64,000 nucleotides of DNA, from contig NC_017956.1 in the NCBI RefSeq assembly GCF_000264455.2, forward strand, positions 62,001-126,000, in the 5' to 3' direction. Numbering within the stretch: position 1 is the stretch's first letter; each line of letters opens with the position of its first letter. Source of the stretch: Tistrella mobilis KA081020-065 (lineage in GTDB: Bacteria; Pseudomonadota; Alphaproteobacteria; Tistrellales; Tistrellaceae). Shown here in pieces: positions 1-64,000 of this stretch. Position numbers and translations under genes: made by a program. The notes beneath the pieces were generated by a model. That model was given only the letters and a program-made list of their open reading frames with translations, was not told the origin of the DNA and ran no database searches.

Positions 1-414
1 GCGCTGGTGCAGGTACGGCGCGACGTCGCGGGCTGCGGTCATCTGGATCTTGATCGCCTCGATCCGGTCGCAGTGCAGCCTCGCGGCCAGCTCTTCGACC
101 GGCATCGAGTAGATGTCCGCCAGCACCAGCAGCGGTGACCGGTGCGTCGACAGCAACAGCTTGCGCCATTCCTCGGTCGACCTGTTCCGCGCCCCCTTCG
201 GCCGGCCGGCCGAACGGCGCGGCGTGCCCCGGCCGGCGCCGAAATCGGCCAGGGCCTGGTCGAGTGGCCCCGCCCCCGTGGTGAGGACGTCGGACATATC
301 GCCCTCCGCGTCCCCCTCTGGCTCAACTTCAGCGGGCAGGAGCGGCAGCTGCGCAGCCGGCGCCGGCCGCGCGCGCGCGGGATCCATCGCCCCCGCCGCC
401 TCTGCCGCCTCCAT
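1..414 (-). CDS. Terminase small subunit-like phage protein (partial, runs off left edge)
   Basis: The reading frame is open from the window edge. An ATG at 414 has an AGAGGGG stretch about 12 bases upstream; a GTG at 447 and an internal ATG at 297 are alternatives. After a low-complexity Ala/Glu/Pro-rich N-terminus comes a basic GRPKGARNRS segment and then a helical region (RSPLLVLADIYSMPVEELA, later AARDVAPYLHQR). This layout is typical of small terminase-like proteins of tailed phages, which recognise the packaging site and hand DNA to the large subunit. The C-terminus and any large subunit would lie to the left of the window. Family placement rests on pattern recognition only, so a generic phage DNA-binding protein remains possible. 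Confidence 0.55.
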   Translation of the reverse strand, partial: MEAAEAAGAMDPARARPAPAAQLPLLPAEVEPEGDAEGDMSDVLTTGAGPLDQALADFGAGRGTPRRSAGRPKGARNRSTEEWRKLLLSTHRSPLLVLADIYSMPVEELAARLHCDRIEAIKIQMTAARDVAPYLHQR

Positions 415-914
415 CGCCGCTTTCAGCCCCTCTTTCCGCTCACTCACTGCATAAACCACTGATATTTAATCCCTTTTTCCCGCCGGGCCCGCCCGGCCCC
501 TGCCGCGTTCGGCTGTCGTTAGGTGTGCGTTAGGTCTGTCGTTAGGTCTATTATTCTTTATTTTCAATAAGTTAGAAGAATACCTAACAACCTAACGCAC
601 CTAACGGCATGTCTTCACACGCATGCGCACACCCACATGCATTATGTGAGTGTGCGTTAGGTCCGTTAGGTGCGTTAGGTTCCTATTATTTTCCTTTGTT
701 TTCAGATGCTTGGCACCTAACGCCCTGCCTAACATCTGCCTAACGTCTCGCCGTCCCCAGCCCCGGCGCTGCGTTCTTTCTGAACGCCCCGTCCTGGGTC
801 TGGGCGGGGCCACCAAAAAAACCGGAGGGCGGGGCCACCGGGTCGAAGGGTCGGGGCGAGGTGAGGACGTCGAAAGCGGCCGGCCGCGCCCCTCTGCGGC
901 CGGTGATCAGCTGG
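415..914. other. Non-coding block between the terminase-like and helicase genes
   Basis: No credible gene is seen here. The middle is AT-rich (about 541-581 and 681-705) in an otherwise very GC-rich element and carries the GTTAGGT iteron cluster listed separately. The part from 746 to 914 is GC-rich and I see nothing specific in it. The location beside the replication genes fits an origin of replication. Confidence 0.6.
517..745. repeat. GTTAGGT/ACCTAAC iteron cluster, putative replication origin
   Basis: The 7-mer GTTAGGT occurs on the plus strand at 518, 529, 541, 656, 665 and 674, and its complement ACCTAAC at 582, 590, 599 and 715. Degenerate complement copies occur near 728 and 739. The three copies at 655-680 have an exact 9-bp period as CGTTAGGT, and the 582/590/599 group has an 8-9 bp period. 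AT-rich stretches separate the clusters. Directly repeated short sites around AT-rich DNA next to a primase/helicase pair are the usual build of iteron origins in phage satellites and plasmids. The replication role is inference. Confidence 0.65.
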
Positions 915-2756
915 CTACGCCGGCGAGGGCGCGGCCGAAGTCGGTGTGAAGCGAGCCCTTTCGGGCTCGGGCAGGCAGAGGGCGAGGGGAATTTCCGACC
1001 CCCTGCACGTGGCCCCGATCCAGATCGTCTTTTTCGGCACCCGGGCGCCCTCCAGGCGCCGCAGGCTCTGGACCCAGACGCCATCCGCGGCGGCGCGCTG
1101 CTGCCAGTGCGTGCCCTGGAAAATCCTGGCAAGCCCTTGATGCTGATTGGCGACCCGCAGCCATGCCGACCGTGTCGGCGGCGGCTCGAAATGGACGGCG
1201 AGCCCTGCTTCCTGGAGCAGGCGGCGCGCCAGGCGCAGGCGCTCGTCCCCCTGATAGTCGGGGTGCGTCCCCGCGGCGATCCGGATCCAGTCGCCAATCG
1301 TCCGTCGCTGGCGGTCGTGCGGGCTGTCCAGGGTCGAGCTGAGCAGGTGGGTAAGGCACGACGCCTCGTCGCTCGCCTCGCCGTCCGGTGTCATCTCCGA
1401 CTTCGCCAACATCTCGACCCAGCCGTCGAGTGCCCCCGGCTCGGGAATCAGGTCGTGGAACAGCAGGTCCGCGGCCGCGAGCATCGTCCCATAGACGTCC
1501 TGGCCGCGGGCATCGTGCCCTGCCTGGCGCATGGCGGCGCGGTATGCCTCGACGGTCTCGGGCCAGCGCCACCAGCCGTCCATCAGACGACGCAGAAGCT
1601 GCGATCCCCGATCGCGCGCCCAGCGCTCGGTAATCTTGGGCTCGGGCCTATCGCCCAGCGGCAAAAGGTCAAGGATCGCAATCCGGCTGCGATCCTGCGG
1701 CAAAAGAGGTGGGATCAGAACAGACGAAAATTGAACAGAAGACCGCAAGATAAAATGCTCGGCGCCACCATCATTACCCGCACGCATGCTCAAGGCACCG
1801 GTCGCAGCATTCCGCGCAAGCTTGACAAGCTTATGCATCTGCCTGTTGTCTTCTTCGCTTTCCGCCTCGTCGATTGCGACGGGCAAGCTATCATACTTGA
1901 GCGTGCGCCGCAGGCTCGGTTCGGTTGCATCGGCGCTCTTCAACAGCGCATGCTCGTCGAACAGCATTTTGATGAAGTTCTGGAGCGTGCTCTTGCCGGT
2001 GCCCTTGCCACCGGTGAGCCAGATGATGGCGCGCCAGGCGATCGCACCGCCCAGCCAGGCGGATGCGATCCATCCCAGGGTGAGATACGGGTCCAGCTCC
2101 GGCCGGCGCCAGGACCAGGTCTTGAGGATGTCCAGCACTTCGCCGGCCGGCCCCTTTTCTCCCCCCGGCTGCGCGACCGGGTGTGGCCGCAGAATACAGG
2201 GCGCCGTCGGATAGACCCGCCCCAGCACTTCGCCCGGCTCTTGCTGGCGCCAGGCCTCGCCCTTTTCGGGCGGCACGACCATCAGCGTATCGCCGAGGTG
2301 CATCACCAACTCGCCATCCGCGCCGGACCAGGCGCCCCGGCCGCGCACCTTTTCACGGGGCGACCACACGCCCCGCATACTCGCGTCATGGATCAGGGCT
2401 TCGGCCACCAGCTCCGGTTTCCACCCGGAAATATTCCAGGCACCGGTTTCTTTGTCCTGCACCATCCGGGGCCAATACTCGTAGAGCTGTCCCAGCTGAC
2501 GGCCCCAAAGACTTTGCAAATTGAGGCGCGAATGATCCTTTGCCTTCAGGGGGATCAACTCCCCCAATTCATTGAGGTAATAAAATGTCTCCCCCTCTTT
2601 ACCGAGGGGGATTACTGGTACCCCTTCGGGCAGCATAGGTTCGCCACCGCCACCGCCCGATTTCTTCTTACCTTCCGCTTCCGCCGGCGTCGCCGGCGAT
2701 ATCACCGGCCCTGCCGCCGCCCGGAGCGCGCGCACATTATCCGCCCCGTCAGCCAT
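915..2756 (-). CDS. Phage/satellite replicative helicase (P-loop ATPase)
   Basis: This 613-aa protein has a clear Walker A motif, GGKGTGKST, at about residues 249-257 and a Walker B-like LPVAIDEAE at about 291-299. That is the arrangement of P4-alpha or DUF927-like superfamily 3 helicases that unwind the origin of mobile elements. The first 40 residues are a low-complexity Ala/Gly/Lys stretch. The start ATG overlaps the end of the upstream primase gene by 8 bases, so the two are probably translated together. The iteron cluster lies just downstream of its stop. The helicase assignment is good; the exact family was not tested by search. Confidence 0.8.
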   Translation of the reverse strand: MADGADNVRALRAAAGPVISPATPAEAEGKKKSGGGGGEPMLPEGVPVIPLGKEGETFYYLNELGELIPLKAKDHSRLNLQSLWGRQLGQLYEYWPRMVQDKETGAWNISGWKPELVAEALIHDASMRGVWSPREKVRGRGAWSGADGELVMHLGDTLMVVPPEKGEAWRQQEPGEVLGRVYPTAPCILRPHPVAQPGGEKGPAGEVLDILKTWSWRRPELDPYLTLGWIASAWLGGAIAWRAIIWLTGGKGTGKSTLQNFIKMLFDEHALLKSADATEPSLRRTLKYDSLPVAIDEAESEEDNRQMHKLVKLARNAATGALSMRAGNDGGAEHFILRSSVQFSSVLIPPLLPQDRSRIAILDLLPLGDRPEPKITERWARDRGSQLLRRLMDGWWRWPETVEAYRAAMRQAGHDARGQDVYGTMLAAADLLFHDLIPEPGALDGWVEMLAKSEMTPDGEASDEASCLTHLLSSTLDSPHDRQRRTIGDWIRIAAGTHPDYQGDERLRLARRLLQEAGLAVHFEPPPTRSAWLRVANQHQGLARIFQGTHWQQRAAADGVWVQSLRRLEGARVPKKTIWIGATCRGSEIPLALCLPEPERARFTPTSAAPSPA

Positions 2757-3855
2757 GACGCTCTTCCTTCAGCTTTTTTGACGCGATGAGCATGTCATTC
2801 ACGTCCTTGTATTCCGCCGGCGGCCGGGCGACCTTGACCGACGCATGCCGCTCGCCCAGCGCCGCCGCCGCGGCCGCGAAGGCCTTCGCCGCGTCCGACC
2901 CGGGCGGGTCGTTTTGCGCCCAAAGCACCAGGCCAGCGCTCTCGGGCAGCCGCAGATTGGCCAGATTGCCGCCGGACACCGACGCGATCACCCGCAGGGC
3001 CGGGTCACTGACCACCACCGACAGCCCGTCCTCGATCCCCTCGGTGATGTCGATCTCGATCGGGCCTTTGACCCGGCTGATCGGTGCGGCCTTCCGCAGG
3101 CGCCCGTCGGCGCCGGCGATCGCCCCCTTCCAGAGCGAAATCCACCCACCGCGGAAGCCGCCGAGGGTCTTTTTCGGCTCGTCAAGCGGCGCCTTCCGCA
3201 CGCGCCCGTCCCGCTGCACCTCCAGCCACGTCCGGTGCGTGGACATCTGTTTGCCGTCCGGCCCCACGATCGACGTCACCATGGCCGGCCATTTCTGCCC
3301 GGTCTCGGCATTCCACAGCCCGGGGTGATACCGGATCGCCCCGGGCAGCCAGGGCAGGCGCGCCAGCTCGATCGCCCGGCCGGCCAGATAGCGATCGACC
3401 GGCGTGCCCAGCAGCTCGCTAGAGGCGGACATCCAGATGCGCACGGCCGATTCGCGCGCTCGGCGTGCTTCCTCTTCAGCTTCCGCTTTCCGGGCCGCGG
3501 CTTTCTTTTCCGCGATCCGCCGCCGGCGCTCGAATTCGGCCGGGTCGCCGTCCTCGACTCCCAGCCACCGCCGTGCCCACTTGATCGCCTGCGTCTTATC
3601 CCCGCCGCAGCACACACCCGCGACCAGGTCGAGCGCGTCGCCGCTTTCGCCGCTCGAAAAATCCGCCCACACGCCCGTGCGTGCCTTGAGGTTGACAGCC
3701 AGCGACTGCCCGGGCTCGCCGGCCAGCGATCCGCACCGCCACTCGTGGCCGTGGCGGCTGCCATGGGGCAGCAGCTCGCGGACCAGCGGCTCTATCTGAG
3801 CGGTGAGCAGGTCGACGATCGTCGAAATCGGCATCAGGGCGGGGCGCTGGCTCAT
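2749..3855 (-). CDS. TOPRIM-domain primase-like protein
   Basis: This 368-aa protein carries a TOPRIM-type core: an acidic TEGIEDGLS motif at about residues 271-279 and WAQNDPPGSDA at about 312-322, matching the Glu and Asp-x-Asp metal-binding positions of phage primases. The N-terminal third (HEWRCGS, later VCCGG) sits where a primase zinc finger is expected but lacks a full CHC2 set. Residues about 108-138 form a charged coiled-coil-like linker. With the overlapping helicase gene it makes a primase/helicase pair for autonomous replication of the element. Transcription probably starts in the operator-flanked promoter region at 3882-3936. Confidence 0.78.
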   Translation of the reverse strand: MSQRPALMPISTIVDLLTAQIEPLVRELLPHGSRHGHEWRCGSLAGEPGQSLAVNLKARTGVWADFSSGESGDALDLVAGVCCGGDKTQAIKWARRWLGVEDGDPAEFERRRRIAEKKAAARKAEAEEEARRARESAVRIWMSASSELLGTPVDRYLAGRAIELARLPWLPGAIRYHPGLWNAETGQKWPAMVTSIVGPDGKQMSTHRTWLEVQRDGRVRKAPLDEPKKTLGGFRGGWISLWKGAIAGADGRLRKAAPISRVKGPIEIDITEGIEDGLSVVVSDPALRVIASVSGGNLANLRLPESAGLVLWAQNDPPGSDAAKAFAAAAAALGERHASVKVARPPAEYKDVNDMLIASKKLKEERHG

Positions 3856-3881
3856 GTCGTTGCCCCCGAAAAAATCGTGAA

Positions 3882-3936
3882 TGTCATAAAAAATATGACT
3901 TGCGCAGCCGCAAAGAATGTCATATTTTTTATGACA
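3882..3936. promoter_or_regulatory. Divergent promoter region with two GTCATA-N5-TATGAC operators
   Basis: Two perfect dyads of the form GTCATA-N5-TATGAC lie at 3883-3899 and 3919-3935, with centres 36 bp apart, between the leftward primase gene and the rightward gene at 3984. A rightward promoter TTGCGC (3900-3905), 17 bp, TATTTT (3923-3928) runs into the right dyad. A weaker leftward one, TTGCGG (3913-3908) with TTTATG (3890-3885), runs into the left dyad. The same operator recurs twice beside the HTH gene at 12437-12694, so that protein is the obvious candidate regulator. Sites are seen; binding is inferred. Confidence 0.75.
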
Positions 3937-3983
3937 TGAGGCGAGGCAATGACGCCCCGCATATCACCCGAAGGGCTGACGCC

Positions 3984-4289
3984 ATGTACACGATCGAGAT
4001 CCAGGGCGACGCGACCACCGCCACCCGCACCGAGACCTTCGCGACCCCGGAAGATGTCCTCCAGTATCTGCGCGATCGCCGCACCGGCACTTTCGTCTAC
4101 TCGATCAGCGAGGACAATGGTGTGCTCGAAATGCGCGGCCGCGCCAAAGCCCTGACCTATTTCCTGGACGACTTCGCCCCCCTGCATGTGCAGGTGCCGC
4201 GGCGGATCAAGATCATCCGCTGCGCAGGCTGGCCCTTCACGCACCACGTGGAGGGGTTGTGCCTCGGGCTGGACCTGGATCTGGCCTGA
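3984..4289 (+). CDS. Hypothetical element protein, 101 aa
   Basis: I do not recognise this protein. It begins MYTIEIQGDATTATRTETF and looks like a small alpha/beta fold with a central EDVLQYLRDR helix. The start at 3984 has AAGGG about 10 bases upstream; a longer frame from 3900 would run through the operator and is unlikely. It is the only rightward gene in the left half of the element and is driven from the dyad-flanked promoter it shares divergently with the primase. A strong bidirectional hairpin follows its stop. A control protein of the replication module is a possible role, without direct evidence. Confidence 0.6.
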   Translation: MYTIEIQGDATTATRTETFATPEDVLQYLRDRRTGTFVYSISEDNGVLEMRGRAKALTYFLDDFAPLHVQVPRRIKIIRCAGWPFTHHVEGLCLGLDLDLA

Positions 4290-4305
4290 CAGGTGACGGC
4301 AGACC

Positions 4306-4341
4306 AGGAAGGGGGGCGGGCTCATACCTGCCCCCCTTCCT
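4306..4341. terminator. Bidirectional hairpin terminator
   Basis: A perfect 12-bp stem (4306-4317 with 4330-4341, AGGAAGGGGGGC and its complement) with a 12-base loop lies between the rightward gene ending at 4289 and the leftward gene ending at 4322. It overlaps the last codons of the leftward gene. There is no long T run, so efficiency is uncertain. Confidence 0.65.
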
Positions 4342-4645
4342 CGTCGTCGTCCTCGTAGTCCTCGTCCCACTCACAATCGCCCTCGTCGGGCCAAGGGTCG
4401 CCGGTGTGCTCCAGTATCACACCGGCGGCCCAGTCCAGATTGCTGTCCGAAAGCTCCAGGCCGGCATCCGCCAGCGCCGCCCGAACCTCCGGATCGCGGC
4501 GAACGATCCACAACCACTCGCCGGCGTCATAGAAGTCGTCGTCCGGCTCCCATCCCCAGCTGTCCGCCCACGCGCACAGCTGCTCGCACAGCCGCTCACG
4601 GATGTGCAGCATCAGGTCAGAGGGGGAGGCGAGCGGCGCCGGCAT
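4322..4645 (-). CDS. Acidic hypothetical protein, 107 aa
   Basis: Unrecognised. The C-terminus is strikingly acidic (EGDCEWDEDYEDDDEE) and the body is rich in Trp and Asp (WADSWGWEPDDDFYDAGEWLW). Very acidic small phage proteins are often DNA mimics or inhibitors, which is only a suggestion here. The ATG overlaps the stop of the upstream 188-aa gene by one base (TGATG), so it is translationally coupled and last in a leftward series that starts at the HTH gene near 6681. Confidence 0.6.
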   Translation of the reverse strand: MPAPLASPSDLMLHIRERLCEQLCAWADSWGWEPDDDFYDAGEWLWIVRRDPEVRAALADAGLELSDSNLDWAAGVILEHTGDPWPDEGDCEWDEDYEDDDEEGGQV

Positions 4646-5211
4646 CAGAACGGGATATCCGAGGTATCATCCATGCCACCCAGCAGCAGGATGGCGAACG
4701 CCGCGTAATTGATAGCGCCCAGAAGCTCGACGCGGGCGACGGCATTTTCGCCCTGCCCATGCAGCAGGGCTGCCTCTTGCACCTTTTTCACAACCTGCCC
4801 GAGGCAATGCCCCGGACCGACCATCGCGCCGATCTGCATCACCGGCTGCTGCATCAGGTCAAGCGCGATACCATGCCGCGCCTGTCCCTTGCCACGGGCG
4901 ACGTCATCAAACGCCGTCAAATACGTGTGAGCGAGGCTTTTGAACCCGGGCAGGGGCTGGGGGCCGATGACGCTGATGAGCCAGTCCCGATGCTTGTCGC
5001 ACTGTTCTTCCCAGATCTTGCGAAGTGCCGCTTGATCTATCTGGGACATTTCATCGAGCAGCCGTTGAATGGCCCCGATTTTGTTTTTGATTGCCCGATC
5101 GGCTGCCCTGGCTTCGCGCTCCCGTTCGGCACGCTTGGCCTCCCCGACGCACCATTCCAGGGCCTCTTCCGGGGTCGTCTGCCCCCGCTTATCCGTGCTC
5201 CCGTCACTCAT
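4645..5211 (-). CDS. Hypothetical element protein, 188 aa
   Basis: Not recognised. The N-terminal half is charged and helical (EAKRAEREREARAADRAIKNK), suggesting a coiled coil. The C-terminal half contains a Gly/Ala/Leu-rich segment, INYAAFAILLLGG, near the end that could be membrane-associated or a buried helix. It overlaps the upstream 74-aa gene by 8 bases and the downstream acidic gene by one base, so it belongs to a tightly packed leftward operon of small early genes. Function unknown. Confidence 0.6.
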   Translation of the reverse strand: MSDGSTDKRGQTTPEEALEWCVGEAKRAEREREARAADRAIKNKIGAIQRLLDEMSQIDQAALRKIWEEQCDKHRDWLISVIGPQPLPGFKSLAHTYLTAFDDVARGKGQARHGIALDLMQQPVMQIGAMVGPGHCLGQVVKKVQEAALLHGQGENAVARVELLGAINYAAFAILLLGGMDDTSDIPF

Positions 5212-5428
5212 CGCGTCCCACCTCCATCACCCACACCGCCGCGGCCTGAAGCCGCCGCACGATCCACCACTTCACCGCCCCGCACCGCTCACCGGTGCGG
5301 AGGATCACCAGCACCAGGTGCAGCAGGGCCGAAGCGACCCAGATCCGCACCCGCAGCCGCAGCCGGACGGGGCCCTCCAGCGAATAGGCACTGACCAGCA
5401 GCCGCACCACGCGCGTGTACTCGCTCAT
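5204..5428 (-). CDS. Small basic protein with one hydrophobic segment, 74 aa
   Basis: The protein begins MSEYTRVVRLLV and has one hydrophobic stretch, IWVASALLHLVLVIL, flanked by Arg residues, followed by a second amphipathic part. It could be a single-pass membrane peptide. The start ATG at 5428 overlaps the stop of the upstream gene by four bases (ATGA), which supports this start over longer frames. Family unknown. Confidence 0.5.
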   Translation of the reverse strand: MSEYTRVVRLLVSAYSLEGPVRLRLRVRIWVASALLHLVLVILRTGERCGAVKWWIVRRLQAAAVWVMEVGRDE

Positions 5429-5928
5429 GCCGTCCCTCCCAGCCGCCGGCGCAGCTCGTCGATTGTCTGGCCGACATCCTCGATCGCCTGCGCGATCCGC
5501 CGGCGCTCGGCATCCCGGGTGGCTTCGGGCATCAGCACCTCGGCGACCAGCTGGGGCCCGTGAAGCACCGCGCCCAGCGCCAGCGCATCGGCCCGCGGCG
5601 CCTGGCCGGCCAGCCACGACCGCGCGGTTCGAACCTCGCAGCCGAAATCCCGCGCGATCGCCTTCGCGGCGTCGGCCGGATACCGGCGCCGCAGCGCCTC
5701 CGCCCAGCGCTGCCCGATCACCGTCGCATCGGTGCGGGCGGCTGCCGCCCGCAAATCCCTGGTCACCGCCGTCATGGTTCCCCTGTTCCTTTCCCGCGAA
5801 AGTTGCTCGCGGAAGGAGGGGGGCACACTACGGTCGCAGATCAGGTGCAGAACGCCTTGCACGGCCGGGGCTGCCACCCCGGCCGTTCGCGTCTCGGGAA
5901 CCCAGGCTGGGAAGAGCGGCCGCGTCAT
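5425..5928 (-). CDS. Hypothetical HTH-like element protein with two possible starts, 167 or 115 aa
   Basis: The long form begins MTRPLFPAW at 5928, where its ATG overlaps the upstream stop (ATGA) and GGAGGG precedes it. A second in-frame ATG at 5775 has its own strong ribosome site (AGGGGAA) just after a hairpin at about 5794-5816. The shared C-terminal part (ATVIGQRWAEALRRRYPADAAKAIARDFGC, then VRTARSWLAG) reads like a helix-turn-helix in which an AKAIARDFGCEVRTARSW segment is the recognition unit. The tail is charged and helical. A DNA-binding role is inferred from this pattern only. Confidence 0.55.
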   Translation of the reverse strand: MTRPLFPAWVPETRTAGVAAPAVQGVLHLICDRSVPPSFREQLSRERNRGTMTAVTRDLRAAAARTDATVIGQRWAEALRRRYPADAAKAIARDFGCEVRTARSWLAGQAPRADALALGAVLHGPQLVAEVLMPEATRDAERRRIAQAIEDVGQTIDELRRRLGGTA

Positions 5929-6194
5929 CGCACCACCCTCCCCGGTCGCGGAACACCGTCGGGCCAGGCCGCGCCCTCGGGCCAGTGGTCCGCCAGCCAG
6001 CAGGTGGCGCGCCACCACGTCGTCAGGCGGCATGTTCCGCCGGCGGCCAGCCGGCGGGCCAGCCGCGCATCCCCCGCCGCCCGCATCGCCAGCGTCGCCG
6101 GCGTCACGCCCTGCGCAGCCGCGGCCGCAGCCAGGGCCGCGGCCAGGTGGGCGGTCAGGGCGGATGGGGAGGGGCGGGGGACGGGGGCGGTCAT
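5925..6194 (-). CDS. Hypothetical small protein, 89 aa
   Basis: An Ala-rich helical N-terminus (LTAHLAAALAAAAAAQGV) is followed by an Arg-rich part with TWWRATCWLADHWPEG, reminiscent of small phage regulatory proteins that precede the HTH-like gene downstream. The ATG at 6194 overlaps the upstream stop by one base (TGATG); a TTG at 6197 is in frame but weaker. The family is not recognised and the protein is included because of its tight packing between two other genes of the same operon. Confidence 0.5.
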   Translation of the reverse strand: MTAPVPRPSPSALTAHLAAALAAAAAAQGVTPATLAMRAAGDARLARRLAAGGTCRLTTWWRATCWLADHWPEGAAWPDGVPRPGRVVR

Positions 6195-6454
6195 CAATGG
6201 CGGGCCGCTGGATCGCCGATCAGCACCGCGAAAGGCGTCGGATGACTCCCTTTGGGCGCGATCGCAAGATTAGCCTCCAGCCCGTCCAGGCTGACATTCG
6301 CGGCTGCCGGCTGATATCCCGGTGTCAGCCCCAAGAACTGAAACTGCAGGCCACAGTCAGAGCAGTGGATGCGCACTTCGGCCCGGTACTGGCCTATGTC
6401 TTCCAGCCGCGCGACCGTCACCGTGGCGTCAAAGGTCAGGTGTTTGCAGCTCAC
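6194..6454 (-). CDS. Phage zinc-ribbon-like hypothetical protein, 86 aa
   Basis: The protein begins MSCKHLTF and has an HCSDCGLQFQFLGL segment. The four ligands Cys3, His5, His30 or Cys31 and Cys34 could bind zinc. Proteins of this look (a CxxC followed by a GL-rich loop and a VSLDGLEANLAIAP-type ending) are common, uncharacterised phage and prophage genes. The start overlaps the stop of the HTH gene upstream by four bases. It is the second gene of the leftward operon. Confidence 0.6.
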   Translation of the reverse strand: MSCKHLTFDATVTVARLEDIGQYRAEVRIHCSDCGLQFQFLGLTPGYQPAAANVSLDGLEANLAIAPKGSHPTPFAVLIGDPAARH

Positions 6455-6681
6455 GCGGCCTCCTTGCCGCCGGCGGCGGCGGCCCGGGCGACATGCGCCC
6501 GATACATATCGGCCTCGGTCACCGCTCCGCCGGTGACCTGCACGATGCGCGCCATGATGGCCGGCCGCGGCACCCGCTGGCCGGCTTCATATCGCGCGTA
6601 AGCGGGCTGGCTCACGCCGATACGGTCGGCGAGGGCTTCCTGCGTCAGCTTATGGGTGCGGCGATAGGTGATCAGATCCAT
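6451..6681 (-). CDS. Cro-like XRE-family transcriptional regulator
   Basis: This 76-aa protein is essentially one helix-turn-helix domain (YRRTHKLTQEALADRIGVSQPAYARYE), as in Cro/C1-type regulators. I chose the ATG at 6681; a GTG at 6687 is also in frame. A promoter TTGACG (6716-6711), 16 bp, TATTGT (6694-6689) ends only about eight bases before the ATG, so the message is probably leaderless or nearly so. An ATACCAA-type operator sits between its -35 and -10 boxes. It is first in the leftward operon and divergent from the second XRE gene at 6785, as in a lambda-type switch. Confidence 0.8.
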   Translation of the reverse strand: MDLITYRRTHKLTQEALADRIGVSQPAYARYEAGQRVPRPAIMARIVQVTGGAVTEADMYRAHVARAAAAGGKEAA

Positions 6682-6784
6682 GACCACGACAATACCAATT
6701 TGGCATTACGCGTCAACAGGCGATCGAAATCGGCATGCCACCTTGGTGTTGGGCACAGATATACCGCATCGGTATAATATATAC
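6682..6784. promoter_or_regulatory. Switch region: two divergent promoters with two distinct operators
   Basis: The leftward promoter (TTGACG 6716-6711, TATTGT 6694-6689) contains the dyad ATACCAATTTGGCAT at 6692-6706. The rightward promoter (TTGGGC 6749-6754, 18 bp, TATAAT 6773-6778) contains a different perfect dyad, TATACCG-CAT-CGGTATA, at 6760-6776. The first dyad recurs twice before the rightward operon at 7557-7606, while the second is unique. One regulator controlling both early operons and the other controlling its own gene is the simplest reading. Which HTH binds which site is not shown. Confidence 0.75.
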
Positions 6785-7120
6785 ATGTCCAGGTTGCGTG
6801 AAATCCGAGAGAAACAGGGGCTTTCGCAGGCAGAGCTTGCGGAGCGTGCCGGCACGTCTCAATCCCAGATTGACAGGCTGGAGAAGGGGCATCGCCGGCT
6901 GACCGTCGACTGGCTCAATCGGCTGTCCCAGGCGCTCCGATGCACGCCGACCGAAATTCTCGAAGCGCCGAAGCCCGGGCTCGCCCCCGACGAGCAAGCA
7001 ATCCTTGATTTGTATCGGGCGCTTAGTGCGCCGAATAAAGAGAATGTTATTAGAATTGCTGGTGCGCTGGCGGAACAACAGCCACATACAAACGGAGCCA
7101 CAAAAAACGGCACTTCTTAA
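6785..7120 (+). CDS. XRE-family repressor-like protein (C1-type)
   Basis: This 111-aa protein has an N-terminal helix-turn-helix (REIREKQGLSQAELAERAGTSQSQIDRLEKG) and a short C-terminal helical tail (DEQAILDLYRALS) of the kind that mediates dimerisation in small repressors. The TATAAT box ends seven bases before the ATG, predicting a leaderless transcript, as known for several phage repressors. A dyad overlapping that promoter suggests autoregulation. It is divergent from the Cro-like gene and followed by a membrane protein gene, so it is the best candidate for the immunity repressor. Confidence 0.8.
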   Translation: MSRLREIREKQGLSQAELAERAGTSQSQIDRLEKGHRRLTVDWLNRLSQALRCTPTEILEAPKPGLAPDEQAILDLYRALSAPNKENVIRIAGALAEQQPHTNGATKNGTS

Positions 7121-7143
7121 TCTCACCAAGGAGCGGAAATGCA

Positions 7144-7557
7144 ATGACACCTCGTGAAGCCGGATTATTTATCGATGGATTTTACGGACTTATCATCCCA
7201 GCCGCTGCCTTAATATTCATGCATTCCTCGCTTGCCATGATACGGTGGGCGCCAAAATCAGATCACGTCGAAACGCAGGTTATTTATTACGAGAGAGAGC
7301 CGCATTATTCTATTTGCATTCTGTTTTCATTCGCGATTTATGGATGGCTGTTCACATTTCAACCCGCCTGGATTGCGCCTGTATACTTTATCGGCATCAG
7401 CTTTTTGTCCGGATATTACTGGTCGAGTGGCGGCCCTGAAATGACCGACATGCGCATATCCGACAGCCGAAAGTTGATAAAGCCGATGATATACGCCGGT
7501 TCGGCTGCGGCTGCGGGCCTCTGGCTGGTCGGCGCCCGGGCCTTGCGCTGGATCTAA
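7144..7557 (+). CDS. Membrane protein next to the repressor, four predicted TM segments
   Basis: This 137-aa protein has four hydrophobic stretches: around residues 10-30 (FYGLIIPAAALIFMH), 55-72 (ICILFSFAIYGWLF), 75-92 (IAPVYFIGISFLSGYYW) and 115-135. A strong AAGGAG lies about 12 bases before the ATG. Base composition is lower in GC than the genes around it, which hints at separate acquisition. It would be expressed with the repressor in the integrated state. Genes in this place in temperate phages often encode superinfection exclusion or other host-protecting functions; that is inference from position only. Confidence 0.6.
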   Translation: MTPREAGLFIDGFYGLIIPAAALIFMHSSLAMIRWAPKSDHVETQVIYYEREPHYSICILFSFAIYGWLFTFQPAWIAPVYFIGISFLSGYYWSSGGPEMTDMRISDSRKLIKPMIYAGSAAAAGLWLVGARALRWI

Positions 7558-7609
7558 TACCAAAATGGCATTAATTCGCGATTGACGGCTTATACCAAAT
7601 TGGCATGAT
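7557..7609 (+). promoter_or_regulatory. Right early promoter with two ATACCAA-type operators
   Basis: Dyads ATACCAAAATGGCAT (7557-7571) and ATACCAAATTGGCAT (7592-7606) are spaced 35 bp apart. The promoter TTGACG (7582-7587) with CATGAT (7604-7609, 16-bp spacing) embraces the second dyad, the same layout as the leftward promoter at 6689-6716. Repressor bound there would block RNA polymerase and keep the rightward operon (7642 to the integrase) silent. Confidence 0.7.
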
Positions 7610-7641
7610 GAAGGCATCTCAACCCTGAGAGGCTAAATCTC

Positions 7642-7863
7642 ATGTCCTTTTCCGACTTGCCCGCAGCCTACCTGTGCGAACAGGTGGTGCGGGCCATCGC
7701 CGCGCGGCGCGTCGCCGCCGGCAGCTGCACCCGCGCGGATCTGGCCGCGCGCTTCGCCCCCGACATCCTCGACCGCTGGTACGACACGGCCGACCGCATC
7801 GTCGACAGCCGCCTGCGCTCCCCGTCGCAGGCCCTGGAGCTGCTGGAGGTGGTCAATGGCTGA
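7642..7863 (+). CDS. Hypothetical small protein, 73 aa, first gene of right operon
   Basis: Unrecognised helical protein (YLCEQVVRAIAARRVAAG, later YDTADRIVDSRLRSPSQALELL). It is the first gene after the operator-controlled right promoter, and its stop overlaps the start of the next gene by eight bases. Coding is supported by strong third-position GC bias and the overlap. No function can be named. Confidence 0.55.
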   Translation: MSFSDLPAAYLCEQVVRAIAARRVAAGSCTRADLAARFAPDILDRWYDTADRIVDSRLRSPSQALELLEVVNG

Positions 7864-8269
7864 CACCCCCACGCAGTATCACGCCACGATCATGATCATC
7901 CGCGATCACCGGATGACCGCCTCGGCGTGCATGCCGGGCGACAGCCCCGAAGCCGCCATTCAGGCCGTGCAGGGGTGGATCATGTCGATGTATCCGACGC
8001 CTGTTTCCGCCCTGTCGGTGCCTCTGCGCGCGGAGGCCTCCGCAGCCGTGCAGGCCTGCGTGGGCGTGGCACGACAGATTGATAAGCTTCTGTCCAGCAC
8101 GGTGTTCCCGGCCGACAAGATGACGGCCCTGACCATCGGCTACGCCGACAAAGTCGACGGCGTTCCGGCCGCGACGGCGGCCATGTGGATCAACGACGCG
8201 TCGCTCTCGTGCATCACCGACAAGCTGCTGGTGCCCGCTTTGCTGCGGGCACTGACGGAGGGGGTGTGA
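7856..8269 (+). CDS. Hypothetical element protein, 137 aa
   Basis: Unrecognised. The sequence is a mixed alpha/beta protein with an early YHATIMIIRDHRMTASACM strand-rich segment and later helices. It overlaps the upstream gene by eight bases and its stop shares one base with the next start (TGATG). It is part of the rightward series of small uncharacterised genes between the early promoter and the integrase. Confidence 0.55.
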   Translation: MADTPTQYHATIMIIRDHRMTASACMPGDSPEAAIQAVQGWIMSMYPTPVSALSVPLRAEASAAVQACVGVARQIDKLLSSTVFPADKMTALTIGYADKVDGVPAATAAMWINDASLSCITDKLLVPALLRALTEGV

Positions 8270-8670
8270 TGGACAGCCCTGCGGCATATAGCGCATGCCT
8301 GATGATCTGGAATGAATTCGGCGTCTACGGTCACGTCCGCAGAGACGGCGCCACACCTCAGACCGCAGCTAAGGAGGTCTGGGAAGACATCATGGATGGC
8401 ATGACTCCTCCGTGTCGATATCCATCACCACAGCATCAGCAACGGTCTCTCGCTATCGCGCACATCACCGCCCGCGCCTATCTTGATGCCGTGAGTAAGG
8501 CGGCTTCTCTGAGCAGTCACCAAATTACGATCGCCGCCGGCTTCTGCGCTCGCGACGAATTGAAGTGCGCAATTGCCGTGACTCATTATGAAATGATGCC
8601 CATCAATTCTGTGACCCGACGGGCGCTGATGAAGCGACTTCTTGATGAAAACTTCGCGGGGAAGGATTGA
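8269..8670 (+). CDS. Hypothetical element protein, 133 aa
   Basis: Not recognised. It is predominantly helical, with ALMKRLLDENFAGKD at the C-terminus, and shares a repeated theme with its neighbour at 7856: a short N-terminal MIWNEFGVYGHVRRDG stretch followed by a helix beginning TPQTAAKEVWEDI. The start at 8269 is fixed by the one-base TGATG overlap; the longer frame from 8185 would overlap the upstream gene heavily. Confidence 0.55.
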   Translation: MDSPAAYSACLMIWNEFGVYGHVRRDGATPQTAAKEVWEDIMDGMTPPCRYPSPQHQQRSLAIAHITARAYLDAVSKAASLSSHQITIAAGFCARDELKCAIAVTHYEMMPINSVTRRALMKRLLDENFAGKD

Positions 8671-8674
8671 TGTC

Positions 8675-9391
8675 ATGCGCGTGAACGTCTACGCCGAAGA
8701 GATGACCGACAAGATCGAGATCATCTCGAAGACCATCGACGGCCAGGATTTCACCGGCCTGCGCTTCTGGCTTCATCTGCCCGTGACCCTGCCGTCGGGA
8801 GACCAGGTCCGCGGCCCCTTCATGCACCATCCGGGCGACGATGACAGCTCGGCGGTGACCTTCTGGGGCAAGCGGGATCTGCGGTCCCTACTGGCTCAGG
8901 CGCTGAAGGCGCTGGACCAGCACTATGGCGCGACACCGGAAGAAATGATCTGCGTCGACCTGATGCAGCAGGTCAGGCAGCGCCTCACTGCGTCCGGCCG
9001 CACCGGCTGGCATAATCCTTTTGAATGTCCGACATCGCATCTGGTGCAACGGCTGATCGCCAATCTGCGCAGCGACAGGGAATATTCGCTTCTTGATGTC
9101 ATCGCATATGCGATCTTTTTGCATCATCGCGAAAGATACCCCTTCTCCGGCTGCGACCTGCTGAAAGAGCGGATCTTCGCCGCCTACGACGAAGTCTGGA
9201 CGGCGGCCGATGATATTCTGGACGCGCTCCGCGCTTTGCTGACGGCCCATGCCGATTTCGCCGCTGAGGTGAATTTCACGCAATCGGCGATCCCCGCCGA
9301 TGTCATCCACGAGATGGATGCCGCCGTCCAGCAGGCTTCCGAGGTCCTTCGGAAGCTGGACGCGGCGGATGAAGGGGAGGCCACCCCATGA
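8675..9391 (+). CDS. Phage hypothetical protein (MRVNVYAEE type), 238 aa
   Basis: The start at 8675 follows a GGGGAAGGA ribosome site. The first roughly 90 residues (MRVNVYAEEMTDKIEIISK, then GPFMHHPGDDDSSAVTFWG) match a conserved hypothetical seen in many alphaproteobacterial phages and prophages from memory. The remaining part (SLLDVIAYAIFLHHRERYPF and a long helical tail) looks like a second module fused behind it. Function is not known for either part. It overlaps the next gene by four bases (ATGA). Confidence 0.6.
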   Translation: MRVNVYAEEMTDKIEIISKTIDGQDFTGLRFWLHLPVTLPSGDQVRGPFMHHPGDDDSSAVTFWGKRDLRSLLAQALKALDQHYGATPEEMICVDLMQQVRQRLTASGRTGWHNPFECPTSHLVQRLIANLRSDREYSLLDVIAYAIFLHHRERYPFSGCDLLKERIFAAYDEVWTAADDILDALRALLTAHADFAAEVNFTQSAIPADVIHEMDAAVQQASEVLRKLDAADEGEATP

Positions 9392-9807
9392 CCATCACCC
9401 CCGATCAGCTGAAGCCCTGCCCTTTCTGCGGGGCGCGCGCCGTTATGGACGAGGACGATTTCGGCGGGTATCACACGGCCCGCTGTGTCCGATGTCTCGC
9501 TGAAGGCCCCGTTGATCTGCTGCTCAACAAGGGCGCCTATCGGGGCCCCGACGCGCTGCTCCACGCCTGGAACAGCCGCCCCGAAGCCACGGCGCTCGAA
9601 ATCGCCATCTCCGCCCTCGCCTTCATCGCCGAGGGCTACGCCCGAGGCGACGTGAATCACCAGGACTACCGCGTCAAGGCGGCCGCGGCCGCAGACGACG
9701 CGCTGGTCAAGATCCGCGCGCAGCTGCCCGGGCTGACCATGCCGCCGCTGCCCGATCGCACATGGGGCGGCTTCATGCCGGGCAGCCAGGAGGACGATCC
9801 CTCATGA
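9388..9807 (+). CDS. Lar-like restriction alleviation family protein
   Basis: The N-terminal 65 residues show the Lar-family layout: LKPCPFCGARAVM, then CVRCLAEGP, then an ALLHAWNSRP ending, with two CxxC pairs that would bind zinc. Lar of the Rac prophage modifies type I restriction activity and is carried by many phages to reduce host restriction. The last 75 residues are helical and not part of the usual Lar domain. Family assignment is good from the motif. Anti-restriction activity here is inferred, since many Lar-domain proteins are untested. Confidence 0.7.
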   Translation: MTITPDQLKPCPFCGARAVMDEDDFGGYHTARCVRCLAEGPVDLLLNKGAYRGPDALLHAWNSRPEATALEIAISALAFIAEGYARGDVNHQDYRVKAAAAADDALVKIRAQLPGLTMPPLPDRTWGGFMPGSQEDDPS

Positions 9808-10085
9808 CTCAGATCATCGATCTGGCAGCCGCCCGCGCCGCGCGCGGCCTGCCGTCCTGCGCCGCGCGTCTGCTGCTCGCCGATCGCGCCCGCGCCTTCG
9901 CCGCCGCCATCCGGCCGGCCCCGTCGCCGGCGATCCGGGCCGGAACTCGGGTCCGCTGGATCGGCGCCGACGGTCTGCCCCATGTCGACCAGGCCACCAC
10001 CATCGCCGGGGGGCTGGCGATGGTGACGGAAGCCGGCCGGCGCCGGTGGATCAGCCTTCGGGAAGTGGAGGTGATCCATGGCTAA
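9804..10085 (+). CDS. Hypothetical small protein, 93 aa
   Basis: Starts MTQIIDLAAARAARG and has a C-terminal half rich in beta-strand (AGTRVRWIGADGLPHVDQATTIAGGLAMV) that resembles a small SH3-like or KOW-like barrel. The ATG overlaps the Lar-like gene by four bases and the stop overlaps the next gene by eight. Not recognised as a named family. Confidence 0.55.
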   Translation: MTQIIDLAAARAARGLPSCAARLLLADRARAFAAAIRPAPSPAIRAGTRVRWIGADGLPHVDQATTIAGGLAMVTEAGRRRWISLREVEVIHG

Positions 10086-10434
10086 GGGCCTCCCTGCCGG
10101 CACTGTGCCCGGCCTGCGCTACCTGATCGGCAAGATCAGCGGCAAGATCAATAACATTGACGCACGCATCAAGTCCCGGAGTACTCACGATCTGGCTGAC
10201 CAGATCGAACAGACGAAGTACAGAGAAACGGAGATGAGGCGGTTCCTGCAAGGCATCATCGCAGATGTTCCCGCGGCACGCATGACTGAAGGCCATCACG
10301 CGATGACGCTTTTTGTCCTGGGCGCGCGGACCACCTGCACCAGCGGCTATTATCAGCTCGCCAAGAACTGGATCCGCGCCGCGGAACGTCGGATTTTCAC
10401 GCTCACAGGGGAGCGCAGCCATGAATCGCTCTGA
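10078..10434 (+). CDS. Hypothetical element protein, 118 aa
   Basis: A basic, helical protein (LIGKISGKINNIDARIKSRS at the N-terminus, a charged middle, and YYQLAKNWIRAAERRIF near the end). No family recognised. It overlaps both neighbours (8 bases upstream, 14 bases downstream), in keeping with the compact operon. Confidence 0.55.
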   Translation: MAKGLPAGTVPGLRYLIGKISGKINNIDARIKSRSTHDLADQIEQTKYRETEMRRFLQGIIADVPAARMTEGHHAMTLFVLGARTTCTSGYYQLAKNWIRAAERRIFTLTGERSHESL

Positions 10435-10678
10435 AATCGAAGCCTGGACCAGCGCCCACGCCGCTGACCTGGCCAAGGCCGCGGAGCACCCCGAGGCGAT
10501 TCATCACCTTCTCTCCCAGCCCTCCGCCGGCCAGCTCGCCTATCGGGCCATCGGCTTCGCGGCCGAAGCGGAAGGCGCCATCGCCGCCGGCGCCGACGAC
10601 GTCGCCCGCCGCAAGCTGCTGACGTGCAGCCTGCTGTGCGCGGTCTCGCTCAAGCTCCTGCGGGAGGGCAAGCGCTGA
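10421..10678 (+). CDS. Hypothetical small protein, 85 aa
   Basis: The start at 10421 follows an AGGGGAG ribosome site inside the end of the previous gene. The protein is all-helical (MNRSEIEAWTSAHAADLAKA, then AEAEGAIAAGADDVARRKLL). The stop overlaps the next start by one base (TGATG). Function unknown. Confidence 0.55.
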   Translation: MNRSEIEAWTSAHAADLAKAAEHPEAIHHLLSQPSAGQLAYRAIGFAAEAEGAIAAGADDVARRKLLTCSLLCAVSLKLLREGKR

Positions 10679-10995
10679 TGGCTGACGACGTCCCGCCCCA
10701 GCTGCTGACCATGGCGGACCTGGCGCAGATCTTCAGGGTCCGCCCGGACACCATCTATCGGCGGCTGCCGAAGCTCCAGGCCGACGGCTTCCCGCCGCCG
10801 GTCTGGGGCCGGCTCTGGGATCCCCGCGCCGTCGACCGCTGGCTGCGGGAGCGGCAGGGCCTTCCCGCCGCCCCCGCTGCCACGCCGGCAGCCCCTGAAG
10901 CCGCCCCGGCCGACGCGGACCGCGCCCGGCGCCTGAGCGAGCGCGCGGCCCGCGTGGCCGGCCAGGTCGGCCGGCGGCGGAAGGCCCTGCACTGA
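10678..10995 (+). CDS. AlpA/MerR-like HTH protein, candidate excisionase
   Basis: The first 55 residues form a winged helix-turn-helix of the AlpA/excisionase type: LTMADLAQIFRVRPDTIYRR followed by a DPRAVDRWLRER ending, the standard place where such proteins bend DNA at attachment sites. The remainder is an Ala/Pro-rich linker and an Arg-rich tail. It sits directly before, and overlaps by one base, the integrase gene, which is the usual place for a recombination directionality factor. It could instead regulate integrase transcription. Confidence 0.7.
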   Translation: MADDVPPQLLTMADLAQIFRVRPDTIYRRLPKLQADGFPPPVWGRLWDPRAVDRWLRERQGLPAAPAATPAAPEAAPADADRARRLSERAARVAGQVGRRRKALH

Positions 10996-12203
10996 TGGCC
11001 ACGGTCAAGGTGCCCTATCTGCGGCGGCGCCAGTACAAGACCAGCACGGTCTATTACTGGCAGCCGTCAGCCAGCCTGGCCGCAGCCGGCTGGCCGCTGG
11101 TGCGGCTGCGGCTGCCCGACGGCACGCCGTGCACCACGGAACACGACGCAGCCGCCGCGGCCGGCCGGATCAATGCCGAAGTGGCCCGCTGGCGCCGGGG
11201 CGAAACCCCGGCGCCGCAGGCCGGCCGGCAGCCGGCGGCCTACAAGACCACCACCAGCCTCGCCGCCCTGGCGGATCACTATCAAGCGAGCCTGCGCTTC
11301 AAGCGGCTCGCCCCCAAAACGCGGTACGAATACGGCCTGTGCCTGCGGGTGATCGTCGATTGGGCGGGGCGCGAGCCGGCCCGATCGATCACCCGGGGCA
11401 TGGTCGCCGACTTCTACGCCCAGCTCTATCAGGCGAGCCACAGCCGCGCGAATGCCATCCTCCGCGTGCTGCGCCTGCTCTACAGCTATGCGTGCAGCCT
11501 GGACCGGACACACCTGCTGTGGTGCCCGGAAAATCCGGCCAGCGCCCCGGAAATGATTTCCACCCCGCCGCGCGTCCGCGTATTTACGCGCGAGGAAGAG
11601 GCGGCCTTGATCACCGCGGCCGATGCCGCCGGTGAGCCATCCATCGCCGATGCGCTGCTGATCGGGATCTATGTCGGCCAGCGCCAGGCCGATATCCTGT
11701 CGCTGACCCTGCGCCAGCTGATCGAGACCCCGGAAGGTCTGCGGGTCCGGATCCAGCAGGCGAAGACCAAGGCGCAGGTCGACATCCCGCTGCACCCCCG
11801 CCTTGCCGATCGCGTGCGCCGGGCCATGGCCCGCGCGCGGCTGCTTCGGTCAGAGCGGGTCATCCTCGATCGCGCCGGCCGGCCGTGGACGGCCGACCAT
11901 TTCCGGCGGATCTTCCAGGGCCTCCGCGACGGCCCGGCCGCGCGGCTGGCGCCGACCGTCGTCACCGCGCGTTTCCAGGACGCGCGCGACACGGCGGTCA
12001 CCCGGCTGGCGGAGGCCAGCGCCACGATCCCGGAAATCTGCGCGGTCACCGGCCACGACCTGGAGCACGCGACCCGCATCCTGCACCACTATATGGCCCT
12101 CACCGGCCAGATGGCGGACAGCGCCATCGCCAAGCTGGTGACCCATGAAGCCCGCGAGACCAAGACACCGCCGCCGCAGGCCGAAGCCGCCGGCGCCGAA
12201 TAA
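10995..12203 (+). CDS. Tyrosine-type phage integrase
   Basis: This 402-aa site-specific recombinase has an N-terminal arm-binding and core-binding part (about residues 90-190, a SAM-like helical fold) and a C-terminal catalytic domain. Visible catalytic residues are Arg230 (in IYVGQRQAD), Lys259, Arg331 (in FQDARDTAVTRL), His354 (in VTGHDLEHA) and Tyr366 (in RILHHYM). The usual first His of the HxxR box is Gln328, a substitution I believe occurs in related integrases. It lies about 1.8 kb from the tRNA-Thr gene, whose 3' end borders the element, so that tRNA is the probable integration target. Confidence 0.9.
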   Translation: MATVKVPYLRRRQYKTSTVYYWQPSASLAAAGWPLVRLRLPDGTPCTTEHDAAAAAGRINAEVARWRRGETPAPQAGRQPAAYKTTTSLAALADHYQASLRFKRLAPKTRYEYGLCLRVIVDWAGREPARSITRGMVADFYAQLYQASHSRANAILRVLRLLYSYACSLDRTHLLWCPENPASAPEMISTPPRVRVFTREEEAALITAADAAGEPSIADALLIGIYVGQRQADILSLTLRQLIETPEGLRVRIQQAKTKAQVDIPLHPRLADRVRRAMARARLLRSERVILDRAGRPWTADHFRRIFQGLRDGPAARLAPTVVTARFQDARDTAVTRLAEASATIPEICAVTGHDLEHATRILHHYMALTGQMADSAIAKLVTHEARETKTPPPQAEAAGAE

Positions 12204-12204
12204 A

Positions 12205-12237
12205 AAGGGCGGCCCCGCAAGGGAGCCGCCCTTCTTG
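12205..12237 (+). terminator. Intrinsic terminator after the integrase
   Basis: A 9-bp stem (12205-12213 with 12225-12233, AAGGGCGGC and complement) begins just past the integrase stop and is followed by a short T-rich CTTCTTG. It would end the long rightward operon. Confidence 0.7.
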
Positions 12238-12276
12238 ATTGGCCGTGAGCCACGATGTGGCAGTCGGCCTTTGCAT

Positions 12277-12425
12277 GCTTACAAAAGCATCAGTTTCAAT
12301 CCAACACCAGCCAGCGGGCTGGTGACCACACCGTCGGCGATCCCCGATGGTGCTTCGTCGCGCCGAACTGACGCTTACAAAAGTGCCAGTTTCAACCCAA
12401 CGACACCGGCGCCGAAGCCCCGGTG
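12277..12425. repeat. Two-copy repeat, each copy followed by its own GC hairpin
   Basis: A 29-bp sequence starting GCTTACAAAAG and containing CAGTTTCAA occurs at 12277-12305 and 12373-12401, 96 bp apart, with 25 of 29 positions equal. Each copy runs straight into a stem-loop: 12305-12312 with 12317-12324 (CACCAGCC and complement, 4-base loop), and 12404-12409 with 12420-12425 (CACCGG and complement). The stem sequences differ between copies yet both still pair. No convincing gene covers 12204-12436. Integrase arm sites or a structured RNA are the two main readings. Confidence 0.65.
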
Positions 12426-12436
12426 CGACAGAAACA

Positions 12437-12694
12437 TCATCCGTCCTGACTGATATTATTGTCAACCATAAATTGCTCAATTTCGGCAGCCGCGGCTGCG
12501 GCAGCGGCTGCGCGCCGCGCGGCCGCATCCCGCAGCATCAGGACATCGTCAGGCAATAGCTCACCCTCGACCTGCCATCGGCGCACTGTCCGATAGGTGA
12601 CGCCCGCATCCCGGGCGAAAGCGCTCTGCCATCGCGCCGTCCCGTACACGCGCTCAGCGAGGCGATTGAATGCAGTCAGATTGATCGTGGTCAT
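12437..12694 (-). CDS. Small HTH regulator, candidate reader of the GTCATA operators
   Basis: This 85-aa protein contains a helix-turn-helix (ARWQSAFARDAGVTYRTVRRWQVEG) followed by an Ala-rich helix (RRAAAAAAAAAEIEQFM). The ATG at 12694 has GGAGG seven bases upstream, which makes it a better start than the longer frame from 12751, which would run across an operator. A GTCATA-N5-TATGAC dyad at 12710-12726 lies just upstream, suggesting autoregulation. The same dyad at 12778-12794 faces the rightward genes, and two more lie before the primase. Its size and position also resemble Aca-type regulators that sit beside anti-CRISPR genes, but homology was not tested. Confidence 0.75.
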   Translation of the reverse strand: MTTINLTAFNRLAERVYGTARWQSAFARDAGVTYRTVRRWQVEGELLPDDVLMLRDAAARRAAAAAAAAAEIEQFMVDNNISQDG

Positions 12695-12709
12695 GGCGGG
12701 GCCTCCTTT

Positions 12710-12794
12710 GTCATATAGATTATGACAATCTTGCCGCGTTCGCCACCGCATTTTCCTGTTGACGGGCGTTCGATGATGTCATAAAAATTATGAC
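12710..12794. promoter_or_regulatory. Two GTCATA-N5-TATGAC operators and a rightward promoter
   Basis: Perfect dyads lie at 12710-12726 and 12778-12794, with the same 5-base spacing as the pair at 3.9 kb. A rightward promoter TTGACG (12759-12764), 17 bp, TAAAAA (12782-12787) has its -10 box inside the right dyad. Transcription would start at about 12794, next to the ATG of the tiny gene at 12795. The left dyad covers the leader of the HTH gene. Confidence 0.75.
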
Positions 12795-12893
12795 ATGACG
12801 AAGCGGGGCGCCCAACAGAAAGGGGCGGCCCGAAGACCGCCCCTCACCATTACCGGTCGCCCGGCCTACCTGTCGAAGCTGAAAGAGAAATAG
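12795..12893 (+). CDS. Possible 32-aa leaderless peptide gene
   Basis: The frame starts at an ATG placed at the predicted transcription start, directly behind the operator, with no room for a ribosome site, so translation would be leaderless. It encodes a basic peptide (MTKRGAQQKG at the start, RPPLTITGRPAYLSKLKEK at the end). An 8-bp GC stem (12821-12828 with 12837-12844) lies inside it and could act as an attenuator. Its stop codon abuts the CRISPR-like repeat pair. It could equally be a truncated gene remnant or chance; the placement is what makes it worth listing. Confidence 0.3.
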   Translation: MTKRGAQQKGAARRPPLTITGRPAYLSKLKEK

Positions 12894-12970
12894 GGTCTAT
12901 CCCCGGTAGCCCGGGGGAACATTCGGCTTCTTCACCAGGTAGGGTCCATCCCCGGTGGCCCGGGGGAACC
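12893..12970 (-). CRISPR. Type I-E-like CRISPR repeat pair with one 20-bp spacer, no cas genes
   Basis: Two 29-bp repeats (12893-12921 and 12942-12970) agree at 26 of 29 positions and are separated by 20 bp. Read on the minus strand each has the type I-E build: GTTCCCC at the left, a 6-bp stem CCCCGG/CCGGGG around a GCTA or GCCA loop, then GGGGATRGACCC at the right, comparable with the known E. coli repeat (stem-GCCA-stem, then GATAAACCG). The 20-bp spacer is far shorter than the 32-33 bp of real I-E arrays. No cas gene is in the window. An orphan mini-array or an RNA-based anti-CRISPR-like element is more likely than a working array. Confidence 0.6.
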
Positions 12971-13003
12971 AAGCGATCATACAGGATCGGAAAGGCCTGT
13001 CAA

Positions 13004-13219
13004 ATGCCCGAGAACGCGAAGCTCTATGAGCGCATTTATTTTGCCCCGTCCGCCGCCAATCTGCATCGCCTCTTCGACCAGCTCGGCGCCGACGCTTCGT
13101 ATCTCATGCTCCACCGCTACGGGCGGAATCACTGGGCCGTGCAGCGCCACGGCACCATCGTCACCGAAGGCGACTGGCAGGACGTCAAGCGCTGGTGCGC
13201 GGAATATCTCGCCGGTTGA
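13004..13219 (+). CDS. Hypothetical small cargo protein, 71 aa
   Basis: The start has GGAAAGG about 10 bases upstream. The sequence (AKLYERIYFAPSAANLHRLF, then YLMLHRYGRNHWAVQRHGTIV) suggests a compact alpha/beta protein. It lies 33 bases past the CRISPR-like repeat pair and begins a rightward group of three small genes that ends at a strong terminator. Not recognised; an accessory or inhibitor function is possible only by position. Confidence 0.5.
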   Translation: MPENAKLYERIYFAPSAANLHRLFDQLGADASYLMLHRYGRNHWAVQRHGTIVTEGDWQDVKRWCAEYLAG

Positions 13220-13229
13220 GGGCATAGCT

Positions 13230-13640
13230 ATGAATAGCATCGCGAAATTCAAGCCCATCGATCCGGCGCTTGCCCGGGCACTTCTCGAATTCGTAGATCG
13301 GCGTAATCTTGGAAAGACCGTGGACATCGACGGACAGGATTATGTCCTGTCCTACATTTCCCAGAACAGCAATGCATTCTTTCAGTCGCGCGGGCTGTCC
13401 ATCTACTTCAAGACCGCGCGTTCGATTATCCGCATTTCGGATCACTGGTCGAAAAGCCTCGGCAACGAGCGCAGCCGAAAGCTGAACTGCGGATCGATAT
13501 CAGGCAAGACCTGGATCCTGGATGGTGCGACCGATCGTATCAGCTTCGACCGCTATGCCGGTAAATATCCATGGGTGATGCTCGCCGGAAAATGCGGGCT
13601 GGCGAGCCTGAACAAAACCTGTGACCACTGGTCGGAGTGA
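13230..13640 (+). CDS. Hypothetical cargo protein, 136 aa
   Basis: Begins MNSIAKFKPIDPALARALL; the core RGLSIYFKTARSIIRISDHW has a strand-rich, basic look, and the whole resembles small phage proteins of unknown function. The ATG at 13230 is the first plausible start 10 bases after the upstream stop; the longer frame from 13026 overlaps the previous gene completely. AT content is slightly higher than in the flanking genes. No family named. Confidence 0.5.
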   Translation: MNSIAKFKPIDPALARALLEFVDRRNLGKTVDIDGQDYVLSYISQNSNAFFQSRGLSIYFKTARSIIRISDHWSKSLGNERSRKLNCGSISGKTWILDGATDRISFDRYAGKYPWVMLAGKCGLASLNKTCDHWSE

Positions 13641-13645
13641 TACAG

Positions 13646-13903
13646 ATGAATGTCTATCCGGTACCCGATGCCCTTCAGCATCACTACAAGGGGCGAGGGA
13701 TTGCCCTCGGCGCCACCAGGAATGGCGAGCTGGTCGCTCTGGTCTATGTGCGCGACCTGATCCCCGACTTCGCCGATACCGTCGAGGCGGCCCCCTCGAT
13801 CGGCGACAACGCCCGGGTGGCACAGGTCGCCCGGGCGCTCGAAAAAGATTTCGGCTTCGTCCGGGTCGGTATCGTTTCCAGCTGGGAATTCTGCGAGCTG
13901 TAA
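13646..13903 (+). CDS. Hypothetical cargo protein, 85 aa
   Basis: Starts MNVYPVPDALQHHYKGRGIA and ends FGFVRVGIVSSWEFCEL. The start ATG is three codons into a slightly longer frame and lies 5 bases after the previous stop, so the two genes are probably co-transcribed. It is the last gene before the terminator and the tRNA. Unrecognised. Confidence 0.5.
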   Translation: MNVYPVPDALQHHYKGRGIALGATRNGELVALVYVRDLIPDFADTVEAAPSIGDNARVAQVARALEKDFGFVRVGIVSSWEFCEL

Positions 13904-13915
13904 TCTGACAAGGGA

Positions 13916-13953
13916 CAGGCCGCATGCGCATCATTGCATGCGGCCTGTTTTTT
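13916..13953 (+). terminator. Strong intrinsic terminator at the end of the element
   Basis: A perfect 12-bp stem (13916-13927 with 13936-13947, CAGGCCGCATGC and complement), an 8-base loop and a run of six T make this the clearest intrinsic terminator of the window. It insulates the cargo genes from the tRNA. Confidence 0.9.
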
Positions 13954-13955
13954 GA

Positions 13956-14020
13956 AGTTGAACGTTCAACTCTTCAGAGTTGAACGCACCCGCCTGAACA
14001 GGCGCTAACCCCTTGAAATC
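13956..14020. other. Palindrome and direct repeat beside the tRNA, candidate attachment-site arm region
   Basis: A perfect 16-bp palindrome AGTTGAACGTTCAACT lies at 13956-13971, and its half AGTTGAACG is repeated at 13978-13986. This short AT-rich stretch fills the gap between the last terminator and the tRNA 3' end at 14021. That is where integrase or accessory-factor sites of an attachment region would be expected. The role is inferred. Confidence 0.4.
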
Positions 14021-14095
<75 letters not shown>

Positions 14096-14166
14096 GCGGT
14101 GCGGAGATGGGCGAGCCTCTCCGGACGGCGCGGACGATAGCGCCGGAAGCCGGGTTTGGCAAGCGG

Positions 14167-15675
14167 TTAAGCTGCGGCCGCAAAGCCGGCTGCCGCCGCG
14201 GCTGCGGCAAGCAGAAGGGCGATCGCTACGGGCAGCGGAGTGGCCGCCCGGCGGATGGCCGCTTCGTCGGCGGGATATGCGCCGGCAAGGGCTGCGGCCA
14301 TGGCAAGACGCATGGGCGAGATCATGGTGGCGATACCGCCTGCGGCCAGCAGGGCGGCGGTGATACCAAGGGGCAGGGGTCCCGTGGTCGTGGCGGCATC
14401 GAGCCCGGGCAGGGCGCCGATGAGCGGGGCGATCATGGCGGCGACCGCGACATTGCTGCCGGTCAGGAAGCCCGCGATCCCGGCCAGCGGTGGCACGATG
14501 GCCGGGGCGGCTGCCCCGGTCGCGCCGGCCCAGGCCTCGGCCAGGAGTGCAGGCGCGCCGCCTGCGGCCCAGAGCCCCGCCAGCAGCACGAAGGCGAAGG
14601 TGGCTGCGGCCGGGCGCAGGCTGCGCAGAAGGCCGGTGCGCGCCGCGCCGATGATGCCCTTCCGGCGGGCATGGAGGGCAACGCCGAAACCGGTCGCGAG
14701 CAGCCAGAGGGAGGGATGATGCAGCGGTGCCCAGCCCGGCAGGTCGGCGAAGGGCCGGATCATCGGTCCGCGGAGCAGCCCGGCCAGCGGGTCGATCAGC
14801 CGCGTGGCGAGCAGCACCAGGGTCAGCACCAGATAGGGGGTAAGTGCCGTGATGGTGGCATCCTGCCCGCCCGACTGCCGCCGGCGAAGCAGCAGATCGA
14901 CGGCAATCGGCAGGCCGAGTGCTGCGAGTGCCGCCGTTTCGGGCCCGATCAGCAGATTGGCGCCGGCGAGCAGCAGGATGGTGAGGGCGATCAGCAGTGG
15001 ATCGGCCAACCGGTCACGCCCCCGCGGGCGGATGCCGGACGCCGCGGTCTGAAGGCGCAGCAATATCAGTGCGCCGGCATAGACCGGGGCGGAGAGCAGC
15101 GCCGTTGCGGCGCCCAGCAGATGCGGGTCGTGGTCGAGCAGGGCGGCCGTGACCTGGGTTCCGATGGCGAGTGCGCCCCAGGGCACCAGCAGCTGACTCA
15201 ACAGCGACAGCACCGCGATCCGGATCGGCGGCAGCCCTTCAAGGCGGAGCAGGGCGGCCGTCACCACGGCACCGACGCCGAAACCGGTGGCGCTTTCGGC
15301 GAAGGGGCCGATCAGCATGCAGGCGGTGAAGATGCGGCGATAGCGCGCCGGATCGGCGGCGACCGTGCGCTCCCCGCCAAGGGCGGCGGCAGGCGAGGCC
15401 ACGGCATCGAAAACCAGCCCGGCGAGGATGACCGATACGGCCGTCCAGGCGATCCAGCCGGCGCGGAGCCCCGCATCGATCAGGGAGGCGACATCCACCC
15501 CGCTGCCGAGCGCGATCAGCACCGCCACCCCGGCACCGGCGAGCCCTGCTTCCAGCGAACTGCGTCGCAACGCCAGCAGGGCCATGGCGAGCAGAACCGG
15601 CAGCGGAGCGAGCAACAGGGCGGGGACAGAGGGTGACATCAGCGTTCCGGTTGCAAAGGGGGCGGGCCCGCGCAT
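14167..15675 (-). CDS. lctP: LctP-family lactate permease
   Basis: This roughly 502-aa, very hydrophobic protein has about 13 membrane segments. It carries the family hallmark GPFAESATGFGVG (about residues 122-134) and a second conserved GFLTGSNVAVAAMIAPLIG region in the C-terminal half, as in L-lactate permeases that import lactate with protons. The start is uncertain: ATG at 15675 or, more typical for the family, ATG at 15639 giving MSPSVPALLLAPLPVLLAM. It stands alone beside the tRNA. Its substrate could also be a related organic acid such as glycolate. Confidence 0.8.
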   Translation of the reverse strand: MRGPAPFATGTLMSPSVPALLLAPLPVLLAMALLALRRSSLEAGLAGAGVAVLIALGSGVDVASLIDAGLRAGWIAWTAVSVILAGLVFDAVASPAAALGGERTVAADPARYRRIFTACMLIGPFAESATGFGVGAVVTAALLRLEGLPPIRIAVLSLLSQLLVPWGALAIGTQVTAALLDHDPHLLGAATALLSAPVYAGALILLRLQTAASGIRPRGRDRLADPLLIALTILLLAGANLLIGPETAALAALGLPIAVDLLLRRRQSGGQDATITALTPYLVLTLVLLATRLIDPLAGLLRGPMIRPFADLPGWAPLHHPSLWLLATGFGVALHARRKGIIGAARTGLLRSLRPAAATFAFVLLAGLWAAGGAPALLAEAWAGATGAAAPAIVPPLAGIAGFLTGSNVAVAAMIAPLIGALPGLDAATTTGPLPLGITAALLAAGGIATMISPMRLAMAAALAGAYPADEAAIRRAATPLPVAIALLLAAAAAAAGFAAAA

Positions 15676-15702
15676 CACAGCCGATCATCCCCCGCTGCGG
15701 CA

Positions 15703-15719
15703 ACTGATTACGAATCAGT
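15703..15719. repeat. 17-bp exact copy of the tRNA-Thr anticodon arm
   Basis: ACTGATTACGAATCAGT at 15703-15719 is identical to 14054-14070 inside the tRNA-Thr gene. The sequence is nearly self-complementary, so a reversed alignment with three centre mismatches extends further on its left side (GCAACTGATT). It lies in the intergenic space upstream of the lactate permease gene. A leftover attachment-site half from a past integration event is the likeliest origin. Confidence 0.5.
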
Positions 15720-15830
15720 GGGGCCAGGAATTGCGGGCCATGATATTGCCACGGGGGCGGGCTTGACCTGCCTTGGTCCCCGTGGCCGACTGTCGGTCAG
15801 CCGCATCTGCCAGACGGATATGCCCTGCCC

Positions 15831-17300
15831 ATGACCTTGTGCCCATCTGCCCGCCGGCTTGCGGTTCTGGCCATGCTGTTGCCTGCGGGGGGCTGTGCGC
15901 CGCTGCTGCAACCGCTGGTGCCGCCCCGCTATGGGTTGATGGCCGAATGGCAGTCTCCGGTGCGGATCGACTGGCCGGCGCTGCAGCGCCAGCCGTCGCG
16001 CTTCGTGGTTCAGCCCTACGGCATCTATGACCGGGCGATTGCCGATTACGGCGACCTCTATGGTGCCGTGCCACGGGGGCAGGTGCGTCTGCAACGCCTG
16101 ACACCGGAAAGCCGGTCAGCGTTGCTGGCACCGCCGCCCGTTGCCCCTGAGGAGAAGACGGCCGTAGATGCGGGCCCCATCGCCAGCGAGGCCGTGACCG
16201 AGGCGGCACCGTCGGGGCAGCCGGCAACCTCCACCGTGAAAACGTCGGAAGGTCAGCCTGCCACCGTTCCGGTGCGGGCGGCCGATCCGCGCCTGGCCGG
16301 ACTGGACCTCTCGGCACCTGCCGAAGATGAGGCGGACACCAGGGTCGATCCCGCAGGTGCCAAAGCGTTTTCGGTGGTGAGCGGGCTCCTGAACGGGGTC
16401 GGAGGTGGTGGTAACCGTACCGCTGAACCGGCCGTCGTGTCTGCGGCGGCCCCCCCGGAGAATGCAGCAGGGGCCGATGGACCACCGGACCCTGTGGCGG
16501 CACTCGAAGAGGCGCTGCCGCTTTATTTCCAGCGCTTCGCCTATACGGTCGGCAGCGGTGGCAGTCTCGATGTGGCGTTGAATGACGGCCCGCGCGCGCG
16601 GCTGGACTGGGTGCGGGCGGAAACGGCGAATGCGCATTGCGTTCTGTTTGCGACCAGCCTGCCTGACCAGGCATTGATCGATGCTGCGGCCGAAGCCGAT
16701 GCCCGGGCCGCAGCGGACGAGGTTGCCGAGGTCGATGCGGTGAAAACAACGCCGGCACCGGCACGGGGCCGGCGCGCGCCGGATCCCGATGCACCGCCGG
16801 TCGTCGATACCGCGATCGGCGAGATCGACGGCGAGACCGGCATTGGTGCTGTGTTTGCCGGGATCGGGCGCTGGTTCGACAGCCAGGCTGACGAGACGCC
16901 GCAAACCGCCGAGCCGCCCGCCCCGAAGGCCGTGCCGGCGGAACCCGCCGATCAAGCGCCGGCCAAAGCCGAGGCGCCTGCCGAGGAGCAGGGGGATCCC
17001 GTGGGTGCCTTCTTCTCGCGGCTGTTCGGAGGGGATGAGGCCGCGGAGCCCGAGGCGGTGCCTGCCCCCGAACCGGAGGCCCAACCCGAACCGGAGCCCC
17101 AACCCCAGGCAAGGCCCGCAGCCGGCCCTCAGCCGCAGGCGGCACCGCGGCCCGAACCGGTCTCCGTGCCTGCAAAGCCGGCGCCGCTGCCCGCCAGCCT
17201 CAGCTCCATCCGCCTCGACGGCCATATCTGCGTGGCCTTGGACGAGCCGCTCGATCAGGCGCGGATCGTGGATCTTCTAAACCGCATCCGGGTGAAATGA
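15831..17300 (+). CDS. Pro/Ala/Glu-rich predicted lipoprotein, 489 aa
   Basis: An N-terminal signal peptide (RRLAVLAMLLPAGGC) ends in a lipobox-like AGGC, predicting a lipid-anchored envelope protein. About residues 30-90 form a small domain (GLMAEWQSPVRIDWPALQ). The centre and C-terminal half are low-complexity Pro/Glu/Ala stretches, such as PEPEAQPEPEPQPQARP. Short conserved-looking blocks lie at FSVVSGLLNG, DPVGAFFSRLFGG and the final HICVALDEPLDQARIVDLL. Long unstructured linkers of this kind are common in periplasm-spanning proteins. No family recognised. Confidence 0.65.
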   Translation: MTLCPSARRLAVLAMLLPAGGCAPLLQPLVPPRYGLMAEWQSPVRIDWPALQRQPSRFVVQPYGIYDRAIADYGDLYGAVPRGQVRLQRLTPESRSALLAPPPVAPEEKTAVDAGPIASEAVTEAAPSGQPATSTVKTSEGQPATVPVRAADPRLAGLDLSAPAEDEADTRVDPAGAKAFSVVSGLLNGVGGGGNRTAEPAVVSAAAPPENAAGADGPPDPVAALEEALPLYFQRFAYTVGSGGSLDVALNDGPRARLDWVRAETANAHCVLFATSLPDQALIDAAAEADARAAADEVAEVDAVKTTPAPARGRRAPDPDAPPVVDTAIGEIDGETGIGAVFAGIGRWFDSQADETPQTAEPPAPKAVPAEPADQAPAKAEAPAEEQGDPVGAFFSRLFGGDEAAEPEAVPAPEPEAQPEPEPQPQARPAAGPQPQAAPRPEPVSVPAKPAPLPASLSSIRLDGHICVALDEPLDQARIVDLLNRIRVK

Positions 17301-17336
17301 CGGGCCGCTCCTGAAAGGCCCGGGCCGGATACACGA

Positions 17337-17368
17337 CGGGCGGCATCGGAGATCCGATGCCGCCCGTG
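17337..17368. terminator. Bidirectional hairpin between convergent genes
   Basis: A perfect 14-bp stem (17337-17350 with 17355-17368, ACGGGCGGCATCGG and complement) with a 4-base loop lies between the lipoprotein gene and fumC, which converge here. No T run follows, so termination strength is uncertain. Confidence 0.65.
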
Positions 17369-17414
17369 GCGTCTCCTCCCGCCTGCCGACGGGGTCGTTC
17401 CGCTGCGTGATGGC

Positions 17415-18821
17415 TCAGGCGCTGGGGCCGATCATCAGCTTCGGATCGACATAACGATCGAACTCGTCCTCGGTGAGCAGGCCGAGCTTGACCACCGCTT
17501 CCTTGAGGCTGGTGCCTTCCTTATGGGCGGTCTTGGCCGCCTTGGCGGCGTTGTCATAGCCGATATAGGGGTTCAGCGCCGTCACCAGCATCAGCGAGTT
17601 GCGCATCAGCTCGTCGATGCGACGGGTGTTCGCCTCGATGCCGACCACGCAGTTGTCGGCGAAGCTGACCGCGGCGTCGCCCAGCAGGCGGATCGACTGC
17701 AGGACGTTGTAGATGATGACCGGCTTGAAGACGTTCAGCTCGAAATGGCCGTTCGAGCCGGCGACGGTCACCGTCACATGGTTGCCCATCACCTGGGCGG
17801 CGACCATGGTCAGCGCCTCGCACTGGGTGGGGTTCACCTTGCCCGGCATGATCGACGAGCCGGGCTCGTTCTCGGGCAGCAGCAGCTCACCCAGGCCCGA
17901 GCGCGGGCCCGAGCCCAGGAAGCGGATGTCGTTGGCGATCTTCATCACGCTGGCGGCAAGCACGTTCAGGGCGCCCGACAGCTCGACCAGCGCGTCGTTC
18001 GCGGCCAGCGCCTCGAACTTGTTCGGCGCGGTGATGAAGGGCAGGCCGGTGATCTTCGCCACCTCGTCGGCGAAGGCCTCGGCGAAGCCGATCTTGGCAT
18101 TCAGGCCGGTGCCGACCGCGGTGCCGCCCTGGGCCAGCTCGTAGACGCGGGCCAGCGAGGCCTCGACGCGGGCGATGCCGTATTCGATCTGGCGGGCATA
18201 GCCGCCGAATTCCTGACCGAGGGTCAGCGGCGTCGCATCCTGGGTGTGGGTGCGGCCGATCTTGATGATCTCGGCGAAGGCCTCGGCCTTGTCGGCCAGC
18301 GCCTTGTGCAGATGGCGCAGGCTCGGGATCAGATGGCCGGTCGCTTCCACCGCGGCCGCGATATGCATCACGGTCGGGAAGGTGTCGTTCGACGACTGGC
18401 CGCAGTTCACGTGATCGTTCGGATGAACCGGGCTCTTCGAGCCGATCTCTCCCCCGAGCATCTCGATCGCGCGGTTCGAGATCACCTCGTTGGCGTTCAT
18501 GTTGGTCTGGGTGCCCGAGCCGGTCTGCCAGACCACCAGCGGGAAGTGATCGTCGAGCTTGCCGTCGGCAACCTCGCGGGCGGCGGCGACGATGGCCTCA
18601 CCGACCTTCGCGTCCAGTGCGCCCAGCGCCATGTTCACCCGGGCCGCGGCCAGCTTCTGCACGCCCAGCGCGCGCACCAGCGGCACCGGCATCTTCTCGC
18701 CGCCGATCTTGAAGTTCTGCAGCGACCGCTGGGTCTGGGCACCCCAGTAGCGGTCGGCTGGCACGTCGAGCGACCCCATCGTGTCCTTCTCGACGCGCGT
18801 CTTCGGCGTGGTCTCGGTCAT
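17415..18821 (-). CDS. fumC: Class II fumarate hydratase
   Basis: This 468-aa enzyme of the citric acid cycle interconverts fumarate and malate without an iron-sulfur cluster. The sequence shows the family signature [11 protein letters not shown] and the catalytic-site motifs SSNDTFPT and [17 protein letters not shown]. Length and motifs are full and intact. It lies downstream of hemY with a 170-base gap, so it probably has its own promoter, and it ends at the hairpin at 17337-17368. Confidence 0.97.
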
Positions 18822-18994
18822 CGCGTCCTAGGCTCCATCGGCAAGTGGTCCGCGGGAGGGCCGGAGATGGCGCGGCCGCCCGCGTCCGGGCTTATCCATC
18901 CGCCCGGTATATGCGCCCCTCGCGGCGCCCGCGTCAAACATTCCGGGGGGTTGACCGACCTTGGTCGCGAGGTTGCAGCCCCCGGGGCCCGGTC

Positions 18995-20392
18995 TCAGGC
19001 CGCAGCGGGTGGTCGACCTGGGGCGGCGGGATCCATCGGCGGGGTCGCGGCGGCGCTGCCGACCACCGGTGCCGGGCCGGTGGTTGCGGGCATGGCGGCG
19101 GGGACCGTGGCGGGGCGGCTCCAGCTGACGGTGTCGAAGCTGCCGCAGCTGCCGCAGACGGCGTGCCAGCGGGTGTGCACCGTGTTGCAGCGGCTGCAGA
19201 TCCAGCCCGGCGCCGGGCGGGCATCGGCGGCGCGGTGCCAGGCCTGGGCGGCGGATTGCCAGTCGCCATCGGCTTCGGCGGCCCGTGCGGCAATGCGCTC
19301 CGCACGGGTGTCGCGATCGGCGACCGCGATCTTGTTGGCCGAGTCGCGGGCGACACCCAGGATGCCGGCTTCAAGCGCGGTTTCCGCGACCAGCAGCCGG
19401 CTTTCGGCCTGGGTTGGCGCGATCTGGGCCAGGTCGCGGGCGCGCTGCACCCGCTCGGTCGGCGTGGTGTTGCCGCCGAGCAGGGTGACATAAAGCCGCC
19501 CCAGCTCCGGATGGGCCGCGGCGCCCCAGTTCTGTTCGATCAGCTTGCGGGCGACCGGCAGCTTGCCGGCCGCGATCGCGACCTCGACCTGGGTGATGGC
19601 GGCCTCGGGCCGGCCGGGGGCCAGCTTGACCGCGGTGCGCGCACGAGTGGTGGCGTCATCGTGATGGCCGGCCGCGCTGTCGGCGCGGGCACGTTCGATC
19701 TCCAGCGCCGATTGCCGGCGCCGGCTTTCCTCGCGGTCCAGATGCTTGTGGCGTTCAAGCGCGGTCAATGCGGCTTCGGCCTCGGCCCAGTCGCCTTCGG
19801 CAAGCTTCACCTCGAACACCGTTTCCAGCGCCCAGCGGGTGCCGGGGCGCTTCGCCAGCGCCTCGCGGGCGCGGGCGACCGCGGCGGCACCGTCGCCCTG
19901 GCGGCGGGCCATCACCGCGAGGCCGCGCAGGCCCAGTTCGGCGGTTTCTTCATGCTCCAGCATCCGGGTCCAGCGGCGCTCGGCCTCGGCCGGATCCTCG
20001 GCCAGCTGGGCCGACTGGGCGGCGAGCATATCGGCGAGCGGCTGGGCATCGAGCAGGCGTTCCGCCCGGGCCGACAGCTTGCGGGCGTCGCGGGCATCGC
20101 CGGCGGCGACCGCGGCAAGACCGCGGGTCATGGCCTCCAGCCCCCGGCGGCGGCGGCGTTCGGCGCGACGGCGCAGGAAGCTTTTCGGGCCGGTCACGAG
20201 GCCCGAGAGCAGGCGGACGACGATCGCGAGCGCCACCAGCCCCACCACCAGCACGGCGAGCGCCACGGCGAAGCTGGTCTCCACCCGCCAGCCCAGCCAG
20301 TCGACCGAGAAGCTGCCGGGATGGTCGGCGATCCAGGCGCCGCCCAGGCTGAGGGCAATGATGACCAGGACGAGCAGGATGACGCGGATCAT
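18995..20392 (-). CDS. hemY: HemY-type membrane-anchored TPR protein
   Basis: This 465-aa protein has two N-terminal membrane segments (VILLVLVIIALSLGGAWI and VALAVLVVGLVALAIVVRLL), then a helical HemY_N and TPR-like region, and a C-terminal zinc-ribbon (CSRCNTVH...CGSCGSF), as in alphaproteobacterial HemY. It is not the protoporphyrinogen oxidase called HemY in Bacillus. Its start overlaps the preceding mitofilin-like gene by four bases. The gene closes the hemC-hemD-mitofilin-hemY block and is thought to help organise late heme synthesis at the membrane. Confidence 0.88.
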   Translation of the reverse strand: MIRVILLVLVIIALSLGGAWIADHPGSFSVDWLGWRVETSFAVALAVLVVGLVALAIVVRLLSGLVTGPKSFLRRRAERRRRRGLEAMTRGLAAVAAGDARDARKLSARAERLLDAQPLADMLAAQSAQLAEDPAEAERRWTRMLEHEETAELGLRGLAVMARRQGDGAAAVARAREALAKRPGTRWALETVFEVKLAEGDWAEAEAALTALERHKHLDREESRRRQSALEIERARADSAAGHHDDATTRARTAVKLAPGRPEAAITQVEVAIAAGKLPVARKLIEQNWGAAAHPELGRLYVTLLGGNTTPTERVQRARDLAQIAPTQAESRLLVAETALEAGILGVARDSANKIAVADRDTRAERIAARAAEADGDWQSAAQAWHRAADARPAPGWICSRCNTVHTRWHAVCGSCGSFDTVSWSRPATVPAAMPATTGPAPVVGSAAATPPMDPAAPGRPPAAA

Positions 20393-21888
20393 TGGGCAGC
20401 CTCACCAGCATTCCGGGAACCGGCCTCGCCGGCGGCGGGGACGGCGGCAGTCTCGCGGGCGCCGGCCTCGAAACGGGCGGCGACCGCATCGCCGAGGGCT
20501 GCAGCGGCCTTTTCGACCGCCAGCCGTGCCCTGGCGGCCTCGGTCCAGGCGGCGGCACGCTCTGCCGCAGCCGGCGGCAATTCTTCGGCCCGGGCGACGG
20601 CACCGGCGAGGTCACCTGCCTTCAGCCGCCGCTCGATCGCGGCCACGGTCAGGTCGGCATCGCCTTCAGGCGCGCCCGCGGCCGGCGTGGTCTGTTCCTG
20701 GCCGGTGCGCCGCACCGTCACCAGGCCGCGCAGTTCGGCCAGCACCCCGCCCACCACGTCGCCCTCGGCGGGTTTGGTTTCCGCCGCCTGAAGGATGGTC
20801 GGCACCAGGGCCTGGAAGCGTGCGATCAACTCGTCACGGGTCGACACGCCGTCGGCCGCATGCGGCGCCAGCTGCCCGACCGCGTCGGTGATCTCGCCAT
20901 CGCCGCGGCCCAGGGCGCGGATCGCGCCCAACGGGCCTTCGAAGCTGCGGCCGGCATCGAGCGCGTCCGACAGCTGGGCATCGGCCAGCGCCAGCGCGGT
21001 CAGGCGCATGGCATCGGCGGTGGGGGTATCCGCCAGCCGGCTTTCGGCGATCGCGGCGCGATCCGAAAGGTTGCGGGCCGCACCTTCGACATTGGCCAGC
21101 CGGTTCTCCAGCGGTCCGATCCGCGCCACGGTCTCGTTGGTGCGCGACAGCTCCGCTTCCAGCTTCGAGACGGTTTCGGTCAGGGCCTCGAGCCGCGCGA
21201 CCGCGTCTTCCAGGGCGCCGATGCGCTCTCCCAGCCGGTCGTCTTCCAGGCTGCCGAGGCCGCTTTCGACGGCACCCAGCCGCCGCTCGATTTCGGCGGT
21301 GTCGGGCGGGCCCTGGTCGAGCCGCTGCTCCAGCGCCGCAATACGGTCCGAGAGGGTGGGCTCGACGGTGGCCGGGGCGGCACCCAGCATGGTCCGGACC
21401 CTGTCGGGGGCCGCGGTCACCACCACGCCGCCCACCACCACCAGCACCAGCGCCAGGATCGAGACGCCGAGGGCGGCACGGCCGACCCGGTCGCGCGGCT
21501 GGGCGCACTGGTCGGTGGGGGTAACGATGCGGGCAGCCGGCGGGGCGTCGTCGGCGGCCGGCGCAGCCTTGGGCGTCTCGGGCTTTGCAGGCTCCGCCTT
21601 CGGGATGTCAGCCTTCGATGCGTCTGCCTTCGGGGGGGTGGCCTTCGAAGGCGCCGCCTTTGCAGGCTCGGGCTTCGGCGCCCCGGCCTTGCCGGCGGCA
21701 TCCGCGCCTCCGGCAGGTGAGGACGTGGCGTCGTCGGCGCCGGTCCGGGCAGCAGGCGTCGGCTCCGCAGGCGTCGACGCCGCACCCTTCGGTGCGGCGG
21801 TGCCTTCGGTTTCGGCCGTGGCAGCGTCGGGCCGACCGGCCTCGGGGCCGGTCTTCTTCCCGGAGGGCGGCGTCCGGCTTTCGGTCAT
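20389..21888 (-). CDS. Mitofilin-like inner-membrane protein (COG4223 / HemX-like)
   Basis: This 499-aa protein starts at MTESRTPPSGKK (21888). It has a roughly 130-residue low-complexity Ala/Lys/Pro cytoplasmic stretch, one membrane segment (LALVLVVVGGVVVTAA), then a coiled-coil region (SKLEAELSRTNETVARIG) and a C-terminal helical mitofilin-type domain. Bacterial relatives of the cristae protein Mic60 are encoded in exactly this hemC-hemD-x-hemY order in alphaproteobacteria. The longer frame from 22182 would run into hemD's leader and is not supported. It overlaps hemY by four bases. Confidence 0.85.
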   Translation of the reverse strand: MTESRTPPSGKKTGPEAGRPDAATAETEGTAAPKGAASTPAEPTPAARTGADDATSSPAGGADAAGKAGAPKPEPAKAAPSKATPPKADASKADIPKAEPAKPETPKAAPAADDAPPAARIVTPTDQCAQPRDRVGRAALGVSILALVLVVVGGVVVTAAPDRVRTMLGAAPATVEPTLSDRIAALEQRLDQGPPDTAEIERRLGAVESGLGSLEDDRLGERIGALEDAVARLEALTETVSKLEAELSRTNETVARIGPLENRLANVEGAARNLSDRAAIAESRLADTPTADAMRLTALALADAQLSDALDAGRSFEGPLGAIRALGRGDGEITDAVGQLAPHAADGVSTRDELIARFQALVPTILQAAETKPAEGDVVGGVLAELRGLVTVRRTGQEQTTPAAGAPEGDADLTVAAIERRLKAGDLAGAVARAEELPPAAAERAAAWTEAARARLAVEKAAAALGDAVAARFEAGARETAAVPAAGEAGSRNAGEAAQ

Positions 21889-22007
21889 CGGGCGGTCTCC
21901 GTCTGGTCGGCTTGCACCCTTTGTCGCCCATCGGGCACCCATAGGCAAGCCGCGAGGGGCCGACGGTGTTCCCGCCCGACGCGTTGTTCCCCCGTTTCGC
22001 GAAAGGG

Positions 22008-22784
22008 TCAGCCCTGCGGCATGGCGGATTGAGGGGGCGTGGCCTGCGGGTTGGGCGCCTGAGAATTGGGGCCGGCCTGATCGAGCAGCGCCAGCATCGC
22101 ATCCCCTGCGGGTTCGGCGGCGACCAGCAGCCGCCGCCAGGGCAGGCCGGCGGCCATCTCTGCCACGGCCGGGCTCAGGCACAGCGCATCGATGCGACAG
22201 AAGGACGCGCCGATGCCCAGGCGTTCGATCTCGTCCAGGAACAGCCGGGCCGTGCGGGGCGAGAACAGCATCACCACCGGCAGCTGGCCCTGTGCCAGCC
22301 CCTCTGCAACCGGCGGCGGCAGCTCGCCGATCGCGGCGGCGTCATAGCCGACCCGGCGCTCGACGGTGAAGCCCAGCGCGCCCAGCTGCTCTCCCAGCCG
22401 CCCGGTGACCACGCTGCCGGCGATATGGGCAAGCGGGCCGTCTTCGGGTTTGTAGGAATTGGCACAGAGTTCCGCCAGCCGGTCGGCGTCGCCGCCGGCG
22501 ACATCGATGCGGGTGAAGCCGGCACGCTTCGCCGCCTCGGCGGTGGCGCGGCCGACGGTGGCCAGTTTCAGATCGCGACGGTCGGTCGCCCGTGCCAGCG
22601 CCCGGGCGCCGTTGGCGCTGGTCAGCAGCACCCGCTGCGCCCGGTCCAGCACCCGTTCAAGATCGGGGATCGGCCGGTAGCGGACGGTCATCAGGGGTGC
22701 GATCACCGCCTGGTGTCCCAGGCGATGCAACTGTTCCGCGAGCGTCTGTGCGTCGTCTATCGGACGGGTCACCAGGATGCGCAT
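22008..22784 (-). CDS. hemD: Uroporphyrinogen-III synthase
   Basis: This 258-aa enzyme closes and isomerises hydroxymethylbilane to uroporphyrinogen III. The start MRILVTRPIDDAQTLAEQL is the family's typical N-terminal motif, and LLTSANGARALA fits the conserved (T/S)S(A/P)NGA element. Sequence identity in this family is low, so context counts: it sits 60 bases after hemC. The C-terminus (PNPQATPPQSAMPQG) is an unusual low-complexity extension. Confidence 0.93.
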   Translation of the reverse strand: MRILVTRPIDDAQTLAEQLHRLGHQAVIAPLMTVRYRPIPDLERVLDRAQRVLLTSANGARALARATDRRDLKLATVGRATAEAAKRAGFTRIDVAGGDADRLAELCANSYKPEDGPLAHIAGSVVTGRLGEQLGALGFTVERRVGYDAAAIGELPPPVAEGLAQGQLPVVMLFSPRTARLFLDEIERLGIGASFCRIDALCLSPAVAEMAAGLPWRRLLVAAEPAGDAMLALLDQAGPNSQAPNPQATPPQSAMPQG

Positions 22785-22844
22785 GGCGGGGCGGGCTCCG
22801 ATCTCGGGCGGAAGGGCAGGCGACGATGTGGGCGGCGGGGCGTG

Positions 22845-23834
22845 TCAGGTGGCGCCGGGGACCCATTGACCGGTCACCCCGGCGGCCCAGCGGGCGATGT
22901 CTTCTCCCGCCCGCTCTCGCAGGGCCGTGCCGACCCGGCGGCCCAGGGCCTCGGCGGCGGCGCGGTCTGCCGCACCGACATCGGCCATGCCGGCCTCTTC
23001 CAGCAGCGTGCCGCCATCCGGGCTGGCGACCCGGCCGGTCAGGGCCAGGCGGCCGTCGTCGTCGCGGCGGGCGAGGGCGGCGATCGGCGTGCGGCAGGAG
23101 CCGTCGAGCACGGCGAGCAGCGCCCGCTCGGCGATCACCGCCAGGGCGGTCTCGCCGTCGTCGAGCGCGCCCACCCAGGCATTGGTGCGGTCGTCGGCAC
23201 TGCGGGTCTCGATGCCGATGGCGCCCTGGGCCACCGCCGGCAGCATCACCGCCGGATCGATCGGGCTGCGGTCGACCTCGGTCAGTTTCAGCCGGTTGAG
23301 CCCGGCCATGGCGAGCAGGGTGGCGTCGATGCGTCCCTCGCGCAGGCGCGACAGCCGGGTCTGGACATTGCCGCGCAGCGGCACGACCGTCAGATCGGGG
23401 CGGGCGGCGAGCAGCTGGGCCTGACGGCGCAGGCTGGCGGTGCCGATCACGGCCCCGGCCGGCAGGTCGTCGAGGCGGCGGGCCTTGAGCGACAGGAAGG
23501 CGTCGCGCGGATCCTCGCGCGGCAGCAGGGCGGTGATCGTCAGGCCTTCCGGCAGCTCGGTCGGCATGTCCTTCATGGAATGGACCGCAAGATCGATGGC
23601 GCCGGTAATCAGTGCCTCTTCGATCTCTTTGGTGAACAGGCCCTTGCCGCCCAGTTCGACCAGGGTCCGGTCCTGGACCTGATCGCCGGTGGTGCGGATG
23701 ATGACGATCTCGACCGCGCCGGCTGCGGCGAGGGCCGGATCGAGTGCAGCCAGCCGTCCGCGAACCTCGTTCGCCTGTGCGAGGGCGAGCGGGCTGCCAC
23801 GGGTGCCGATGCGGAGGAGCGGATGCGTGACCAT
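22845..23834 (-). CDS. hemC: Hydroxymethylbilane synthase (porphobilinogen deaminase)
   Basis: This 329-aa enzyme polymerises four porphobilinogens. Visible motifs are RIGTRGSPLALAQA at the N-terminus, HSMKDMPTE, and the cofactor-binding loop ERALLAVLDGSCRTPIA, with the cysteine that holds the dipyrromethane cofactor. It is divergent from tsaD with about 100 bases between them, and upstream of hemD. The gene looks full length and normal. Confidence 0.97.
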   Translation of the reverse strand: MVTHPLLRIGTRGSPLALAQANEVRGRLAALDPALAAAGAVEIVIIRTTGDQVQDRTLVELGGKGLFTKEIEEALITGAIDLAVHSMKDMPTELPEGLTITALLPREDPRDAFLSLKARRLDDLPAGAVIGTASLRRQAQLLAARPDLTVVPLRGNVQTRLSRLREGRIDATLLAMAGLNRLKLTEVDRSPIDPAVMLPAVAQGAIGIETRSADDRTNAWVGALDDGETALAVIAERALLAVLDGSCRTPIAALARRDDDGRLALTGRVASPDGGTLLEEAGMADVGAADRAAAEALGRRVGTALRERAGEDIARWAAGVTGQWVPGAT

Positions 23835-23939
23835 GATGGCCCTGTGTTAGTGCCTGACGTGCGGTTTGGGAAGTGGTAATCGGCGGCCCGAGCCGCTACC
23901 TCTTGCCGCGGTCCCACCCGCGAACCGGAACCCTGCCCG

Positions 23940-25097
23940 ATGACCGCGTCCGCCGCCAGCCTTTCCGATCCCGCCGCCGCCCGACGTCCCCGCATCTGTC
24001 TCGGTATCGAGACCAGCTGCGACGAGACGGCGGCGGCCGTGGTCGTGTCCGATCCGGCCGCGCAGCCGGGGCAGGGGCGGCCGCTCGGCACCATCCGCGC
24101 CCATCTGGTGCTCTCGCAGATCGACGAGCATCAGGGCTTCGGCGGGGTGGTGCCAGAGATCGCGGCACGCGCCCATATCGACCATCTGGACCGGCTGGTT
24201 GCGGCGACGCTGGACGAGGCGAAGCTGGGGCTGGGCGATCTGGATGCCATCGCCGTCACCTCGGGCCCGGGGCTGATCGGCGGGGTGATGGTCGGTCTGA
24301 TGACCGCCAAGGGGCTGGCGCTGGGCGCGGGCGTACCGCTGCTCGGCATCAATCATCTGGAGGCGCATGCGTTGACCGCCCGCCTCACCCATGGCGTCGC
24401 CTTTCCCTTCCTGCTGCTGCTGGTCTCGGGCGGCCATTGCCTGATCGCCGAGGTCACCGGCCTCGGGCAGTATCGCCGTCTGGGCGCCACCATCGACGAT
24501 GCGGTGGGCGAGGCCTTCGACAAGACCGCCCGCCTGCTGGGCCTCGGCTATCCCGGCGGGCCGGCGGTCGAAGCGGCCGCCCGCGACGGCGATCCCGCCC
24601 GTTTTGCCTTTCCGCGGCCGATGATCGGCCGGCCGGATTGCGACTTCTCGTTCTCGGGCCTCAAGACCGCGGTCCGTCAGGAGGCGGAGCGGATCCGGGT
24701 GCTGAGCCGGCAGGACGTCGCCGATCTGGCGGCGAGCTTTCAGGCCGCGGTGTCCGACAGCGTCGCCGACCGGGTCGGCCGCGCGGCCGAGGCATTCGTG
24801 GCCAGCCATGGCCGCGGCCATGCGCTGGTGGTGGCCGGCGGTGTCGCCGCGAACACTGCGTTGCGCACCCGGCTGGGCGATGTCGCCACCCGGCGCGGCC
24901 TGCATCTGGTGGCGCCGCCGGTCAGGCTGTGCACCGACAACGGGGCGATGATCGCCTGGGCCGGTCTGGAGCATCTGGCGGCGGGTGGCGACCTGTCCGC
25001 CGATGACGGCCTGGCCCTGATCCCCCGCGCTCGCTGGCCGCTCGACCCCCATGCCGAGCAGATCGTGGCCGGCGGGCGGGGACGCCATCGGGGCTAG
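23940..25097 (+). CDS. tsaD: tRNA N6-adenosine threonylcarbamoyltransferase TsaD
   Basis: This 385-aa enzyme transfers the threonylcarbamoyl group to A37 of tRNAs reading ANN codons, working with TsaB and TsaE. The N-terminal [12 protein letters not shown] and the metal-binding [12 protein letters not shown] motif (two His) are intact, as are the phosphate loops [10 protein letters not shown] and [13 protein letters not shown]. It is divergent from hemC, a standard alphaproteobacterial arrangement. Confidence 0.97.
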
Positions 25098-25108
25098 GAA
25101 GCCAGTGT

Positions 25109-26155
25109 TCAGACGGGATAGCCCAACGCCTCCAGCCCCGGCCGGCAGGCTTCGGTGAGGGCGGCGTAGACGTCCGGCGGCAGGTCGGCGGCGCGGGAGC
25201 GGGCGGGGCGCGGGATGGCCGAGACCTCGTCGAGCCAGGCCGGATCGTCGAGGCCGGGATCGATGAAGCGGATCATGGCCTGAAGCTGTTCACGGGGCGC
25301 GCGCTGAACGTCTTCGAAGGCGACGGTCAGCAGGCGGTCGGGCGGCAGCGGGTCCAGAACCTCGCGGGCGAGGCCGATCATCAGGCTCCAGAAGGCGCCG
25401 AGTTCGGGCAGGGTGACGCCCTCCGCCAGCCGGCGGGCATTGATGAACGGGAAGATCATCCGCTGGGAGAGGACATCGATCTGCCGGCCCCGATCGCGGG
25501 TGAAGTCGCGGGTCGCATCCACGCCCAATCGGCGGGCCGCCTTCATTGCCCCGACCAGCACCTTGAAATTGTGATGCTTCTCCATCGACATCGCGGTGTC
25601 GCGGCCGTCGCGATGGACATGGATCACGCGGGCGTCGGGGAAAAGGCGCAGCAGCTTGGCCGCCAGCATCAGCGACCCGCCGGAACGCTCGATCCAGACC
25701 CTGCGGCCGAGGCGGCCGGCGAGCTCTTCGAAGAGGGCCCGGTACTGATCGGCAAGCGGCATCGCCGGCCGCGCCCGCACCACGGGTTCCAGTGCATCGT
25801 AGAGCGCTTCGGGGGCGTCGGTCAGATGCGGCAGGGTGACCATCATCATCGGCGGCAGATCCGCCAGGCCGTAGCGCATGCCCGGCCGATCATAGGGGTA
25901 GAGCATTTCATCGACGACGATGCCGTCGCGGAGCATGGCGCGGAGCGCCGGGCTCTGGCGGGAGAGGATCCGCCAGAAGCCGTCGCCGTCGATGCTGTCA
26001 CGGGCGAAGGCCTCGGGGCCGAGCGGCACGAAGAATTCCGACAGGCTGAGCACCGCCGGATGCCGGGAGAGCAGGTCCGAGATCATGGTGGATCCGCATC
26101 GCCCGGTGCTCAGCACCAGCACCGGCGGGATGTCGGTGGTCCGGGGCACGGTCAC
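25109..26155 (-). CDS. Sulfotransferase family protein
   Basis: This 348-aa protein starts with a GTG (26155) that overlaps the stop of the gene upstream (GTGA). The N-terminal VLVLSTGRCGSTMISDLLSRHP is the 5'-phosphosulfate-binding loop of PAPS-dependent sulfotransferases, and LFPDARVIHVHRDGRDTAMSM is the second, 3'-phosphate-binding motif. The acceptor substrate cannot be told from sequence. Overlap with an MpaB-like gene argues that the two are translated together and act in one small pathway. Confidence 0.8.
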   Translation of the reverse strand: MTVPRTTDIPPVLVLSTGRCGSTMISDLLSRHPAVLSLSEFFVPLGPEAFARDSIDGDGFWRILSRQSPALRAMLRDGIVVDEMLYPYDRPGMRYGLADLPPMMMVTLPHLTDAPEALYDALEPVVRARPAMPLADQYRALFEELAGRLGRRVWIERSGGSLMLAAKLLRLFPDARVIHVHRDGRDTAMSMEKHHNFKVLVGAMKAARRLGVDATRDFTRDRGRQIDVLSQRMIFPFINARRLAEGVTLPELGAFWSLMIGLAREVLDPLPPDRLLTVAFEDVQRAPREQLQAMIRFIDPGLDDPAWLDEVSAIPRPARSRAADLPPDVYAALTEACRPGLEALGYPV

Positions 26156-27324
26156 GACGGGCGGTCCTTTTCGGCATGGAGATGGGCGGGCATGCGGTAG
26201 TCGTTGCCGGCCCCGTCCGAAAAGGAGAGGTCGATCATCTGCGCGAACTGGAAGGCGCGGCGGCGGCGATCCCAGGCGGGGACGTGGCGCCGCAGCACCC
26301 GGTCGGCCCGGTTGCGCAGGCGCAGGGCCGCCAGGGCACCGAAATTGCGCGCGGGCGGGTAGTTCAGCGCATCGGCCAGCTGATCGCCGATCATGCCCCG
26401 CGACACCGAATAGATCAGGCGGACCAGCTTGCGGCGCTGGCCCGCATCGGTGATGCCGGCGACCACCGGTGCCGAATTGATCAGACCGTTGGCGAGCAGG
26501 ATCGCCTCCAGATCCGGCGGTGGCTCTGCCGCCATGCCCAGGCGGAAGAGACGCATGGCGGCGGCTTCGTCCACCGCCTGCAGCTCGGGCGCCACCCCCA
26601 TCAGATGGCCGGAATAGCGCCAGATCATCATGAAAGAGCGGCGCTCGTCCTCGGTGGGCTCGACGCCGAGTTTGCGGGCGCGATCCAGCAATCCGCCCGA
26701 GAAGGCGGCGGTGGCGAAAGCGATATGGGCCGAACTGAGTGGCACGCCCCAGGCGGGGGTGTCCCATTCCTCGGCCGTGGCCAGCAGTACGCGCAGCCGG
26801 GCATGCATCAGCCGGATGCGGACCGACATCTTCCAGCCGTCGCCATGGCGGTCGAGCCCGCCGGGCAGAAAAATCTCCGAGATGTGGCGGTTGTTCTGCT
26901 TCAGCCGGCGCACGCCCTGGTCCACCAGCCGGCCGGTGATCGAGAAGGACTTGCTGATCAGGGTGGAGAACCCCTCGACGAGCACGGCGCCCACGAAGGC
27001 CGCAATGAGCATCTCGGAATTGCCATGGAAAGCCCGGCAGCCCGGGCCGGTGAAGCCGGGATCGAACCAGTCCGGCACCCGCTCGGTTTCGGCCAGGAAA
27101 TCGCGCCAGGCGGCAGGGGCATCGGCTACGGCCATCGGGCCGCCATCCATGCCCCGGTGCATCCAGTCGCGCTGGACCGGAGCCGGTACGTCACGGAAGG
27201 CCGCCATCACCGCATCCGCCAGAGGATCACCGATCATGGTATGACGGAGATATGTTTCGGTCAGTGCAGGATCGATGCGGCGGGCGTGGACCATGCCGTC
27301 CTGGTAGGCACTCGGGATCTGCAT
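26152..27324 (-). CDS. MpaB/DUF2236-family oxygenase-like protein (copy 1)
   Basis: This 390-aa all-helical protein belongs to the family of MpaB and the rubber oxygenase Lcp (DUF2236). The recognisable elements are WKMSVRIRLMHARLR, followed by WGVPLSSAHIAFA with the His expected to ligate heme b, and IWRYSGHLMGV. Family members cleave C=C bonds with O2, but most bacterial relatives are untested. It shares order, length and motifs with the gene at 27349-28512, so the two are tandem paralogs. It overlaps the sulfotransferase gene by four bases. Confidence 0.75.
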   Translation of the reverse strand: MQIPSAYQDGMVHARRIDPALTETYLRHTMIGDPLADAVMAAFRDVPAPVQRDWMHRGMDGGPMAVADAPAAWRDFLAETERVPDWFDPGFTGPGCRAFHGNSEMLIAAFVGAVLVEGFSTLISKSFSITGRLVDQGVRRLKQNNRHISEIFLPGGLDRHGDGWKMSVRIRLMHARLRVLLATAEEWDTPAWGVPLSSAHIAFATAAFSGGLLDRARKLGVEPTEDERRSFMMIWRYSGHLMGVAPELQAVDEAAAMRLFRLGMAAEPPPDLEAILLANGLINSAPVVAGITDAGQRRKLVRLIYSVSRGMIGDQLADALNYPPARNFGALAALRLRNRADRVLRRHVPAWDRRRRAFQFAQMIDLSFSDGAGNDYRMPAHLHAEKDRPS

Positions 27325-27348
27325 GCGTGGCTCCGGGCAGACGTCAGG

Positions 27349-28512
27349 TCAGGCGGGGAGTTCGTCCTCCGCCGCCGCTTGGGGAAGGCCGGTGTCCAGC
27401 CCTTCGAAAGAGAGATCGAGCAGCTGGGTGAACTGGCCGGCACGGCGGCGGCGGTCATAGAAACCGATATGCCGGCGCAGCAGCAGATCGGCCCGGTTGC
27501 GCAGCCGGATCGCGGTCAGGGTATCCATGCCGCGGGTCTCGGGGAAGTGCAGGGCGGTTGCGAGATCGCCACCGATTAACCCGCGCGAGATTCCGTAGAG
27601 CTGCCGTACCAGCCTGCGGCGCAGGTCGGGATCATCGACCCCGGCGGCCATCGGGGCGGAATTGATCAGGCCGTTGGCGAGCACGATGCCTTCGATCTCG
27701 GGCGGCGGTTCCATCATCCGGCCGATCCGGAACAGCTGCTGGGCCTCGATTTCATGGCGCGGCAGCAGCTCGGCCGGCACGCCGGTCAGATGGCCGGCCA
27801 TGCGCCAGATCATCATGAAGGCGCGGCGCTCTTCAGGGAACAGCTCCACACCCAGCACCCGGGCGCGTTCCAGCAGCCGGCCCGAGAGAGCGGCATTCAT
27901 GAAGGCGATATGGGCGGCGCTGAGCGGCGTGCCCCAGTCTTCGTGGTTCCAGTCGGCGGAACGCGCGGTCAGCAGGCGCAGGCGGGCATGCATCAGCCGG
28001 ATGCGCAGCGCCATTTTCCAACCTTCGCCGAACTCGCCGAGCCCGCCCGGCAGGAAGATTTCGGACAGCAACTGGTTGTTCTGGCGGAAGCGCCGGCCGG
28101 CCTGATCCCCCAGCCGACCGCTGGTGATGAAGGCCTTGGCGATCAGGGTCGAATAGGCTTCGACCAGCGAGCCCGCGACGAAGGCCGCGAGAAACATGCG
28201 GGAATTGCCGTGAAAGGCCCGGCAGCCGGGCAGGGTCCGGCTCTGGGTGAACCAGTAGGGGACGTCCGTGGCATGCGCGAAGAGGTCGCGCAGCGCCTGT
28301 GGCGCGTCATCCAGCCCGGCCAGACCTTGGTCAAGCCCGATCCGGATCCACGGGCGTTGTCGTGCGGTGGCGGCAGCCGCAACCGCCGCATCGGCGAGCG
28401 GGTCGCCCAGGCTCAGATGACGGGCATAGCGCTCCGCCAGCCCGGCATCGAGAAGCCGGGCCCGGGCGAAGCCGTCCCGGAAGGCGGCGGGTATGTCCAC
28501 GACCTGGGTCAT
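27349..28512 (-). CDS. MpaB/DUF2236-family oxygenase-like protein (copy 2)
   Basis: A 387-aa paralog of the neighbouring gene. Shared blocks include the CRAFHGNS core, EIFLPGGL, MALRIRLMHARLRLL, WGTPLSAAHIAFM and IWRMAGHLTGVP; by eye about half the residues agree. The putative heme-ligand His and the upstream Arg pair are retained. It is first in the three-gene leftward group with copy 1 and the sulfotransferase, separated by 24 bases. Substrate unknown. Confidence 0.75.
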   Translation of the reverse strand: MTQVVDIPAAFRDGFARARLLDAGLAERYARHLSLGDPLADAAVAAAATARQRPWIRIGLDQGLAGLDDAPQALRDLFAHATDVPYWFTQSRTLPGCRAFHGNSRMFLAAFVAGSLVEAYSTLIAKAFITSGRLGDQAGRRFRQNNQLLSEIFLPGGLGEFGEGWKMALRIRLMHARLRLLTARSADWNHEDWGTPLSAAHIAFMNAALSGRLLERARVLGVELFPEERRAFMMIWRMAGHLTGVPAELLPRHEIEAQQLFRIGRMMEPPPEIEGIVLANGLINSAPMAAGVDDPDLRRRLVRQLYGISRGLIGGDLATALHFPETRGMDTLTAIRLRNRADLLLRRHIGFYDRRRRAGQFTQLLDLSFEGLDTGLPQAAAEDELPA

Positions 28513-28629
28513 GTGGCGGCAGAGGCTCCCGTGACCTGCGGGCTGGATCGGGCTGCGGAATCTTAGGCGCAGCCGACCCGTCGGGTCCAGGGGCGCAAAG
28601 CCCTGCCGCTCATGAACGTATCCGGTGGG

Positions 28630-29469
28630 TCACTCCGTGGCGAGGTTTTCTGCGCTCACGGCCGGTGGCGGCGGTGCCGCATCGGCGCGGTATTCGGTCC
28701 AGGCCAGGCGTGCCGAGAGTGCCAGACAGGTGCAGACCAGCAGCGGTTTCACGATCCGGGTGCCGCGGGCGATCACCAGGACGGCCCCGATACGGGCGCC
28801 GATGATTGCACCCGTGGCCATCACCGCCCCCAGCATCCAGTCGATATGGCCGCCGAGCGCGAAGACCGCGAGGGCCGAGAGATTGCTGGTCAGGTTGAGC
28901 AGCTTGGTCTCGGCCACGGCCCGGCGCATGCCGCGGCCATCGAGGGCGACCAGCGCCAGCATGAAGAAGGAGCCGGTCCCGGGCCCGAAGAAGCCGTCAT
29001 AGAAGCCGATCAGCGGCGCCACGATCCAGCCGGTGACCCAGCCCGGCACGCGGGCCTCGGCATCGATGTCGCCCACCCGTGGCGAGAGCAGGAAATAGGC
29101 GGCCATCACACCCAGCAGCACCGGCAGGATACGGCCCAGTGCCGAGGGGTCGATCGACTGGACGGCGAGCGACCCCAGGGCCGCCCCGGCCAGCACGGTC
29201 AGGATCCGCGGCACCACCTCGCGCACCCGTACCTGGCCCGAGCGGACATAGGTGATCGCCGCCATGGCCGTGCCCATCGAGGACTGCACCTTGTTGGTGG
29301 CGATCGCGGTGGCAGGTGCCACGCCGGCTGCGAGCATGGCGGGCAGGGTGATCAGCCCGCCGCCGCCGGCAATGGCGTCGATGGCGGCGGCCACGACCGC
29401 GGCTGCGAACAGGGCCAGCAGCAGATCCGGGCCGACGGGATGGGTGAGGAAGGCCGACAGGATGTCCAT
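28630..29469 (-). CDS. TSUP-family (TauE/SafE) membrane permease
   Basis: This 279-aa protein has about eight hydrophobic segments and the two halves typical of the TSUP family: an N-terminal IDAIAGGGGLITLPAMLAAG with ATAIATNKVQSS, and a C-terminal GFYDGFFGPGTGSFFMLALV. These proteins export sulfite, sulfoacetate or related anions. The nearby sulfotransferase may be coincidence. Complete and normal in length. Confidence 0.88.
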   Translation of the reverse strand: MDILSAFLTHPVGPDLLLALFAAAVVAAAIDAIAGGGGLITLPAMLAAGVAPATAIATNKVQSSMGTAMAAITYVRSGQVRVREVVPRILTVLAGAALGSLAVQSIDPSALGRILPVLLGVMAAYFLLSPRVGDIDAEARVPGWVTGWIVAPLIGFYDGFFGPGTGSFFMLALVALDGRGMRRAVAETKLLNLTSNLSALAVFALGGHIDWMLGAVMATGAIIGARIGAVLVIARGTRIVKPLLVCTCLALSARLAWTEYRADAAPPPPAVSAENLATE

Positions 29470-29599
29470 GACGCGCAGAAGCCGGAATAGGGGCGGGGGT
29501 ACCTTGGGGTGTACGCCCCGCCCGCCTGCCGGTCACCCGAATTTCCCTCGCGCCCGACGCAGGGCCGCCCTGCATCTGCCGTCAGTTCCGCATCTGCCG

Positions 29600-30583
29600 T
29601 CAACCTTGGGCCGGGCGCACATCCTGTGCATGGGCGGCCATGGTGGCCGCAATCGCGCGCTCGGGCGCCGTCGGCCGGAAATCGGGCACCAGCACCTGAA
29701 GACGATTGCCGGTGAGCACGACCGGATCGTCGAACAGATAGCGCAGCTCCAGCAGCTCGCGGGCGACCGGATCGGTCAGGGCTGCCAGGCGCAGCAGCCA
29801 CCAGGGCAGGCGCTTCGGGCCGAGCCGGGGGTGGCCTGCGGCAGCCGCCGCCATCTCCATGAAGCGGCGCTGCGTGTCGAACAGCTGGGCCGTCAGATGA
29901 ACATGCTCCACGGGGGCCAGGCGTTCCGGCGCCTCGAGCAGGTCGGCAGTGAGCCGGGCGAGGTCGGGCACGAAGCACCACTGGTGCGGCAGGTCGAGCG
30001 GCCCCGGCCAGCGCGGCGCCTGTCCCTTCGCCAGCCTGGCGAAGATCATGTCGGTCAGCCCGTTACGCACCGTCGGGCCGTAGAAATCGCCGGCGCGCAG
30101 GATCAACACCGGTGCCGCGCCCTCGCGGCCCAGCGTCTCGATGGCGGCCTCGAGATCGGCGCGCAACCGGCCCTTGACCGTATCGGGGCGGCGTTCCGCC
30201 TCTTCATGCAGCGGCCGGGCATCCTGACGGCCGAAGGCATAGACATTGCCGGGGAAGACCAGGCGGGCACCGCTTGCGCGGGCGCCCTCGATCGCGGCCG
30301 CGGTGATGCGGCGCATCGCCGGGTCCCATTGCGGATAGGGCAGGTTCACGGCATGGACGATCGCATCCATGCCCTGCGCGGCATGGGCGACGAGCGCCGG
30401 GTCGCGGGCGTCGCCGACCACGATATCGGCGTCTTCCGGCAGGCCCAGCCGGCCGAGCCGGGCCGGATCACGGACCAGAAGCCGCAGATACCAGCCGCGC
30501 CGGCCCAGCTCCTGCGCCATCGCGCCGCCGAACCCGCCCGCCGCCCCAAGGATCAGGGCCTGCCTGTTGCCGCTGTCGACCAT
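29600..30583 (-). CDS. NAD-dependent epimerase/dehydratase (extended SDR)
   Basis: This 327-aa protein begins with a Rossmann fold, LILGAAGGFGGAMAQELGRRG, and keeps a VVGDARDPALV acidic pocket and a PGNVYAFG stretch in place of the usual YxxxK region. That makes it an atypical extended SDR of the NmrA-like or epimerase type. Such proteins act as sugar-nucleotide epimerases, reductases or redox sensors. The substrate is not evident. Confidence 0.72.
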   Translation of the reverse strand: MVDSGNRQALILGAAGGFGGAMAQELGRRGWYLRLLVRDPARLGRLGLPEDADIVVGDARDPALVAHAAQGMDAIVHAVNLPYPQWDPAMRRITAAAIEGARASGARLVFPGNVYAFGRQDARPLHEEAERRPDTVKGRLRADLEAAIETLGREGAAPVLILRAGDFYGPTVRNGLTDMIFARLAKGQAPRWPGPLDLPHQWCFVPDLARLTADLLEAPERLAPVEHVHLTAQLFDTQRRFMEMAAAAAGHPRLGPKRLPWWLLRLAALTDPVARELLELRYLFDDPVVLTGNRLQVLVPDFRPTAPERAIAATMAAHAQDVRPAQG

Positions 30584-30840
30584 GCGCGTCTCCCGCTCCG
30601 GACCGATATCGCCAAAGGTAGGGGGCGCGGGGCCGGCCTGCCAATGTCATGATGTGTGAAGGACAACCGACGGCAACCATGGCGCGTTCCGCGGGCCACC
30701 GCTCCGGGGAGGGAGAGGGTGAAAGACCCCCTTGGAACGCGGTCCTGGCGGTCGCGGCCGTCCCGGACTTGCCGCACAGGACGTCATCGGCGCAGAATGG
30801 CGACGCCCGAACCATCCTGCTGCCGAGGAGTAAGGCCCCC

Positions 30841-31125
30841 ATGCTGTTCGCCATCATCTGTATCGACAAGCCCGGCCACGAGGCCGTACGCCTTGAGAAC
30901 CGCCCCGACCATGTGGCCTTTCTCAAGGAAGAGGGCGAGCAGGTGGTCTTGGCCGGACCTTTCCTCTCCGACGACGGTGCCACGATGATCGGCAGCCTGC
31001 TGATCTATGACGCCGAAACGCTGGAGGAGGCGAAGGAGTTCGCTGCCGGTGATCCTTACGCAAAGGCCGGGCTGTTCGAAAGCGTCACGATCCGTCCGTG
31101 GCGCAAGGTTTTCGACAATCGCTGA
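30841..31125 (+). CDS. YciI family protein
   Basis: This 94-aa protein starts MLFAIICIDKPG and has the YciI fold pattern: RPDHVAFLKE, AGPFLSD with the conserved His/Asp region, GSLLIYDAETLEEAKEFAAGDPYAKAGLF. Members are small putative enzymes related to muconolactone isomerase folds, with unknown substrate. It leads a short operon with the EVE and Rieske genes (gaps of 21 and 1 base). Confidence 0.88.
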   Translation: MLFAIICIDKPGHEAVRLENRPDHVAFLKEEGEQVVLAGPFLSDDGATMIGSLLIYDAETLEEAKEFAAGDPYAKAGLFESVTIRPWRKVFDNR

Positions 31126-31146
31126 CCGGCCGGGAGACGCGACGCG

Positions 31147-31566
31147 ATGGCCCGCTGGCTGGTGAAATCGGAACCGTTCAAGTATTCCTGGGACCGGATG
31201 GTCGCGGATGGCCGTACCCATTGGGATGGCGTGCGCAATCATCAGGCCTCGGCCAATCTGAAGGCGATGAAGACCGGCGATCGCGCCTTCTTCTATCATT
31301 CGAACGAGGGCAAGGAGATCGTGGGCATTGTCGAGATCGTCCGCGAATATTATCCGGATCCGTCGGACGAAAAGGGCCGTTTCGGCATGGTCGACGTGGC
31401 GCCGGTGACGGCGGTCAAGCGGCCGGTGACGCTGGCCGAGATCAAGGCCGATCCGGCGCTGGAAGGCATTGCGCTGGTGCGCCAGTCCCGGCTGTCGGTG
31501 ATGCCGGTCTCGGACGAGCACTGGGACCATATCTGCCGTCTGGCCGGCATCGAGCCCGGTGTCTGA
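31147..31566 (+). CDS. EVE domain-containing protein
   Basis: This 139-aa single-domain protein has the family features MARWLVKSEP with SWDRM, HWDGVRNHQASANLKAMKTGDRAFFYHSNEG and the final LSVMPVSDEHWDHI. EVE domains are PUA-like and bind modified bases in DNA or RNA. Full length for a stand-alone EVE protein. The position between YciI and a Rieske gene is common in alphaproteobacteria. Confidence 0.93.
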   Translation: MARWLVKSEPFKYSWDRMVADGRTHWDGVRNHQASANLKAMKTGDRAFFYHSNEGKEIVGIVEIVREYYPDPSDEKGRFGMVDVAPVTAVKRPVTLAEIKADPALEGIALVRQSRLSVMPVSDEHWDHICRLAGIEPGV

Positions 31567-31567
31567 G

Positions 31568-31927
31568 ATGCAGGATGACGGGGGGCGCCGGCTGCGGCTC
31601 TGCCCGGCGGCAGAGGTGCCGGAAGGCGGCGGCCGGGGCTTCGTGTTCGGGCGCATGCCCGAGGAATTCCGGGTCTTCGTGATCCGCTGGCAGGGGGAGC
31701 TTCGGGCGTATGAGAATGCCTGCCCCCATGCCGGCGTCTCGCTGGACTGGACGCCTGACCGGTTCTTCGACCGGACGGGCGACCTGCTGATCTGCGCGCT
31801 CCACGGCGCGCGGTTCCGTCCCGATGACGGGCTCTGTGTCGCCGGCCCCTGCCGGGGGCTGCGGCTGCCGGCGCTGGCGCTGGAGTGCGACGGGGACGGG
31901 GTGTTGCATGCAATCCGGCCGGACTGA
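31568..31927 (+). CDS. Rieske [2Fe-2S] domain protein
   Basis: This 119-aa protein carries both Rieske cluster motifs, CPHAGVSLDW (Cys-x-His) and CALHGARFRPDDGLC (Cys-x-x-His). It is a soluble ferredoxin-type electron carrier without an attached oxygenase domain. The ATG at 31568 lies one base after the EVE stop; a GTG at 31559 inside the EVE gene is an alternative. The redox partner is unknown. Confidence 0.9.
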   Translation: MQDDGGRRLRLCPAAEVPEGGGRGFVFGRMPEEFRVFVIRWQGELRAYENACPHAGVSLDWTPDRFFDRTGDLLICALHGARFRPDDGLCVAGPCRGLRLPALALECDGDGVLHAIRPD

Positions 31928-32039
31928 CGGCCGCATTGCCACGTGTAAGTGTGACGTCCGGATTTCAACCGGGCGCTGAGTGACGCTGCCGCGCCTGACC
32001 GCGGCCGCGAGGGATCCGACCGAGGGGGAAACCCAGCCC

Positions 32040-33998
32040 ATGTCAGACGACAAGACCGCAGAGCCGAAGACGCTCTATCCCGTTCCGGAGGCCTTCGCGC
32101 GTGAGGCCCTGATCGACAAGGCCCGCTACGACGAGATGTACGCGCGCTCGATTTCGGATCCGGAAGGCTTCTGGGCCGAGCAGGCCGAAGCACTGGACTG
32201 GATCAGGCGCTGGGACCGGGTCAAGAACACCGACTTCACCGGCGATGTGTCGATCCGCTGGTTCGAGGGCGGGCAGATCAACGTGGCCTGGAACTGCCTG
32301 GACCGCCACGAGGCGACCCGCGGCGCCAAGACGGCGATCATCTGGGAGCCGGATGATCCGAAGGCGCCGAACCGCCTGATCACCTATGCCGAACTGGCCG
32401 CCGATGTCCGCCGCTTCGCCAATGTGCTGAAGGCACAGGGCGTGAAGAAGGGCGACCGGGTGACGATCTATCTGCCGATGATCCCGGAAGCCGCGGTGGC
32501 GATGCTCGCCTGCGCCCGGATCGGGGCGGTCCATTCCGTGGTCTTTGCCGGTTTCTCACCCGACAGCCTGGCCGGCCGCATTGAGGATTGCGGTTCCACC
32601 GTGTTGATCACGGCCGACGAGGGCCTGCGCGGCGGCCGCAAGGTGCCGCTGAAGGCCAATGCCGACAAGGCGCTGGACCACGCGGGCGGCGTCGGCACCG
32701 TGATCGTGGTCCGCCATACCGGCGGCACTGTCGCGATGAAGGACGGCCGCGACGTCTGGTGGCACGAGGCGGTGGCCGGTGTCTCCGACGACTGCCCGCC
32801 GGAGCCGATGGAGTCCGAGGATCCGCTGTTCATCCTCTATACCTCGGGATCGACCGGCAAGCCCAAGGGCGTGCTGCACACCACCGCCGGCTATCTGCTC
32901 TACGCCTCGCTGACCCACAAGACCGTCTTCGACCTGAAGGAGGACGATGTCTACTGGTGCACGGCCGATGTGGGCTGGGTGACCGGGCATTCCTACATCC
33001 TCTACGGGCCGCTCGCCAACGGCGCCACCACGCTGATGTTCGAGGGCGTGCCCACCTGGCCCGATGCCGGCCGCCATTGGGAGGTGGTCGACAAATACGG
33101 CGTCACCATCTACTACACCGCACCCACCGCCATCCGCGCCCTGATGCGCGAGGGCGAGGCGCCGGTGAAGCGGTCGTCGCGCAAGTCGCTGCGCCTGCTG
33201 GGCTCGGTGGGCGAGCCGATCAATCCGGAAGCCTGGCGCTGGTACTATGACGTGGTCGGCGACGGCCGCTGCCCGATCACCGACACCTGGTGGCAGACCG
33301 AGACCGGTGGTCTGATGATCGCGCCGCTGCCCGGCGCCACCGACCTCAAGCCGGGATCGGCGACCCTGCCGCTGTTCGGCGTGAAGCCGCTGATCGTCGA
33401 CAATGAAGGCAAGCCGCTGGACGGCGCCTGCGAGGGCAATCTCTGCATTGCCGACAGCTGGCCCGGCCAGATGCGCACGGTCTATGGTGATCACGAGCGC
33501 TTCGCCCAGACCTATTTCAGCACCTTCCCCGGCCTCTATTTCACCGGTGACGGCTGCCGGCGCGACGAGGACGGCTATTACTGGATCACCGGCCGGGTCG
33601 ACGACGTGATCAACGTCTCGGGCCACCGGATGGGCACCGCCGAGATCGAGAGCGCGCTCGTCGCCCATGCCAAGGTCGCCGAGGCGGCCGTGGTCGGCTA
33701 CCCGCACGAGCTGAAGGGCCAGGGCATCTATGCCTATGTCACCCTGATCGCCGGCGAGGCGCCGTCGGAAGAGCTGCGCAAGGAGCTGGTGGCCTGGGTG
33801 CGCAACGAAATCGGCCCGATCGCGACGCCGGATCTGATCCAGTGGGCGCCGGGTCTGCCCAAGACCCGCTCGGGCAAGATCATGCGTCGCATCCTGCGCA
33901 AGATCGCCGCCAACGAGCATGACGGGCTGGGCGATACCTCGACGCTGGCGGACCCGACGGTGGTCGACGATCTGGTCGGCAACCGCATGAACAAGTGA
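32040..33998 (+). CDS. acs: Acetyl-coenzyme A synthetase
   Basis: This 652-aa AMP-forming enzyme activates acetate to acetyl-CoA. The adenylation signature [14 protein letters not shown], the [11 protein letters not shown] region, [11 protein letters not shown], and the C-terminal lysine motif [14 protein letters not shown] (acetylation-controlled in this family) are all intact. The start follows a GAGGGGGAA ribosome site; a frame from 31980 begins with GTG and is unlikely. Acetate activation feeds the ethylmalonyl-CoA pathway encoded at 55-60 kb. A clear terminator follows. Confidence 0.97.
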
Positions 33999-34006
33999 CA
34001 GGCGGT

Positions 34007-34046
34007 ATGACGGGACCAGAGGTTTCTCCTGTGGTCCCGTCATTCT
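34007..34046 (+). terminator. Intrinsic terminator after acs
   Basis: A perfect 12-bp stem (34007-34018 with 34032-34043, ATGACGGGACCA and complement), a 13-base loop and a short T-containing tail lie 8 bases after the acs stop. It can also stop leftward transcription of the dehydrogenase operon. Confidence 0.75.
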
Positions 34047-34146
34047 GAAGGCCTGATCAGCTCATCAGGTTATCAGTGCTTGCAGCCGACGGTCGATGCG
34101 GCTTGAAAAGTGGGACGAAAAATATCCGGTCCAATAGCTATGAATA

Positions 34147-34527
34147 TCAGCGAGAAATTGATTGCAGGTAGGTTGACACGTCAGAGGCTTCTTCTTTCGT
34201 CAGTGGGCTGAGAGCCATCTTGGTGCCGGGGACGACGCCAATCGGATCCATGATAAAACGGGTAATTTCATCAGGAGTCCATGTGATACCGGAAGATTTC
34301 ATTCCTTCCGAATAGTCGTAATTTCGCACCTGACCAGCTTTTCTGCCAATCACCCCAGAGAGGGTGGGGCCGACCATATTTGCTGTGCCGCTCAAAGCAT
34401 GGCAGGCAGTGCAGTTTTCTGCAATGCGCTTGCCTCGATCTACTGCGGCTTGATCCAGTTCAGGCGCGTCATCACCACACGCTGTGAGTGTCAAAGCCAG
34501 AACAGGCAGAACCATCCATTTCTTCAT
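34147..34527 (-). CDS. Lipoprotein class I cytochrome c
   Basis: This 126-aa protein has a lipoprotein signal (VLPVLALTLTAC, lipobox LTAC), the heme motif CTACH, GPTLSGVIGRKAG and a distal methionine in GTKMALSP. It would carry electrons from the GMC dehydrogenase encoded upstream into the respiratory chain at the outer face of the membrane. The ATG at 34527 has GGAGG nearby; longer frames lack support. The region is less GC-rich than the flanks. Confidence 0.88.
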   Translation of the reverse strand: MKKWMVLPVLALTLTACGDDAPELDQAAVDRGKRIAENCTACHALSGTANMVGPTLSGVIGRKAGQVRNYDYSEGMKSSGITWTPDEITRFIMDPIGVVPGTKMALSPLTKEEASDVSTYLQSISR

Positions 34528-34546
34528 TTCAGGTTGCCTCCGGCAG

Positions 34547-34783
34547 TTATCGGGCGATGGCGGGACTGGAGCGCCCCGCCAGAAGGGAAAGGAGGAGTGC
34601 GTGAAGGATTGCGAGCCCGTAGATGGCCAAGCCCGGGCCGGCATAGAAGCCAAAGAAGACGGTGATACCTGCGACAGCCAAAATAAAATTAGCTGCGACG
34701 CCAAGCCCAGGGCCGCGCCAGAGCAGCACGGACAAAGGAGGTATCAAGGGCGCCAGGACGATGGCAAGCAGACGTTTCATCAT
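34547..34783 (-). CDS. Small membrane protein, YqaE/Pmp3-like
   Basis: This 78-aa hydrophobic protein has two to three membrane segments (LLAIVLAPLIPPLSVLLWRG, then FILAVAGITVFFGFYAGPGLAIYGLAILHAL). The PPLSV..RG.G pattern and an ILHAL ending recall the Pmp3/YqaE family, but the middle is longer than usual. It lies between the GMC and cytochrome genes of the same operon. Its role is unknown; a membrane anchor for the dehydrogenase is possible. Confidence 0.55.
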   Translation of the reverse strand: MMKRLLAIVLAPLIPPLSVLLWRGPGLGVAANFILAVAGITVFFGFYAGPGLAIYGLAILHALLLSLLAGRSSPAIAR

Positions 34784-34805
34784 GATGTCTTCACCCTGAG
34801 AGCTG

Positions 34806-36379
34806 TCAGGCAGCAAGCTGCTTTTCGATATGTTCGGCCAGACGGATGGTGAAGCCGACGATCATCATAGTCGGTCCCGAGTAGCCGGCAGTCGGGAAGA
34901 CGGAGCTGCCACCTATGTAAAGATTGCCGACGCCATGGACGCGCTGGTTTCGGTCCACCACGCCATCTTCGGGGACATCGCTCATCCGGGTTGTGCCGAT
35001 CTGGTGATAGTGGCCGGCGATACGGGACTCCACCAGGTCTCTGGTGATTTCCTCTAGTTCCACCCGTCCATAACCAAGAGCGGCAAACTCGGAAGCAATG
35101 CGTTCCTGGCCAATCTTGAACGACCGGACATCTTCATCGAGGATGCGCCAGTCGAGGTCCGCAATAAGGCTTCCGAGAGCATCTCGCCGATCCGAGATAA
35201 CCACGCGGGAGTCCGGGTTCGGCGCCTGCTCGAGGCGATGTTCCAGCTCGTAATAATCGGGCTGAATGTGGCGGAGGTTGGTGCGAGAGAGGCTGAAGCG
35301 GGTCACTCCTCCAACTTCGCCGAGCATTGTCGCGACATCTCGGAGGTATGCGAAGTCACCAGGAGCCATAAACCCGTCGCGGACGTACCCCATAGCTTCG
35401 CGAGTGCGGGGGTCCATGTATACGGGATTGAAGCGACAATAATACTGGAGCAACTTCTCCTTACGGATGAAATCATCCGTAAAGCCGACGTTGGCATTCA
35501 GATGAAAGAGGTCTGCATACATACGATCATAGGCCGCAGGGAACTCCGGGCCCGGAATGAAACGTGACGCAAAAATGTGAGTGTGGTCCATGAAATAGCG
35601 ACCGACATGGTCGTGAGCATTGCCAATGCCGACATTCATGACGTCATTCGACGTCAGCAGCAGACGCGCATTTTCAATGGCATGGCAGCACAAGGCGAAG
35701 ACCTTTGCGCGCACTTGAACTTTGCGGCCATTGAGCGTGGCGCAGTCCAGGTGGCTGACTTCCTTGCCATCAGATCTCAGGCGTACCTGTGTGAGATTCA
35801 GATGGTGATAAATACGCAGGTTTGGGGACGCGCCGAGTTCGTCATGATACTTGGGCCCAAGGCGAATATCTTGGGCAATCTGAAAGACTTTTGTTTGAAG
35901 AATCTCCGATTTGCGATCCACGAGTTCATCCACGGGGACTCCCCGATTCTCGAAGATCGCTTGGGGGTCGAAGAATTTGGACGAAATCCCAAGCTGCTCG
36001 GCGGCCTTGGCAATGTACGGGGCGATCTCAGCATAGCCGACAGGCCACTTCGGCAAGTTGAGCTCTGGCCTGCCGTCATAGTCGATCTCGTCGTTTGCGC
36101 GGCAGAAGCCTGACCAGTGATTGGTGGTCCCGCCAAAGTAACGGAGCCGGCAGGCGGTCAGGTTGTAGTACGGCAGGCTGAGATTCCGTCCTGCAAAGAG
36201 GTTCTGGGTCTCTCCCTCGAGTGAAAAGCCCCCGATTCGATGAGAACCACATCCTTGACGGATTTGGCCAGTCTGCGTGCAAGCGTCAGGCCGGCAGCGC
36301 CGGATCCGACGATACAGACAGATGCCTCAATCAGGTCGCCTGCGTCACTGTTGCGCGCATCGATGAATCCAGATGTCAT
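34806..36379 (-). pseudogene. GMC-family FAD dehydrogenase, large subunit, with a one-base frameshift
   Basis: The N-terminal frame (36379 to about 36234) has the FAD-binding motif CIVGSGAAGLTLARRLA and then goes out of frame. Adding one C to the C5 tract at 36229-36233 restores a continuous reading of about 525 residues (GGFSLEGETQNLFAGRN, later FGGTTNHWSGFC, joining the frame that reads PKWPVGYAEIAPYIA). The C-terminus keeps the catalytic His region (YHQIGTTRM) and VFPTAGYSGPTMMIVG, where the common NPT is GPT. Either a true phase-off mutation or a sequencing error is possible. The intact protein would oxidise a sugar or alcohol in the periplasm. Confidence 0.8.
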
Positions 36380-36397
36380 TCTAAAACAACCTCAAAA

Positions 36398-36730
36398 TCA
36401 CTTCCCGGTGGAATCGGCGGCCAGGATGAAGATTGATGTCTCGGTCCGCGAGAAGGAGATACCGCCGATTTGGACCGTGCGGCCCTGACGAAAATCTTCG
36501 GCAATCTCCCTCTTCATCGAGCGCAGGGCGCTCATGTCGCGCTGAGGAAGCCGCTTACCTTCTGCCCGCAAAGCGGTAACGTCAGCGGCCGGAAGATCCG
36601 CGATGGCCCGCCTGCCGAGCTTGGCGAGGGAGTCTGCCGTCTGTGGCGCCGCGGGCAGTGCCAACGCGGCACTAGCTGTCACGGCGGTGACGCATCCGGC
36701 TGACAATGAAAGGAACGTGCGACGATTCAC
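36398..36730 (-). CDS. Tat-exported small subunit of a GMC dehydrogenase
   Basis: This 110-aa protein has a twin-arginine signal (NRRTFLSLSAG) and a C-terminal DFRQGRTVQIGGISFSRTE motif resembling the small subunits of gluconate, sorbitol or fructose dehydrogenases, which accompany the FAD subunit through the Tat pathway. It is the first gene of the leftward four-gene operon, 18 bases before the large-subunit gene. The match is by motif only. Confidence 0.65.
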   Translation of the reverse strand: MNRRTFLSLSAGCVTAVTASAALALPAAPQTADSLAKLGRRAIADLPAADVTALRAEGKRLPQRDMSALRSMKREIAEDFRQGRTVQIGGISFSRTETSIFILAADSTGK

Positions 36731-36887
36731 GGGCAGGCCTCTCCTGATTTCAGTGCCTGTATGCGATTCGGCCGAGCGGGCTCGGACGTCCGCTTATCGA
36801 ATAGCATGTTAACCCTGATCGGGCCATGCTCGATCGTCAGCCGATCTGATCAGACCGCTCCGGCGATGCCGTTGCCCGCAGATTGAT

Positions 36888-37271
36888 TCAGATACTGCGA
36901 CGCGTCGCGGCGAATACGAGCTTGATGAAAGCGAGCCCACCCAATAGGACCAGGACGCTACCTGCCTTGGCCACGGGTTCACCCGTCGCGACGTCGCCCG
37001 AGAACAGGATGGTGAGACCGATTGTCATCACCACCAGTCCCAGATGGGCGAGGATGGCATGTGCCACCGCAAAGCGGGTGGCTGCCAGATCGGGGCGGTC
37101 CTTCAGCACCAGCCCATAGATGGCGGATGATGCAAAGCCCAGCAGGTTGAGATGGCCGTGGGCAGGCCCGTATTCAAAGTGCTGGCTCGCGGCCATGGCG
37201 ATGCCCGCGGCCATGCCGAGAGCGACATAGATCGCTGCGGCACGCAGATGGAAGGCGGCGAGGGCGTTCAT
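36888..37271 (-). CDS. Small membrane protein resembling a heme-copper oxidase subunit I fragment
   Basis: This 127-aa protein has four membrane segments (YVALGMAAGIAMAASQ, HLNLLGFASSAIYGLVL, FAVAHAILAHLGLVVM, VLVLLGGLAFIKLVF). The EYGPAHGHLNLLG motif resembles heme-ligand helices of oxidase subunit I and related small membrane proteins. It starts at 37271 behind an AGAAAGGG site; the longer 197-aa frame is not supported. Function not known. Confidence 0.6.
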   Translation of the reverse strand: MNALAAFHLRAAAIYVALGMAAGIAMAASQHFEYGPAHGHLNLLGFASSAIYGLVLKDRPDLAATRFAVAHAILAHLGLVVMTIGLTILFSGDVATGEPVAKAGSVLVLLGGLAFIKLVFAATRRSI

Positions 37272-37425
37272 GGACGACCCTTTCTGTGCGGATTGGTGTG
37301 ACCCGTCGATGCGGAGCGGCCCGGGGGCTGAGACCGCCGGGCGCGCATTTCCACACCGTATCCTGCCGCCGATCAACGCCCTGCACAGGGCGGGTCGAAG
37401 TGGGGGTGAACGGCCGTCAACCTTC

Positions 37426-37605
37426 TCAGAAGTCGACGCATTTCCCGTTGCGTTCCCAGTCGCCGTAACGGACCGGATCAAGCCCCTTGGGGCCGCCGAT
37501 TTCGGTGGGCTTTTCCGGTGCGGGTGCCGGGGTGGTCGTGTCCGTCGCGGGGGGCGCGTCCGGGGCTACGGCGCGGCCGGCGTCGTTCTGCGTCTTTTCG
37601 GTCAT
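37426..37605 (-). CDS. DUF1674 / SDHAF4-like protein
   Basis: This 59-aa protein ends in the family motif GGPKGLDPVRYGDWERNGKCVDF, which is shared with the mitochondrial succinate dehydrogenase assembly factor 4. The N-terminus is a Pro/Ala/Thr-rich tail. A good AGGAGGA ribosome site precedes the ATG. It is divergent from htpX with about 150 bases between. A role in flavinylated SdhA assembly is known for the eukaryotic family and is inferred here. Confidence 0.9.
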   Translation of the reverse strand: MTEKTQNDAGRAVAPDAPPATDTTTPAPAPEKPTEIGGPKGLDPVRYGDWERNGKCVDF

Positions 37606-37761
37606 AGCCTTTGATCCTCCTGCACTGCATGACACCGATGCGGGCGGTTTCGCTTGAAGCCCCCGTGCCTGTCCATATATGTCAGGCGTTCCGGCGGCGC
37701 ACCCCCGCCCGATGCGGAAGCCGCCTGCGGCCTCGTCCTCCATCCGGGCTCGACACATCCC

Positions 37762-38673
37762 ATGAACCACATCCGAACGGCAGTGCTGCTCGCGGTCATG
37801 ACCGGGCTGTTCATGGTCGTGGGCTATCTGATCGGCGGTGGCAGCGGCATGATGATTGCGCTGCTGATCGCCGTGGTGATGAACGGTTTCGCTTATTGGA
37901 ACGCGGACAAGCTGGTGCTGCGCATGTATGGTGCGCGCGAAGTGGATCCGCGTGCGGCACCGGAACTGTACGACATGGTGGCACGGCTCGCCGCCAATGC
38001 CGGCCTGCCGATGCCGAAGCTCTACATCGTCGAAGAGGCGCAGCCCAATGCCTTCGCGACCGGCCGCTCGCCTGAAAAGGGCGCCGTGGCGGTGACCCGC
38101 GGCCTGCTGCAGGCGCTGTCGCCTGAAGAAGTTGCCGGTGTGGTGGCCCACGAGCTTGCCCATATCCGCAACCGCGATACCCTGATCATGACGGTGACCT
38201 CGGTCATCGCAGGTGCGATCGGCATGCTCGCCAACTTCGCCTTCTTCTTCGGCGGTTCGCGGGACGACAACGGCAACCCCAATCCGCTGGGCTTCGTGGG
38301 CGTGTTGCTGATCTCGATGCTGGCGCCCGTCGCCGCGGCTCTTGTGCAGATGGCAATCAGCCGCTCGCGCGAGTATCAGGCCGATCGCATCGGTGCCGAG
38401 ATCTGCGGCCGGCCCGACTGGCTCGCCTCGGCGCTGACCCGTCTTGAGAACGCCTCTCGCCGCGTGGTCAACGGCCACGCCGAACACAACCCGGCCTCGG
38501 CCAATCTCTTCATTGTGAACCCATTGAAATCCAACGCCGTCGACAGCCTGTTCCGCACCCATCCGACCACCGCCGACCGGGTGGCGCGCCTGCGCGCCAT
38601 GACCGTGGGCACCGCGCCGGCCGGCGCGCCGGTGGGCTTTGCCCGCGGCCCGCGCCGCGGCCCCTGGGGCTGA
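37762..38673 (+). CDS. htpX: Membrane protease HtpX
   Basis: This 303-aa M48-family zinc metalloprotease of the inner membrane degrades damaged membrane proteins. It has two N-terminal membrane segments, the catalytic HELAH motif, a further membrane pair and the downstream EYQADRIG zinc-ligand motif. The final PRRGPWG tail is unusual and basic. The gene is followed after 7 bases by rsmB, so the two are probably one operon. Confidence 0.95.
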
Positions 38674-38680
38674 GCGCCGG

Positions 38681-40306
38681 ATGCGCCCGCCCCGCCGCCC
38701 CGAGGACGACCGCCGCAACGACCGCGGCGCCCACCCCTCTCGTGATTCCGGGCCCTCTCGTGATTCCGGGCCCTCTCGTGATTCCGGGCCCTCTCGTGAT
38801 GCCCGGCCCTCTCATGACGACCGTCCCGCCCGTGATCAGGCTGCCGGTGACCGCCCCCGCGGCGCCCGTCCGCCCCAGGGCCGCGACCGGAGCTATCAGG
38901 GGGATCGCGACGGCCGGATCCAGGGCGGCAAGCCCCGGAACGACCGCTATCGTGCGGCCCGCGATCACGCCCATGAGCCGCGGCCCCGCGCCGACTTTCG
39001 TGAGCCGACGCCCTCGCGGGCCATCGCGGCCGAACTGCTGATGGATGTGCTGGATGACGGCCGGCCGCTGGATGATGCGGTCGCCACCCATCCGGGCTTC
39101 CACCGGCTGGAGCCGCGCGACCGTGCCCACGCCCGGATGCTGGTCGCGACCGTGCTGCGCCGGAAGGGCGAGTTCGACCGGCTGCTCGGCCGGGTGATGC
39201 AGCGGCCGGCACCCGAAAAGGCCATGCATGTCCTGCGCCTGGGGCTGGCCGATCTCAGGGTTCTGTCGACCCCGGATCATGCCGCGGTGGACAATGCCGT
39301 GCGCCTCGCCCAAGCGGGCGGGCTCGGTGGCCTCTCGGGTCTGGTCAATGCGGTGCTGCGCCGGCTGGCGGCCGAGGGCGATCAGATCGCCGCGGCCGCG
39401 AAGATCGATCCCAAGCGAGAAAACCTGCCCCGCTGGCTGCGTGCCTCGTGGGAGGCGGCCTATGGGGTGGAGACGACCGATGCCATCGCCGAGGTGCTGC
39501 TGCGCGAGCCGCCGATCGATCTGTCGGTCAGAAACCCGCGCGAGGCGGCGGCCTGGGCCGAAAAGCTCGGCGGCCGTGCCGTCGGTGGCCGCACCGTCCG
39601 CCTCGATCGGGCCGAGGGTGGTGTCGACCGGCTGGAGGGCTATGACGAAGGGGCGTGGTGGGTTCAGGATCTGGCCGCCACCCTGCCGGCCATGCTGCTC
39701 GGCGATGTAAAGGGCAAGCTGGTCTACGACCTCTGCGCGGCGCCGGGCGGCAAGACCGCACAGCTGGCGGCTGCCGGGGCCCATGTCACCGCCGTCGATC
39801 GCAGTGCCCGGCGGATGATGCGCCTGGGTGAGAACATGGCCCGGCTGGGCTTCACCGACGTCACGCCGGTGACCGCCGATCTTCTTGAATGGCGGCCCGA
39901 GGGCGCGGCCGATGCCGTGCTGCTGGACGCCCCCTGCTCGGGCACCGGCACGCTGCGCCGGCGCCCCGACCTCGCCTGGTCGAAGCGCCCGGATCAGGTG
40001 GCGGAACTGGCGGAGCTGCAGGAGAAGCTGCTTGAGGCGGCTTTGAAACTGGTGAAACCGGGCGGCGTGGTCGTCTATGCCACCTGTTCGCTGGAACCGT
40101 CGGAGGGCGAGGATCTTGTCCGCCGGGTGCTCGACCGCGGTTTTGACGCCGAACGCGTGCCGATCGGTGCCGATGAACTTCCTGCCCGGCTCGGCGTTGC
40201 GATCAATGCCGCCGGCGAATTGCGCACCACGCCCGCCCTGCTTGCCGATGCCGGCGGCATGGACGGGTTCTTCGCCGTCCGTCTGCGACGCCGCGACGCC
40301 GCCTGA
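38681..40306 (+). CDS. rsmB: 16S rRNA (cytosine-C5-967) methyltransferase RsmB
   Basis: This 541-aa protein has a roughly 110-residue basic, low-complexity N-terminal extension built from SRDSGP repeats, then a NusB-like RNA-binding domain (AIAAELLMDVLDDGRPLDDA) and an SAM-dependent m5C methyltransferase domain (DLCAAPGGKTAQLA, DAPCSGTGTLRR, YATCSLEPSEGE) with both catalytic cysteines. The extension is longer than usual for the family. ATG at 38681 is 7 bases past htpX. Confidence 0.93.
   Translation: MRPPRRPEDDRRNDRGAHPSRDSGPSRDSGPSRDSGPSRDARPSHDDRPARDQAAGDRPRGARPPQGRDRSYQGDRDGRIQGGKPRNDRYRAARDHAHEPRPRADFREPTPSRAIAAELLMDVLDDGRPLDDAVATHPGFHRLEPRDRAHARMLVATVLRRKGEFDRLLGRVMQRPAPEKAMHVLRLGLADLRVLSTPDHAAVDNAVRLAQAGGLGGLSGLVNAVLRRLAAEGDQIAAAAKIDPKRENLPRWLRASWEAAYGVETTDAIAEVLLREPPIDLSVRNPREAAAWAEKLGGRAVGGRTVRLDRAEGGVDRLEGYDEGAWWVQDLAATLPAMLLGDVKGKLVYDLCAAPGGKTAQLAAAGAHVTAVDRSARRMMRLGENMARLGFTDVTPVTADLLEWRPEGAADAVLLDAPCSGTGTLRRRPDLAWSKRPDQVAELAELQEKLLEAALKLVKPGGVVVYATCSLEPSEGEDLVRRVLDRGFDAERVPIGADELPARLGVAINAAGELRTTPALLADAGGMDGFFAVRLRRRDAA
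38735..38824 (+). repeat. 18-bp in-frame minisatellite within rsmB
   Basis: Five tandem 18-bp units run from 38735 to 38824. The first three are identical (each starts CCCTCTCGTGATTCCGGG) and the last two have diverged. Being a multiple of three, copy-number changes alter only the number of SRDSGP hexapeptides in the basic tail of RsmB. Confidence 0.9.
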
Positions 40307-40327
40307 GACCACCCGTAACCAGCCGTC

Positions 40328-41083
40328 ATGACGGCCCCGTCGGAGGCTTCCCACCTGATGACCGCATCCGCCGCCAGCAGCCGCTCCGCCACCCCCAGCC
40401 AGGCACCGATCCGGATTGCGCCGTCGATCCTGTCGGCCGATTTCGCCCGGCTGGGCGATGAGGTCGCCGCCATCGATCAGGCGGGGGCCGACTACATCCA
40501 TGTCGATGTCATGGACGGCCACTACGTGCCGAACCTGACCATCGGCCCGATGGTGGTGAAGGCGCTGAGGCCGTGGTCGAAGAAGGTGTTCGACGTCCAT
40601 CTGATGATCGCACCGGTCGACCCCTACATCCCGGCCTTCGTCGAGGCCGGGGCCGACATCGTGACCGTCCATGCCGAGGCGGGGCCGCATCTGCATCGCA
40701 GCGTGCAGCTGGTGAAGTCGCTGGGGGTGAAGGTGGGGGTGTCGCTCAACCCCTCCACCCCGCCCGAGGTGCTGGACTATGTGCTGCCGGATCTGGATCT
40801 GGTGCTGGTGATGAGCGTGAACCCCGGCTTCGGCGGCCAGAGCTTCATCCCGTCCCAGCTCGACAAGATCCGCATCCTGCGGTCGAAGATCGATGCCACC
40901 GGCCGGGCGATAGATCTTGAGGTCGACGGTGGCGTGACGCCCGAAACGGCGGCCCTGGTGGCCGCCGCCGGGGCGGATGTGCTGGTTGCAGGGTCGGCCG
41001 CCTTCAAGGGCGGTGCCGAGGCTTACGCTCCGAACATCCGGGCATTGCGCGCCGGCGCAGATCGGGGGCGCACCGGCGGCTGA
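40328..41083 (+). CDS. rpe: Ribulose-phosphate 3-epimerase
   Basis: This 251-aa TIM-barrel enzyme interconverts ribulose 5-phosphate and xylulose 5-phosphate. Family motifs are intact: [50 protein letters not shown] and EVDGGV. ATG at 40328 gives a 29-residue tail before the conserved IAPSIL, and ATG at 40358 is an alternative. Lies 21 bases past rsmB. Confidence 0.96.
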
Positions 41084-41161
41084 TGCCGCCCTCCCCTTCC
41101 GATCCCGTCTCCGTCTACGCGTCTTCCTTTTCTCCCCCCGCAATCGAGAGACCAGAGGCCC

Positions 41162-43234
41162 ATGGCCGCGATCACGCGCATGCCGCCGCCCGGAAGTCCG
41201 CTGCCTGGCGCCGGCGATCGTCTGAGAGCGCTGGCTCATCGGTGGTTCGTGGCCCCGCTGCCGGATGCGCGCGGCGGGCTGAAACGCGTGCTGGAACCCT
41301 TGCGCCCGGGCGACCCGCACCGCGGCGTGGAGATGGTACAGGGGCATTTCCGTCTGGCGGGGCAGGTGGTGGAAGCCAGTCACAAGCTGGGCCCGGACCC
41401 GTTTCGCCCCGACGAGGACGGGATGGCCCGGGGCGACGACGAGCCGGACATCGAGCTGACCCCGGTGCCGGCGCAGCCGCCAGCCCCTGAGCCGATCCTG
41501 GACGATACCGCGCGCCCTGAAGATGCGGCCCTGCTGGAAGGCGGTGACGTGTCGGCGGAGGGCGAGACGCCGGCAATGGTCTTCAACGCCCCGACCCCTG
41601 CGCTGTCGCGGCCGGACTGGCTGCCCGACGAGGCCTCGGATGCCTGGCTGGTCGCCTGGCAGGGCTTTCAGTGGCTGGGCCATCTGAGGGCTGTGGCGGG
41701 GCCCCATGGCTCCCGCGCCCGGGCGCTGGCCCGCGCACTCGTTTTTGAATGGATCGCGGCCGACCGGGCTGAATTCCAGCCCTATGTCTGGTCGCCGGGC
41801 ATTGCCGGCCGCCGGCTGGCGGCGCTGTCGATGCATGCGAATTTCCTCATCGACGCCGATGACGACCGGCTGCAGGCGGCCCGCACCGATGATCGTCGCC
41901 TGATGGCGGCACTGCGCCAGCATGCCGACCGTCTGGAGCGGATGGTCAAATGGCGTCGTCTGGACGGAATCGAGCGTATCCAGGCGCTCCGCGGCCTGTG
42001 GATGGGGCGGGCGGCGCTGGGGGCCGGCCGGCGCAGGCTCGCCCGGATCGCGAAGCTGTTGATGCAGGCGCTGGAGCGTCAGATCCATGCCGACGGCGTG
42101 CATCAGTCCCGCTCGCCGGTCTGTCAGCTCGATCTCGTCTCGGATCTGGTCGAGTTGAAGACGATCGCCGCCGCCCATGACGCCGATCTGCCGGCCGGGT
42201 TCGACGAGTTGATCAGCCGGCTGGCTGCAGCACTCCGGCTGATGCGTCATCGTGACGGCGTGCTGGCCCTGTTCAACGGTACGCCGGAGATTCCGGCGGC
42301 CCGGGTCGATCAGGTGCTGGGGCATGTGCCGGCCCGCGGCATGGAACGACTGGACGGCGCCGTCGGCGGCTTCGAGCGTCTGGCCGCCCGCCGGACCACG
42401 GTGCTGGTCGATCTGGGGCTGCCGGCACCCGTCACCGCCGGACAGGCCGGCTTTTCCGGTTTCTCGTCATTCGAGATGTCGACCGGGCGCGAGCGGCTGG
42501 TGGTCAATTGCGGCGCCTATGTCGCGAGGCCCGGGCCCTGGATGCAGGCCGTCACCCAGGCGGCTGCACATTCCGGTGTAACGGTCGAAGACCAGGGGCC
42601 GCAGCGAGTCGAAGCCGGATCTGGGGAACGTCGCCGCAAGGCCGGCCCGCCGGTCACCATCGATCGCCGCGACGACGAGGGGGCACAGTGGCTGGAATTC
42701 ACCCATCACGGCTTCCGTGATCACGGCCTGGTCCATGCCCGCCGCTTCTATCTTGGGCCGGACGGCGACGATCTGCGTGGCGAAGACCGCTTTATCGCCC
42801 TGCCGGGGCGTGGCGAGGCGCCGGTCCGCTTCGCGCTGCGCTTCCATCTTCATCCCGCCGTCAAGGCCTTACCCATTCAGGGCGGCGCCGCCGTGCTGGT
42901 GCGGCCGGTCCACGGCCCGGGCTGGTATGTCCGGGCCGATGGCGCCAGCATCGCGATCGAAGAGAGTGTCCATATGGGCCATGAGGGGCGGGTGCGCCCG
43001 GCCCAGCAGGTGGTGGTGAGCGGCGTCGCCGAGGGGGCGGAGACCCGGGTGCGCTGGGCGTTCCAGCAGGTTCAGCCCAGGGGTGAGGGGGATGTGCGGC
43101 CGCAGGGCGGCTTCGATGCCCGACCTGCGCGCATCGATGATCCCCGCCGCGCGGTGCCGGCTGTGACGGAGGCGCCGTCGGTGCCGCAGGGCGCCGAACG
43201 CGACGGCATCGCGGACCCGCCTGCGACTGCGTGA
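41162..43234 (+). CDS. Heparinase II/III-family protein
   Basis: This 690-aa protein contains the helical toroid N-terminal domain (WLGHLRAV, FEWIAADRAEFQPYVWSPGIAGRRLAAL) and the C-terminal heparinase II/III-like beta-sandwich (GRERLVVNCGAY, THHGFRDHGLVHARRFYL, GEDRFI). Alphaproteobacteria carry it next to rpe and rsmB, where it is a cytoplasmic or envelope protein of unclear substrate, not a true heparinase. No signal peptide is obvious. Confidence 0.85.
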   Translation: MAAITRMPPPGSPLPGAGDRLRALAHRWFVAPLPDARGGLKRVLEPLRPGDPHRGVEMVQGHFRLAGQVVEASHKLGPDPFRPDEDGMARGDDEPDIELTPVPAQPPAPEPILDDTARPEDAALLEGGDVSAEGETPAMVFNAPTPALSRPDWLPDEASDAWLVAWQGFQWLGHLRAVAGPHGSRARALARALVFEWIAADRAEFQPYVWSPGIAGRRLAALSMHANFLIDADDDRLQAARTDDRRLMAALRQHADRLERMVKWRRLDGIERIQALRGLWMGRAALGAGRRRLARIAKLLMQALERQIHADGVHQSRSPVCQLDLVSDLVELKTIAAAHDADLPAGFDELISRLAAALRLMRHRDGVLALFNGTPEIPAARVDQVLGHVPARGMERLDGAVGGFERLAARRTTVLVDLGLPAPVTAGQAGFSGFSSFEMSTGRERLVVNCGAYVARPGPWMQAVTQAAAHSGVTVEDQGPQRVEAGSGERRRKAGPPVTIDRRDDEGAQWLEFTHHGFRDHGLVHARRFYLGPDGDDLRGEDRFIALPGRGEAPVRFALRFHLHPAVKALPIQGGAAVLVRPVHGPGWYVRADGASIAIEESVHMGHEGRVRPAQQVVVSGVAEGAETRVRWAFQQVQPRGEGDVRPQGGFDARPARIDDPRRAVPAVTEAPSVPQGAERDGIADPPATA

Positions 43235-43301
43235 AAGCCGCACCGCGCCTTGCGTTTTTGCCAAAGTTGGGTCTTGCCTTCCGGACGCCGATGACCGATA
43301 T

Positions 43302-43318
43302 AGGACCTGAACAGTCCT
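43302..43318. promoter_or_regulatory. IscR type-1-like dyad upstream of the SUF operon
   Basis: AGGAC at 43302-43306 and GTCCT at 43314-43318 form a perfect dyad with a 7-base spacer, about 70 bases before the Rrf2 gene and preceded by ATAT. The GAC-N7-GTC core matches the centre of the known IscR type 1 site, although outer positions do not. Autoregulation by the downstream Rrf2 protein is the natural reading. Confidence 0.45.
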
Positions 43319-43384
43319 GATTGGCGCGAGGCCCCCGTGGCCCTCGTGTCCGACCGGCCCATCCGACCCGGGACAGACCGTCCG

Positions 43385-43822
43385 ATGCTGAAAATCGCCA
43401 AGCTCACCGACTATGGGATCGTGGTTCTGACCCATATCGCCAACGCCCCCGATCGGGTTCATCGGGTGACGGAGCTTGCCGAAGAGCTGGCCATTCCCGC
43501 GCCGACCGTCGCCAAACTGGCCAAGACCCTGGCGCGGGACGGTCTGCTGATTTCGCATCGTGGCGCGCATGGCGGCTATCGCCTGGCGCGGCCGGCGGCC
43601 GAGATCCGGGTGGTCGACATCGTCGAGAGCCTGGAAGGCCCCGTGGCCATCATGGAATGCATCGAACATCCCGGCACCTGCCGGCAGGAAAGCGTGTGTC
43701 AGACCCGCGGCAACTGGATCCGGATCAACCGGGCGATCAGCCGCGCACTGGAAGGGATCAGCCTTGCCGACATGGCGGCGGATGCGGCTGTGCAGCCCTT
43801 CCCCGCGGCGCAGGCGGGCTGA
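43385..43822 (+). CDS. Rrf2-family SUF regulator with [2Fe-2S] cysteines
   Basis: This 145-aa protein starts MLKIAKLTDYGIVVLTHIA at 43385; a GTG at 43337 is also in frame. It has the Rrf2 winged helix (AIPAPTVAKLAKTL) and the three conserved cysteines (ECIEHPGTC, later ESVCQTR) that bind a 2Fe-2S cluster in IscR-like sensors. It is the first gene of the SUF operon and probably represses it when cluster supply is adequate. Confidence 0.9.
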   Translation: MLKIAKLTDYGIVVLTHIANAPDRVHRVTELAEELAIPAPTVAKLAKTLARDGLLISHRGAHGGYRLARPAAEIRVVDIVESLEGPVAIMECIEHPGTCRQESVCQTRGNWIRINRAISRALEGISLADMAADAAVQPFPAAQAG

Positions 43823-43948
43823 GCCGGACCGTAAGTTTCTGGCCGGCGCGGGCGGTCTCCGGGCTGGTGACGACGAGATCAAGAGGCGACGCCCGCCGGC
43901 CCGATGGACGGGCCGTTCGTTAAAGAACGGGCGCGCGGAGGACGAGTG

Positions 43949-45394
<1,446 letters not shown>

Positions 45395-45487
45395 CCCGGC
45401 CATCCGTTTCCCGCGGCCCGGGATTCTGCCGGGCCTGACGCATTGCGGCCGCGCAAGGCCGCCGGACGATCTCATTCGAGGACCAAC

Positions 45488-46246
<759 letters not shown>

Positions 46247-46250
46247 GACC

Positions 46251-47600
46251 ATGGCGGTTCTGGATGCCACGCCCGACAAGCTGGATCTGCTGATCGCGGC
46301 CCAGGGAGCCAAGACCGGGCCGGACTGGCTGGAGGCGCTGCGGGCGGCCGGTCGGGACGGGTTCCGTGCCCTGGGCCTGCCGACCCCGCGCCAGGAGGAC
46401 TGGCGCAATCTTCGCCTGAATGCGCTCTACGGCCAGAGCTTCGCCGCCGCCGATGCGGCGGCACCGCGGCTGACCTGGGCGCATCTGCAGCCGATCGTGC
46501 CCAAGGGGCTCGACTGCGACCGTATCGCCATGGTGAACGGGGTCTTCTCCGACGAACTCTCGGCGGTGGGGGAACTGGCCGACGGGGTGGTGGTCGCCGG
46601 GCTGTCCCGGGCACTCACCACCGCCCCTGATCGGGTGCATGCGGTGCTGGGGCAGGTGGCGCGCGGGGATCGTGACGGCTTTGCCGCCCTCAATCAGGCG
46701 GCGCTTGCCGATGGTGCGGCGGTTCTGGTGCCGCGCGCGGTGGAACTGGCCCGGCCGGTGCACTTGCTCCATCACGCCCTCGCCCCCCGCATGCCGGTGG
46801 TCGCGCAGCCGCGGATCGTGATCGATCTGGCCGAGAATGCCCGGGCGACGGTGATCGAGCACTGGCGCGGCCTTGCCGGCGAGACCGCCTTCGTCAATGC
46901 GACGGTTGAGATCCGCCTTGGTCGCGGGGCGAAGCTGACCCTGATCCGCCTGCAGACCAGCGGCGAGAAGGGCTTCCATATCGACCGGCTGGCGTCGTCG
47001 ATTGCGGGCGATGCCGAACTCGACATGATCCAGATCGACATGGGCGGCCGGCTGTCGCGCCACACGCTGGACGTGGCCCTGGAAGGCCGCGGCGCGGCGG
47101 CGACGCTGGACGGGCTCTTCGCCATCGGTGCCGGGCAGCAGACCGACACCCGGTCCAATGTCGAGCACCGCGCTCGCGACTGCCGCCTGTCCCAGACCTG
47201 GAAGGGTGTGGCGGGTGGCCGGGCGCGCGGCATCTTCAACGGCCGGGTCCATGTCCTTCCGGGGGCGATCGGCACCGATGCGGAGATGTCGAGCCGCAAC
47301 CTGCTTGCCTCGCGTGAGGCCGAGATCCTGCCCAAGCCCGAGCTCGAGATCCATGCCGACGAGGTGAAATGCGCCCATGGCGCGACCGTCGGTGCCATCT
47401 CGGAGCAGGAGCTTTTCTACCTGCGAAGCCGCGGACTGGATGCCGCCGAAGGCCGGCGGATCCTGACCCGGGCCTTCGCCGAGGAAATCGTCGACCGTCT
47501 GCCCTTCGAGACCTTCCGCGAGCAGGTCTCGGGCTGGGTCGACCGCCACATGGCCCAGACCGTGCTGAACGAGACGGTCGCGAAGGAGGCGACGGCGTGA
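46251..47600 (+). CDS. sufD: Fe-S assembly protein SufD
   Basis: This 449-aa paralog of SufB forms the heterodimeric scaffold. It carries the SufB/SufD C-terminal beta-helix domain (DIDMGGRLSRHTLDVAL, GRVHVLPGAIGTDAEMSSRNLL, KCAHGATVGAISEQELFYLRS) with the conserved KC(A/S)HG motif. The stop overlaps the sufS start by one base. Confidence 0.95.
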   Translation: MAVLDATPDKLDLLIAAQGAKTGPDWLEALRAAGRDGFRALGLPTPRQEDWRNLRLNALYGQSFAAADAAAPRLTWAHLQPIVPKGLDCDRIAMVNGVFSDELSAVGELADGVVVAGLSRALTTAPDRVHAVLGQVARGDRDGFAALNQAALADGAAVLVPRAVELARPVHLLHHALAPRMPVVAQPRIVIDLAENARATVIEHWRGLAGETAFVNATVEIRLGRGAKLTLIRLQTSGEKGFHIDRLASSIAGDAELDMIQIDMGGRLSRHTLDVALEGRGAAATLDGLFAIGAGQQTDTRSNVEHRARDCRLSQTWKGVAGGRARGIFNGRVHVLPGAIGTDAEMSSRNLLASREAEILPKPELEIHADEVKCAHGATVGAISEQELFYLRSRGLDAAEGRRILTRAFAEEIVDRLPFETFREQVSGWVDRHMAQTVLNETVAKEATA

Positions 47601-48844
47601 TGACCGATCAGAAGACCCTGCCGGTTTACGACGTGGAGCGGATCCGCGCCGATTTCCCGATCCTGGCCACCCAGGTGCGCGGCAAACCGCTGGTCTATTT
47701 CGACAATGCGGCCTCCTCGCAGAAGCCGCGCCAGGTGCTGGATGTCGAGCGGGCGGTCTATGAGACCTCTTACGCCAATGTCCATCGGGGCGTGCACTAC
47801 CTGTCGGAAAAGGCGACCTCGGCCTACGAGGCGGCGCGCGAAACCGTGCGGGCCTGGCTCAATGCCGCGTCCGAGCGGGAGATCGTCTTCACCCGCGGCA
47901 CCACCGAAGGGCTGAACCTCGTCGCCTATACCTGGGGCCGGGCCAATCTGAAACCGGGTGACGAGATCCTGATCACCCATCTGGAGCATCACTCCAACAT
48001 CGTGCCCTGGCAGATCGTGGCGGAGCAGACCGGCGCGCGGTTGATGGTGGTGCCGGTGACCGATACCGGCGAGGTCGACCAGGATGCCTTCGATCGGATG
48101 ATCGCCGGCGGCCGGGTAAAGATCATGGCCGTGGCCCATGTCTCCAACGCACTCGGTACCATCCTGCCGCTGCAGCGGATGATCGATGCGGCCCATGCCG
48201 CGGGGGCGATTGCGGTGATCGACGGCGCTCAGGCCCTGCCGCATATGCGGGTCGATGTCCGGGCGCTGGATGCCGATTTCTATGCGGTCTCGTCACACAA
48301 GGCCTATGGGCCGACCGGCTTCGGGGTGCTCTACGGCAAGCTGCCGCTGCTGGAAGCCATGCCGCCCTGGCAGGGCGGTGGCGACATGATCGAGACGGTG
48401 AGCTTCGAGAAGACCACCTATGCGCCGCCGCCGGCGAAGTTCGAGGCCGGCACGCCGCATATCGTGGGGGCGATCGCCTTTGCCGCCGCGCTCGACTATC
48501 TGGCCGCGGTCGGCGTCGAGGCCGTGGCAGCCCACGAGCACGACCTGACCGTCTATGCTCATGAACGGCTGCGCGAGATCAACCGGCTGAAGATCGTGGG
48601 CGAAGCGCGCGAAAAGGCGGGTGTGGTGTCCTTTGCCATCGACGGCATTCATCCGCATGATATCGGCACGATCCTGGATCAGCAGGGCATCGCGGTGCGC
48701 ACCGGTCATCACTGCACCCAGCCGCTGATGGCCCGTTTCGGCCTGCCGGCAACGGCGCGTGCGTCTTTCGGCATGTACAACACCCGCGCCGAGGTCGATG
48801 CGCTGGTCGACGGGTTGCGCAAGGTCGTGAAGTTCATGGGCTGA
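47600..48844 (+). CDS. sufS: Cysteine desulfurase SufS
   Basis: This 414-aa PLP enzyme removes sulfur from cysteine for cluster assembly. The PLP lysine is in YAVSSHKAYGPTG and the persulfide-forming cysteine in RTGHHCTQP, in the group II context with the MYNT ending. The ATG overlaps sufD by one base. It would pass sulfur to SufU, encoded directly downstream. Confidence 0.96.
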   Translation: MTDQKTLPVYDVERIRADFPILATQVRGKPLVYFDNAASSQKPRQVLDVERAVYETSYANVHRGVHYLSEKATSAYEAARETVRAWLNAASEREIVFTRGTTEGLNLVAYTWGRANLKPGDEILITHLEHHSNIVPWQIVAEQTGARLMVVPVTDTGEVDQDAFDRMIAGGRVKIMAVAHVSNALGTILPLQRMIDAAHAAGAIAVIDGAQALPHMRVDVRALDADFYAVSSHKAYGPTGFGVLYGKLPLLEAMPPWQGGGDMIETVSFEKTTYAPPPAKFEAGTPHIVGAIAFAAALDYLAAVGVEAVAAHEHDLTVYAHERLREINRLKIVGEAREKAGVVSFAIDGIHPHDIGTILDQQGIAVRTGHHCTQPLMARFGLPATARASFGMYNTRAEVDALVDGLRKVVKFMG

Positions 48845-48855
48845 GGAGACCCGCC

Positions 48856-49359
48856 ATGCCGGCCGATACCGCCCTCGACGACGACCTCCGGTCGCTCTAT
48901 CAGCAGATCATCCTGGAGCATAACCGCAACCCGCGGCATTTCGGCCGGCTGGACCCGGCCGATGCCAGCGCCCATGGGCATAACCCGCTCTGCGGCGACG
49001 AGGTGACGGTCGATCTGAGGTTCGAGGGGGATCGGGTGGCGGAGATCGCGTTCAAAGGTCGTGGCTGCGCCATCTCGACCGCCTCGGCATCGATGATGAC
49101 CGAGGTGGTACAGGGGCGCAGCCGGGCCGAGATCGCGGAGATGTTCACCCGGTTCCGCGATCTGGTGACCGGGGCCGATCCCCGGGCGCTGGACCATCCG
49201 GAGGTCGAGGCGACCCTGGGCGTTCTGGCGGCACTGGGAGGCGTGCGCGAATTTCCGAGCCGCGTGAAATGCGCCACCCTGCCCTGGCACACCCTGACCC
49301 GGGCATTGGAGCATGGCGGCGACGCAGGCGGGGCCGGCGGGCCGGTTTCGACCGAGTGA
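48856..49359 (+). CDS. sufU: SufU-type iron-sulfur scaffold / sulfur acceptor
   Basis: This 167-aa protein has the NifU N-domain cysteines in NPLCGDE, GRGCAIS and VKCATLPW. The GCAIS-type insertion between the first and second pairs is typical of SufU, which takes persulfide from SufS in a zinc-dependent manner. It has a short C-terminal Gly-rich tail and follows sufS after 11 bases. Confidence 0.95.
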   Translation: MPADTALDDDLRSLYQQIILEHNRNPRHFGRLDPADASAHGHNPLCGDEVTVDLRFEGDRVAEIAFKGRGCAISTASASMMTEVVQGRSRAEIAEMFTRFRDLVTGADPRALDHPEVEATLGVLAALGGVREFPSRVKCATLPWHTLTRALEHGGDAGGAGGPVSTE

Positions 49360-49434
49360 CGTGGCCCAAGGCAATCATCAGGCCCCCCGATGCAGGCGGC
49401 CGGAGACGACGGGTTTCGAACGGAAACAGGCGAT

Positions 49435-49776
49435 ATGAGCGACAACACGAACCCACTACCGCAGGACGATCCGGGCGATCTCGAAGCCGCGGTCATCGAT
49501 GTGCTGCGCAGCTGCTACGACCCCGAGATCCCGGTGAACATCTATGATCTGGGGTTGATCTACGAGGTGCGCATCGATGCGGGCGACCAGGCCTATATCC
49601 GCATGACCCTCACCTCGCCGATGTGTCCGGTGGCCGAAAGCCTGCCGGTCGAGATCGAGACCAAGATCCGGGACATTGCAGGCATCTCCGACGTGACCGT
49701 CGAGGTTGTCTGGGATCCGCCCTGGACCCCTGAGATGATGAGCGAGGACGCCCGGCTCGAACTCAACATGTTCTGA
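49435..49776 (+). CDS. sufT: SufT (DUF59) Fe-S assembly auxiliary protein
   Basis: This 113-aa MIP18/DUF59 protein has the signature DPEIPVNIYDLGLIYEV and the conserved TSPMCPVAESLPVE segment with its cysteine, ending VVWDPPWTPEMMSEDAR. SufT helps mature certain Fe-S proteins. It is last in the SUF operon, 75 bases after sufU, and a hairpin follows. Confidence 0.93.
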   Translation: MSDNTNPLPQDDPGDLEAAVIDVLRSCYDPEIPVNIYDLGLIYEVRIDAGDQAYIRMTLTSPMCPVAESLPVEIETKIRDIAGISDVTVEVVWDPPWTPEMMSEDARLELNMF

Positions 49777-49789
49777 GCCGGAATATGTT

Positions 49790-49810
49790 CCGGGCAGGCC
49801 ACCTGCCCGG
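49790..49810 (+). terminator. Hairpin after the SUF operon
   Basis: A 9-bp stem (49790-49798 with 49802-49810, CCGGGCAGG and complement) lies 14 bases past the sufT stop. A second small hairpin (49835-49841 with 49848-49854) follows. Neither has a strong T run. Confidence 0.5.
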
Positions 49811-49897
49811 GATTGAACCCGTCATCCTGCTGCGTCATGCTGCCTTGAGCATGACCGGGCACGGGCACGTGCCATAAGAACGCAGAGGACGGGATCC

Positions 49898-50584
49898 ATG
49901 CATCAGATGATCGGCCTCGCCATCGGCGCGGTGCTGTTCCTCATCACCCATCTGGTGCCGGGCATCCCGGCGGTCAGACGCTATATGATCGCCTCTCTGG
50001 GGGAGGGCGCCTATCGCGCCCTGTTCTCTCTGGTGGCGCTCTTCTCTCTCGGCATTCTGATCTGGGGCTATGGGCAGGCGCCCTATGTGCCGCTCTGGGA
50101 CGGCAGCGGGGCGCTGCGTCATCTTGCCTTCACCCTGATGCTGTTTGCGGTCGCCTTTGCCGTGCTGGGGCTTACCCAGCGCAACCCGACCATGGCCGGG
50201 GCCGATGCCGCCGGTGCGCCCGCGCCCAAGGCGGTCGGTGTGCTCAAGATCACCCGACACCCGCTGATGTGGGGGATCATGATCTGGGCGGTGGCCCATG
50301 TTCTGGCCAATGGCGACCTGGCCACCACCATCCTGGGCGTCACGATTTTCATCGTCGCATTCGCCGGCAGCCGGCTGATCGAGATCCGCAAGCGCCGCGA
50401 CATGCCGGTCTCGTGGATGCTGTTTGCCGCTGCCAGCTCGTATATCCCCTTTGCCGCCGTCTTCGCGGGCAAGGCCAAGGGTGCCTTTGCCGAGATCGCC
50501 TGGTGGCGCTGGCTGGTGGCGCTCGTGGTTTATGTGGCCCTTTTCGCAGGCCATCGCTGGATCGCGGGCGTGCCGCTGATGTGA
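49898..50584 (+). CDS. NnrU family membrane protein
   Basis: This 228-aa protein has about six membrane segments, an ITRHPLMWGIMIWAVAHVLANGD motif, and EIRKRRDMPVSW, which are the conserved parts of the NnrU family. NnrU was named in the denitrification region of Rhodobacter, yet homologs are widespread without denitrification genes and the biochemical role is open. Stands alone after the SUF operon. Confidence 0.88.
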   Translation: MHQMIGLAIGAVLFLITHLVPGIPAVRRYMIASLGEGAYRALFSLVALFSLGILIWGYGQAPYVPLWDGSGALRHLAFTLMLFAVAFAVLGLTQRNPTMAGADAAGAPAPKAVGVLKITRHPLMWGIMIWAVAHVLANGDLATTILGVTIFIVAFAGSRLIEIRKRRDMPVSWMLFAAASSYIPFAAVFAGKAKGAFAEIAWWRWLVALVVYVALFAGHRWIAGVPLM

Positions 50585-50627
50585 GGCAGGCCTGCCATTC
50601 GCCCGGGGATGCCGGCCGATAAAAAGA

Positions 50628-50639
50628 CTCGTATACGAG
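50628..50639. promoter_or_regulatory. Palindromic operator candidate for the MarR regulator
   Basis: A perfect 12-bp palindrome CTCGTATACGAG lies 25 bases before the MarR start. It fits self-regulation by the downstream MarR protein; binding is inferred. Confidence 0.45.
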
Positions 50640-50664
50640 ATATATGTATGCGAGAGTTCATCTC

Positions 50665-51168
50665 ATGAACCGCATCGAAGACTGCATCAGTTTCCTGACC
50701 GGCAAGGCCGCTCAGGCCGTGACACGCGCGGCCCGCGACCGGCTGGCCCGGCATGGGGTGACCCCGGTCCAGTACGCCGTGCTCCAGCTCCTGTGGGAAG
50801 AGGACGGGCAGAGCGGTGCCGCCATCGGCACCCGCCTGGTGCTGGACAGCGCCACCATCACCGGCGTGATCGACCGTCTGGTCAAGCTGGAGCTGATCGC
50901 GCGCCGGCCATCCGCCCGGGACCGGCGGGTCAACGCCCTGCACCTGACCGATCGGGGCCTGGCGCTGCGTGGCCCGCTCCAGGCCGAGATGGACGCGCTG
51001 AATGCCGATGTCGATGCGGCCCTGGGCGGCCCGGCAGCAGAGGAGCTGAAATCACTCCTTCGCCGGATCGCAGCCGCCCCCTCCCGTAAGGAGCTCGCGG
51101 AGATATGCAGTTCGAGACCAAGATCGCGCTGGTGGTGCGCGATGATCTTGCCGTGTGGCAAAAACTGA
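50665..51168 (+). CDS. MarR-family transcriptional regulator
   Basis: This 167-aa winged-helix regulator has the typical MarR layout: a dimerisation helix (NRIEDCISFLTGKAAQAV), GVTPVQYAVLQLLW, the DNA-recognition helix GAAIGTRLVLDSATITGVIDRLVK and the wing ARRPSARDRRVNALHLTDRG. Its C-terminal tail, SRPRSRWWCAMILPCGKN, overlaps the next gene by 64 bases and is not MarR-like, so read-through after an ancestral stop is possible. Confidence 0.88.
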   Translation: MNRIEDCISFLTGKAAQAVTRAARDRLARHGVTPVQYAVLQLLWEEDGQSGAAIGTRLVLDSATITGVIDRLVKLELIARRPSARDRRVNALHLTDRGLALRGPLQAEMDALNADVDAALGGPAAEELKSLLRRIAAAPSRKELAEICSSRPRSRWWCAMILPCGKN

Positions 51169-51515
51169 ATGTCACGGCGTTCCTGATGAGCGGTGTAACC
51201 GGGGCCGCGCCTGAGATCATGGGCGAGCCCTATCGCGATGCCGCGGGCAATGCCGCATTGCCGCTGTCGGTGCAGCCGGTCATCGTGCTGGCGGCCGATG
51301 GCCCGACGCTCGCCACCATCCGCCGCCGCTGTCTGGAGCGCGAGGTGGTGCCGGCGCTCTATGTCGAAGAGATGTTTGCGACCGGCCATGACGCCGCCAA
51401 CCGCGCGGTCTTTGCAGAACAGCGGCCAGAGACGGCGAAGCTGGTCGGCCTGGGCATGCGGGCCGATCGACGCGTGGTCGACCGGATCACCAAGGGCGCG
51501 CGCATGCATCCCTGA
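51105..51515 (+). CDS. DUF2000-family protein
   Basis: This 136-aa protein starts MQFETKIALVVRDDLAVWQKLNVTAF at 51105 and contains the family-typical PVIVLAADGPTL segment and an EEMFATGHDAANRA stretch. DUF2000 proteins resemble peptidyl-tRNA hydrolase 2 folds, with unknown activity. It overlaps and is probably regulated by the MarR gene before it. Confidence 0.8.
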   Translation: MQFETKIALVVRDDLAVWQKLNVTAFLMSGVTGAAPEIMGEPYRDAAGNAALPLSVQPVIVLAADGPTLATIRRRCLEREVVPALYVEEMFATGHDAANRAVFAEQRPETAKLVGLGMRADRRVVDRITKGARMHP

Positions 51516-51552
51516 CCGGTAGGAGGGGCGGGTCGCGTGACGTGATGGCGGC

Positions 51553-52188
51553 TCAGGCGAGGGCGGCATGCAGATCCGCCCGCACGCCGTCGATATGGGT
51601 GGTCAACACCCTGCAGGCGGCATCGATCTCCCCCCTTCGGCAGAGAGCGATCAGCGTGCCGTGTTCCCGCTCGGCCCGGCCGGGGGACGGGGTGGTGGAG
51701 AGCTGAAGCCGGGTATAGCGATCGCAGGTCTGCAGCAGTCCGGTCACGATGCGCAGGCTGCGCGGCAGACGGGCGTGTGTGTAGATCGCCAGATGCAGTT
51801 CGGCATTCAGGGCACCCCAGCGGGCCATGTCGCTGGCGGCGACGGCGCCGATGAACAGATGATGGATGGTCTCGATCCGGGCGAAATCGGCCGCTGTCAG
51901 GGCGGGAACGGCGCGGCGCAGCAGCCGCGGCTCCAGGATCACTCTCAGGTCGAAGACGTCGTCGATCTCCTCTCGCGAGATCGACGACACCACGGCGCCG
52001 ATGCCCGGCAGGATCCGCACCAGCCCTTCTGCATCCAGCTGCAGCAGGGCTGAGCGGATCAGGGCCGGATCGACCCCATGCCTTTCTGCCAGCGCGTTCT
52101 GGCGCAGTTCAGTGCCCGCCGGAAAGGCTCCGTCGATGATTGCCTGACGGAGTTCGTTCAAGATGTCGGCGGCGGACGGATGAAGCAT
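51553..52188 (-). CDS. GntR-family (FadR/FCD) transcriptional regulator
   Basis: This 211-aa regulator has an N-terminal winged helix (AFPAGTELRQNALAERHGVDPALIRSALLQLDAEG) and a C-terminal FCD ligand-binding domain (FDLRVILEPRLLRRA, later GTLIALCRRGEIDAA). It follows the BCCT transporter gene by 17 bases in the same direction, so it probably controls that transporter in response to its substrate. Confidence 0.9.
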   Translation of the reverse strand: MLHPSAADILNELRQAIIDGAFPAGTELRQNALAERHGVDPALIRSALLQLDAEGLVRILPGIGAVVSSISREEIDDVFDLRVILEPRLLRRAVPALTAADFARIETIHHLFIGAVAASDMARWGALNAELHLAIYTHARLPRSLRIVTGLLQTCDRYTRLQLSTTPSPGRAEREHGTLIALCRRGEIDAACRVLTTHIDGVRADLHAALA

Positions 52189-52205
52189 AGGGCCAAAGCG
52201 CCTGC

Positions 52206-54191
52206 CTATTCGGGGGTCTGTTCCGGCGCGCCGGCGAAGAGTGCGGCACCGGGCGACTGGACCAGGGACTGGTAGTGGTCGAACTGGACCAGCACGTCGG
52301 AAATCAACTGATCGCGGGTCAGGCCGTAGACGTCATAGCCGCGGCTGCCGTCGCTGAACCAGGTGCGGGCCTCGTGGCGCAGATCGGGGCGGGCGGCATC
52401 CATCGCGGTCAGGGCGGGCAGCGGGTGGCTGGCCGGCTGGATGCCATAGATGAAGTTTCGCACGCCTTCGGCAGGCAGCACCAGCGAGACACCGCCCGTC
52501 GTCTCGTCGCGTTCCACCTCGGCCGGATGGCCGCGGCCGTTGAATTCAGCCGCCACTGCCCTCAGCGCATCCGTGGCGGTACCGTCCAGGAAGCGACGCA
52601 CATCCTTTTCATCCGGCGTGTGCAGGATCTGACCAAGACGGCGCTTCCAGCCGGCTTCGACGGCCGGGACCCCTGTGGTCGTGACGGGGGCGCCGAGCGG
52701 CCGGTGGGCAAGATCTGCGCTCATGCCGCGGAACAGGCTCCAGCACAGCAGCAGCATCACCACGGCGAAGGGCAGGGCGCTGGCGATGGTGACGGTCTGA
52801 AGCGCCGACAGACCGCCGGCCAGCAGCAGAACCGCCGCAACCACGCCTTCAAGCACGCACCAGAACACCCGCTGCGGGATCGGGGTGTTGGTCGCACCGC
52901 CCGAGGCAATGGTGTCGACGACCATCGAGCCCGAATCCGACGAGGTGACGAAAAACACGGTAACGAGCATCACCGCCAGAACCGCCGTGATCGACGAGAG
53001 CGGCAGATATTCGAGGAACTGGAACAGGGCGACCGACACATCCTCGGCGACCGCGGCGGCCAGTGCGCCATTGGCGACCTCGGTGTCGATGAACATGGCC
53101 GTGTTGCCGAACACGGTCATCCACAGGAAGGTGAAACCCAGCGGGACAAAGAGCACCGCGATCACGAATTCCCGCACCGTCCGTCCGCGCGAAATCCGGG
53201 CGATGAACATGCCGACGAAGGGCGACCACGAGATCCACCAGGCCCAGTAGAACAGCGTCCAGGAATAGATCCACGAGCGCGGTTCATAGGCATAGAGGTT
53301 GAAGGTCTTGAGGACGAAATTGTCGAGATAGATGCCGATGTTCTGGACGAAGGCCCGGAACAGCATCGTGGTGGGCCCCACGGCCAGCACGAAGAGCATG
53401 AGCGCCACGGCGAGCACCAGATTGGTCTCGCTCAGGATCCGCACGCCCTTGTCGAGGCCGCTGATGACCGAGATGGTGGCCACGCCGGTGACGGCGGCGA
53501 TCAGTGTCACCTGCACGATCGGAGAGACTTCAAGCCCGATCAGATGATCGAGACCGGCATTGATCTGCAGAACGCCGAAGCCCAGAGAGGTGGCGAGACC
53601 GAAGACCGTGCCGCAGATCGCGAAGATGTCGACCGCATGGCCGATCGGCCCGTGGATCCGCTCTTTCAGAAGCGGATAGAGGCCCGAGCGGATCGTCAGC
53701 GGCAGGTTGTAGCGATAGCCGAAATAGGCGAGCGACAGGCCGACGATGGCATAGATCGCCCAGGCGTGGATGCCCCAGTGGAAGAAGGTGATGTTCATCG
53801 CCGAGCGCTGCGCCTCGATCGAGCGGGGCTCGACCACGGGCGGGCTCGCGAAATGGGTCATGGGCTCGCCGACCGCGAAGAACATGAGTCCGATGCCCAT
53901 GCCGGCGGCAAAGAGCATGGCCACCCACGATCCGTAGCGGAAATCCGGTTCGGAATCGTCCGGGCCGAGCTTCAGCCGGCCGAAGCGGCTGAAGCCGAGG
54001 AACAGGGCCATGCCCAGGAAGATCGCGACCACCAGGATGTAGAACCAGCCGAAGCGATGCAGGATCTCGCTTTGGACGACGGCGAACAAGGCTTCCATCT
54101 GCTCGGGTATCGCGGCCCCTGCGACCACGAAGGCGAGGATGATGGAAGCGGCGCCGAAGAAGACCGGCGGGTTGATCGTCATCCTTAGCAT
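52206..54191 (-). CDS. BCCT-family betaine/choline transporter
   Basis: This 661-aa transporter has about 12 membrane segments and the family region [29 protein letters not shown], plus the [18 protein letters not shown] signature. A roughly 150-residue cytoplasmic C-terminal tail resembles that of BetT proteins. Substrates of the family are choline, glycine betaine or carnitine; the exact one cannot be read. Start at 54191 (or 54182). Confidence 0.92.
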
Positions 54192-54446
54192 GATCCGGAT
54201 CCTGCATTGGTGGCGCTCTGGTCCCCACGCTACAGGAAGCCGGCCGATGACGCGACGTCAGATCCAGGGCAATGTCATGGATCAAGTCGTCACGCAGTGC
54301 CATCAAATGACATAACCCGTGTTCATTCCGGGGCGGACCCTGCCGTAACGTTACGATCTATTGACCTGATGCATCTTTCATGACGTCATGTGGTCAAGCG
54401 AAGTCGGGTGACATTCGTTGCTCCCGAAAGATACGAGGTCATACAA
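54192..54446. promoter_or_regulatory. Divergent intergenic region with a 12-bp palindrome
   Basis: No gene is seen. A perfect palindrome CGTAACGTTACG lies at 54344-54355, and an ATGACGTCAT decamer follows near 54379. Both could serve regulators of the BCCT gene or of the small membrane protein gene to the right. Nothing else stands out. Confidence 0.4.
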
Positions 54447-54590
54447 ATGAGCCGGAACGTTCTGTATCTGATTATCGGTGCTCTGCTCGTTGTTGTCGCC
54501 GTCGGCGGCTACCAGTATTACGAGGAGAGTCAGAAGAGCGGCATCGAGGTCGAGGTCGGCAATGGCGGCCTGTCGGTCGAGACGAAGTGA
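54447..54590 (+). CDS. Small single-pass membrane protein, 47 aa
   Basis: The peptide begins MSRNVLYLIIGALLVVVAVGG (one membrane segment), then YQYYEESQKSGIEVEVGNGGLSVETK as a soluble tail. It fits a small membrane or stress protein. The ATG is the best start in the frame. Not recognised; the tail resembles nothing I know. Confidence 0.6.
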   Translation: MSRNVLYLIIGALLVVVAVGGYQYYEESQKSGIEVEVGNGGLSVETK

Positions 54591-54602
54591 GCCTCCGGCT
54601 GA

Positions 54603-55109
54603 TCAACCATTCAGGCGATCGATCTCGGCCAGCCGCCGGGCTGCGTTGTCGAGATCGTCGTCGGCAAACACCTCGATACCGGCGGTGGCAAGAGCCTCGG
54701 CCGTCAGGCCGTCGCCTTGGATCAGCCGGCCGCTGAAACTGCCGTCATGGATCCGCCCGACCCCGCAGGACGGGCTCCGCGCTTTGAGCAGCGCCAGGCG
54801 CACGCCATGGGCCAGGGCAGTTTCGACGGCGATGCGGGCACCGGCTGAAAATGCCGCGGTGACATCGGCGCCGGTTGCGTCGATCACCCGGCGGCGGCTG
54901 TCGAGCTCCGCCGGCGGTCGTGGTGTCGGCAGACCACCCGCCATCTCGGGGCAGAGCGGGATCAGCCGACCTTCGGCGTGAAGATCGTCGATCAGCGGAT
55001 GCGGTCGTGCGGCACCCCGGCCGTCGAAACGAACCGGCCTGCCCAGAAGGCAGGCCGAAATCAGAACCGGGCGGCGCCCTGCCGCCCGGTTTTCGTGGCG
55101 TGCGGACAT
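54603..55109 (-). CDS. DUF523 family protein
   Basis: This 168-aa protein has the family's cysteine motifs SACLLG near the N-terminus, CPEMAGGLPTPRPPAE and KARSPSCGVGRIHDGSFSG, a layout that suggests binding of a metal or cluster. Activity is unknown. The ATG overlaps the ecm stop by one base (TGATG), so it is in one transcript with the mutase. Confidence 0.88.
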   Translation of the reverse strand: MSARHENRAAGRRPVLISACLLGRPVRFDGRGAARPHPLIDDLHAEGRLIPLCPEMAGGLPTPRPPAELDSRRRVIDATGADVTAAFSAGARIAVETALAHGVRLALLKARSPSCGVGRIHDGSFSGRLIQGDGLTAEALATAGIEVFADDDLDNAARRLAEIDRLNG

Positions 55110-57139
55110 CACGCCGCTTCGCGGCTGAGCCCGTCGACCAGGTCGACGATGTCGGCCATGATCTGGGTGATTTCGAAGTCCTTGGGCGTGTAGACCCGGG
55201 CGACGCCGGCCGCCTTCAGCTTGCGGGCGTCCTCGTCGGGGATGATGCCGCCCACGATCACCGGCACGTCGGTGAGCCCGGCTTCGGCCATGCGGCGCAT
55301 GACATCGGCGACCAGTTCGTTGTGGCTGCCCGACAGGATCGACAGGCCCACGACATGAACGCTCTCTTCGAGGGCGGCATTGACGATCTGGGCCGGGGTC
55401 AGGCGGATGCCCTCGTAGACCACTTCCATGCCGCAGTCGCGGGCCTTCAGGGCGATCTGCTCGGCGCCGTTGGAATGGCCGTCGAGGCCGGGCTTGCCGA
55501 CCAGGAATTTCAGCCGGCGGCCCAGGCGGTCCGACAGGCTGTCCACCTTGGCGCGCACCGCCTCGGTCCGGTCGCGATCGCCGCGCACCTCGACCACGCT
55601 GCCGCCGACGCCGGTGGGGGCGCGGTATTCGCCGAAGATCTGACGCAGCGTCTCGGCCCATTCACCGGTCGTGACCCCGGCATGGGCACAGGCGATGGAG
55701 CTTTCCATGATGTTGCGGCCTTCCTTGGCCGCACGGGCGAGTTCGGCGAGGCTCGCCTCCACCGCCGTCGCATCACGGGCCGCCTTGTGGGCCTGGAGCT
55801 TCTCGATCTGGCGGCGTTCGACGCCGGGATCGACGGTCAGAATGGCGCCGTCCTCGCCCGAGGTCAGCGGCGAGGGCGCGGTCTCGACGAATTTGTTCAC
55901 GCCGATCACCGCCATCTCGCCTGATTCGATCGACGCCACGCGCCGGGCGTTGCTTTCGACCAGGCGCTGCTTCATGTAGCCGCTCTCGACCGCCGTCACC
56001 GCCCCGCCCATCTCTTCGATCCGGGCCAGTTCGGCGCGGGCGCCAGCCTTCAGCTCCTCGACCCTGGCCGCGACCACCGGCGAGCCGTCGAACAGATCAC
56101 CGTATTCCAGAAGGTCGGTTTCCATGGCGACGATCTGCTGCAGGCGCAGCGACCACTGCTGGTCCCAGGGACGCGGCAGGCCCAGAGCCTCGTTCCAGGC
56201 CGGCAGCTGCACGGCGCGGGCGCGGGCGTTCTTCGACAGCACCACCGCCAGCATTTCCAGCAGGATGCGGTAGACGTTGTTCTCGGGCTGCTGCTCGGTC
56301 AGGCCCAGCGAGTTCACCTGCACGCCGTATCGGAAGCGGCGGAACTTCTCTTCCGCAACGCCGTAACGGTCGCGGGTGATCTCGTCCCAAAGCTCGGTGA
56401 AGGCGCGCATCTTGCAAAGCTCGGTGACGAAGCGGATGCCGGCATTCACGAAGAAGCTGATCCGGCCCACCACCTGCGGCAGATCAGCCTCGGGCACCTG
56501 GCCGCCGGCACGCACCGTGTCCAGCACCGCCACCGCCGTCGCCAGCGCATAGGCCAGTTCCTGCTCGGGCGTCGCCCCTGCTTCCTGCAGATGGTAGGAG
56601 CAGACATTGGTCGGGTTCCACTTGGGCAGTTCCCGATAGGTGAAGGCGATGGTGTCGGCGATCAGGTTCAGGCTGGGCTTGGGCGGGAAGACATAGGTGC
56701 CGCGCGACAGATATTCCTTGATGATGTCGTTCTGGGTGGTGCCCTGGAGCGACGCCCGCGGCGCCCCCTGCTTCTCGGCGGTGGCGATATAGAGCGACAG
56801 CAGCCAGGCCGCGGTCGCGTTGATCGTCATCGAGGTGTTCATCCGCTCGAGCGGGATGCCGTCGAAGAGCGTCATCATGTCGCCGATATGGCAGATCGGC
56901 ACGCCCACCTTGCCCACCTCTCCCCGGGCGAGGATGTGGTCGGCGTCGTAGCCGGTCTGGGTCGGCAGGTCGAAGGCGACGGAGAGACCGGTCTGACCGC
57001 GCGACAGATTGGTGCGGTACAGCTTGTTGCTCTCCTCCGCCGAGGAATGGCCGGCATAGGTGCGCATCAGCCAGGGCGTATCGCGGCGCGGCATGGCGCC
57101 GCTTGCCGCTTCTGCGGCGGAATTCGGCTGCTTCGGCAT
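55109..57139 (-). CDS. ecm: (2R)-ethylmalonyl-CoA mutase
   Basis: This 676-aa B12-dependent mutase converts ethylmalonyl-CoA to methylsuccinyl-CoA in the ethylmalonyl-CoA pathway. The N-terminal barrel (GQTGLSVAFDLPTQTGYDADH, NTSMTINATAAW) and the C-terminal cobalamin domain (KPGLDGHSNGAEQ) with its DxHxxG base are intact. Location next to ccr and mcd supports Ecm rather than methylmalonyl-CoA mutase. The start MPKQPNSAAEAASG is at 57139. Confidence 0.93.
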   Translation of the reverse strand: MPKQPNSAAEAASGAMPRRDTPWLMRTYAGHSSAEESNKLYRTNLSRGQTGLSVAFDLPTQTGYDADHILARGEVGKVGVPICHIGDMMTLFDGIPLERMNTSMTINATAAWLLSLYIATAEKQGAPRASLQGTTQNDIIKEYLSRGTYVFPPKPSLNLIADTIAFTYRELPKWNPTNVCSYHLQEAGATPEQELAYALATAVAVLDTVRAGGQVPEADLPQVVGRISFFVNAGIRFVTELCKMRAFTELWDEITRDRYGVAEEKFRRFRYGVQVNSLGLTEQQPENNVYRILLEMLAVVLSKNARARAVQLPAWNEALGLPRPWDQQWSLRLQQIVAMETDLLEYGDLFDGSPVVAARVEELKAGARAELARIEEMGGAVTAVESGYMKQRLVESNARRVASIESGEMAVIGVNKFVETAPSPLTSGEDGAILTVDPGVERRQIEKLQAHKAARDATAVEASLAELARAAKEGRNIMESSIACAHAGVTTGEWAETLRQIFGEYRAPTGVGGSVVEVRGDRDRTEAVRAKVDSLSDRLGRRLKFLVGKPGLDGHSNGAEQIALKARDCGMEVVYEGIRLTPAQIVNAALEESVHVVGLSILSGSHNELVADVMRRMAEAGLTDVPVIVGGIIPDEDARKLKAAGVARVYTPKDFEITQIMADIVDLVDGLSREAA

Positions 57140-57560
57140 CTTTTCGTCCTGTCGTGGCGGGGTTCTGTGTCGAATCTTACCCTGAGGGCGCCCCATTGGA
57201 AATAAGGCCCTATTTTGCGCCGCAAAAAAGGGCTTGAAAATCCCTTATATCCGGAAAATCATGAACGGCAACCGGAAAGCTCCGGTCGCGATCGCGTCGC
57301 AGCATGCGACCGTACCGCGATTGATCTTCCGGGGTTCTGGTCCCGTCGTCCCTTTGCGGACGGGACCGCCGGACCATCCGAACGATACCACCAAGAACGA
57401 ATGACAAGAACCAACGCGCGAACAATACGCGCGGTTCCACGACAGTACGCCGGCCCCGGACATCGGGGCGCTGCCAGGAGGCCGCAGGATTGCGTGGTGC
57501 CCCGACCCCACCTGCGGACGCTTAAGGTCGAGAGAAGTAGAACGAGGGCACGGTCTTCCC
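57140..57560. promoter_or_regulatory. Divergent ecm/ccr control region with a 25-bp dyad
   Basis: An inverted repeat at 57208-57232 (arms CCCTATTTTGC and GCAAAAAAGGG with one mismatch, centre GCC) lies about 70 bases before the ecm start. The core TTTGC-N3-GCAAA resembles sites I associate with ScfR/PccR-type short-chain-acyl-CoA regulators, which is inference from memory. The rest of the region, up to 57560, holds only antisense frames without support. Confidence 0.5.
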
Positions 57561-58847
57561 ATGAACACTGACACCACCGCCGCCGAGACGACCCGCACCC
57601 AGCCGGTCAAGTCGCTCTACGAGGTCGGCGAGATTCCGCCGCTGGGCCATGTTCCGGATCAGATGTACGCCTGGTGCATCCGCCGGGAGCGTCACGGCAA
57701 CCCCGACACCGCCATGCAGGTCGAGGTCGTCGAAACCCCCAAGGATCTGGCGCCGGACGAAGTGCTGGTCATGGTGATGGCCGCCGGCGTCAACTATAAC
57801 GGCGTCTGGGCCTCGCTCGGCCGTCCGATCTCGCCGTTCGACGGCCATGGCGCGCCGTATCACATCGCCGGCTCCGATGCCTCGGGCATCGTCTGGGCCA
57901 TCGGCTCCAAGGTGAAGCGCTTCAAGGTGGGCGACGAGGTCGTCGTCCACTGTAACCAGGACGATGGTGACGACGAGGAGTGCAATGGCGGCGACCCGAT
58001 GTTCTCGCCGTCGCAGCGCATCTGGGGCTACGAGACCCCGGACGGCTCGTTCGCCCAGTTCTGCCGCGTGCAGTCGCGCCAGCTGATGCCGCGCCCGCGC
58101 CATCTGACCTGGGAAGAGAGCGGCTGCTACATGCTGACGCTCGCCACGGCCTACCGCATGCTGTTCGGCCATCGCCCGCACATCCTGCGCCCGGGTGACA
58201 ATATCCTTGTCTGGGGCGCTGCCGGCGGCCTGGGCTCGATGGCGTTGCAGCTGATCGCCACGGCCGGCGCCAACGGCATCGCGGTCATCTCGGAAGACAA
58301 CAAGCGCGACTTCGTGCTCAGCCTGGGCGCCAAGGCGGCGATCAATCGCAAGAATTTCGACTGCTGGGGCCGTCTGCCCGAAGTCGATGACGTCCAGGGC
58401 TACAACGACTACATCCGCCGCGTCCGCGCCTTCGGCAAGGCGATCTGGGACGTGACCGGCAAGGGCAATGACGTCGACTTCGTGTTCGAGCACCCGGGTG
58501 AGCAGACCTTCCCGGTCTCGACCTATGTGGTCAAACGCGGCGGCATGGTCGTGTTCTGCGCCGGCACCACCGGCTACAACCTGACCATGGATGCCCGCTT
58601 CGTGTGGATGCGCCAGAAGCGCATCCAGGGCAGCCATTTCGCCAATCTGAAGCAGGCAGCCCAGGCCAATCGTCTGGTGATCGAGCGCCGCATCGATCCC
58701 TGCATGTCGGAAGTCTTCTCGTGGGACGACATCCCCGAGGCGCATATGAAGATGCTCCGCAACCAGCATAAGCCCGGCAACATGGCCGTGCTGGTCCAGG
58801 CGCCGCGCCCGGGCCTGCGGACGATCGAGGACGCCATCGACGGCTGA
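57561..58847 (+). CDS. ccr: Crotonyl-CoA carboxylase/reductase
   Basis: This 428-aa medium-chain dehydrogenase reductively carboxylates crotonyl-CoA to ethylmalonyl-CoA with NADPH, the key step of the ethylmalonyl-CoA pathway. It has the N-terminal PKSLYEVGEIPPLGHVP-like start, VMAAGVNYNGVWA, the Rossmann motif WGAAGGLGSMALQL and the ending SEVFSWDDIPEAHMKM, all typical for Ccr. Confidence 0.97.
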   Translation: MNTDTTAAETTRTQPVKSLYEVGEIPPLGHVPDQMYAWCIRRERHGNPDTAMQVEVVETPKDLAPDEVLVMVMAAGVNYNGVWASLGRPISPFDGHGAPYHIAGSDASGIVWAIGSKVKRFKVGDEVVVHCNQDDGDDEECNGGDPMFSPSQRIWGYETPDGSFAQFCRVQSRQLMPRPRHLTWEESGCYMLTLATAYRMLFGHRPHILRPGDNILVWGAAGGLGSMALQLIATAGANGIAVISEDNKRDFVLSLGAKAAINRKNFDCWGRLPEVDDVQGYNDYIRRVRAFGKAIWDVTGKGNDVDFVFEHPGEQTFPVSTYVVKRGGMVVFCAGTTGYNLTMDARFVWMRQKRIQGSHFANLKQAAQANRLVIERRIDPCMSEVFSWDDIPEAHMKMLRNQHKPGNMAVLVQAPRPGLRTIEDAIDG

Positions 58848-58866
58848 CAGACCTGACGCGGTGAGC

Positions 58867-58896
58867 GACCGGGCGGCGGTGCCGCCTCGCCCGGTC
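58867..58896 (+). terminator. Hairpin after ccr
   Basis: A 9-bp stem (58867-58875 with 58888-58896, GACCGGGCG and complement) with a GC-rich inner loop lies 20 bases past the ccr stop, without a T run. The 250-base gap 58848-59097 before mcd holds nothing else I can name. Confidence 0.5.
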
Positions 58897-59097
58897 CCGG
58901 CGCTGCCTGCCCCGATCCGGCCTCGTCAGGGGAGCGGATCGGGCGGGCGGCGCCGCACCGTCGTCTGGATGCCGCATCGGATCAGCCGGGGCGGCGCTGG
59001 ACGCCGGCCGCCTCAGGGCCATATCCGCTCCGGTATCCCGCCGTTTCCGACCTCCGCAGTGTTCGACACGTCTTCCGACCAGAGGACCATTTCTCCC

Positions 59098-60777
59098 ATG
59101 TCCGCTTCCACCGCGACCCTTTCGCCCGTGACCGACGCCCCCGTCCTGATCGACGATCTGCTCGACCGGGCCGAACGTGCCCTTGCCGCCGTCGAGGCCT
59201 ATGCCGACGCCGTCCAGACCGCCGTGGGCGGGATGGTGCGCCGTGACGGCAAGGTCGATGCCGCCGTGCTCGATGCCAGCCAGCATGCCGCCCACGGTCT
59301 TGCCTGGACGGCGACCTATGTCGAAGCCCTGCGCCAGATGCTGGGCTGGGCACGCCGGCTGGAGGCCGAAGGACGGCTGGGGGAAATCGAGGGGCTGATG
59401 CTGCAGACCGCCTTCGGCGAGTATGTGGCGCAGCTGCAGGGTGGCCTGCCCATGTCGCAGGGCGAGATCGTCCGTCCTGCCGATTTCGGCCTGATCGACG
59501 AGGCGGCGGCACTGTCCCAGGGCGATGCGGGGCTGTTCCTGCGTGCGGGCAACACCGCTGTGGTGCGCGCCCGGCTGGCGGCGCTGATCGCCGAGGGTAA
59601 TTTCGGCGAGCTGGGGCTCGAGGACGAGACCCTGCTGATGATCCGCGACCAGTTCCGCCGCTTCGTAGAGGAAAAGGTCGTCCCCTTCGCCCATGACTGG
59701 CACAAGGCCGACGAGCTGATCCCGATCGAGGTCGTTAACCAGATGGCGGAGCTGGGCGTCTTCGGCCTGACCGTGCCCGAGGAATTCGGCGGGCTCGGCC
59801 TCTCCAAGGTCGCGATGTGCCTGGTTACCGAAGAGCTGTCGCGCGGCTATATCGGCGTCGGCTCGCTGGGAACCCGGTCCGAGATCGCGGCCGAGCTGAT
59901 CCGGCTGGGCGGTACGGAAGATCAGAAGCAGAGCTGGCTGCCGCGCCTTGCCTCGGGCGAGATCCTGCCGACCGCGGTCTTCACCGAGCCAGGCACCGGG
60001 TCCGACCTCGGCGGCCTCAAGACCCGCGCGACGCGCGATGGCGACGTCTATCGGGTGACCGGCAACAAGACCTGGATCACCCATGCCGCCCGCGCCGATC
60101 TGATGACCCTGCTGGTGCGCACCGATCCGGCGACGAAGAACTATTCCGGCCTGTCGATGTTCCTGGCCGAGAAGCCCCGCGGCACCGATGCCGATCCCTT
60201 CCCGGCCGAGGGCATGAGCGGCGGCGAAATCCGCGTGCTCGGCTATCGCGGCATGAAGGAATACGAGATCGGCTTCGACGATTTCACCGTGCCCGCCGAC
60301 AATCTGCTGGGCCGGACCGAGGGTCAGGGCTTCAAGCAGCTGATGGCGACCTTCGAAAGCGCCCGGATCCAGACGGCGGCCCGCGCGGTCGGCGTTGCGC
60401 AGTCGGCGCTGGAAATGGGGCTGCGCTACGCCCATGAGCGCGTGCAGTTCAACAAGCCGATCTACGCCTTCCCGCGGGTCTTCGACAAGCTGGTCTGGGC
60501 GGCAGTCGAGATCATGATCGCTCGCCAGCTGACCTATTTCTCGGCGCGCGAGAAGGACAGCGACCGGCGCTGCGATCTCGAGGCCGGCATGGCCAAGCTG
60601 CTGGCGGCCCGCGTCGCCTGGGCCACGGCCGACAATGCCGTCCAGGTTCATGGCGGCAACGGCTATGCTGAGGAATATCCGATCAGCCGCGTGCTCTGTG
60701 ATGCGCGCATCCTCAACGTCTTCGAGGGTGCGGCCGAGATCCAGGCGCAGGTCATCGCCCGCCGCCTGCTGGGCTGA
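59098..60777 (+). CDS. mcd: (2S)-methylsuccinyl-CoA dehydrogenase
   Basis: This 559-aa FAD enzyme is an acyl-CoA dehydrogenase with an extra roughly 160-residue N-terminal domain, the build of Mcd in the ethylmalonyl-CoA pathway. The dehydrogenase part shows VFTEPGTGSDLGGLKTRA, GNKTWITHAARAD and the final VHGGNGYAEEYPISRVLCDARI. It oxidises methylsuccinyl-CoA to mesaconyl-CoA and passes electrons to the Etf encoded at 62.0-63.7 kb. Start MSASTATLSPV at 59098. Confidence 0.9.
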   Translation: MSASTATLSPVTDAPVLIDDLLDRAERALAAVEAYADAVQTAVGGMVRRDGKVDAAVLDASQHAAHGLAWTATYVEALRQMLGWARRLEAEGRLGEIEGLMLQTAFGEYVAQLQGGLPMSQGEIVRPADFGLIDEAAALSQGDAGLFLRAGNTAVVRARLAALIAEGNFGELGLEDETLLMIRDQFRRFVEEKVVPFAHDWHKADELIPIEVVNQMAELGVFGLTVPEEFGGLGLSKVAMCLVTEELSRGYIGVGSLGTRSEIAAELIRLGGTEDQKQSWLPRLASGEILPTAVFTEPGTGSDLGGLKTRATRDGDVYRVTGNKTWITHAARADLMTLLVRTDPATKNYSGLSMFLAEKPRGTDADPFPAEGMSGGEIRVLGYRGMKEYEIGFDDFTVPADNLLGRTEGQGFKQLMATFESARIQTAARAVGVAQSALEMGLRYAHERVQFNKPIYAFPRVFDKLVWAAVEIMIARQLTYFSAREKDSDRRCDLEAGMAKLLAARVAWATADNAVQVHGGNGYAEEYPISRVLCDARILNVFEGAAEIQAQVIARRLLG

Positions 60778-60786
60778 GGGTGACGG

Positions 60787-60812
60787 GGCCGGCTTCCGCA
60801 GGGAAGCCGGCC
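60787..60812 (+). terminator. Intrinsic-type hairpin after mcd
   Basis: An 11-bp stem (60787-60797 with 60802-60812, GGCCGGCTTCC and complement) with a 4-base loop lies 10 bases after the mcd stop. Only a short T pair follows. Confidence 0.65.
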
Positions 60813-60886
60813 TTCGCGCGAAAATCTCCCCCGCCGGGACCGGTTGACCCTGTCAGACCGGGCCCGGCGGGGCCATATTGCGGGCC

Positions 60887-61093
60887 ATGGATACGATGTC
60901 AGGCGTGATGCCGGTTCTGATTGTGGTTGCGATGGTCGCCACGGCCGGTGTTCTCCTGGTGGGCGTGATGTCGATGCTCGTCGGCGGACGCTTCAACCAG
61001 AAATACTCGAACAAGCTGATGCAGTGGCGGGTGCTGCTGCAGGCGCTGGCGATCCTGCTCGTTCTGCTGTTCCTGGCGATGACGGGCGGCTGA
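60887..61093 (+). CDS. HIG1-domain twin transmembrane protein
   Basis: This 68-aa protein has two membrane segments (VLIVVAMVATAGVLLVGVM and VLLQALAILLVLLFL) around RFNQKYSNKLMQWRV, the HIG1 family core. Bacterial members are thought to assist respiratory complexes. It precedes the cobalamin adenosyltransferase gene. Confidence 0.85.
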   Translation: MDTMSGVMPVLIVVAMVATAGVLLVGVMSMLVGGRFNQKYSNKLMQWRVLLQALAILLVLLFLAMTGG

Positions 61094-61187
61094 GCCCGCC
61101 GGTCGTGGCCCCCGCTGGCCGTGGCCCCCGCCGGCCGTGGCCATCGCCCCCTGGCTATCTTGCTTTCACCCACCGACGGAGCCCCCG

Positions 61188-61763
61188 ATGGTCCAGCTCA
61201 CCCGCATCTACACCCGCGGCGGCGATCGCGGCGAAACCTCGCTCGGCGATGGCAGCCGCCGGCCGAAGGACGACCTCCGGGTCGCCTCTTACGGCACGGT
61301 CGACGAGGCGAACGGCGTGATCGGGCTGGTGCGGCTGCATCTGGAGACCGAGAGCGAGGAAGACCGCATGCTCGCCCGGATCCAGAACGATCTGTTTGAT
61401 CTGGGGGCGGACCTTGCCTGCCCCGCCGGCGACGATCCCGCGCGGGAGGCCAGGGCGCTGCGCATTCTGCCGGCCCAGGTCGACCGCCTGGAAACCGAGA
61501 TCGATGCAATGAATGCCGGGCTTCAGCCGCTCAAATCCTTCATCCTGCCCGGAGGCACCCCGGCTGCGGCCCATCTGCATCTGGCGCGAACGGTCGTCCG
61601 TCGTGCAGAGCGCGAACTGGTCGAGCTGATGCGGCTGGAGCCGGTGAACGAGGCGGCGCTCCGCTACCTCAACCGTCTGTCCGATCATTTGTTCGTCCTG
61701 GCGCGCCATCTGAACGACAAGGGCGCGCGCGACGTCCTCTGGGTGCCGGGCGCCAACCGCTGA
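61188..61763 (+). CDS. PduO-type ATP:cob(I)alamin adenosyltransferase
   Basis: This 191-aa enzyme makes adenosylcobalamin. The ATP-binding N-terminal TRIYTRGGDRGETSLGDGSR, the conserved VDEANGVIGLVR, and the C-terminal RTVVRRAERELVEL with YLNRLSDHLFVLAR motifs are intact. The cofactor is required by Ecm, encoded 4 kb upstream, so its place in this cluster makes metabolic sense. Confidence 0.95.
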   Translation: MVQLTRIYTRGGDRGETSLGDGSRRPKDDLRVASYGTVDEANGVIGLVRLHLETESEEDRMLARIQNDLFDLGADLACPAGDDPAREARALRILPAQVDRLETEIDAMNAGLQPLKSFILPGGTPAAAHLHLARTVVRRAERELVELMRLEPVNEAALRYLNRLSDHLFVLARHLNDKGARDVLWVPGANR

Positions 61764-61813
61764 CGCGGCGTTAAGCCGCGGCGTTCCTTGAATTTTCGAG
61801 AGGTGCCCCGAAA

Positions 61814-61842
61814 TTGACACCGCACGTCGCAGCGCCTAATGT
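61814..61842 (+). promoter_or_regulatory. Promoter of etfBA
   Basis: TTGACA (61814-61819), a 17-bp spacer and TAATGT (61837-61842) form a near-consensus sigma-70-type promoter, about 210 bases before the etfB start. The leader between them (61843-62052) shows no obvious riboswitch. Confidence 0.65.
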
Positions 61843-62052
61843 GCGGTGGACTCAATCGGGGAACCGGCAGCCGGGGCCATGTGACGCAGGCCGTCGCGGT
61901 CAGCCGGTCGCCTGTCGCCTGTCGTCCGACGGAGAGCCGGCGCCCTGCCGTTCGCTGCCGGGCGTCCTGGTCCGGATCCGCACCCGCTGAGGGGTCGGGG
62001 GATGCGACCGGACGACGTAGAGCCAAGAAACCCAACTGGAGTCGGGAGATCT

Positions 62053-62802
62053 ATGAAGGTACTCGTCCCCGTCAAGCGCGTGGTCGACTATAACGTCAAG
62101 GTCCGCGTCAAGGCTGACCAGACCGGCGTCGACCTCGCCAATGTCAAGATGTCGATGAACCCCTTCGACGAGATCGCGGTCGAGGAAGCCGTGCGGCTGA
62201 AGGAAGCCGGCAAGGCCACCGAGATCGTGGTCGTGTCCATCGGCCCCAAGGGTGCACAGGAACAGATCCGCACGGCGCTGGCCATGGGCGCGGATCGCGG
62301 CCTGCTGATCGAGACCGATGAAGAGGTCCAGCCGCTCGCCGTCGCCAAGCTGCTGAAGGCGGTGGCCGAGGCCGAGCAGCCGCAGCTGGTGGTGCTGGGC
62401 AAGCAGGCGATCGACGACGACTCCAACCAGACCGGCCAGATGCTGGCGGCGCTGCTGGGCTGGGCCCAGGGCACCTTCGCATCGAAAGTCACCGTCGGTG
62501 ACGGCGAGGTCGAGGTGATCCGCGAGATCGACGGTGGTCTCGAGACCGTCTCGCTCAAGCTGCCCGCGATCGTGACCACCGATCTGCGTCTCAACGAGCC
62601 CCGCTACGCTTCGCTGCCGAACATCATGAAGGCGAAGAAGAAGCCGCTCGACACCAAGACCCCCGGTGATTTCGGCGTGGACGTGGCGCCGCGTCTGAAG
62701 ACGCTGAAGGTCACCGAGCCGCCGAAGCGCAAGGGCGGCATCAAGGTGCCGGATATCGCGACGCTGGTGGACAAGCTGAAGAACGAGGCGGGGGTTATCT
62801 GA
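62053..62802 (+). CDS. etfB: Electron transfer flavoprotein beta subunit
   Basis: This 249-aa protein starts [18 protein letters not shown] and contains the EtfB motifs [16 protein letters not shown] and [15 protein letters not shown], ending with the [10 protein letters not shown] helix. With EtfA it moves electrons from acyl-CoA dehydrogenases such as Mcd to ETF-ubiquinone oxidoreductase. etfA starts two bases after its stop. Confidence 0.97.
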
Positions 62803-62804
62803 CC

Positions 62805-63737
62805 ATGACGGTTCTCGTCATTGCCGATCACAACAACGCGTCGCTCGGCGCCGCGACCCTGAACGCCGTCACCGCCGGTGCGAAGCTGGGCGATGTGCAT
62901 GTGCTGGTTGCCGGCAAGGATGCCGGTGCGGCCGCCGAGGCAGCCGCCAAGGTGCAGGGCGTCGCCAAGGTACTCCATGCCGAGGGCGACCAGTATCAGG
63001 GTGGCCTGCCCGAGAACCTGGCCCCGCTGATCGTGGGTCTGGCCGGCGACTACAGCCACATCGTCGCCTCGTCGAGCAGCGTTGCGAAGAACGTGCTGCC
63101 GCGCGTGGCTGCTCTGCTGGACGTCGCGCAGATTTCGGACGCCATTGAAATCGTGTCGGAAGACACCTTCGTCCGTCCGATCTATGCCGGCAATGCGCTG
63201 GCGACCGTGCAGTCCTCCGACAAGGTGAAGGTCCTCACCATCCGCGGCACCGCCTTCAAGGCGGCCGAGGCCGAGGGCGGTTCCGCCGCCGTCGAGACCA
63301 TCGCCGCCGGTGAGGATGCAGGCCTCAGCCGCTTCGTCGGCCAGAGCCTGAGCAAGTCCGAGCGTCCCGAACTCGCCAGCGCGAAGATCGTGGTGTCGGG
63401 TGGCCGCGGCGTCGGCAGCTCCGACAACTTCAAGATCATCGAAGGTCTGGCGGATGCCCTGGGCGCCGCCGTCGGCGCCAGCCGCGCGGCCGTCGATGCC
63501 GGCTATGTGCCGAACGACTACCAGGTCGGCCAGACCGGTAAGGTCGTCGCGCCGCAGCTTTATGTCGCGGTCGGCATTTCGGGTGCCATCCAGCATCTGG
63601 CCGGCATGAAGGACAGCAAGGTGATCGTGGCGATCAACAAGGACGAAGAGGCACCGATCTTCCAGGTCGCCGATTACGGCCTTGTGGGCGATCTGTTCAA
63701 GATCGTCCCCGAGCTGACCGAGACGCTGCAGAAGTGA
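62805..63737 (+). CDS. etfA: Electron transfer flavoprotein alpha subunit
   Basis: This 310-aa protein has the N-terminal [14 protein letters not shown], the FAD-binding C-terminal domain [23 protein letters not shown], and [22 protein letters not shown]. Full length and normal. A hairpin follows. Confidence 0.97.
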
Positions 63738-63745
63738 AGTAACAT

Positions 63746-63768
63746 ATGACCGGAACGATGCCGGTCAT
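63746..63768 (+). terminator. Hairpin after etfA
   Basis: An 8-bp stem (63746-63753 with 63761-63768, ATGACCGG and complement) lies 8 bases after the etfA stop, with an A-rich stretch after it. Moderate as a terminator. Confidence 0.5.
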
Positions 63769-63871
63769 GTGAAAGAAAACCGAGCCCGGTGCGGGGTCTG
63801 GCGTAACTTGTGTAAAGCAAGCGACGCCGAGCCCTGTCCCGGGCTATCAAGTCGAAGAAGGTGCGGTCCTC

Positions 63872-64000
63872 ATGATCAGGAAGATCGGCGTCATCGGGGC
63901 AGGCCAGATGGGCCGCGGCATCGCGCATGTCTGCGCGCTCGCCGGCTACGACGTCACGATGGTCGACATTTCCGAGGCGCAGCTCGCCAAGGCGATGGAC
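63872..64000 (+). CDS. 3-hydroxybutyryl-CoA dehydrogenase (partial, runs off right edge)
   Basis: The first 43 residues are visible: MIRKIGVIGAGQMGRGIAH and then VCALAGYDVTMVDISEAQL, the NAD-binding Rossmann start of 3-hydroxyacyl-CoA dehydrogenases of the HbdA/PaaH type. The product converts acetoacetyl-CoA to 3-hydroxybutyryl-CoA or the reverse and so ties to the crotonyl-CoA supply of Ccr. The rest is beyond the window. Confidence 0.9.
   Translation, partial: MIRKIGVIGAGQMGRGIAHVCALAGYDVTMVDISEAQLAKAMD

Follow-up and report, generated by a model that had tools for sequence, protein, structure and literature searches.

We identified, in a prophage of Tistrella mobilis KA081020-065, a closely set pair of type I-E-like CRISPR repeats, which is likely to be a gene for a small untranslated RNA. 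This RNA would mimic a minimal I-E crRNA precursor and, in the manner of the RNA anti-CRISPRs known as Racrs, would act as a decoy that ties up Cascade proteins and lowers immunity. Read directly from the DNA are a unit composed of a promoter, a repeat, a short spacer, a second repeat and a hairpin, the predicted fold of this unit, a I-E system in a congener, and spacers of that system which match the prophage. The stretch analyzed, hereafter the window, is 64,000 nt long (positions 62,001 to 126,000 of NC_017956.1), and coordinates given without a prefix refer to it.

Two I-E-like repeats enclose a 20-nt spacer

The first repeat in the direction of the predicted RNA, R2, occupies positions 12942-12970 of the minus strand (29 nt, GGTTCCCCCGGGCCACCGGGGATGGACCC), with the predicted 5' end of the RNA at about 12970, and the second, R1, occupies positions 12893-12921 of the same strand (29 nt, TGTTCCCCCGGGCTACCGGGGATAGACCC). 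The two copies lie 49 bp apart from start to start, are identical at 26 of 29 positions (93% identity across 30 nt), and enclose a spacer of 20 nt on the minus strand (TACCTGGTGAAGAAGCCGAA, 12922-12941) for which we found no convincing target. When the 64-kb window was searched with the repeat pattern at up to three mismatches, only R1 and R2 were found, with no match in 100 shuffles, and the same search of the 6.5-Mb genome to which the window belongs (G000) also returned R1 and R2 only. The pair is thus real and beyond chance, and the two 29-bp repeats, 20 bp apart, that an initial annotation of this DNA had described are borne out in coordinates, in identity and in the shuffles. At the same tolerance, the repeat was absent from the 95 other genomes searched, most of which belong to the same class (1 of the 96 matched, namely its own). 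Further, a scan of genome contigs with the pair's own pattern returned no match, and a sequence search with the 111-bp repeat region returned nothing better than an E value of 1.

In RNA folding, each repeat formed a 6-bp stem with a 4-nt loop, which reads GCCA in one copy and GCUA in the other; the stem-GCCA loop-stem design initially proposed therefore holds for the stem of both copies but for the loop of only one. The fold z-scores were unremarkable (-1.6 and -1.8 for the single repeats and -1.1 for the pair). The spacer had been called too short for a normal I-E crRNA, and it is indeed 12 nt shorter than the usual 32 nt. Based on the fold, the comparison of repeats described below and the I-E crRNA anatomy set out in parts of PMC12235044, we predict that Cas6e would release a product of 49 nt (12901-12949, minus strand), consisting of the 8-nt handle AUGGACCC, the 20-nt spacer and a 21-nt part with the 3' stem-loop. 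Pairing between the spacer and the tail within this RNA was not significant (319 of 2000 shuffled spacers were equal or better).

A promoter directly precedes the repeats

Directly upstream of R2, we found a sigma-70-type promoter, TTGACA-16-TATGAT, which matches at 11 of 12 positions (12976-13003, minus strand) and ends 6 nt ahead of the GTTCCCC of the first repeat; transcription would therefore be expected to start at about the first base of that repeat. No other site of at least 11/12 occurs in the prophage or, with both strands considered, in the 64-kb window, and the expected number of such sites within the 5-nt range of offsets is about 4e-5. The initial annotation, which had seen no strong promoter to the right of position 12970, was mistaken on this point, as the site lies there, on the minus strand and in crRNA sense. 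Downstream of the pair, a terminator-like hairpin, recognized from the fold and by eye, lies at 12814-12843 on the minus strand (GGGGCGGTC-TTCG-GGCCGCCCC, then TTTCTGTT), and a fold of a 166-nt stretch that includes this UUCG-loop hairpin with its T-rich tail had a z-score of -3.6. This predicted hairpin would end the RNA. It is absent from the list given by the terminator scan, we suppose because the Ts are taken up into the longest stem.

The repeats resemble those of a complete I-E system in a sister species

Among 96 genomes (the host's own, that of one congener and the rest from the same class), Cas6e was present in three, one of which is the congener, the sister species G001. G001 encodes Cas3, Cas8e, Cas11e, Cas7e, Cas5e, Cas6e, Cas1e and Cas2, that is, a complete I-E system, and has two arrays with 18 and 26 repeats, spaced by 61 nt with one exception of 54 nt (one 26-nt spacer among 42). 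Its repeat reads GGTTCCCCCGC[AG][CT]GGGCGGGGATAGACC, followed mostly by C, and each copy of the window pair is identical to the G001 repeats at 23-24 of 29 positions; the comparison with I-E repeats of relatives, which the initial annotation had proposed as a check, thus yielded both a matching repeat and a complete system. The differences are confined to the loop, the loop-closing pair and two single bases, namely position 1 in one copy and, in the other, position 24 within the handle. We note that the loop-closing pair (columns 11 and 16) is changed on both sides, from C-G to G-C, a compensated change that keeps the stem. In an alignment of 10 repeats, 60 of 60 pair cells were paired; the covariation amounts to one pair, with both changed copies in the window locus, and its score was reached by 18 of 500 shuffles.

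The resident genome itself gave no match to Cas6e or Cas7e, in agreement with the initial description of the element as one without cas genes, and has a 3-repeat relic I-E array, which has a transposase gene and an RT-Cas1 gene next to it. As neither Cas protein was found and this relic is the only such array there, the RNA would matter in other hosts. Over the 70 bases upstream, the relic array is identical to G001 array 1 at 63 positions, and it therefore has the genus leader, whereas the window pair is identical at only 16 of 70 and is without an array leader. When the upstream sequences were aligned with gaps to that of G001 array 1, the window pair scored -4 and a solitary repeat on contig C3 of G001 scored 30. 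The latter repeat was considered as a Racr candidate and set aside, as its upstream sequence looks by eye like the genus leader; the locus, a leader-like stretch and one I-E repeat, cut off (L049:10269-10296; G001:C3:37269-37296), probably represents a relic array, and its contig is 63 kb long.

Other CRISPR-related loci were seen in these genomes. In the resident genome, an RT-Cas1 fusion gene lies downstream of repeats spaced by about 66-71 nt, by a transposase gene and the 3-repeat, leader-bearing I-E relic (L048; G000:C2:411001-431000). Elsewhere, a Cas3-like gene proved to be a lone HD-helicase of 803 aa (L130:7429-9840; G000:C4, minus strand), with no array in the 20 kb examined around it, and G001 has a similar frame.

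The existence of relics in this genus raises the alternative that the pair is itself a decayed CRISPR mini-array, taken up by a phage and now functionless, or a former weapon against other phages. We regard this as unlikely. The repeats do deviate from the consensus of the genus, G000 and G001 do contain a relic array and a relic repeat, and short spacers do occur in real arrays, as seen for the 26-nt spacer of G001 and for 12 short-spaced array pairs elsewhere. However, the pair has no leader before it, it has a strong promoter match directly ahead of it, and its stems are intact, with a compensated change. We also compared the spacer with IMG/VR in exact form with one free position, and the sole exact match besides this element is flanked on the 5' side by TAC and not by AAG; one such match is about what we estimate, by hand, to be the chance expectation in so large a collection.

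G001 spacers match the prophage

The pair lies in an integrated phage, as the initial annotation had recognized. A perfect direct repeat of 50 bp, present at 14017-14066, where it overlaps tRNA-Thr, and at G000:C1:40380-40429, bounds a prophage of about 35.7 kb with genes for an integrase, a terminase, a head-tail adaptor and tail proteins. The two G001 arrays have 42 spacers, and we compared this prophage with all of them except the 26-nt one (41 spacers). Spacer L007_24 matched at 33 of 33 positions in a tail gene, next to AAG, a canonical I-E PAM (AA before the match, G as its first base), and spacer L007_13 matched at 31 of 33 positions in a virion gene, with AA before it. A third spacer, at 26 of 33, was not above the best control; of the two controls, 49.9 kb of flanking host DNA gave a best value of 26, and a set of 123 shuffled spacers gave 24. 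The host's own relic array has two spacers, which matched the prophage at no more than 12 bases, and a search of G001 for the targeted tail protein, run without a positive control, gave no match. Because two G001 spacers match the prophage, the I-E system mimicked by the pair seems to keep a memory of such phages.

The spacer of the pair looks targetless

In its own genome, the 20-nt spacer had no site other than itself at up to three mismatches, and in G001 it had two sites with three mismatches each. A search that required one of four PAMs (AAG, ATG, AGG, GAG) and a match at 6 or more of the 7 seed bases found no site in either the prophage or the 20-kb stretch that contains the G001 cas genes. 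With looser PAMs and three registers, the best of the prophage matches listed were partial, with runs of up to 8 nt and two of them next to AAG, and shuffled guides gave, under these looser rules, a mean of 9-12 such matches. By sequence comparison, then, the spacer looks targetless.

These searches bear on a second alternative, in which the pair would encode a CreA-like guide RNA whose short spacer steers Cascade to a phage or host promoter and represses it. Shortened spacers can still form Cascade, to go by the title of Kuznedelov 2016, and most creA genes are reported to have two repeats around a spacer analogue (PMC8501985). Pairing of the spacer with a promoter, beside a PAM and across seed positions 1-5 and 7-11, was, however, seen neither in the prophage nor in the G001 cas region, nor among the genome patterns with three mismatches or fewer, and we consider a CreA-like guide quite unlikely.

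Genes beside the pair and a possible second RNA locus

Genes of the acr or aca kind are common near Racrs but are not a requirement; beside the pair lie three small ORFs without a family match and a gene for a helix-turn-helix (HTH) protein weakly related to known regulators. The phage integrase (10995-12203, plus strand) was recognized by a family match. The small HTH protein (12437-12691) is encoded downstream of the pair on the same, minus strand and weakly matches phrog_12690 and MerR; the Aca-like role suggested for it is tentative. On the plus strand lie ORFs of 71 aa (13004-13219), 136 aa (13230-13640) and 84 aa (13649-13903). The first is a possible small cargo or candidate acr gene; a Foldseek search with its structure model (pLDDT 77) gave nothing at E ≤ 0.001, and the model of the 136-aa protein (pLDDT 33) was of no use. 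Sequence symmetry points to a palindromic operator-like site at 12709-12727 (TGTCATATAGATTATGACA) and a second copy at 12777-12795 (TGTCATAAAAATTATGACA).

Given that operator-like palindromes lie nearby and that the pair, as two dyad-symmetric direct copies, sits upstream of the ORF at 13004, the repeats might be DNA operators, or attenuator or terminator hairpins, of the adjacent small genes with an accidental I-E likeness, but this is very improbable, as the likeness to the I-E repeats of the sister species extends beyond the palindrome to the asymmetric handle and the 5' flank, neither hairpin has a T-run directly after it, and the genus repeat pattern finds, in G000 and G001, only the window pair, arrays and relics.

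In a search for the same pair in related elements, also proposed initially, the IMG/VR contig L003 was found to carry it. L003 is identical to the window at 12,616 of 12,616 bases (1288-13903); it is therefore probably the same element and no independent evidence, and as the only other copy found it cannot show conservation within the lineage. A distant blastn search of 12400-13960 against phages and plasmids returned nothing. A related-locus search with the HTH protein returned no relatives and says little, because it also missed the identical copy in L003; the same type of search with the 71-aa protein returned one weak relative besides the same element.

We also noted a possible, speculative second RNA gene on the minus strand (12200-12465). 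A promoter-like site, TTGACA-18-GATGAT (10/12), lies at 12436-12465 and overlaps the end of the HTH gene. It is followed by two hairpin modules with GTTGGRTTGAAAC, 96 nt apart, each with GTTGGRTTGAAACTGRYRCTTTTGTAAGC after it, and by a strong terminator-like hairpin at 12202-12236; the fold z-score is -6.8. A match to the Rfam family CRISPR-DR9 is weak (E value 0.22, far under the cut-off) and hints at a mimic of another CRISPR type. A repeat with the tail of this locus was not found in the G000 and G001 stretches examined. A second decoy gene, directed against another CRISPR type, may lie here (about 12431-12200).

Proposed mechanism and relation to known systems

We infer the following course of events for the decoy. 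RNA polymerase would begin at roughly the first base of R2 and run to the hairpin some 155 nt further on, where it would stop. If the host has the I-E system of the genus, Cas6e would bind and cut both repeats, and the resulting 49-nt RNA, with its 5' handle, its 3' stem-loop and a 20-nt guide that is 12 nt below the usual 32 nt, would tie up Cas6e, Cas7e, Cas5e, Cas8e and Cas11 in shortened, non-targeting complexes. Such sequestration of Cascade would lower I-E immunity against the phage. Shortened-spacer Cascades of E. coli reportedly form and can act. The usual I-E crRNA is described as 61 nt long in all, with a 32-nt guide and six Cas7 subunits (PMC12235044); at 6 nt per Cas7, a figure stated for type I-F (PMC10651486), a guide that is 12 nt short would be expected to hold two Cas7 subunits fewer.

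The initial annotation had read the pair as a possible RNA anti-CRISPR of the Racr type. That reading is supported by the promoter, by the I-E system of G001, by the two matching spacers and by the absence of a convincing target of the pair's own; it falls short in that the unit is not a solitary repeat but a two-repeat minimal array with a short spacer. Like Racrs, as portrayed in the relevant parts of PMC10651486, the pair is a CRISPR-repeat mimic in a prophage, with no cas genes seen adjacent, its own promoter directly upstream and the subtype present in a related host. In the terms of the Racr survey, we found repeat mimicry (23-24 of 29 positions identical to G001, below the 90% of SRUFinder, with the same 6-bp stem), a mobile element without cas genes, a predicted promoter within 250 bp upstream (11/12, at 6 nt) and the cognate subtype in a congener, and, in place of a solitary single repeat, two repeats 49 nt apart around a 20-nt spacer. 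The predicted products differ as well: ours would have a 5' handle and a 3' stem-loop, whereas the inhibitory product of RacrIF1 is reported, in the same source, to be without the handle and to gather Cas6f and Cas7f. A non-targeting crRNA alone is also reported there to reduce interference (PMC10651486), and by analogy the window unit would be nearer to this case than to RacrIF1. We found no report of paired-repeat Racrs in the open-licence literature searched. As PMC10651486 describes it, SRUFinder, the tool of the survey, groups full matches that are no more than 100 bp apart into arrays, which it removes, and it drops matches below 90% identity; closely set pairs would thus have been missed.

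Three further comparisons are instructive. First, viral CRISPR mini-arrays, as characterized in the review PMC11656645, likewise have few repeats in a virus, with no cas genes seen adjacent. Unlike their repeats, which are identical to those of a host array, the window repeats match those of the congener at only 23-24 of 29 positions, the spacer has only 20 nt, and no target in a related virus was found beside AAG, IMG/VR being the only collection used for the virus comparison. Second, CreA of CreTA, as depicted in parts of PMC8501985, shares with the window unit two repeats around a spacer analogue and the expected 8-nt 5' handle and 3' handle; the window unit differs in that it lies in a prophage, not beside cas genes, and no fitting target was recognized. 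Third, the I-E arrays of G001 have the same register of flank, 6-bp stem and 8-nt handle, but they are spaced by 61 nt (once by 54 nt) with the genus leader on array 1, whereas the window pair has neither the 61-nt periodicity nor such a leader (49 nt; upstream 16/70).

Similar units elsewhere

We scanned for an I-E repeat with a second GTTCCCC at a short distance, which gave four stretches in IMG/VR (L003 being one) and 55 in genome contigs. There were 60 matches in all, and four with N in the spacer were left out; 11 of the remaining 56 were isolated sets with a second hairpin, L003 included. When IMG/VR was scanned separately for I-E repeats with a promoter 4-10 nt ahead of them, L123, L050 and L003 were returned. 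Apart from the window prophage, four loci, each a set of two or three I-E repeats, deserve mention. L064 (1987-2060; Pantoea sp. BAV 3049) has closely set repeats with a promoter-like site 6 nt before them, its second repeat also being terminator-like; L050 (10124-10278; IMG/VR) likewise has closely set repeats and a promoter-like site 6 nt before them; L123 (1957-2078; IMG/VR) has such a site at the same distance before repeats with the usual 61-nt spacing; and L068 (5801-5915; Erwinia endophytica) has closely set repeats but no clear promoter at the 6-nt distance. L064 and L068 sit among phage genes. The spacing from repeat to repeat is 49 nt in the window, 63 and 50 nt in L050, 50 nt in L064, 50 and 42 nt in L068 and 61 nt in L123. 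In L003 (probably the same element as that of the window), L050, L064 and L123, exactly 6 nt separate the end of the -10 box from the first repeat; the promoter matches are 11/12, 9/12, 8/12 and 9/12, respectively (that of L123 by eye), and the scan that returned L050 and L123 had a promoter 4-10 nt upstream as a requirement.

An HTH regulator gene lies near the repeats in four of these five loci; it is directly upstream in L064 and L068, upstream with an ORF between in L050, and downstream in the window. When the window HTH protein was compared by phmmer with the proteins of 63 loci and the window, it matched those of L068 (3.5e-5) and L064 (3.7e-4), and weakly that of L050 (E value 0.16). 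Five of the eight matching records of phage HTH relatives were examined, and none of the five had a convincing I-E repeat nearby (two gave one poor match at up to four mismatches, which we did not count). The promoter-fused pattern, in a form with an 8-nt core that the window's own 9-nt-core repeat cannot match, was found in none of 397 genomes of the phylum. With respect to spacing, a start-to-start distance of 49-50 nt was measured in 7 of the 11 isolated sets (those with a second hairpin and no more than three repeats near), compared with 5 of 31 GTTCCCC hits that occur by chance within arrays (p=0.006) and 3 of 12 short-spaced array pairs (p=0.10), and both of the two isolated sites whose second element is no hairpin were also at 50 nt; the preference for 49-50 nt is suggestive only.

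Tentatively, and with somewhat more doubt than belief, we propose that these loci point to a class of phage decoys made up of a promoter and, immediately after it, two or three repeats set apart by a shortened spacer, from which Cas6 would make a complete but truncated and targetless crRNA, giving poisoned mini-Cascades about two Cas7 short. The window prophage, L050 and L064 would be independent members and L068 and L123 looser ones, and the 100-bp rule of the survey would miss them.

The scans also returned loci of other kinds. L013 (5386-5412) and L014 (2184-2210), both from IMG/VR, hold solitary I-E repeats and are possible ordinary Racr candidates; L014 has a terminator-like hairpin after the repeat, and no good promoter was found within 100 bases in either. 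Isolated close I-E repeat pairs with no clear promoter at 6 nt occur in L052 (1273-1335; IMG/VR), L072 (2795-2851; a Rhodobacteraceae MAG), L061, L078 and L097. L011 and L012 (IMG/VR 3300022181_000093, filed as viral) have 42 and 15 I-E repeats, respectively, of the same general type.

The locus described here lends itself to a direct test, as the matching immune system, with spacers against the prophage, resides in the sister species G001. If the proposed class is real, RNA anti-CRISPRs would also have a two-repeat form, which makes a whole, shortened crRNA and not a handle-less fragment. Further, as the published survey rule removes this two-repeat form, the phages that use repeat mimicry would have been undercounted.
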